Made by a program: the position numbers and the translations under genes
IMG/VR virus record: IMGVR_UViG_3300032820_000094
Coordinates: 1-26,923 of that record
Origin: a virus
Length of the DNA: 26,923 nt
Reading direction: 5' to 3' (one strand)
Part shown: piece by piece, positions 1 to 26,923 of the stretch
How the letters are laid out: every line of letters begins with the position of its first letter
Numbering within the stretch: the stretch's first letter is position 1
Notes under the pieces: generated by a model
What the model was told of the DNA's origin: nothing
Database searches by the model: none
What the model saw: only the letters and a program-made list of their open reading frames with translations

Positions 1-48
1 TGAAATATCTACAATATCTGCTAATTTTCTCGCTTTAGAGTATGCCAT
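1..48 (-). CDS. Partial tail fibre-type protein, first 16 codons only
   Basis: An ATG at 48 follows directly on the TAA stop (51-49) of the preceding gene and the frame stays open to the left edge. The visible peptide is MAYSKARKLADIVDIS. From memory, this MxxSKARxLAD start is shared by fibre-type structural proteins of marine phages, so I read it as the start of one more fibre or virion-decoration protein. It lies in the same run as the adhesin and fibre-assembly genes. Only 16 residues are visible, so nothing can be said about its domains. Confidence 0.6.
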   Translation of the reverse strand, partial: MAYSKARKLADIVDIS

Positions 49-642
49 TTAGGGCTCCTGTGGCCAATTTTGTGCATTCATTACAACTGCTAATGCATCC
101 ACATCTGCGGCTCCTGCTATTGCTGCTTCTAATCTTGCACATTCAGTAATTACTGCGGCTCGATAGGTTGCAGTAGCTGAAGGAATATCTACATCCCTTT
201 CTGCTTTTCTAATCACCACCCAGTCCGTTCTGGCAAGGGAAGAATTAGCAATTTGTTTTACTTGAGCAGTTTTACTTGTTTTTAGACCTTGGTTGACTTG
301 TTTCTCACTTGTATCAACCATGCCACCATCGCCACCATTAGCATCAGCATCCCACTCTTGTATATAGAGTTGATTACCATCTATATCTTTAGCGTCTTCG
401 TCAGCTAGCCTTTTCGCAGTACTAGTATACTGCTGAATAGGTACTCCATCAACAACTGTAATATCCCCTTGAGTTACAAAGTAATATTGATCATCTTTTC
501 TTTCTCCGCTTACTACGCTAAATACATTATTTTCTGTTAAAAACTCTGCATTAGGCCCCCCAGCGAAAGAAGTATTTGGGAACAACTGTTGAACTGTGCG
601 TGCAGTTTCTTCAAGTATTCCAGCTTTTACTATTGCGAACAT
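49..642 (-). CDS. Tail fibre assembly (Tfa-like) protein
   Basis: This 197-residue protein starts at an ATG preceded by a good ribosome binding site, AGGAG, lying just after the stop of the 845-residue adhesin gene. The N-terminal half (about 1-100) is a small beta-type region around FPNTSFAGGPNAEFL. The C-terminal half (about 110-197) is helical, with TDWVVIRKAERDVDIP followed by an Arg/Glu/Ala-rich helix. The pattern TDW, charged helix and IP resembles the C-terminal part of phage tail fibre assembly chaperones, which help the preceding fibre fold and trimerise. The position directly after a large adhesin gene fits that role. It is not related in detail to the two 98-residue chaperones upstream. 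Family membership is inferred from motif and context. Confidence 0.6.
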   Translation of the reverse strand: MFAIVKAGILEETARTVQQLFPNTSFAGGPNAEFLTENNVFSVVSGERKDDQYYFVTQGDITVVDGVPIQQYTSTAKRLADEDAKDIDGNQLYIQEWDADANGGDGGMVDTSEKQVNQGLKTSKTAQVKQIANSSLARTDWVVIRKAERDVDIPSATATYRAAVITECARLEAAIAGAADVDALAVVMNAQNWPQEP

Positions 643-653
643 TATTTTCTCCT

Positions 654-3191
654 TTATCTTGCGTTTGCATATTTGAATGGGGCTTCTGCGAAAGCCATGT
701 ATATATATGTGTTAGGACCATTAGTTTCATTTGGAGAATATCTTGGCTTGAAACCATTAGATAAAATATCTAAATCTGCTGTTTGAGAAGTATCTTCAAC
801 AGCACCTGTGTTAGCTTCTAATAGTGCTCTTTGAATATTATAACTACTTCTTTTAGTATCAAATATTGACCAAGAATAAGTCGCACTTCCACCTGTAGAA
901 ATTGACTTCATCATAATAAAAGCTGGTCGAAATCCTGTGTAAACAAATGGTCCATCAGCAACATTATTTCCTACATAAGATGCAATTTTTGAATACCCCT
1001 CCACCTCTGTGAAACAATACGCCAGCATTTCGACATAAGGACTTAAACCCCAACCGTAGTTGGAAAACCCTGTTGCATTGGAATTTGAACCGTAACCGGC
1101 TGAATTCCAAGCGGTAGAGGCAGTCGTAGCATTGAGTTGATTCACAGTTTCTGTCCCAGAAGCATCCGTCCACACATACCAATCAACAGCAGACCCCAAT
1201 GCCTTGTACATAACAATATTGGGCGCTACGCCAAGTCCATGCCCGATACGATCTGTAGCTGATCCATTTGGTATCCATGTGACTATTGAAAACCCCGCCG
1301 TATTATTTACTGACACTGTTGAATCTATGTCACCGTCTGTATTTGCTGATCCTGACCCGTTGGCTTTCCAGTTCCAAGTAACATAAGTAGAGCCGCTATC
1401 ATTTAAAGTAGAGTTTGTATTATTACCAACAGTAAAACCATCACTGCCAAAAGCTTTTACACCCCCACCGCTATAAGTATATTCTACATAAGTATCATTT
1501 GGAAAAACAGCATCATTGACGCCCCTTACTTGATCGTACATCTGGTGCCAATTGGTGGTATTTCTTATTTTGTTCCAAACAAGGGAAGGCTCAAAACCTA
1601 CTCCTGTTATTGCTTGGTCGGTGCCCCCATCCCCTGAATAAAGCACCGTATTAAAATGCTCTCCCGGCAGTGTAATCGTCGGGTCTGCAAGGTTCTTTGA
1701 ACAGAGGGCTAAAAATCCAGACGGGACAGAGTAGAAAAAATTTCCAATCCCGTTAGCGTCAGTATTTCCTGCCGCTGTTTTATTGCCGCTAAAGGTTCCG
1801 TTCTGACCAAAATTAACTACCGCAATACTATTGCCATAACTTAAATACCCCCCAAAACACGTGACCATTGGAACCTTATGTCCGTCTGGGATATTAATGA
1901 CGAGAGGAGTCCCAACCGCTGGAGAAGATGGAGTATTAGCAGCAGGGTCTCCATACCAAGTGCCGTTCATCCTAAACCACATTTTGTTATTTTTTATGGC
2001 AAGACCATAAATTGCACCGGATAGCCGCGTGCCGTGTTCATCTCCAACATTTGTCCAGTCTCCAGTAGGTCTGTAGGCCGCGACAATATCAGTACTGCCT
2101 GTGGAACCATTGACAAAAGCATAGGAAGAGTCAATACCATCGCTTTCTGTTTGACTTATTGATCCAACGCCTTGCCATCCTGTCCAAATAAGATCCGTCC
2201 TTCCCATCGCTTCACAGTAGACTTCAAAGTAATAGCCGGTCGAGCCAGCGGTATCGAAACCCATCGTTCCTACTGCCGTATTGTCACCACCATTAGAGTT
2301 ACCATAGGCATCAGAAACCGCTCTGAGATTGCCTTGATCAAGCTCTATATCAGCACTCAAAGTTGACATCAGGTAGTTTAACGTAGGAAAGTTATTATTC
2401 GGCGTGTCCAGCATGACATCGGTATCTGCAAGATTAACTGTCGTGTAATTAGCACTATTGCCAGAGCTATCTGTCCCTAATGCGCCTGATGCAAATTTGA
2501 AATGAAAGCCATTAGTACCATAGGTTGCGCCTGTAACTTCTTTTGGAACCCACTGATTTGTCTCTGAATTTGTTTCAGCAAAAACACTGGGCGCATATGC
2601 GGTGCCATCAATGAAATGGACTTCAGCTAAATAGCCGTCAAAATATTGAGCATTGGTTTGATATCTACCAATGTAATGCGCGTTTGTGTTATTTATATGT
2701 GTATAATGATTCTGAGGAATAGTTCCGTAGTCCGCAAACACTGAATCGGAAATTAATTGGTTATTAATATATATCTTGATGCGATCAGCAGCAGTTGCTA
2801 AAGTAGTATCGACGCTATAAACCACATGATACCAAGCTGCGGTGTCTCGTAATCTGGCATTTGTTACAAAACCATAATCTGTGGTTCCGTCCCAAGTGTA
2901 AAAAAATAAACCCCCATCAGGCTGTCCTGAATATACCTTATTGATATAAAGCATAGTAAAGTCTGAATTACTTGACCCTGCTGAAAACAACGCATGCTGT
3001 GCAGTAGTAGAAAAAGCGCCACGCTTAACCCAGCCACTCCATGTAAAAGTCCTGCGATTACCTGCCGACCCCGGTGTACGGTGGAGGTAAGCACCATCCC
3101 CAGAATTAAACACCAAAGATTGTTCAATCAGATCAGGTTCTGCTGCGACGCCACCAGAGGCCGCTATAGCTTTTAAAGTCCTTATACTCAT
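654..3191 (-). CDS. LamG/SPRY-like receptor-binding tail protein
   Basis: This 845-residue virion protein is probably an adhesin. Residues about 25-235 look like a LamG/concanavalin-type sandwich: FTWSGWVKRG near the start, AAWYHVVYSVD and KIYINNQLI in the middle, and FDGYLAEVHFIDG at the end. Residues about 265-480 resemble a SPRY-like sandwich (TGYYFEVYCEAM, IYGLAIKNNKMWFRMNGTWYG). Residues about 495-845 carry the repeated pattern GFEPSLVWNK / GVAPNIVMYK / GFRPAFIMMK with tYVTWNWKA between, a region I know from marine phage structural proteins (the DUF7483 type). The end, YIYMAFAEAPFKYANAR, is typical of those proteins. The start codon overlaps the previous stop (TAATG). LamG and SPRY folds bind glycans or proteins, so surface recognition is the likely role, by inference. 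Confidence 0.75.
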   Translation of the reverse strand: MSIRTLKAIAASGGVAAEPDLIEQSLVFNSGDGAYLHRTPGSAGNRRTFTWSGWVKRGAFSTTAQHALFSAGSSNSDFTMLYINKVYSGQPDGGLFFYTWDGTTDYGFVTNARLRDTAAWYHVVYSVDTTLATAADRIKIYINNQLISDSVFADYGTIPQNHYTHINNTNAHYIGRYQTNAQYFDGYLAEVHFIDGTAYAPSVFAETNSETNQWVPKEVTGATYGTNGFHFKFASGALGTDSSGNSANYTTVNLADTDVMLDTPNNNFPTLNYLMSTLSADIELDQGNLRAVSDAYGNSNGGDNTAVGTMGFDTAGSTGYYFEVYCEAMGRTDLIWTGWQGVGSISQTESDGIDSSYAFVNGSTGSTDIVAAYRPTGDWTNVGDEHGTRLSGAIYGLAIKNNKMWFRMNGTWYGDPAANTPSSPAVGTPLVINIPDGHKVPMVTCFGGYLSYGNSIAVVNFGQNGTFSGNKTAAGNTDANGIGNFFYSVPSGFLALCSKNLADPTITLPGEHFNTVLYSGDGGTDQAITGVGFEPSLVWNKIRNTTNWHQMYDQVRGVNDAVFPNDTYVEYTYSGGGVKAFGSDGFTVGNNTNSTLNDSGSTYVTWNWKANGSGSANTDGDIDSTVSVNNTAGFSIVTWIPNGSATDRIGHGLGVAPNIVMYKALGSAVDWYVWTDASGTETVNQLNATTASTAWNSAGYGSNSNATGFSNYGWGLSPYVEMLAYCFTEVEGYSKIASYVGNNVADGPFVYTGFRPAFIMMKSISTGGSATYSWSIFDTKRSSYNIQRALLEANTGAVEDTSQTADLDILSNGFKPRYSPNETNGPNTYIYMAFAEAPFKYANAR

Positions 3192-3778
3192 TATGCCATT
3201 GCCTGTCCTGCGGTAAACCCATACCAGATTGTTCCACCATCTGAAGTTGCAAATACGAAGAAGTCATCATCCCCACTTCCTGTTGAAATTGTTGGGGCTG
3301 TTGCTGCTGACCAATCTACTGACCCCGGCCAAGTAACTGTTCTAGATGTACTATCTTGTACTAAGTGAAGAACAAATGAATACCCAGTTCCACTTGCGGG
3401 AGGATTACTAAAAGTAAAAGTAGCATTTTGGTCTAGTACATGCTTGAAATAATTCCCTGTCTCACAGTTAATAGCAGGACTAGCACCACTTGCAACAGAA
3501 ACATATGTATCATTATAAGATACTGCTCTAAATTCTTGACTAACTAATACATCTCCATTAGCATCAGCTGTTACTGCTTTTGATGCTTGGCTAGTACCAA
3601 GTGTAGTAATATCTACGTAGTTTAACTCTGCCGCAGTACTTGTAATATCAACTCCTCCTAGTGTAAGAGTTCCGCCAACTTTAATGCCGCTTCCGGTTAA
3701 ATCAAGATTATCTCCGGAAGGAAGCTCTTTTAAGTTATTATTTGTTGAATCCACAACAAGTGGAAATCTGTCTGCCAT
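3191..3778 (-). CDS. Tail fibre-type structural protein (MADRFPL family)
   Basis: This is a 195-residue protein. The N-terminus, MADRFPLVVDST followed by LKELPSGDNLDLTGSGI, recalls a widespread N-terminal module of marine phage fibre proteins. The middle has a GGVDITSTAAELNYVD segment, a pattern seen in many phage fibre shafts. The C-terminal region (about 80-195) is beta-rich and Thr/Ser-rich with VTWPGSVDWSAATAPT and ends in DDDFFVFATSDGGTIWYGF, which looks like a small trimeric head domain. Its ATG overlaps the stop of the 46-residue gene before it, and its stop overlaps the start of the 845-residue adhesin, so translation is probably coupled on both sides. It is probably a fibre or fibre-tip subunit; the receptor is unknown. 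Confidence 0.65.
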   Translation of the reverse strand: MADRFPLVVDSTNNNLKELPSGDNLDLTGSGIKVGGTLTLGGVDITSTAAELNYVDITTLGTSQASKAVTADANGDVLVSQEFRAVSYNDTYVSVASGASPAINCETGNYFKHVLDQNATFTFSNPPASGTGYSFVLHLVQDSTSRTVTWPGSVDWSAATAPTISTGSGDDDFFVFATSDGGTIWYGFTAGQAMA

Positions 3779-3918
3779 TATTCTACTCCTACACTAACTG
3801 TTCCGGACCGAGTTGTTACGGTTATCGCCCCCGCTGTTAATTCTACTGCAATTGTAGCAGACCTAGCCACTACTGGTAAGGTTCCTGCTTCTGCTGGTTG
3901 TTCTCCTAAAAAAGGCAT
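3778..3918 (-). CDS. Small MPFLG-type fibre protein, 46 residues
   Basis: A short open frame fills the gap between the 98-residue chaperone and the MADRFPL protein. It has an ATG at 3918 preceded by GGGAG, and a TAA that shares one base with the next ATG. The product begins MPFLGEQPAEAG and continues with an alternating small/beta-branched tail ending in TVSVGVE. Its first five residues match the start of the 238-residue protein at 5469-6185, which holds the same place after the other 98-residue chaperone. I read it as the short counterpart of that fibre gene in the second copy of the module, either a reduced form or a separately acquired short relative. The good spacing and coupled stop/start argue that it is translated. 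Confidence 0.65.
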   Translation of the reverse strand: MPFLGEQPAEAGTLPVVARSATIAVELTAGAITVTTRSGTVSVGVE

Positions 3919-3919
3919 C

Positions 3920-4216
3920 TTAACTCCCTAAAGTCGGCCGTGTGTCTGGAAATTCATCAGTGGACGGCCAGTCCCTTAATTCTTGTCTGTATGTGAGGTA
4001 TGCATCACGATTCGGATAGTCAGGGATTTGTGCTATCCAATCTGTTTCTTTTAATTCTTGGTCTCTCCACTCTTTTGGGGGCATTAGTGGTTCTGAGTAA
4101 GGCGTAACTGGAGGAACCTCTAACTCATAGCTTGCATATTGTGCTTTCGCAAATTCTTCTGTGGCTACTATTCTGCCTACATTCCCATCACTATCTGTTA
4201 CACGATAAATACTCAT
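3920..4216 (-). CDS. Tail assembly chaperone, copy 2 (Phage_tail_APC-like)
   Basis: This 98-residue protein is closely related to the one at 6187-6483. The N-terminal part reads MSIYRVTDSDGNV, then an IVATEEFAKAQY helix. The C-terminal part holds EWRDQELKETDW, then YRQELRDWPS. The order W-R-x-x-E-L-K-x-T-D-W followed by Y-R-Q-x-L-R-D-x-P is the hallmark of small phage tail assembly chaperones of the Phage_tail_APC type, usually encoded beside fibres or adhesins. Its ATG overlaps the stop of the glycine-rich adhesin gene by one base (TAATG), so the two are probably made in a coupled way. I infer that it assists folding or attachment of that adhesin. Confidence 0.75.
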   Translation of the reverse strand: MSIYRVTDSDGNVGRIVATEEFAKAQYASYELEVPPVTPYSEPLMPPKEWRDQELKETDWIAQIPDYPNRDAYLTYRQELRDWPSTDEFPDTRPTLGS

Positions 4217-5466
4217 TACAGTATCTCCAAAATTGTTACAACAACTAAGCCATGACCACCGGTACCGGAATTAAAGACATTAGAGCTACTGGCATAACCT
4301 ACGATTCCCCCGCCTCCAGCACCGAAACTACCTCCTCCTGAGTAGCCAGTATTAGTATCTCCTGCACCGCCGCTGTAGTTAACAACACCACCACCACCAC
4401 CACCAAAAAAGCCGGGGAGCATGGTTACATAATCTGCCGCACTGGCATAGTATGCATAACCTGACCCTCCGGCACCTGGGCCAGATACTCTGAGAATATC
4501 TCCTGGTGTTTTACTTGCACCTTGACCAGTTAAACCATGAAAAATACTAACGGCCTGACCCTGACTTGATAGATGGCCATCCTTTCCATACGGCACCGTA
4601 TATGCATAGTTCGGATAACCTTGGATTCCAGTAGACATTGTATTAACACCTAATCTTGGAGTAAAATTATGAGCCTGGTTCAAAATTGGATTATCACCTG
4701 AAGCATGGTTGGCCCAGACACCTAAATCTTTAGCACTAGTTGAAGTACTAATATCATCGCCATCGTGGTCTGCAGAACCACCTTGAGTGTGGATAAGGGT
4801 CATTATACCTCCTGATATAGTACCATCTCCACCTCTACCTCCAACACCCCCACCTCCTGTGGCAACAGCTTTATCGTAGTTATTGACAGTACATGCGGCA
4901 TTTCCACCTCTATAGGATGCTCCTAAAACGCCTGGGGCTCCACCACCCCCAGCAGCGTGATGATGGCCAGAGGCTTCCCAGTAAGAAACCGTTCCACTTC
5001 CTCCAGCACCCCCAGTGACGTTCCATATAGTACCTCCAGAAGCAGTGCCTCCAGCGCCTCCAGCAAAAGATCCAGCACCGGCAACATTTGTAGTACTTAT
5101 TCCTTGAAGACCTCCAGCACCTGGCTCACCCGTCATATCAGTAATATCAGAACCTGCAAATATAGTACCGTCAGTATGCCCAGGGTTGCCAACTGCACCG
5201 GATACAGAAGCTCCTCCAGCCCCAATAGTAATTGTATAAGTAACAGAGGAATCTAACCTTAGTAAACTTTTAGCGCAGCCTCCAGCACCTCCGCCAGAAG
5301 CAGCTGCAGTTCCGTTGTCGGTTGTGTTTCTAGCAGATCCTCCTGACCCTCCAGGGCCAATAACTGTTACATATGCTCGACAATCAAAAGGCGGCGACCA
5401 TGTTGTGGAAGTAGAAAATACCCGTTCCATAAATATTGATTCACTTTTTGATCCTAATACTGCCAT
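4216..5466 (-). CDS. Glycine-rich tail adhesin, copy 2
   Basis: This 416-residue protein is dominated by Gly-rich runs. After a short head (about 1-25, SESIFMERVFSTSTTWSPPF) comes CRAYVTVIGPGGSGG, then GGGAGGCAKSLL, then SSVTYTITIGAGGASV. This is the pattern of glycine-rich phage tail domains (PF21722-like). Further glycine blocks (AGGAGGTASGG, GGAGGSG, AAGGGGAPG, ATGGGGVGGRGG, GAGGSGY, GGGGGGVVNYSGG, GAGGGG) alternate with variable stretches that carry no glycine. In T-even-type gp38 adhesins such stretches are receptor-binding loops held on a polyglycine-II sandwich; that parallel is inference here. A GAGGTG ribosome binding site precedes the ATG. It is a paralogue of the 403-residue protein at 6483-7694, with conserved ends and a divergent middle. 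Confidence 0.75.
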   Translation of the reverse strand: MAVLGSKSESIFMERVFSTSTTWSPPFDCRAYVTVIGPGGSGGSARNTTDNGTAAASGGGAGGCAKSLLRLDSSVTYTITIGAGGASVSGAVGNPGHTDGTIFAGSDITDMTGEPGAGGLQGISTTNVAGAGSFAGGAGGTASGGTIWNVTGGAGGSGTVSYWEASGHHHAAGGGGAPGVLGASYRGGNAACTVNNYDKAVATGGGGVGGRGGDGTISGGIMTLIHTQGGSADHDGDDISTSTSAKDLGVWANHASGDNPILNQAHNFTPRLGVNTMSTGIQGYPNYAYTVPYGKDGHLSSQGQAVSIFHGLTGQGASKTPGDILRVSGPGAGGSGYAYYASAADYVTMLPGFFGGGGGGVVNYSGGAGDTNTGYSGGGSFGAGGGGIVGYASSSNVFNSGTGGHGLVVVTILEIL

Positions 5467-5468
5467 AA

Positions 5469-6185
5469 TTACACCTCGAACCAGCCGATTGTTCCATCGA
5501 CATAAACTAGCTGTGCTGAATTGCCTTGGGGCAAAGTAGCATTTTCATCTGCTGAATTAATTTTCTGACTACTAGTACGGGCTAATGTCACTGTGGCCGA
5601 CCCTGCATTAGCTATAACTATCGAATCTCCTGCTGACCCTGCTGGCAAAGTATGAGTCCTTGCGGTGGTATCATTGCAGATATATTGCCCACTAGCGGCC
5701 AAAGTAGTCGGAGTAGTAGTAAGTATAGTCCAATCGCTATAAGCCCCGCCAGCTGCAACCCAAGAATTATCACCACGTAAAAAAGTAGTTGTGTTAGCTG
5801 TGCCAGTTGCTGACAATACAGCAATGCCCACAGCATCATCCGCCATTTGGTCTGCCCCTACAGCATCATCTTTTATCATTGCAGTAGTAACAGTATCATC
5901 GTCTAAAGTAGCATTAACTTTCGGCCCTTCAAAGGCTATAATATAGTCGATTACATCATCTGTAGTTAAGTCACTAGCAAATACTATTTGAGAATCACTT
6001 ACTGTATACGCTGCAATCGGTGCCTGTGTTACACCGTTTAAAGAAACCATTAACGATTGTGCACTTATTGGAGTATATGCTACACTATCCTTTGTTAAAT
6101 TATAGGTAGCCGTAGCCGTCGCATTAAATGCATCCATTAATACATTATTATTTCCATCTGACGGTGACTTTCCTAAAAATGGCAT
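5469..6185 (-). CDS. Tail fibre protein, MPFLGKSP type
   Basis: This is a 238-residue protein. MPFLGKSPSDGNNN at the start is a small anchor-like segment. A beta-domain follows (about 15-85) with the pattern SLMVSLNGVTQAP...YTVSDSQIVFASDL, then a stretch of DDAVGADQMADDAVGIA-type repeats. A C-terminal head (about 115-238) begins TFLRGDNSW and ends IGWFEV. The last 130 residues are clearly paralogous to the end of the 427-residue protein at 7695-8978, which has LADDAVGIAELAATGTA, TFLRGDNTW and LGWKEI at the same places. It starts one base after the stop of the 98-residue chaperone. It is probably a trimeric fibre subunit; its exact place on the virion cannot be read from the sequence. Confidence 0.65.
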   Translation of the reverse strand: MPFLGKSPSDGNNNVLMDAFNATATATYNLTKDSVAYTPISAQSLMVSLNGVTQAPIAAYTVSDSQIVFASDLTTDDVIDYIIAFEGPKVNATLDDDTVTTAMIKDDAVGADQMADDAVGIAVLSATGTANTTTFLRGDNSWVAAGGAYSDWTILTTTPTTLAASGQYICNDTTARTHTLPAGSAGDSIVIANAGSATVTLARTSSQKINSADENATLPQGNSAQLVYVDGTIGWFEV

Positions 6186-6186
6186 A

Positions 6187-6483
6187 TTAGCTCCCTAAAG
6201 TCGGCTTTGTACCTGGAAAGTCTCCGGTACTGGGCCAGTCCCTTAATTCTTGTCTATAAGTTTTATACGCTGCTAATTGTGGGTGGTCTGTTACAGCGAC
6301 AATCCAATCTGTTTCTTTTAATTCTCGATCTCTCCAATCCTTTTCTCTCTGTGCAATTTCTGAATCAGATTTAGTTCTTAAAGGCTCTAACTCATAGCTT
6401 ACATAGTGTGCTTTGGCAAATTCTTCTGTGGCTATTATTTTACTGACGTTGCCATCATTATCTGTTACACGATAAGTACTCAT
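6187..6483 (-). CDS. Tail assembly chaperone, copy 1 (Phage_tail_APC-like)
   Basis: This 98-residue protein begins MSTYRVTDNDGNVSKIIA and carries DWRDRELKETDW and YRQELRDWPS near the C-terminus, the same signature as the copy at 3920-4216. Both copies end in PTLGS. The two differ mainly in residues 33-48, between the N-terminal helix and the WRD motif. Its ATG overlaps the stop of the 403-residue glycine-rich adhesin (TAATG). Matching each adhesin with its own chaperone copy suggests a dedicated partner for each, which is the usual logic of phage fibre/chaperone pairs. Confidence 0.75.
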   Translation of the reverse strand: MSTYRVTDNDGNVSKIIATEEFAKAHYVSYELEPLRTKSDSEIAQREKDWRDRELKETDWIVAVTDHPQLAAYKTYRQELRDWPSTGDFPGTKPTLGS

Positions 6484-7694
6484 TATAACATCTCCACAAC
6501 TGTTATCACTACTAAGCCTTGGCCGCCTCCACCGCTGTAGAAGGCATAAGAAGAACTAGTAGTATACCCTGCATTAGCGCCCCCACCAGCTCCATAACTA
6601 CCTTTAGCACCATTCGAATGGGCATTACCATAGGAAGAATCTTCACTATTAGGGGTGATTCCGCCACCGCCACCAAAAAGCCCTGGAAGATGCCAACCAT
6701 ACTGAGTACCTACCATTGCCCAATACCCAGAACCTCCTGCTCCGGGGCCAGAGAATCTTGTAGTAGAGTCTAAACTCTTTCTACCCGGAGACCCATGTAA
6801 TCCATGAAAAATACTAGCGGGAGTACCCGCCATTCCCCTAGAGGAATCATATTGATCTGTCCAGGCACCTGCGCCTGCAACAGCACTATGCATATTAAAC
6901 AATCCTGTTTCAGTATAATCATCCGAGTCACAGCTAACTATTCTTCCTGTATTATCAAACATATTTCCATCATTGGGATAAACGAGGGTAATACTTTCTC
7001 CATCTCCCCAAGCAGAGCCTCCACCTCCTCCAGCTGTACCATTTGATCCTACAGAAGTAGCATCTCCGCCGTTACCATTAACACCAGCACCTCCCCCTAA
7101 AGCTATTTTATTTGCGCCTCCAGTGTTGCATATTGCATTACCTCCTCGATGAGATTTACCAAAAATACCAGCGGCTCCACCGCCTCCAGCAGCAATATGA
7201 ATCCCATAATCTGCGTAATCAGGAACCGCTCCACTTCCTCCAGCACCTCCAGTGCAATTAAATATAGTACCTCCTGAGGCAGCGCCTCCAGCACCTCCGG
7301 CTTGGGTAGTCACAGCATTAGCGCCTCCAGCACCTAAACCCCCAGAGCCTAAATTGCCCGCCATATTGTCTATATCAGAGCCTTGAAATTCACTATTTCC
7401 CCCACCATCATTACCATCAGCATTATCTACAGAAGCTCCGCCGGCTCCAACAGTAATTGTATAAGTAACAGAAGAACTCAGTGTTAATAAACTTTTAGCA
7501 CAGCCTCCCGCGCCTCCACCAGATCCAACATAGGATCGGTGATCTCCATCATCCTTATAAGAACCACCTGACCCTCCTGGGCCTATAACTGTTACATAAG
7601 CTCTACAATCATATGGGGGAACCCAGGAAGCAGAAGACTGAAAAAGCCATTCATGAATTATTGATTCGCTACTTGCTCCAAATGTATAAGCCAT
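6483..7694 (-). CDS. Glycine-rich tail adhesin, copy 1
   Basis: This 403-residue protein is built like the 416-residue copy. A head of about 25 residues has SESIIHEWLFQSSASWVPPY, then CRAYVTVIGPGGSGG, GGGAGGCAKSLL and SSVTYTITVGAGGASV. A series of Gly-rich runs and glycine-poor loops follows, ending in GGGGQGLVVITVVEML. The last residues match the GLVVVTILEIL end of the other copy. The middle, about 90-330, is where the two differ, which is expected if these loops contact the receptor. The ribosome binding site AAGGAG lies inside the last codons of the preceding fibre gene (GGA-TGG-AAG-GAG-ATA-TAA), so translation of the two is tightly coupled. The function as receptor-binding adhesin is inferred. 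Confidence 0.75.
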   Translation of the reverse strand: MAYTFGASSESIIHEWLFQSSASWVPPYDCRAYVTVIGPGGSGGSYKDDGDHRSYVGSGGGAGGCAKSLLTLSSSVTYTITVGAGGASVDNADGNDGGGNSEFQGSDIDNMAGNLGSGGLGAGGANAVTTQAGGAGGAASGGTIFNCTGGAGGSGAVPDYADYGIHIAAGGGGAAGIFGKSHRGGNAICNTGGANKIALGGGAGVNGNGGDATSVGSNGTAGGGGGSAWGDGESITLVYPNDGNMFDNTGRIVSCDSDDYTETGLFNMHSAVAGAGAWTDQYDSSRGMAGTPASIFHGLHGSPGRKSLDSTTRFSGPGAGGSGYWAMVGTQYGWHLPGLFGGGGGITPNSEDSSYGNAHSNGAKGSYGAGGGANAGYTTSSSYAFYSGGGGQGLVVITVVEML

Positions 7695-8978
7695 TTATAT
7701 CTCCTTCCATCCTAAAGCAGTAGTTACATATACTATTTGCATTGCTTTTGTAGAAGCTAAAGTACCATCTTGATCTGCGCCTTCTATTTTTAAACCATTT
7801 CGTGCGATTGTTACAAGCCCCGCACCTACATTTTTTATAATCACTGTATCTCCTGCACTAGCACTTGATGGAAGGGTAAGTGTTCTTGCGGCCGCGGAGT
7901 TCATAATTATCTGCTCACCACTATCAACTACTGTATAATTAGTATCGGTTTTAACTGCCCATGTAGAATATAAACCGCCGCTTGCTGCCCAAGTATTGTC
8001 ACCCCTTAAAAAAGTCGTATCGTCAGCAGTGCCAGTTGCAGCTAATTCGGCAATACCAACAGCGTCATCTGCTAGTTTCGCCTGTGTTACAGCATTATCA
8101 GATAGTTCTGAAACTGTAATAGAGTTTGCCGCTAAGTCTTCTGCTACAATTACATCTACTGCTATCTTGGCTGAAGTAACAGAATTATCTTGAAGTTTTA
8201 CCGTCGATACGGTGTCATCTTCCGGCACCCCAATTACAAAAGCAGTTGCGGCGTATCGTATTACTTCAATACTTGTTAAATTAGCAGGAGCAGTAGAAAA
8301 TGTAAGTGTAGTTCCGCTTATGCTATAAGTTGACTTCTCCTGATAAACACCGTTTAAATATACTTGAGTATTCTTTTCGTCTAATGGGTCTCCACCCATT
8401 GTAAATGTAACATCGCTTCCATCGCCTACAAACTCATCTACAAAGATTCCAAGAGGAGTCCCTCCAGAAATCATTACATTTGAAGGGCGGTAAGGAAATA
8501 CAAATACGTTATTTGCGTCTTCTACATAAACAAGAGGCTGTGAAAAAGCAGGCTCGGTTAATGTTAGAAGTCCCGCAGTATCTGCACTTAAATAGTACCA
8601 CTGCCCTACTGTTAAGCCGTGAGAGCTTAACTCAAATCTTCCTGATTGTGCAACTGTAAACGTATTAGCATCCGCTGATGCAGTTACAACTCCAAGTGCT
8701 AAAGTAGCTGCTGAATTTGCCTGTGCTTTTACCCAGGCACTTCCATTATGGCGAATACAATCTTTTACTGCCAAACCATGGCTAGATTGTGTAACTTCTG
8801 TAGTGGAGCCGCCTCCGCCTCCACTTCCACCACCAGCAACTTCAATTATGTTATTCGCGTTGTCTCGAATATATAGTATCTTATCAAAGGTGTTTATCGC
8901 AATCTCGCCCTCTGCAAGATCGGATGTAGTAGGCGCGCCAGTGGTAAATTTACGCTTTGGTTTAATTACCTGAGCCAT
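7695..8978 (-). CDS. Tail fibre protein with Gly/Ser linker, 427 residues
   Basis: MAQVIKPKRKF and LAEGEIAINTFDKILYIRD (residues 1-45) form the same N-terminal module as the 408-residue protein next door. The spacing of K-R, GE-I and L-Y-I recalls N-terminal attachment domains of phage tropism proteins (Mtd_N-like), a tentative match. A flexible GGGSGGGGGS linker follows at about 50-59. Residues about 60-165 form a beta-domain, about 170-255 a second one (FVGDGSDVTFTM, VYLNGVYQEKSTYSISGTTLTFS), about 260-310 a run of short SVTSAKIAV-like and NAVTQAKLADDAVG-like repeats typical of fibre shafts, and about 310-427 a head shared with the 238-residue protein. Its start has AGGA a few bases upstream. 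It is most likely a long trimeric fibre. Confidence 0.65.
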   Translation of the reverse strand: MAQVIKPKRKFTTGAPTTSDLAEGEIAINTFDKILYIRDNANNIIEVAGGGSGGGGGSTTEVTQSSHGLAVKDCIRHNGSAWVKAQANSAATLALGVVTASADANTFTVAQSGRFELSSHGLTVGQWYYLSADTAGLLTLTEPAFSQPLVYVEDANNVFVFPYRPSNVMISGGTPLGIFVDEFVGDGSDVTFTMGGDPLDEKNTQVYLNGVYQEKSTYSISGTTLTFSTAPANLTSIEVIRYAATAFVIGVPEDDTVSTVKLQDNSVTSAKIAVDVIVAEDLAANSITVSELSDNAVTQAKLADDAVGIAELAATGTADDTTFLRGDNTWAASGGLYSTWAVKTDTNYTVVDSGEQIIMNSAAARTLTLPSSASAGDTVIIKNVGAGLVTIARNGLKIEGADQDGTLASTKAMQIVYVTTALGWKEI

Positions 8979-8989
8979 AGTTTATCCTA

Positions 8990-10216
8990 TTAGTAAGTTC
9001 CGCCGTCTATAGTGCCCACTTGTAAATCGAATGTAATAGCCCCGGTGGTTCCTGCTCCTGTTCCTGTAATGCTTGAATCAGTACTAGAAATAGTTACCTG
9101 AGTTATGTCACCTGTAGTAGTAGAGTACCCATAATCTTCAATCCTATTTTTAATAGCCAAAGCGCTCATTAAATGATCATCTGCATCAGATGCTTCCGAA
9201 GTAATATCAATATCATCTACTGTATGCCCACCAATTATAAGGTTACCAGTTACATTACCTGTTACATTACCTGTTAAAGCACCAGCGAAGCCATCTGCTG
9301 TTAAAACCCCAGTATTAGAATTAAAAGTTAAATTAGTACCACTTTTTGGGGCAAGGTCTCCAGTTGCTGCAGTAACAAATAAAGGGAAACATGTAGTATC
9401 CGAAGATTCATCTGCAATAGTTATAGTTCCTGGTACAATAGCAGCAGTACCGTCAAATGCTACTCCGCCGATATTTCTTGCTGTTGCTAATGCTGTTGCT
9501 GTTGCTGCATTACCTGTAGCGGACCCAGCGGTTCCTGTTACATTACCGGTTACATTACCTGTTACATTTCCCTCTAAAGTTGCTACAAGTGTTCCAACTG
9601 TATAGCCAGTACCACTTGTATTAACTGTAGTTGTTGGAGCCGCTTGATTATCTTTAAAAAGTTTCCATTTTCCTGAATCATTAGCATCTCTAAATAACCC
9701 ACTATACAAATCTAGTGAGCCAGAAGTATCATGTAATCCATAAAAACCAATATCAACTGCGTCTGCTGCGCCATTATTTGCAGCTAATATCATTAAAGGG
9801 TCTTCTACTGACATTGTTGCGGTATTAACAGTTGTAGTAGCGCCACTAACTAATAAATCTCCAGTAACTGTTAAATTCCCAGAAGTAGTAATAGTTACAT
9901 CCGTTGCATCCCCAATAGTAGTATTATCACTAATAGCGGTAAGGTTTGTTCGAAGATTTGCTACTGTAGAATTATCAGTGCCAGCAGCATCTACGTCCGC
10001 TAAAGTACGAATTTCTGCAGCGGTAATTCCCGTTGCAAGGACTGCAGTACCAGCATTATTTTTAATTGCTCCTCCAATTGCTATGGGAGTATTAGCAGCT
10101 TCAGGGTCTCCTACATAAAAAGTGTCACTACCTTTACTATAGGCTAATTCTCCCACTGCAAGCGTTCCAGGGGCGCTGGACCCTGTAGATCTTTTAATTT
10201 TAATTACTTGTGCCAT
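8990..10216 (-). CDS. Tail fibre protein with NVTG repeats, 408 residues
   Basis: The N-terminus MAQVIKIKRSTGSSAPGTLAVGELAYSK is the same attachment-type module as in the 427-residue protein. The middle holds LLVSGATTTVNTATMSVEDPLMILAAN and a small domain IGFYGLHDTSGSLDLYSGLFRD, then two blocks of NVTG repeats (about residues 217-229 and 315-325). Between the repeat blocks lies ADESSDTTCFPLFVTAATGDLAP, a segment I have seen in many marine phage fibre proteins. The C-terminus ends DGGTY, nearly the same tag as DGGSY at the end of the 136-residue protein upstream. It is a fibre shaft with a small head. The ribosome binding site is weak. Confidence 0.65.
   Translation of the reverse strand: MAQVIKIKRSTGSSAPGTLAVGELAYSKGSDTFYVGDPEAANTPIAIGGAIKNNAGTAVLATGITAAEIRTLADVDAAGTDNSTVANLRTNLTAISDNTTIGDATDVTITTSGNLTVTGDLLVSGATTTVNTATMSVEDPLMILAANNGAADAVDIGFYGLHDTSGSLDLYSGLFRDANDSGKWKLFKDNQAAPTTTVNTSGTGYTVGTLVATLEGNVTGNVTGNVTGTAGSATGNAATATALATARNIGGVAFDGTAAIVPGTITIADESSDTTCFPLFVTAATGDLAPKSGTNLTFNSNTGVLTADGFAGALTGNVTGNVTGNLIIGGHTVDDIDITSEASDADDHLMSALAIKNRIEDYGYSTTTGDITQVTISSTDSSITGTGAGTTGAITFDLQVGTIDGGTY
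9244..9571 (-). repeat. Two clusters of 12-base NVTG-coding repeats
   Basis: Short direct repeats of the unit gttacattacct (plus-strand reading, with one-base variants) occur at about 9244-9275 and again at about 9533-9571, inside the 408-residue fibre gene. Each unit codes for NVTG on the minus strand. The two clusters flank a domain of about 85 residues. Such repeats can gain or lose units by slippage or recombination, changing shaft length; this consequence is inference. Confidence 0.6.
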
Positions 10217-10235
10217 AATAAAAGCCTATCGAGTC

Positions 10236-10646
10236 TTAGTAAGACCCTCCGTCTAAAGTATCAGAATCTCCTGTGCTCATTGCAATTGGAATCCAATCGT
10301 ACACATTTGAAGAAACTTCTCTGTAGATTTTTAATGTTTCTGTATCTGATTCGTACCAAAGATCTCCTTGTTCCACATTCCCTCCTGAAGGGGTATCATC
10401 GCCTCGGAAACTTTGGTCTGCTAACTCTTCTAATGCGGTTTGAAGATTTGAAGATTCAATAGTATTATAGGGAGTTACAGCTATATTTGCTGCATCCTGA
10501 AATTGCGCTGGAAGAGCCAAATTATTCACAGTAACAAGAGTAGTAGTATTATCGTCTAATGTTACTCCTATACTATTAGTATTTGTCACAGTAATATTTG
10601 TGATTTCTTCCGTTATTGCGACCTTTGTACCTAGTGAATCTGTCAT
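10236..10646 (-). CDS. Small fibre/baseplate-type structural protein, 136 residues
   Basis: This 136-residue protein reads through a beta-rich first half (VAITEEITNITVTNTNSIGVTLDDNTTTLVTV) and then NTIESSNLQTALEELADQSF, a helix-like link seen between domains of marine phage fibre proteins. After it comes GGNVEQGDLWYESDTETLKIYRE, a segment resembling a fibre head-binding or linker domain. It ends LDGGSY, like the DGGTY end of the next gene. Its ATG overlaps the stop of the preceding gene (ATGA). It is probably a virion protein joining the baseplate-type protein to the fibres; no precise function can be assigned. Confidence 0.55.
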   Translation of the reverse strand: MTDSLGTKVAITEEITNITVTNTNSIGVTLDDNTTTLVTVNNLALPAQFQDAANIAVTPYNTIESSNLQTALEELADQSFRGDDTPSGGNVEQGDLWYESDTETLKIYREVSSNVYDWIPIAMSTGDSDTLDGGSY

Positions 10647-10981
10647 CTAGTTACCTGCTGATTAATAGTAACACTTCCTTGTATAAGTCTTTTAACAGTA
10701 GCATCATTTGCTGTATGAATTTCTAAGTCATACACATATCTTCCGGCAGCTAAAGCAGTTGTAGTGGCTGCTTGGAGTTCTAGTTTCATAGTACCATTTG
10801 CCGCATTCACTATAGTTACTGTAAAACTAGCCGAGGTAGACGTAGCAGCGTGAGTTGTACGTATCTGTGCCCGTCCTGAGTAGCCAGTAAGATTCTTAGC
10901 TGTTCCACCCTCTGTAATTGTCAGATCAATCGCAAAGTCGGAACCTTGGTCAATCACTAGGTCATAAGTAGCTGCGGTCAT
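10643..10981 (-). CDS. BppU-N-like baseplate/fibre-attachment protein
   Basis: This 112-residue protein has the pattern LVIDQGSDFAIDLTITEGG, then NLTGYSGRAQIRTTH, G-T-M-K-L-E-L, LAAGRYVYDLEI and a final GSVTINQQVTR. The order Q-G, L-T-G-Y, A-Q-I-R, and G-x-Y-x-Y-D-L is that of a small beta-sandwich found in phage baseplate or fibre-anchoring proteins (BppU N-terminal-like). It is the first gene after the promoter at 11002-11030, with GGAG ten bases before the ATG. I infer it to be the adaptor that holds the fibres made by the genes after it. Confidence 0.6.
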   Translation of the reverse strand: MTAATYDLVIDQGSDFAIDLTITEGGTAKNLTGYSGRAQIRTTHAATSTSASFTVTIVNAANGTMKLELQAATTTALAAGRYVYDLEIHTANDATVKRLIQGSVTINQQVTR

Positions 10982-11001
10982 GTGTTTTTCTCCATTGTCA
11001 A

Positions 11002-11030
11002 ATTATATACCAAAGGACATTCTTAGTCAA
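11002..11030 (-). promoter_or_regulatory. Sigma-70 promoter for the fibre/adhesin cassette
   Basis: On the minus strand a -35 box TTGACT (11030-11025) is followed after exactly 17 bases by a perfect -10 box TATAAT (11007-11002). Transcription should start near 10995, about 14 bases before the ATG at 10981, and the short leader contains the GGAG ribosome binding site. It lies in a 69-base gap between the oxygenase and the first fibre-cassette gene, one of only two real gaps in the window. Confidence 0.8.
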
Positions 11031-11050
11031 GGTTTATTTTTGCGGTGGTA

Positions 11051-11617
11051 TTACGTAAACGGGGGCCCACTATACCACTGTACTAAAGAGTATCTTATTC
11101 CCTGGCTTACAGGAGTAACTTGGTGAGATAAAGAAGAAGGAAAAATTATAACACTACCCTTTTGTTTTGCCCCTAACGGGATATTTAGTACTTTTTCTCC
11201 CCAACAATCTTTTATTTCGAATTCTCCTCCATTATATTGATCATAGTCAGACAACTGAACAGTTATAGAAATTTTTCTTTGTGTTTCAGAGTCTACGTTA
11301 CAGTCCCTATGCCAAGTATAAAAATCATCTTTTTCATATTTTGTAAATTGTATCTTTTCAGAGTTATTTAGATTAAAATTCCATTCATTCAATCTATTGG
11401 TTCTAAAAACGTAAGCAAGAAGTAATTGGTCTACCCAGCAATCTTTTGAAAACCAACCTACTTTCCCATCTCTTACAGTTGAATCAATATCTCTACCTTG
11501 ATTAACTGTTGCACTTTCTTGTGTTAATATTAAACCTTCTTCGATAATCTTATTACAAATTTCATCAGAAAGTGCCCTCATCCATATACCTAGAGGCGCC
11601 TTTTTTATTTGTTTCAC
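11051..11617 (-). CDS. 2-oxoglutarate/Fe(II)-dependent oxygenase, prolyl-hydroxylase fold
   Basis: This 188-residue enzyme of the PKHD/prolyl 4-hydroxylase-type superfamily would hydroxylate a protein or small-molecule substrate using O2 and 2-oxoglutarate. The Fe(II) ligands are visible as H103 and D105 (YTWHRD) and H165 (SLSHQV); R175 (GIRYSLVQWY) fits the 2-oxoglutarate carboxylate contact. GGEFEI at 130-135 is the usual core strand. All key residues are present, so it should be active. The start is a GTG at 11617, two bases after the stop of the tip-protein gene, so it is co-transcribed with tail genes. The substrate is unknown. The collagen-like Pro-rich segment of the adjacent tip protein is a possible target (inference); a modified host metabolite or lipopolysaccharide is an alternative. 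Confidence 0.8.
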   Translation of the reverse strand: MKQIKKAPLGIWMRALSDEICNKIIEEGLILTQESATVNQGRDIDSTVRDGKVGWFSKDCWVDQLLLAYVFRTNRLNEWNFNLNNSEKIQFTKYEKDDFYTWHRDCNVDSETQRKISITVQLSDYDQYNGGEFEIKDCWGEKVLNIPLGAKQKGSVIIFPSSLSHQVTPVSQGIRYSLVQWYSGPPFT

Positions 11618-11619
11618 TA

Positions 11620-14600
11620 TTACAGTTTTCCTAATTTTACTCTTAAATTATCATCATCCCATACTTCTATAGCGTTCTCACCGGATTCAGTATTAAAATA
11701 GATCACACTTCCAGTTCCGGCGTCTGATGAGATTGCCAATTTTGACGCAGTAATAGAGTTAGCATTTAAATGATCAGTCCCAATAGTATCAGTAACTATT
11801 AGACTTCCATCAATTAGCGCAGTAATTTCTCCCCACGTAGTAGTTTGACCTACTCCAACAGTACCAGTAACCGCAGTAACTATCCACCCTTGGGAACTAT
11901 TACTATCTCTGACTAATGCCTGGTCATTAACTATAGGATACCTTCCCACCTTGTTATACCATTCTGTATTAGTAGGCGCATTAGTATCGTCAGTACCACT
12001 ATTTTGAAATGTAGTAAAAGTTGAAAAATCAGCCCCTGGTCCTGTGGGACCGGGCGGCCCAGGTCCTCCCCCAGGCCCAGGCCCTCCCCCAGGCCCAGGA
12101 CCGCCAGACGGTCCTGGCGGCCCAGTAACACTAAACTGTCCTGCAAACGAAAAATCAGTACCATCAAACTTCATATAGTTTGTATTATCACCTATATGAA
12201 CTCTTCCAGAGCCATCCATAAAGAACCCTTTTGTACTGTCCCCATATGCAGTCTTAGCATGACTATAAAATTTTGCGCTCGAGTCGCTATTAGAGGTACC
12301 TACCTTTAATATACTTCCTACATTTACTTGATTTGATATTGTTGAATCTGCAGATAGTGTTCCTGCAGATAATGTACCATCTACAATTACACTGCCATCA
12401 AATTCTGCCGTCACAACTGAACTAAAAGCAGAAGCTCCTACAGTAGCACTTGTTGCAGTTGCTGCACCAGTATAAATACGAGTAGAGACTGTATCTTCAA
12501 ATTTTACAGTTATTCTATCATTTGGAACAATTCTTTTTGTCCCCGTAGTAGTACAGGGCTGGACATTAGCATGTCCTATTACTGCGGCCGCAACAGCTGC
12601 TGCAACTGTATCATCTAAAGTTCCTTTAAAGGTTGTTGCTTGCGCAGAAGTCATAGTTAAAGTTAGGGTAGACCCATCTCGTGTTGAAACTCTAACTCTT
12701 CGTAAATTAATTGTTCCTTTTGCTAACACATAGTTATTGGATCTGTCAAAGACACTCCAGTATATTTCACCTTTTTCATAATTAGTACTTGTAAAATCAT
12801 CCAATATATTAGCAGTAGCTTTAATAGTAATTTCGCCAGTAGCAGATATATCTACGTCACCATACGTGTATATATTATTATTTACAGTCTCCGATCCGAA
12901 TGCGACCCCTTGGGCATCCCCCGTACCTGCTCCTGTAATTGTGATTCCATAACCAGTATCACCAGAAGGAGCATAACTAAGTTCATCGGCTCCCTTTATT
13001 ACCTTAAAAGTACAACTAAAATCATTGGTAATATTATTTGAGCTATCAACTATAAAGATATGCTCTCCATTATCTGCTGTTGCAGAAGCGGAGACAGTGT
13101 CTGGAATTGCGCCATGATTGGCAAAAATAGTCCAATCAGCTTCTACAACTTCTACGACATTCTCAACCCCAGAAACTGGAGCCATGGATGCAACCCACAA
13201 ACTAGTTCCTGCTGTGCTGCCCCAAGATGTCTCCTCCCTCTTAGTGTACCACCCTGTTGAAGCATCCACTATATCAATAATTTGACCGTTACTATCAATT
13301 TCCGAATCACCCAGAACGGGGGCCGCTAAAGTCTCCCATCCTAAAGTGCCAGTCTGAAGACTAATATTTAAATCCGGTATCTGATAACCTTGAAAATTTC
13401 CTCTAACTTCTGATTCAGTAGCCCCATAGTTGAAAACTTTCCAAAGTTCTGGGGTGGCTTCTGTATTACCTGTTTCTGCATTAGCAGTTCCAGATACACC
13501 TATTCCAGGGTCTGTTTCTACATAAAGTACTGCTGTTGCTGCTGCTGCGCCCGCAGAAAAAGTTAGGGTAGGAGCAGCAGTATACCCACTACCTGCATTA
13601 GTTATTGTTACGCCAGTTACTGTTTCATCTGTTAAAACTACTGTTCCTGTTGCTGTAGTATGTAAAACTGCTGTTGCTGCTGCTGCACCAGTACTAAATG
13701 TTACAGCTGGAGCGCTAGTATACCCACTACCTGCATTAAGGACTGTAATAGCTGTAACTGCCCCTCCTGCAATGGTGGCGGTGGCGGTAGCAGTTGTTCC
13801 TGAGGAGGGGGCAGCAATTGTTACAGTTGGTGCACTAGAATAACCACTACCTGCATTAGTAATTGTAAAGCTTTTTATAGAAAGATTAGGGGCACTAAAG
13901 GTTACAGTTGGAATACTTGAGTAACCACTACCTGCCGCAGTAACTTCAATAGTCTTTACAGTATCAATTAAAGGGGCGGGCTCCCAGAAAGAGGGAACCT
14001 TATCTCTTGTATGACGAACCCAGTAATAGTAAGTAGCATTTGTATCAATATCTAGAAGGGTATCGGTGTACTCTTTAATAGGGGGATCCAAAACTGCTAA
14101 TGATCCTGCCCCGCTTCCTTCACTATAGTAACTATTATCATGGCGATAAAGTTCAGTTGTCCATTGTGACTTTTTACCTCTTCCAAAAGTTGCAGCGTTA
14201 TTCCATGCTAAATTAATAACATTGCTTCCCCCTCCTGCTGTTAGGTCGGTGGGTCTTCCAGGAATAGCACCTTCGTCAGTGATTGGGCCTTCAGGACCTT
14301 CCCCTGTCGCTTCTCCAAGTTTCTTTTTCTTCAGATCAATTTTATAAATTGAATCATCATGTTCTTCAGCAGTTACCTGCACTAAACAATCTTCTCGAAC
14401 TTGTAAATTACTTATTCTAAAAGGCTTATCTGTCCATTTAAAGCGAGGATAAGTAATTAAAATTATCATGCCAGAAACTAATAAAACACCTTGTGGGCCA
14501 ACTTGAAAATTAATTTTTCTTCCATATCTCGAATCAATTAGATATTGCTCTGCATTCATACGAGCATTAAAAAAGTTTGTAACTAATGGAGTTTTTACAT

Positions 14601-17600
14601 CTTTTTTCTTAGGAATTCCTCGATCTTCCTTCAAATAATCACTATTATAAAAACTTACGCTACGTTTATCATACCTAATAGCAGGGTCAGAAATACCTAC
14701 AGATACAGTATTTGCACTACCTTTTAATCCAGCGTCATCGACACTAATGGTTCCAATAATATCATCCGCATTAATTCGTCTCGGTTCTGTATACGCAATA
14801 CTATTATGAGTTATAGTAGCAGGAATAGTATCTGCTGCTATTTTTATATCTAATACATATTTTCCTGCAGAATACCTAAGTATCCCATTGAAGTGCTTAA
14901 GCAATGAATTAACATTATCAAACACAGGAGTTTCTGAACGGATTACACAGTTAGTTTGATGACGGGTTACTTCTCGTTGATTATGGTCTTGCCAACCCAA
15001 ATATCTCCAATATTTTACATCATCTGAATCATATAGGGAGTACCCACTAACAGAAAAGTTCTTATCATTTGAGTCATAAGATTTAACAACCGGATTATGA
15101 TCCCAAGAAGACTCTCTTGCGGAAGCATAAAAATCACCAACAGCTACTGTACTACCTATAAATACATTTGCTGTGGTATTCCCCTTCTTTAAGGTTAGGA
15201 CTGTTTCTTCGTCGGTGCTCTCAATAGGTTCTCCTATTGTAGTATTATTCTGTTCAACCTTGAAGATTTTATTTTTTTCTCCAATCTTATGATAAATATA
15301 TTCCCCTATATTATAAGATTTCCAGTCATGCCATTTATGCGCTATTTTTCCTATACAGTTTGTAAAAGTGACTTGTATTTTGTTAGCATAATCCCCAGAA
15401 GAAATAGTTGAAGCATAATATACAGTACCTTGCCACTGAAAATAATCAGTACTATCAACGGTTGAAGTGAATGACCATTTCTCCCCAGGAGTAAAAGTCC
15501 CACTTTCCATTATTAAAGTTACATCTGATTTAGTATCACACAATCTTGCAGTTTGTTGAAAAGACGCTATATCTATATCTTTATCTAAGTCTAAGCCCTT
15601 TCCGTAGCGTTCACTAATTAAGTAGTCTAATAATTGTATAGCTGGATTAATTGATACTTTTGTATCTCCAGGAGGTAGAATTTCCCATCTAGTATTATAC
15701 GCGCTAGTTTTAACTCCGTCATCACTAGTTTCTTCATCCGTTCCAAGAGGAACGAATTGGAAAGGCTCAGGAGTAACAGTAGTAGCAGTAGTAGAACCCG
15801 TTGCAATATTAGATGTAATAATAGAGCCTGCGAGAAAATTACAAGCAGTATCAACAGTTATAGTTTTTGTACTGGTATTTACAGCTGTAATTTTAGTGCC
15901 TTCTGGAATATACGAATTGTAACCCGTTTCAGTATTGATAACGTGTTTTAATACTTGACCTGCAGCAAGGTCTGTTACAGCTTCTGTTAAAATAACTGTA
16001 ACACTTGAGGTTTGAGTTGCAGCAACTGTATAAGACCCTTTATTATCTACACCCGCTGCTACAGGCCCCAGCGAACCTGTATAAGCAACTTGTTTCGCAC
16101 CGTTGTACCCAATAATTTCTCTAGTTTGGGTTTTGATGTCCCCCGCAGGTAAAGTTGTTGTTACTTTTATTCGCTGCCCTTTAAAATAATCATCATTATC
16201 TGAAATTGCAGCAGGCACCAGAGCGCCGTCACCTAAATAAATGGCATTTGTTATTAAAAGACCTGTTAACTCCGATATACCCGCACTTGTTCCTCCGGCA
16301 CCGGCAACTTCAAAAGTACCTCCACTTCCTGATACATTTGGGTCTGATCCGCCGCCATCTAACTGAACTTGCATTAAATTTTCTAAAAGATCTTCAGCTG
16401 TAATTGTAATAGTACTGCCAAAGAGTGCAATAGTAATACCACCACTATCAGTCAGATAAGATAGCCATTCTTTCATATCTGTAGACAGTTCTGATATATC
16501 TATTCCTTCAGTAGCATTGGCAGCAACTGTACCGTTACCATCCCCCGAAGTAACTGTAATGGCTTGAAGCATTGTTTTTGTTAAACTATCTGAAGACGCG
16601 GCTTTATGGTTCCAAGTAACCATTTCATAAGCGCTAGAATGGTCATGTGCTTCGTCAAGCTGCACCATCTTAAAAGAAGTAATAGTAGTACTGCCCCCTA
16701 ATGGATCAGAAGAAAACCTATACTTCCAGACTTCTTCTTCGCGAGAGTTTAAATATTTAGTTAAATCTAATATTTGAATACTTTCAGAAGGAACTAATTC
16801 AGTGCCATCAAGTTCATAAAAATCTACAATATCTCCAATTTTAAATAAGTCACGTTTATCAGAATCGTAAGATTCCGTAGGATTAGCTCTATAGGAATAA
16901 TCATAATTATATTGTTCAAGCTCTTTCCCACGAACCACGAACTCTAGTTGAGGAATTGTTACATCCCCTTCTGCAATTTCAAATTCAGCAGCTACATACG
17001 CAGTATCAAGAAGCCTATGGTTAGGAGTCCAATAGTTATCAGCATACTCTGAATCACCTTGAAGTTTAAAGCCTGCATATTTATTAGTTGTAGTTTTATC
17101 TCTTCCTGCTGCAGCAATACCTGTTAACATATCATTTGATCGTTGATAAGGACGTCCTGCATGAAACTGTAGCTTGCCCTGTATAGGAAACTTTATACGA
17201 GTTTGTTTTTCGTGTGTTACTCCTGCATCTGAATTATCACTTTCTACAGCAGCATCATTTTGGCCGTATGTAGCAGCCCAATGAGCAAAACGACCCCCCA
17301 GCCAGCTGTGCTCCCAACCACCTTGATATTGTCCCGCCCATTGGTTCACCCCTCTATTAGCAGAAACAGCAGAACTTAAAGTATCTCCCCTATCCATTCT
17401 ACCTGAACAAATTACATCAATAGTCTCTTCACTTGTCTGCTCGCTTCTAACCTCTTCGTCATTCTTGTCTACACAGACTCGGGACTGATCGTCTATATAG
17501 ATATCATACAACCCGCTGACTTCTCCTTCACAAATTGCATAAGCAGTATAAACTTTAGTAGCATCACCAGGTCCAGGAATATTTGTATCTGCAAAAATAG

Positions 17601-18783
17601 GGACACTATCTACACGATTAACTCCATATACAATAGGTAAATGTTTAGCTTCTAAATTAAGTCTTAAATCAACTTCTCTATCAACTTCTACTTGGTACTC
17701 TACTTGCTTATATTTTTTAAATATCCACCCAGACTTTTTCAGTTTATACCTAGTTTCCATTACTTGGTATATTGCGATTATATTTATGGCTTGTTCACTG
17801 TGCATAAAGCCATAATCCCCCGCATACTCATATCTATGGAGAGAAGAAGGGTCAGGCTGCCCCCTTGTTGAAATAGCCCTGTGTTCTTGATCGGATGTTA
17901 TTCTGCCATTTACCCTGACAAAATCACCCCAATGACTTGTTAAAGTCCAAGTAACTTTTGAGTCTTTATTAGGATCTTCCGAAAGTTTAACCTTAGCAAT
18001 AATTCCTTTGAAGATTAAATAAGGGCCTTTTTTATTATTAGCTTCAAGTCCAATGATAGCGCCTGTTTCAGTATTAATATGAGCTTTATAAATAGAAACT
18101 TCCCTATTTATATAACCTGCATAAGTAGCATCATTGGGATCATTAAGAATTGCAACAACTTCATCAGTAGATAAGTCAACTATAACACCAGTTTCAGCAT
18201 CAGTGATTGTAGCGTTTGGTGTGGCCGTATCTCCACCTACTATAGTACATGTCGCTTTTTTATCATATACAGAAAAACTATTAATAGTAAGGCTTATACT
18301 CCATGTAGCATTAGTAGAGCAAGTAATAGTAACTTTATCGCCTTCTGAAAACCCTCTATCTAGCCAAGAATCACTATTTGTACCTGTTAATTCCATAGTG
18401 GCTGTAGTGCCAGAAGCTGTAAGGGTTATTCCATCATCTGTTACTGCAGTATAAGTAGCCCCTAAAGCTATGGAGGCGATATCAAGACTTAAATTTGTGG
18501 CCTTAGCCTCGGTAGTCTCATTAATTCCTCCGACTTTTAAAACTCGATTAGCGACATAAGTTTGAGCCCCATTAGCGGCCCCTTCTACATCACTACTTTC
18601 ATCATCCCATACAAGGTCTACAGAGGCATCTGTAATATAAGAATAATCGGTGGCGGATTCTGAGGGTTTAGCAGTTTGAGTTTTTACTACTCTCTCAAAC
18701 TTTATAAGATGAGCATATACAAAAGGTTCCCCCTTCAGAAGAGATTCTTCAACATCTGGGCGTAGTGTACGCAATTGAATCAT
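11620..18783 (-). CDS. Giant gpJ-like tail tip / host specificity protein
   Basis: This 2387-residue protein has a beta-rich hub-like region at about 1-330. A gpJ-type core follows, with LPIVYGVNRVDSVPIFAD near 380 and NPAIQLLDYLISERYGKG near 1045, a phrase characteristic of lambda J-type tip proteins. It continues to about 1490 (QVGPQGVLLVSGMIILITYPRF, RISNLQVREDCLVQVTAEEHD). A fibronectin type III-like domain lies at about 1510-1608 and four AGSGY beta-repeats at about 1610-1745. Residues 2221-2250 are ten collagen Gly-X-Y triplets, and the end has DGSLIVTDTIGTDHLNANSI, as in J-type C-termini. Between the two core halves (about 690-1040) sits a Ser/Thr-rich insertion. It forms the tail tip, probably contacts the receptor and opens the tail. 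Its ATG overlaps the previous stop (ATGA). It is about twice the length of lambda gpJ. Confidence 0.85.
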   Translation of the reverse strand: MIQLRTLRPDVEESLLKGEPFVYAHLIKFERVVKTQTAKPSESATDYSYITDASVDLVWDDESSDVEGAANGAQTYVANRVLKVGGINETTEAKATNLSLDIASIALGATYTAVTDDGITLTASGTTATMELTGTNSDSWLDRGFSEGDKVTITCSTNATWSISLTINSFSVYDKKATCTIVGGDTATPNATITDAETGVIVDLSTDEVVAILNDPNDATYAGYINREVSIYKAHINTETGAIIGLEANNKKGPYLIFKGIIAKVKLSEDPNKDSKVTWTLTSHWGDFVRVNGRITSDQEHRAISTRGQPDPSSLHRYEYAGDYGFMHSEQAINIIAIYQVMETRYKLKKSGWIFKKYKQVEYQVEVDREVDLRLNLEAKHLPIVYGVNRVDSVPIFADTNIPGPGDATKVYTAYAICEGEVSGLYDIYIDDQSRVCVDKNDEEVRSEQTSEETIDVICSGRMDRGDTLSSAVSANRGVNQWAGQYQGGWEHSWLGGRFAHWAATYGQNDAAVESDNSDAGVTHEKQTRIKFPIQGKLQFHAGRPYQRSNDMLTGIAAAGRDKTTTNKYAGFKLQGDSEYADNYWTPNHRLLDTAYVAAEFEIAEGDVTIPQLEFVVRGKELEQYNYDYSYRANPTESYDSDKRDLFKIGDIVDFYELDGTELVPSESIQILDLTKYLNSREEEVWKYRFSSDPLGGSTTITSFKMVQLDEAHDHSSAYEMVTWNHKAASSDSLTKTMLQAITVTSGDGNGTVAANATEGIDISELSTDMKEWLSYLTDSGGITIALFGSTITITAEDLLENLMQVQLDGGGSDPNVSGSGGTFEVAGAGGTSAGISELTGLLITNAIYLGDGALVPAAISDNDDYFKGQRIKVTTTLPAGDIKTQTREIIGYNGAKQVAYTGSLGPVAAGVDNKGSYTVAATQTSSVTVILTEAVTDLAAGQVLKHVINTETGYNSYIPEGTKITAVNTSTKTITVDTACNFLAGSIITSNIATGSTTATTVTPEPFQFVPLGTDEETSDDGVKTSAYNTRWEILPPGDTKVSINPAIQLLDYLISERYGKGLDLDKDIDIASFQQTARLCDTKSDVTLIMESGTFTPGEKWSFTSTVDSTDYFQWQGTVYYASTISSGDYANKIQVTFTNCIGKIAHKWHDWKSYNIGEYIYHKIGEKNKIFKVEQNNTTIGEPIESTDEETVLTLKKGNTTANVFIGSTVAVGDFYASARESSWDHNPVVKSYDSNDKNFSVSGYSLYDSDDVKYWRYLGWQDHNQREVTRHQTNCVIRSETPVFDNVNSLLKHFNGILRYSAGKYVLDIKIAADTIPATITHNSIAYTEPRRINADDIIGTISVDDAGLKGSANTVSVGISDPAIRYDKRSVSFYNSDYLKEDRGIPKKKDVKTPLVTNFFNARMNAEQYLIDSRYGRKINFQVGPQGVLLVSGMIILITYPRFKWTDKPFRISNLQVREDCLVQVTAEEHDDSIYKIDLKKKKLGEATGEGPEGPITDEGAIPGRPTDLTAGGGSNVINLAWNNAATFGRGKKSQWTTELYRHDNSYYSEGSGAGSLAVLDPPIKEYTDTLLDIDTNATYYYWVRHTRDKVPSFWEPAPLIDTVKTIEVTAAGSGYSSIPTVTFSAPNLSIKSFTITNAGSGYSSAPTVTIAAPSSGTTATATATIAGGAVTAITVLNAGSGYTSAPAVTFSTGAAAATAVLHTTATGTVVLTDETVTGVTITNAGSGYTAAPTLTFSAGAAAATAVLYVETDPGIGVSGTANAETGNTEATPELWKVFNYGATESEVRGNFQGYQIPDLNISLQTGTLGWETLAAPVLGDSEIDSNGQIIDIVDASTGWYTKREETSWGSTAGTSLWVASMAPVSGVENVVEVVEADWTIFANHGAIPDTVSASATADNGEHIFIVDSSNNITNDFSCTFKVIKGADELSYAPSGDTGYGITITGAGTGDAQGVAFGSETVNNNIYTYGDVDISATGEITIKATANILDDFTSTNYEKGEIYWSVFDRSNNYVLAKGTINLRRVRVSTRDGSTLTLTMTSAQATTFKGTLDDTVAAAVAAAVIGHANVQPCTTTGTKRIVPNDRITVKFEDTVSTRIYTGAATATSATVGASAFSSVVTAEFDGSVIVDGTLSAGTLSADSTISNQVNVGSILKVGTSNSDSSAKFYSHAKTAYGDSTKGFFMDGSGRVHIGDNTNYMKFDGTDFSFAGQFSVTGPPGPSGGPGPGGGPGPGGGPGPPGPTGPGADFSTFTTFQNSGTDDTNAPTNTEWYNKVGRYPIVNDQALVRDSNSSQGWIVTAVTGTVGVGQTTTWGEITALIDGSLIVTDTIGTDHLNANSITASKLAISSDAGTGSVIYFNTESGENAIEVWDDDNLRVKLGKL
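12034..12123 (-). repeat. Collagen-like segment: ten Gly-X-Y triplets
   Basis: Within the tip-protein gene, ninety bases code for exactly ten triplets: GPP, GPS, GGP, GPG, GGP, GPG, GGP, GPP, GPT, GPG. The DNA contains a 17-base unit repeated with an 18-base period (plus-strand 12065-12081 and 12083-12099) and is far richer in GC than its surroundings. Short collagen triple helices act as stiff trimeric stalks in phage tail proteins. Five triplets have proline in the Y position. Confidence 0.9.
13490..13945 (-). repeat. Four GSGY beta-repeats in the tip protein
   Basis: Residues about 1610-1765 of the tip protein contain four units of the form (x)-AGSGY-(S/T)-(S/A)-x-P-x-(L/V)-T-(F/I), separated by Ala/Thr-rich strands such as GAAAATAVL. 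The DNA shows matching repeats around actacctgca (plus strand). Such units are common in large marine phage structural proteins and probably form a beta-helix or stacked beta-domains. Confidence 0.75.
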
Positions 18784-19523
18784 AGGTATTCTTCTAGCTT
18801 GAGGTTAAATTTATAAAGATTATCCGTTCCTAAAGAATATTGTTGAAGCGCTTTAGGCAGTATTACTTTGAATTTAGTGCCTTTAAAGACAAGGGGTTTA
18901 GAGGCGGGAACTTCTTTTATTAAAGGAGGGTTTATACCAATATTAAGATTAGTTGCAGCCGCAGGTTGAGCTCCGCTGCCGCCATACACATAATAAGTCT
19001 CTACATAAGTAACCATATACACTTTAGTGTGATTAGTGTTTGTATCATCGCTAATAGTAAAAATATCCCCTGGTGCAGGGATATTGGTAGCGGTAGCATT
19101 ATTCGGAACTAGCCCCCATTCAGCCTTTCCAATTTTTAAACTAGTTGTTCCAGCTGACTGGGTTCCTACTGTTGCTAATGAATTAACATATCCGTCCGAA
19201 GAAAAAGTAGCATTTCTAGGTTCTGAATATTGGGGTAATGCCGCAAAAAATGGAGTTAAAGGGCCTCGTTGCTGTAGTAAAAAAGTATGAACAGGCTCAA
19301 ACTCCTCTCTAGTCATTGGATGATAGCCTATATCAATATTCCACTTATGTCCTGCAACAGATCGAGCAATAACTCGTTGAGAATTTGTTCTCGACATTAA
19401 CATTTTCTGATCGGAAGTTAGTTTTACACTTGCAAAACCTGGACCAGCGTCTCCACTGGCGTCATTTGCGCCCCACGAACCTCTTTTATTAGTGGGGTCT
19501 GGTAATATAGTTGCAAAAGCCAT
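18780..19523 (-). CDS. Distal tail protein (Dit/gpM-like)
   Basis: This 247-residue protein lies between the tape measure and the tip protein, the place of distal-tail proteins in siphoviruses. An N-terminal beta-region carries SRTNSQRVIARSVAGHKWNIDIGYHPMTREEFEPVHTFL, a pattern (trp-rich strand, Y-x-x-M-T-x-E-E-F, then a helix and R-G-P-x-x-P-F) typical of phage minor tail proteins that sit at the tube end. A middle region (about 105-200) is Thr/Asn-rich and looks like an insertion. The end, LPKALQQYSLGTDNLYKFNLKLEEYL, is a final strand pair as in Dit-like proteins. It would form the hexameric ring joining tube and tip. One base separates it from the tape-measure stop. Confidence 0.65.
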   Translation of the reverse strand: MAFATILPDPTNKRGSWGANDASGDAGPGFASVKLTSDQKMLMSRTNSQRVIARSVAGHKWNIDIGYHPMTREEFEPVHTFLLQQRGPLTPFFAALPQYSEPRNATFSSDGYVNSLATVGTQSAGTTSLKIGKAEWGLVPNNATATNIPAPGDIFTISDDTNTNHTKVYMVTYVETYYVYGGSGAQPAAATNLNIGINPPLIKEVPASKPLVFKGTKFKVILPKALQQYSLGTDNLYKFNLKLEEYL

Positions 19524-19524
19524 G

Positions 19525-22500
19525 TTATAGTCTCGCTATAGAGCCTTGATGAGGGGTATAAACTGTATCATCTACCATTTCAAAAAATTCTTCGCCATGT
19601 ACGTTGGCTGCAGTTCTAAGCATAGATATAATGTGGCCCTGCTGTTGGGTTAATACTTCTTCAACCCCTGCTGAATCTACAGCATTAATATTAAAAGTAA
19701 CGACTCCAGCTCCTCCGCCTATGTCATCAGTCTCATCTGCAGATACTATTGTTCCGGGTCGATCCGGCATAAAAAGTTCTGGCCCTTGCTCGCCAACTAC
19801 ATACCCTGCACTACCTCCTGCTGCTCTGTGTCGCACTCCGTAGAAAGCGGACCTAAAGTTTTCTGGGCCGCCAATTCCTTGACCACCTCTTAAATACGCT
19901 AATTCTCCACGAGCGGATTTACTCTTTGCCATATCAACGGTATTTTTTCTTTCTCCTACTGCGATGCTTGTGGGCATTGATGTGCCAGCCCCTCCCATAT
20001 TACCACCGCCTTGGAAAGAGGTACCTGCAATCATAGCGAGTTGAGCTGCTCCCATTGCTAAAACTATCGGAGTTAGCATTCCTGCACCGATTTTAAACCA
20101 ATCCACTGGATTTGCCCAGACTGACGCAACAGCAGCAGCAGTAGAAATTATAACATTTGCCATCTGCATCTTCTTATTCATCTCGAAGTTCTTTCGAGCC
20201 ATTCCTTCTTTTTTCTTTTCAAGAGCTTTAATTCGGGCTAAGCTTTCTTTTGATTTTCCATCTCGTTTTTTCTCAGCTTTAATTTCGGCATCAATTCCTC
20301 TCATTCTGTTTTGGTGGGCAGCGTTCATAATTCCACTAACGCTTGACAAGACTGCACCAGCTACTTGGAAACCTGCTGCCATTCTTTTTGCGGAATTGTC
20401 CCCTGCTTCGCCCATCAACTGCACAGCAGTTATCATAGTGCCCATACCCATAGAGACCTGGGACATTAGTTCTCCCTCTGGTCCTAAAGCTGCAAAGTCT
20501 GCTGCCATATTTTTAAATACATTTTTTGCATTACCTTCCGATAATGTGGACAATTCCTTATTTACATTTTCAACCAAGCCTGGCATTGCTTTCAGACGCG
20601 CTTCCTCTGCCTCCGTCATCGCCACGCCATGTTCCGCCATACCTTGCAGGCCACTCCATTCACTTTGTAACCCTGCCTTCTTCTTTGTTGTCTGTTCCAC
20701 ATTTATAAGATGCTGCAAGCCGCCTGCTGCGGTCGCACCAAATTTGCCAGCACCTCGCATCTCTTCGGAAAGCCGTCTCATTCTAGCTTGTTCAGTAATT
20801 GCCTTTTCTATTTCAAGTATTCTTAGTTTTTGTTGTATTTTTGCCTTGTCTGTCTCATTCGCTGCATTTGCTAGTTCTAATGTAGCTTGTGCTATTTCAT
20901 TAATTTTTACTCTGATGTTAAGGTCTTCTTCTAATAGGGTTTTACTTATTCCGGTTATGCCGTTGAGCTCCGCAGTACTCGCTGCTAATGCGTCTTGTTC
21001 CATCTGAATGGCTTCCATTGCAGATAATAAAACATTTGCATCTGTACCTTCGCCGAATAATTCTTTAAACTTCTCTTGAAGCTCTGCTAGTTTTCCGGCC
21101 CGCCCAGTTGCATCCTCTACACCTTCTCCGGCATCCTCTCCGGCATCCCTCAACTGTCTTAGAGCTGTTATGGCAGACCGCATATCTCCACCACCTAAAG
21201 CATCTTTTACTGATGTTTTTGTACTTGTTAGACCTTCTTCGAAGAATTTAAGCTGCACATTTGTATCTGAAAGATCTTTAGCAAGAGCTAGTAGATCGGA
21301 GTCATCCCCTGCCAGAGCTTTTTTTAAGGCTGCAGCATATTTAGGGGATAACTTAGTTAAACCTCCCATTCTCTTTGATAACTCGTCAACGGCTCTTGCC
21401 CTATCTACTTCATTTAGTACTGATTTAGTATCAAATTTCTTCGTTTCGGTATTCCATACTTTTGTTTCTGCCCCTAGTTTTTTGAAGAGACCCGCAACAT
21501 CCAAACTAATTAACCCATTAAATGCTTTTGTAGAAGGATTTATACCCTCAGAAACTGCTTGTTCCATACCAAGTGCAACACCTCCTAAAGATTTTTCGGA
21601 GGCTTTTGCTGCGTCAATAAACTCTCTTAACGCATTAGCACTAGCTTTAATTGCGTCTTGTTCCGCTTCATGCGCTGCTGCTCTTTTACCTAAACTACTC
21701 TCTGTGAGTATCTTTTCAAACCTTGTACCTTCGTCATTAATTTTTACGTAAGCACCTGCCAGGTTGCTGACTTCAGCAGTTACTTGCTTATAGTCATCAG
21801 GATCAGGGGGATCTTGAAGGTCAAAAGTACCCAAACTTGCACCTGTCACTGTATTAAAAGTCTCTATTAAACCATTAGCGGCTTCTTTTGCAGAATTAAT
21901 AGCAGCTATCATTTTCTCTGCAAAGACTTTCCTAATGCTAGTTATTATATTAGTTACTCCTGCCTTGATGTTGTTCCAAGTATTCAAAACTGAGTCGCTC
22001 ATACTGAGAAACCCTTTAATTATCCAGTCTAGTAAAGGAGCGGTGAAATTAACTATATTGTCTGCCATTCTAGCAAATCCTAATGCTATGGTCATAGGAG
22101 ATTCTAATAATCTTTGGCCCATGTCCCATATTAACTTAATTATGCCTACAATTCCGGCCATTTTCATGGCTTTATCCATGACTTTACCAGCCATCCGTGC
22201 GCCTTTTGCCAAACCTAGAAACATAGTTCTACCTATTACGCCTACACCTTTAAATACTAATTTTGTCCTTTTACCCCAAAGCACGACGCGCTTACCCATC
22301 CTTTGAAAGACATTAGCATGCTTAGCTTGCATTCTATTAAGGGCACCTTCGGTACTATTAACAAGATCTGAATTAACTTTTGCAAACATGCCCCTAGTAA
22401 CTTTGCCCGAATCCTGCATCTGCTTAGTGTAGCTGTCTAAGCCCTTTCGCATCATGGCTTCGTCCGAGCCACGCATTTCGCCTTTAGCCGCACGTTTAAG

Positions 22501-23622
22501 TATAGGAGAATCTGCCCCTTGGTCAAGAGCTTCTTGAGCAAATTTCTGCATATCCTCTTCGCCACCAGCTTTAGTGGCAGCTACATTTGCAGATGCTTTT
22601 TGAATTTCTAATTGATAGTCTTTTACACCCTGTACAGCATCGTCCCAACCTTGCTTAGTATCTCTTTGAAAGTTTTCAAGTTTCTCGCCTAGTTGATCCA
22701 TTGGTAGTATAGTTTTTAATATGGACATTCCTAACAAGCCAAAAGCAGCTATAGCTGCCGTAGCGCTTGTTGCTAAAAGGGTGGCTATTCCTTCCACCAT
22801 GGGCAAGAAGAAACCTGTGCCTGCTTTTATAATATCATCAAAAACTTTTGACAGGCGAACGAACGGGTTAACAGAAGCGTCCATACCTCCGAAATTCTTT
22901 TGTAATTGTCTTTGAGTTTCTATTAAAACCGCTTGGCTTCTTTGATAGGTATTTAATTCTTTTGCAGATTTACCTATAGATTCAGCGTATTTTTTAGTCG
23001 CATCTTCTAGTCTTAAAGTGATACCTAGTTCGTCTAATAATTCTGGTTCTGCTTTTGAAGCACCTCTTATAAGTCTATCAAAAGAGTCTTCAAAGTTTCT
23101 ACCAAGAGCCACTGATGCTTTTCTTGCGCCTTCTGCTAATTCTTCTAATTGTGAGGGAGAAAACCCTTTTGCCATACCAATAGCAGCAGCTTGTGCTGCT
23201 TCTTTAAAACCTAACATACCTCCACTGGCTTCTCGTAGTCTAGCAGTGATACTACCTAGAGCTACACCTGTATTTTCTGCATAAGAAATCTGAGAGGCTT
23301 CTAGATTTTTTAAGTCTGCAGCTCTTTTGAAAAACTCAAAAGCAGCACTGAGAGCAAAAACATTAGAAGCAAGAATAGCATAAGCGGGGACAAGACCTCC
23401 AGTCATTCCCTGCTGCATCTTAGAAAAGTTTTTGTTGGCATTAGCGGATTGTTTAGACAATCCTTTCATGTTGCGATCAGCATCTCTTGCTGACTTGCCC
23501 ATTCTCCCGCCGGCTTTACCTACCTTATCTAATTCCTCTGAAGCCGTTTTAGCCTCTTTACCGACAATAGAAAGTGAGCCATCATCATCAACTTTAATTT
23601 TAAGCCTTATCTCATTTGCCAC
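19525..23622 (-). CDS. Tape measure protein
   Basis: This 1365-residue protein sets tail length. At about 0.15 nm per residue (established rule), it predicts a tail near 200 nm. An N-terminal coiled, Lys/Ala-rich part (1-75) is followed by hydrophobic segments at about 75-97, 268-311 and 1150-1200 (ANVIISTAAAVASVW, LTPIVLAMGAAQLAMIAG), the pattern of membrane-interacting segments in tape measures. The middle is long helices with many Ala, Glu and Lys residues. The C-terminus has GYVVGEQGPELFMPDRPGTI at about 1270-1290, a standard tape-measure ending. The start is GTG, sharing one base with the TAG of the chaperone frame (TAGTG), so translation is coupled and probably low. No lysozyme or peptidase motif is evident. 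Confidence 0.9.
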   Translation of the reverse strand: MANEIRLKIKVDDDGSLSIVGKEAKTASEELDKVGKAGGRMGKSARDADRNMKGLSKQSANANKNFSKMQQGMTGGLVPAYAILASNVFALSAAFEFFKRAADLKNLEASQISYAENTGVALGSITARLREASGGMLGFKEAAQAAAIGMAKGFSPSQLEELAEGARKASVALGRNFEDSFDRLIRGASKAEPELLDELGITLRLEDATKKYAESIGKSAKELNTYQRSQAVLIETQRQLQKNFGGMDASVNPFVRLSKVFDDIIKAGTGFFLPMVEGIATLLATSATAAIAAFGLLGMSILKTILPMDQLGEKLENFQRDTKQGWDDAVQGVKDYQLEIQKASANVAATKAGGEEDMQKFAQEALDQGADSPILKRAAKGEMRGSDEAMMRKGLDSYTKQMQDSGKVTRGMFAKVNSDLVNSTEGALNRMQAKHANVFQRMGKRVVLWGKRTKLVFKGVGVIGRTMFLGLAKGARMAGKVMDKAMKMAGIVGIIKLIWDMGQRLLESPMTIALGFARMADNIVNFTAPLLDWIIKGFLSMSDSVLNTWNNIKAGVTNIITSIRKVFAEKMIAAINSAKEAANGLIETFNTVTGASLGTFDLQDPPDPDDYKQVTAEVSNLAGAYVKINDEGTRFEKILTESSLGKRAAAHEAEQDAIKASANALREFIDAAKASEKSLGGVALGMEQAVSEGINPSTKAFNGLISLDVAGLFKKLGAETKVWNTETKKFDTKSVLNEVDRARAVDELSKRMGGLTKLSPKYAAALKKALAGDDSDLLALAKDLSDTNVQLKFFEEGLTSTKTSVKDALGGGDMRSAITALRQLRDAGEDAGEGVEDATGRAGKLAELQEKFKELFGEGTDANVLLSAMEAIQMEQDALAASTAELNGITGISKTLLEEDLNIRVKINEIAQATLELANAANETDKAKIQQKLRILEIEKAITEQARMRRLSEEMRGAGKFGATAAGGLQHLINVEQTTKKKAGLQSEWSGLQGMAEHGVAMTEAEEARLKAMPGLVENVNKELSTLSEGNAKNVFKNMAADFAALGPEGELMSQVSMGMGTMITAVQLMGEAGDNSAKRMAAGFQVAGAVLSSVSGIMNAAHQNRMRGIDAEIKAEKKRDGKSKESLARIKALEKKKEGMARKNFEMNKKMQMANVIISTAAAVASVWANPVDWFKIGAGMLTPIVLAMGAAQLAMIAGTSFQGGGNMGGAGTSMPTSIAVGERKNTVDMAKSKSARGELAYLRGGQGIGGPENFRSAFYGVRHRAAGGSAGYVVGEQGPELFMPDRPGTIVSADETDDIGGGAGVVTFNINAVDSAGVEEVLTQQQGHIISMLRTAANVHGEEFFEMVDDTVYTPHQGSIARL

Positions 23623-23921
23623 TAGTTCTTTCTCTTCATTTTATCATATTCCCGCTTCATATGATCTGCGGACTTTTTGATAGCTCGGGCATCCAGCCAC
23701 TCTACTACTTCTAAGAAAAACTCGTTACTTTCTTCGACCCCGTAAACTTTTTGGTAGAGTTTGAAATTTGTGTAGTCTTTACCGATATATCCTATATCAG
23801 GATAAATTCTGTCTCCTAATCTATTAAAAACATTTATTGCATCTATTACTGTATCTGGAAAATCTTCAAAAGCAAGAGGCATTTTTTCAACCTCTATTTC
23901 GAGCCCCATCTGTTCTTGCAT
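23622..23921 (-). CDS. Tail assembly chaperone, frameshifted T-type frame
   Basis: An ATG-started frame of 99 residues, but the coding frame is clearly older than this ATG. Upstream, in the same frame, the reading stays open to a TAG at 24023-24021 and includes LERLEELFKQSDGG and LTQERYFEMQEQMG, a helical, protein-like sequence that runs smoothly into MQEQMGLEIEVEKMP. No ATG or good GTG with a ribosome binding site opens that part. The frame is offset +1 (equivalently -2) from the gene before it, so it is probably made as a fusion by ribosomal frameshift, as in gpG-gpGT of lambda-type tails. The protein has conserved-looking FNRLGDRIYPDIGYIGKDY and a Lys-rich end. It recruits tape-measure and tube subunits during tail assembly (family knowledge). 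Confidence 0.75.
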   Translation of the reverse strand: MQEQMGLEIEVEKMPLAFEDFPDTVIDAINVFNRLGDRIYPDIGYIGKDYTNFKLYQKVYGVEESNEFFLEVVEWLDARAIKKSADHMKREYDKMKRKN

Positions 23922-23952
23922 CTCAAAATAACGTTCTTGGGTTAACCCCCCA

Positions 23953-24405
23953 TCACTTTGCTTGAACAGCTCCTCCAGTCTTTCTAGGCACGTCTCTCTT
24001 TGGTTGACTACGAAAGTTTTCTAAATCAAAGACTACCTCGTTGAGCCATGTATCAAATTCTGAAGATTGACTTACAAGTACTTCTGCGTTTTCTACAGAA
24101 AATTCTACTTCTGCACTTAGATCTTTCTCACCCGCATCTATTAACAATAAAGTTTGTAGATGATCTAAAGTAAGACCTTTCCAGTTTAATACAGATGATC
24201 GAGAGAACTCTATTACGAATTTATCTTCGTCTAAAACTTCCTCGACTGCTCTACTTTTTCTATTGAACTTAGAGGTCGTACACCTCTTTCTCAATCCATT
24301 TAATTCTTTTCTAGAAAGATTTGCTACTTCTACTTCAAATCCGTCTAAACCTGCGAAGTCTACCCAAGTACTCTTGGTATCCACTACTAATTTTTTTAAA
24401 TCCAT
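23953..24405 (-). CDS. Tail assembly chaperone, upstream G-type frame
   Basis: This 150-residue protein lies between the tube genes and the tape measure. It starts MDLKKLVVDTKSTWVDFAGLDGFEVEVANLS, then KELNGLRKRCT, and has helical Leu/Glu-rich segments such as LDHLQTLLLIDAGEKDLS. This order (beta start, positively charged helix, leucine-rich helix) matches phage tail assembly chaperones such as lambda gpG. It ends VPRKTGGAVQAK before a TGA. A fraction of ribosomes probably shift frame before the end to make a chaperone of about 260 residues with the next frame. A ribosome binding site AGGAG lies about a dozen bases before the ATG, overlapping the stop of the tube-like gene. Confidence 0.75.
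   Translation of the reverse strand: MDLKKLVVDTKSTWVDFAGLDGFEVEVANLSRKELNGLRKRCTTSKFNRKSRAVEEVLDEDKFVIEFSRSSVLNWKGLTLDHLQTLLLIDAGEKDLSAEVEFSVENAEVLVSQSSEFDTWLNEVVFDLENFRSQPKRDVPRKTGGAVQAK
23955..24020 (-). promoter_or_regulatory. Candidate programmed frameshift region (+1 or -2)
   Basis: The shift must happen after the T-frame TAG at 24023-24021 and before the G-frame TGA at 23955-23953. Two slip sites are seen. One is AAG-AGA-GAC (24000-23992): the tRNA on AGA can move back two bases and pair with AGA again, a -2 shift. The other is TTT-C (24015-24012): the tRNA on UUU can move to UUC, a +1 shift. A -2 shift at AGA gives 137 + 123 residues. The GGGGGG run lies after the stop and cannot be the site. 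Confidence 0.55.
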
Positions 24406-24420
24406 ACTATTTTAGCACTC

Positions 24421-25317
24421 CTATGCTGTTGTGTAAGTTATCACGCTCGAAAGCGTGGTCGGTCTTTGCGTCATTCTCCAACTATACTCTTCTAAAAATA
24501 TATCTCCATCTTGAAATCTATTCGTAAAAGAACAGTTACTAATATTAAAATTAATACCCCTAAAAGTGCCTGAAGTTCCTACTTTTAGTACTAATGCTGT
24601 ATCTGTATCCCAAGTTAATAGGTCGGTACTCTCTTCTAAGTACTTAGTAATAGAACCTGCTAGAACTCTGGTTCCTATCGTAAAGTTTGAAGGAAACATC
24701 GAAGTAGCTGCATTTGTAGCTGCTACAGCTCCTTGTAGAGTATTATACTTATTCCATTTAACATCGTTTTGTACTTCGGCCCCCAAAGCACTAGTGGAGG
24801 ATGAAACATCTGTTCCCCCGATAGTTAAAGTTATTATTTTAGGTACTATGTATGTAGTAGTTGCAGTACCTGTCGTATCTAGGGTAATATTACCCAAAAC
24901 GACAATTTCTGCCTCACTAAGTTTTGACAGCTTAGATGCTTCGCCAGAAATATTTAATCTCAGGGGTCTTGATTTATTAATCTCGAACGTCCCATCTTGA
25001 ATAACACATTTTTCTAGCTTAAATACATCTTGCCCGGATGATATGTATAGATCAAAAGTTGCACAATCTAGTAGTCGATCAAATACAACTCTATGTCTTT
25101 CTTCTTCTAGAAGAGGAGTATTAAAACTGAACTCCGCTGCATTTGCTTGATTTACAGAAGACCCCTCAAAACTTGACTGGTTATGAAGGGTTTTCACTTT
25201 ATAGCTTTTTTCCTGGAAAGACTGGCTAAAAGACACCTCTCTAATATCTATTTTATACTTTGATGCCCCATATACTAAATGTACGGCGGCTTCCTTTTTA
25301 AAAGTAAAATTAGGCAT
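24421..25317 (-). CDS. Second tail tube-family protein
   Basis: A 298-residue protein, starting MPNFTFKKEAAVHLVYGASKYKID. It has NAAEFSFNTPLLEEERHRVVFDRLLD at about 58-85, matching SAAEWSFSSYIRPFI of the tube protein upstream in position and pattern, so the two appear paralogous. Residues 90-145 (FKLEKCVIQDGTFEINKSRPLRLNISGEASKL) fit the second half of a tube domain. The rest (about 150-298) is an Ig-like or beta-rich extension ending in ITYTTA. It may be a minor tube or tail terminator-side protein, or a tube decoration; the sequence does not decide. The ribosome binding site GGGAAAG is close to the ATG. The gap upstream holds a promoter and hairpin. Confidence 0.65.
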   Translation of the reverse strand: MPNFTFKKEAAVHLVYGASKYKIDIREVSFSQSFQEKSYKVKTLHNQSSFEGSSVNQANAAEFSFNTPLLEEERHRVVFDRLLDCATFDLYISSGQDVFKLEKCVIQDGTFEINKSRPLRLNISGEASKLSKLSEAEIVVLGNITLDTTGTATTTYIVPKIITLTIGGTDVSSSTSALGAEVQNDVKWNKYNTLQGAVAATNAATSMFPSNFTIGTRVLAGSITKYLEESTDLLTWDTDTALVLKVGTSGTFRGINFNISNCSFTNRFQDGDIFLEEYSWRMTQRPTTLSSVITYTTA

Positions 25318-25337
25318 TTCTTTCCCATCAATATAAG

Positions 25338-25360
25338 AAGGGGGCCATAAAGACCCCCCT
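25338..25360 (-). terminator. Terminator-like hairpin between the two tube genes
   Basis: On the minus strand a GC-rich stem of about nine pairs, including two or three G-U pairs, encloses a five-base loop TTTAT. The descending arm is followed by TTCTTATATT. The shape is that of an intrinsic terminator, though the T tract is broken. It sits only about eight bases after the expected start of the promoter at 25375-25403 and about 20 bases before the next ATG. Confidence 0.6.
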
Positions 25361-25374
25361 AATCTTTACCCTAT

Positions 25375-25403
25375 ATTATAGTTCAAAACACCAGAAATGT
25401 CAA
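25375..25403 (-). promoter_or_regulatory. Consensus sigma-70 promoter between the tube genes
   Basis: On the minus strand the -35 box is TTGACA (25403-25398) and the -10 box TATAAT (25380-25375), separated by exactly 17 bases: a perfect consensus. Expected start is near 25368. It lies after the double TAA stop of the tube gene and before the hairpin and the 298-residue tube-like gene. Its closest relative in the window is the promoter at 11002-11030, which has the same spacing and -10 box. Confidence 0.85.
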
Positions 25404-25423
25404 GAATTATTTTTTAGGGGTTA

Positions 25424-26923
25424 TTATACTCCAATATACTTAAGTGTTACTTCGTCACCTTCGCCTACACCTGAGCCAAGACCGTGGAAGTTAGTTTCCA
25501 AAGAAATCACGTCTTCAATAGAGTGACTTGGTATCTCAAGGTGAGCTAGCGGTAAAGCAATCTCAAATCGAGGCTTAGTAGTATCAGTTCCACCCACTTG
25601 TAAAGTAATTGCAAACTTATTAATAACAGTATTAATGTCGGACACTAAGTCCTGGAATAAGTTCTTACTTCGGTTAGTAGCAGCATCAGAGCTGGCTAAG
25701 TAACAAGTTAGGCTTCCTGTAACACTTCTTGTTCCTGTAACGTGTTCTATTGGCTGGTTAACCTTACCGAGTTCTTCAGGAGTTAGGTACGAAATATTAT
25801 TACTAATAGTTACGTTCCCGCCCGTGATTGCTACACTATAGTCTGCACGATACTTGTCATCTGCAGTACCATCACCGTCTCTATCAAACGTAGTGGTTCC
25901 TACAAAACCTGTTCCGCCGGCAAGATCACCTTCCGGAGCAAGAGTTAGATTAGTTAATCGGTTACGAATAAAGTTTCCAGTGCTTGTACTTCCTTCACTA
26001 ATATTTGCATACCAGCTACTATTTCCTGAACCAGTAGAAATATACAGCTTATCACTGTCATCCGTATCTACCCAGAGTGCGCCTGCAGCAGTTGCAGTTG
26101 GTGCAGTAGTAGCTGCAGTAAGTTGACCTGCGCCTAAACCTGTTGCAACTTCTTTAATTTGCCCCGCCATTCCAGACCAGTTAATTGTTGCAATACCATC
26201 GATATCAAAATCAATAGCAGCTTCATTAACAACTGCATTTTGAAGTTTATAGAGCAAACGCCCAGCACTTCTATCACTAAATACAAAATACAAGTTAAAC
26301 GTTCCTAATGCTGCTCTGTTAGAATCGTAAAAGTTAATATCCATATCAGTTGCATCAGAGTTAAGAGATTCTGAAGTTACTGTAAGTACTACATTATCAT
26401 CGCTTGCAGCCCCTCCTATTGCTTCTGCATCAACTGTAATAGTATTTCCTGTATCAAATTGTGTACCCCTTTCTGTAACTGCTACTGCTGTTACTACTCC
26501 AGAGCCGTTTGTTGTAACAGTTATTACTGCACCAGTACCATCTGTATTTGAGCCTGCACCGGCAGCAACTGTAACTCCTGTTCCTACTCCAGAAGCTGCT
26601 GCAGTAGGAACTGCTAAAGTTGTTGTTGTGCTTACAGTATATCCAGGCGAGCTACTATCCTGACTAGTAATATCCAATCCGCTTATAGCACCTCCTGCAG
26701 CTCCGTGATAAAATTTGCCAGTATTATTAGCATTATACCTATTTTGACCTGCCATTGCAACCCAAAGAGCTTCTTCTACTGCGTGATGGTGTGCAGAGGT
26801 ATCCGCTTGACCATTACTGGAAGTCTTTGAGCCCGCTGATATAAAGGGGCGAATGTATGAACTAAAAGACCATTCTGCTGCGGACAAAGAGTCCGTAAAC
26901 ATCTTACGACCCCTTCGTGAGCG
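25424..26923 (-). CDS. Major tail tube protein, 5' end cut by the window
   Basis: The frame stays open to the right edge, giving 499 visible residues. An ATG at 26902 exists, but the in-frame codons before it read RSRRGRK and run smoothly into MFTDSLSAAEWSFSSYIRPFI, the typical core of phage tail tube proteins, so the true start probably lies beyond the window. After the core come a Ser/Thr/Ala-rich insertion (about 80-190 from the ATG) with GVVTAVAVTERG-like beta repeats, then the second part of the tube domain. The end has LTPEELGKVNQPIEHVTGTRSVTGSLTCYL and ISLETNFHGLG, both tube-like. It forms the stacked rings of the tail shaft and should be the most abundant protein of this block. Two stops (TAA TAA) end it. 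Confidence 0.8.
   Translation of the reverse strand, partial: RSRRGRKMFTDSLSAAEWSFSSYIRPFISAGSKTSSNGQADTSAHHHAVEEALWVAMAGQNRYNANNTGKFYHGAAGGAISGLDITSQDSSSPGYTVSTTTTLAVPTAAASGVGTGVTVAAGAGSNTDGTGAVITVTTNGSGVVTAVAVTERGTQFDTGNTITVDAEAIGGAASDDNVVLTVTSESLNSDATDMDINFYDSNRAALGTFNLYFVFSDRSAGRLLYKLQNAVVNEAAIDFDIDGIATINWSGMAGQIKEVATGLGAGQLTAATTAPTATAAGALWVDTDDSDKLYISTGSGNSSWYANISEGSTSTGNFIRNRLTNLTLAPEGDLAGGTGFVGTTTFDRDGDGTADDKYRADYSVAITGGNVTISNNISYLTPEELGKVNQPIEHVTGTRSVTGSLTCYLASSDAATNRSKNLFQDLVSDINTVINKFAITLQVGGTDTTKPRFEIALPLAHLEIPSHSIEDVISLETNFHGLGSGVGEGDEVTLKYIGV

What the first reader, a model, noticed from the sequence alone, without database searches (positions are those of the whole stretch)
11051..12123. 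Prolyl-hydroxylase-fold oxygenase next to a collagen-like tail stalk
The tip protein contains ten perfect Gly-X-Y triplets, five with proline at Y, the position collagen prolyl 4-hydroxylases modify. Two bases after its stop lies an oxygenase with a complete H-D-H-R site. A phage that hydroxylates its own tail stalk would be a new kind of virion modification. The link rests on adjacency only.
Basis: inference. Interest (0 to 1): 0.6.

Follow-up and report, generated by a model that had tools for sequence, protein, structure and literature searches.

The report
Phage enzyme paired with collagen-like tail
A marine phage carries, right behind the gene for its collagen-like tail tip, an enzyme shaped like the ones animals use to harden collagen; comparison of hundreds of phage sequences suggests the enzyme chemically modifies that tail, which nobody has yet tested in the lab.

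Summary
In detail: 10 unbroken Gly-X-Y triplets (residues 2221-2250, Y-Pro in 5) lie in a 2387-aa tail-tip protein, and two bases after its stop starts a 188-aa 2OG-Fe(II) oxygenase with H103-D105-H165-R175. The link no longer rests on adjacency. (1) The window's oxygenase clade (10 tree rows) always follows a tip protein with full or interrupted GXY; its sister clade never does. (2) A tip 59% identical to the window's over residues 2-1602 lacks both. (3) Viral contigs sampled only for collagen motifs carry such oxygenases only within 4 kb, 12 of 14 downstream on the same strand. (4) Relatives in other clades sit beside collagen fibres of 15-193 triplets. (5) Some of these phages, cultured cyanophages included, also encode a PLOD/LH3-like glycosyltransferase-hydroxylase, and their collagens are Lys-rich. 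Where the stand-alone oxygenase is absent, the collagen is nearly Pro-free, but this rests on about two independent cases. The AlphaFold model is closest to prolyl hydroxylases. Not supported: strict Y-Pro targeting (one relative has none) and a family-wide role (most PHROG 61 relatives have no collagen nearby). No modification has been measured.

The parts
11051..11617 (-). Stand-alone 2OG-Fe(II) oxygenase, 188 aa, GTG start 2 bp after the tip gene; PHROG 61 / PF13640; proposed prolyl hydroxylase of the tail stalk
11309..11311 (-). H103 codon (iron ligand, HxD motif)
   Evidence: invariant in 65 relatives
11303..11305 (-). D105 codon (iron ligand)
11123..11125 (-). H165 codon (distal iron ligand)
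11093..11095 (-). R175 codon (expected 2-oxoglutarate carboxylate binder)
   Evidence: role by knowledge of the fold
11620..18783 (-). Tail-tip / central fibre protein (J-like, PHROG 31), 2387 aa; residues about 2-1602 are the core shared with oxygenase-less phages, the C-terminal part is the variable stalk
12034..12123 (-). Collagen-like stretch, residues 2221-2250, ten Gly-X-Y triplets; proposed substrate
10643..10981 (-). LtfC-like / BppU-N-like tail protein (PF23926, PHROG 1084), the syntenic marker downstream of the oxygenase; used as the oxygenase-blind control query
18780..19523 (-). Distal tail protein (T5 pb9-like, PHROG 1302)
19525..23622 (-). Tape measure protein, 1365 aa, distantly T5-like (28% identity)

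Best explanation
The oxygenase is a phage-encoded collagen-type prolyl hydroxylase. It is translated with the tip protein, acts on the unfolded Gly-X-Y stretch in the host cytoplasm using O2, Fe(II) and 2-oxoglutarate, and converts prolines (at X and/or Y) to hydroxyproline before the stalk trimerises. The likely benefit is a stiffer, more stable triple-helical stalk at the tail tip. In related phages with Lys-rich collagens a second, PLOD/LH3-like enzyme is added, presumably for hydroxylysine and its glycosylation. Shown by sequence: fold family and complete active-site residues; the genetic pairing in several clades; parallel loss; the Pro and Lys division. Inferred: the reaction, the exact residue, the timing and the benefit.
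For: Clade A: 10/10 tree rows follow a GXY or interrupted-GXY tip gene, 0/18 assessable rows in the sister clade. Tip relatives chosen through the downstream LtfC-like gene: GXY of 6 or more triplets in 11/61 without oxygenase against 9/12 in clade A (Fisher p 2e-4), and clade A stretches are more Pro-rich (p 0.003). L081 tip, 59% identical over residues 2-1602, lacks both GXY and oxygenase. Samples drawn only by GPT or GPP codon patterns: oxygenases 12 per 651 kb within 2 kb of the collagen, 2 per 451 kb at 2-4 kb, 0 per 663 kb beyond 4 kb; 12 of 14 same strand and downstream, p 3e-6. Other clades: L164-L170, L173, L175, L176, L182, L193 beside 15-193 triplets. PLOD-positive phages: 43 with oxygenase and Pro, 11 with neither, 2 with Pro only (both fragments), 1 with oxygenase only; four of the Pro-positive ones have the oxygenase unlinked, elsewhere on the contig. 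Complete phage CRP-6 has no stand-alone oxygenase and X-Pro only 0.06. Prediction met: Lys-rich L108 proved to carry a PLOD-like gene elsewhere on its contig. Model pLDDT 95; best PDB fold matches are prolyl hydroxylases, including the PBCV-1 collagen prolyl hydroxylase 5c5t, TM 0.70/0.72.
Against: No biochemical data. Most PHROG 61 relatives have no GXY nearby, and cyanophage S-SCSM1 has a distant relative beside a tail fibre without GXY. L555 has an oxygenase but an almost Pro-free collagen. The Pro-loss test rests on about two independent cases: the 11 oxygenase-less, Pro-free rows are one clade, only one independent pair in that tree, plus CRP-6. In clade A, L002, L004 and L014 have only short or interrupted GXY. 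By sequence PKHD/PiuC is slightly closer than P4H. The window's GXY is only 10 triplets. Many phages have collagens without this enzyme.
Confidence: 0.66

Rival explanations
1. The oxygenase modifies the same collagen-like tail protein but a residue other than proline (Asn, Asp, Thr or Lys), or residues of the tip outside the GXY stretch.
For: Y-Pro is not universal: L006 has none, clade B is dominated by GPT, and L010 by GND/GQD. Related folds hydroxylate Lys, Asn and Asp (own knowledge). L555 keeps an oxygenase with an almost Pro-free collagen.
Against: In the PLOD-positive set, oxygenase-less genomes have nearly Pro-free collagens while Thr, Asp and Asn remain; Lys tracks the PLOD-like enzyme instead. 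Closest folds are prolyl hydroxylases.
Confidence: 0.16
2. The oxygenase is a cargo gene (moron) that settled at the end of the tip gene and acts on a host protein, for example EF-Tu or a ribosomal protein, as the related Pseudomonas P4H does on EF-Tu.
For: The best fold hit is the Pseudomonas P4H in complex with EF-Tu. PHROG labels the family moron/AMG. Many relatives sit in non-tail contexts.
Against: A cargo gene would not track collagen: paired absence in L081, distance decay and orientation in collagen-only samples, unlinked co-occurrence, and tip genes of the same syntenic family without GXY lacking it in 50 of 50.
Confidence: 0.14
3. DNA or RNA repair, or 2-oxoglutarate metabolism during infection, as published for cyanophage 2OG-Fe(II) oxygenases.
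For: Literature proposal for the broad family (PMC3037559; PMC11288001). The sister clade lies in DNA-replication surroundings.
Against: The window's clade is in tail operons only. PF09859 (oxidative demethylation of damaged DNA) matches only at E 0.011, below its cut-off. It does not explain the collagen association.
Confidence: 0.04

Closest known systems
Viral collagen prolyl hydroxylase vCPH of chlorovirus PBCV-1 (PDB 5c5t)
   Same: Virus-encoded 2OG-Fe(II) prolyl hydroxylase fold of similar size; TM 0.70/0.72 to the window model; A4 profile E 3.5e-10
   Different: Virus of algae; 17% identity over the structural alignment; no report found here of its being paired with a tail protein
[quoted passage not shown]
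   Same: Bacterial enzyme that hydroxylates both X and Y prolines of (PPG)n peptides, a precedent for loose X/Y choice
   Different: Host gene, weak profile match (E 6e-5), substrate not a virion protein
PKHD-type hydroxylases (Sbal_3634 3dkq, PiuC/YbiX)
   Same: Best sequence match in the PDB (phmmer E 6e-9; A4 profile E 2e-15) in the catalytic half
   Different: Longer proteins; all NCBIfam PKHD models score below cut-off, best 67 of 143 bits
Mimivirus L230 / animal PLOD (LH3)
   Same: Viral collagen modification: L230 is a collagen lysyl hydroxylase and glucosyltransferase (PMC9546862). Phage relatives of the window's system carry a similar GT25 + GT_PLOD + 2OG-oxygenase protein
   Different: That enzyme is absent from the window and from the window-clade contigs searched; the phage version has two glycosyltransferase domains in one chain
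Phage collagen-like tail fibres (for example EPclA of O157 prophages, PMC3368898)
   Same: GXY stalk in a tail fibre
   Different: That paper states that bacteria and viruses lack the prolyl hydroxylases needed; here a candidate enzyme is genetically paired

Membership tests
2OG-Fe(II) oxygenase, PF13640 / PHROG 61 | Profile match above the curated cut-off | tested here: met
   PF13640 59.8 bits against cut-off 27; PHROG 61 E 1.7e-36
2OG-Fe(II) oxygenase, PF13640 / PHROG 61 | HxD...H metal site plus basic 2OG binder | tested here: met
   H103, D105, H165, R175 invariant in 65 rows
Prolyl 4-hydroxylase | Prolyl-hydroxylase variant of the double-stranded beta helix, full-length fold match | tested here: met
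   Foldseek top hits PPHD, Dictyostelium PHD, Cr-P4H, vCPH, PHD2; TM up to 0.74
Collagen prolyl 4-hydroxylase (animal C-P4H) | Lysine as the 2OG C5-carboxylate binder | tested here: not met
   Position is Arg175 in all relatives; that C-P4H uses Lys is own knowledge. PHD2 and LH3 use Arg, so this does not exclude collagen work
Collagen prolyl 4-hydroxylase (animal C-P4H) | Hydroxylation of Pro in Gly-X-Y | not testable with these tools
   Needs an enzyme assay or virion mass spectrometry
PKHD-type hydroxylase (YbiX/PiuC) | NCBIfam equivalog cut-off | tested here: not met
   Best 67.2 of 143 bits
Collagen-like protein | Run of unbroken Gly-X-Y triplets beyond chance | tested here: met
   10 triplets, shuffle maximum 5 in 300
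Collagen-like protein | Pfam Collagen PF01391 match | tested here: not met
   No match for the window tip up to E 0.1; relatives L108, L009, L164, L175, L182 match
Collagen-like protein | Folds as a triple helix | not testable with these tools
   Needs circular dichroism or a structure
PLOD/LH3-type collagen lysyl hydroxylase-glycosyltransferase (relatives only) | GT25 + PLOD GT + C-terminal 2OG oxygenase domains in one chain | tested here: met
   L171, L175, L374, L411 (in L175 and L374 the oxygenase domain is below the Pfam cut-off); not in the window

The most novel reading that the evidence does not exclude
Bacteriophages encode an animal-like collagen maturation pathway for their tail fibres: a stand-alone prolyl hydroxylase (as in the window) plus, in other phages, an LH3-like protein with galactosyltransferase-family, glucosyltransferase-family and lysyl-hydroxylase domains, each matched to the Pro or Lys content of the fibre it modifies.
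Probability: 0.6. Interest if true: 0.88.

Novelty: new variant of a known kind. Interest (0 to 1): 0.76.

Why it matters
The literature read here states that bacteria and viruses lack the prolyl hydroxylases that stabilise collagen (PMC3368898), and explains phage 2OG-Fe(II) oxygenases as DNA-repair or 2OG-metabolism genes (PMC3037559). If the pairing means what it seems to, one branch of a very common phage 'auxiliary' gene family is really a virion-maturation enzyme, collagen hydroxylation is used by phages to build tail fibres, and compact soluble collagen-modifying enzymes are available for making hydroxylated collagen in bacteria. It can be tested directly in cultured cyanophages. It also raises the question of whether the animal LH/PLOD domain order has phage relatives.

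Tried and rejected
DNA-repair role for this clade: considered, not favoured (context, weak PF09859 match). A rule 'Y-Pro is the target': rejected because L006 has no Y-Pro and clade B is mainly GPT. A rule 'any PHROG 61 oxygenase implies collagen': rejected. GXY calls in L153, L162 and L235 discarded as Gly-rich non-collagen. My first filter missed oxygenases that overlap the PLOD gene (L495, L496, L497, L560, L561); the whole-contig search corrected this. A comparison of Pro content with near-oxygenase only was not significant (p 0.15) before that correction. Strong Fisher values in the PLOD set (5e-9) are not independent: tree analysis leaves a single independent pair there, so I do not rely on the p-value. 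One genome-contig scan gave only one remote hit, so the host was not identified. PF05118 search in the window: nothing, uninformative. The first structure job modelled L108, because that was the first row of the alignment; the second modelled the window protein. Alignment of tip C-termini by coordinates failed on frame.

Full report
WHAT IS THERE. The window is a 26,923-base IMG/VR virus record, a siphovirus tail module with the main genes on the minus strand. The distal tail protein matches T5 pb9 domains and PHROG 1302, and the tape measure protein is distantly T5-like (28% identity). The tip protein (11620-18783, 2387 aa, J-like, PHROG 31) contains ten unbroken Gly-X-Y triplets at residues 2221-2250, window 12034-12123. 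Shuffles of the same protein never exceeded a score of 5. Two bases after the tip stop codon a GTG opens a 188-aa oxygenase (11051-11617) in PF13640 and PHROG 61.

THE ENZYME. By sequence alone the nearest solved structures are PKHD-type hydroxylases; prolyl 4-hydroxylases appear only weakly. With a 65-sequence profile both groups are clear: PKHD E 2e-15, PBCV-1 prolyl hydroxylase 3.5e-10, Chlamydomonas P4H 1e-9. The AlphaFold model (pLDDT 95, pTM 0.91) has prolyl hydroxylases as its best PDB fold neighbours, including the PBCV-1 viral collagen prolyl hydroxylase (TM 0.70/0.72) and PHD2 (TM to 0.74), together with PKHD/PiuC. H103, D105, H165 and R175 are invariant. Arg at the last position is found in PHD2 and lysyl hydroxylases, while animal collagen P4Hs have Lys (own knowledge).

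CO-OCCURRENCE, SEEN FROM THE ENZYME. Relatives of the oxygenase were collected without regard to GXY. In a tree of 117 of them the window falls in a clade of 10 (SH-aLRT 96). All ten sit directly behind a giant tip gene: seven with 9-37 triplets by the score used, three (L002, L004/L103, L014) with short or interrupted runs such as GPPGGPGPPG. Two more 47% relatives, L577 and L579, not placed in the tree, have 21-22 triplets. The sister clade of 32 rows, mostly cyanophage-type replication contexts, has none among 18 assessable rows. Outside the window's clade, a divergent clade (L108, L164-L170 and others), the L171-L175 set and L182/L193 are again beside long collagens of 15-193 triplets in non-homologous tail genes. 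The label is more clustered on the tree than in any of 500 shuffles, although near copies help that. Most other PHROG 61 members, including those of cultured cyanophages and pelagiphages, are not next to collagen.

CO-OCCURRENCE, SEEN FROM THE TAIL. The gene downstream of the oxygenase (LtfC-like) was used to draw tips blind to both traits. Of 61 non-redundant tips without the oxygenase 11 have 6 or more triplets; of 12 clade A tips 9 do (p 2e-4), and theirs are richer in Pro (p 0.003). L081 shares 59% identity with the window tip over residues 2-1602 but has a different C-terminus, no GXY and no oxygenase, whereas L003 (56% over the same core) has both. So stalk and enzyme seem to come and go together.

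CO-OCCURRENCE, SEEN FROM COLLAGEN. Two codon-pattern scans sampled viral contigs with GPPGPPGP or GPTGPTGPT irrespective of enzymes. Of 197 with at least 6 triplets, 13 have an oxygenase of this family within 5 kb. Density falls from 12 per 651 kb (under 2 kb) to 2 per 451 kb (2-4 kb) to 0 per 663 kb; 12 of 14 lie downstream on the same strand (p 3e-6). Collagen without the enzyme is therefore common; the enzyme of these clades without collagen is rare.

A SECOND ENZYME AND A DIVISION OF LABOUR. Several clade-B loci carry a protein of about 600 aa with Glyco_transf_25, GT_PLOD (E to 9e-55) and a C-terminal 2OG-oxygenase domain, the domain set of animal LH3/PLOD. It occurs in cultured Synechococcus phages S-PRM1, S-CAM9, S-8S53/55/56 and Roseobacter phage CRP-6; in the four examined (S-PRM1, S-CAM9, S-8S55, CRP-6) a 55-99 triplet tail fibre lies just upstream. 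Collagen Lys at Y is 0.15-0.38 where the PLOD-like gene is present and about 0 where it is not (p 2e-6). One exception, L108, turned out to carry the gene elsewhere on its contig; the other, L316, is an 8-kb fragment. A PLOD scan confirmed 449 loci, and all 58 assessable of the 80 kept have GXY on the same contig. Among these, Pro in the collagen goes with the stand-alone oxygenase anywhere on the contig: 43 both, 11 neither, 2 Pro only (fragments of 26 and 30 kb), 1 oxygenase only (L555). In four of the 'both' cases the genes are unlinked. The 11 'neither' rows are one clade, so this is one transition, with CRP-6 as a second case: its complete genome has no stand-alone oxygenase and its X-Pro is 0.06. 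I read this as: stand-alone oxygenase for proline, PLOD-like protein for lysine. The window's clade has no Lys in its collagen, and none of its contigs searched (L003, L010 at 94.6 kb, L006, L014) has the PLOD-like gene.

MECHANISM. Shown by sequence: active-site residues, predicted fold, operon order, pairing, parallel loss. Inferred: the enzyme hydroxylates prolines of the nascent tip stalk before trimerisation; collagen-chain modification cannot occur once the trimer has formed (review PMC8968730). The Bacillus anthracis P4H accepts both X and Y prolines of (PPG)n (same review), which fits the mixed X/Y patterns here. Hydroxyproline would stabilise the triple helix, as in animals.

Proline at Y is not the constant feature (L006 none; L167-type GPT, Pro at X only). 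The oxygenase family as a whole is not tied to collagen. The window's own stretch is short and fails PF01391.

NOVELTY. Searches of the open-access library found no report of prolyl or lysyl hydroxylation of phage collagen. One paper states that viruses lack the enzymes; cyanophage oxygenases are ascribed to DNA repair or 2OG metabolism. Mimivirus is the known viral case for lysine. Subscription papers were mostly not searchable, so priority is not certain.

Noticed in passing
L171:923-2779, L175:9324-11156, L374:2798-4621(-), L411:2-1769(-); cultured S-PRM1 L481:8995-10839, S-CAM9 L482:8995-10839, S-8S55 L483:8992-10857, CRP-6 L484:8908-10677: Phage PLOD/LH3-like proteins (GT25 + GT_PLOD + 2OG oxygenase) beside Lys-rich collagen tail fibres, mostly annotated hypothetical; 449 loci in IMG/VR.
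   Followed up: partly
L555 / L610:2952-3515: Stand-alone oxygenase next to an LtfC-like gene and a 100-triplet collagen that is Lys-rich but almost Pro-free: an exception to the Pro rule.
   Followed up: partly
window 3920-5466 and 6187-7694: Two tandem copies of a gene pair (98-aa chaperone-like protein plus a roughly 400-aa Gly-rich adhesin-like protein), clearly duplicated.
   Followed up: no
window 654-3191: 845-aa protein with what looks like a LamG/SPRY-type domain, probably a receptor-binding fibre; not examined.
   Followed up: no
L083:9323-9928: A tip relative whose C-terminal end lies in a second ORF (frameshift or sequencing error) with short GPAGPSGPG remnants and no oxygenase.
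   Followed up: no
L483:7815-8995 and 12525-17157: Synechococcus phage S-8S55 has six annotated 2OG-Fe(II) oxygenase genes within about 10 kb of its collagen tail fibre; targets of the others unknown.
   Followed up: no
L535, L538:7126-7947; L555:6028-6828: A predicted methyltransferase-like gene (CELGAGSG motif) lies between collagen fibre and PLOD-like gene in several phages; it may be a further fibre-modifying enzyme.
   Followed up: no
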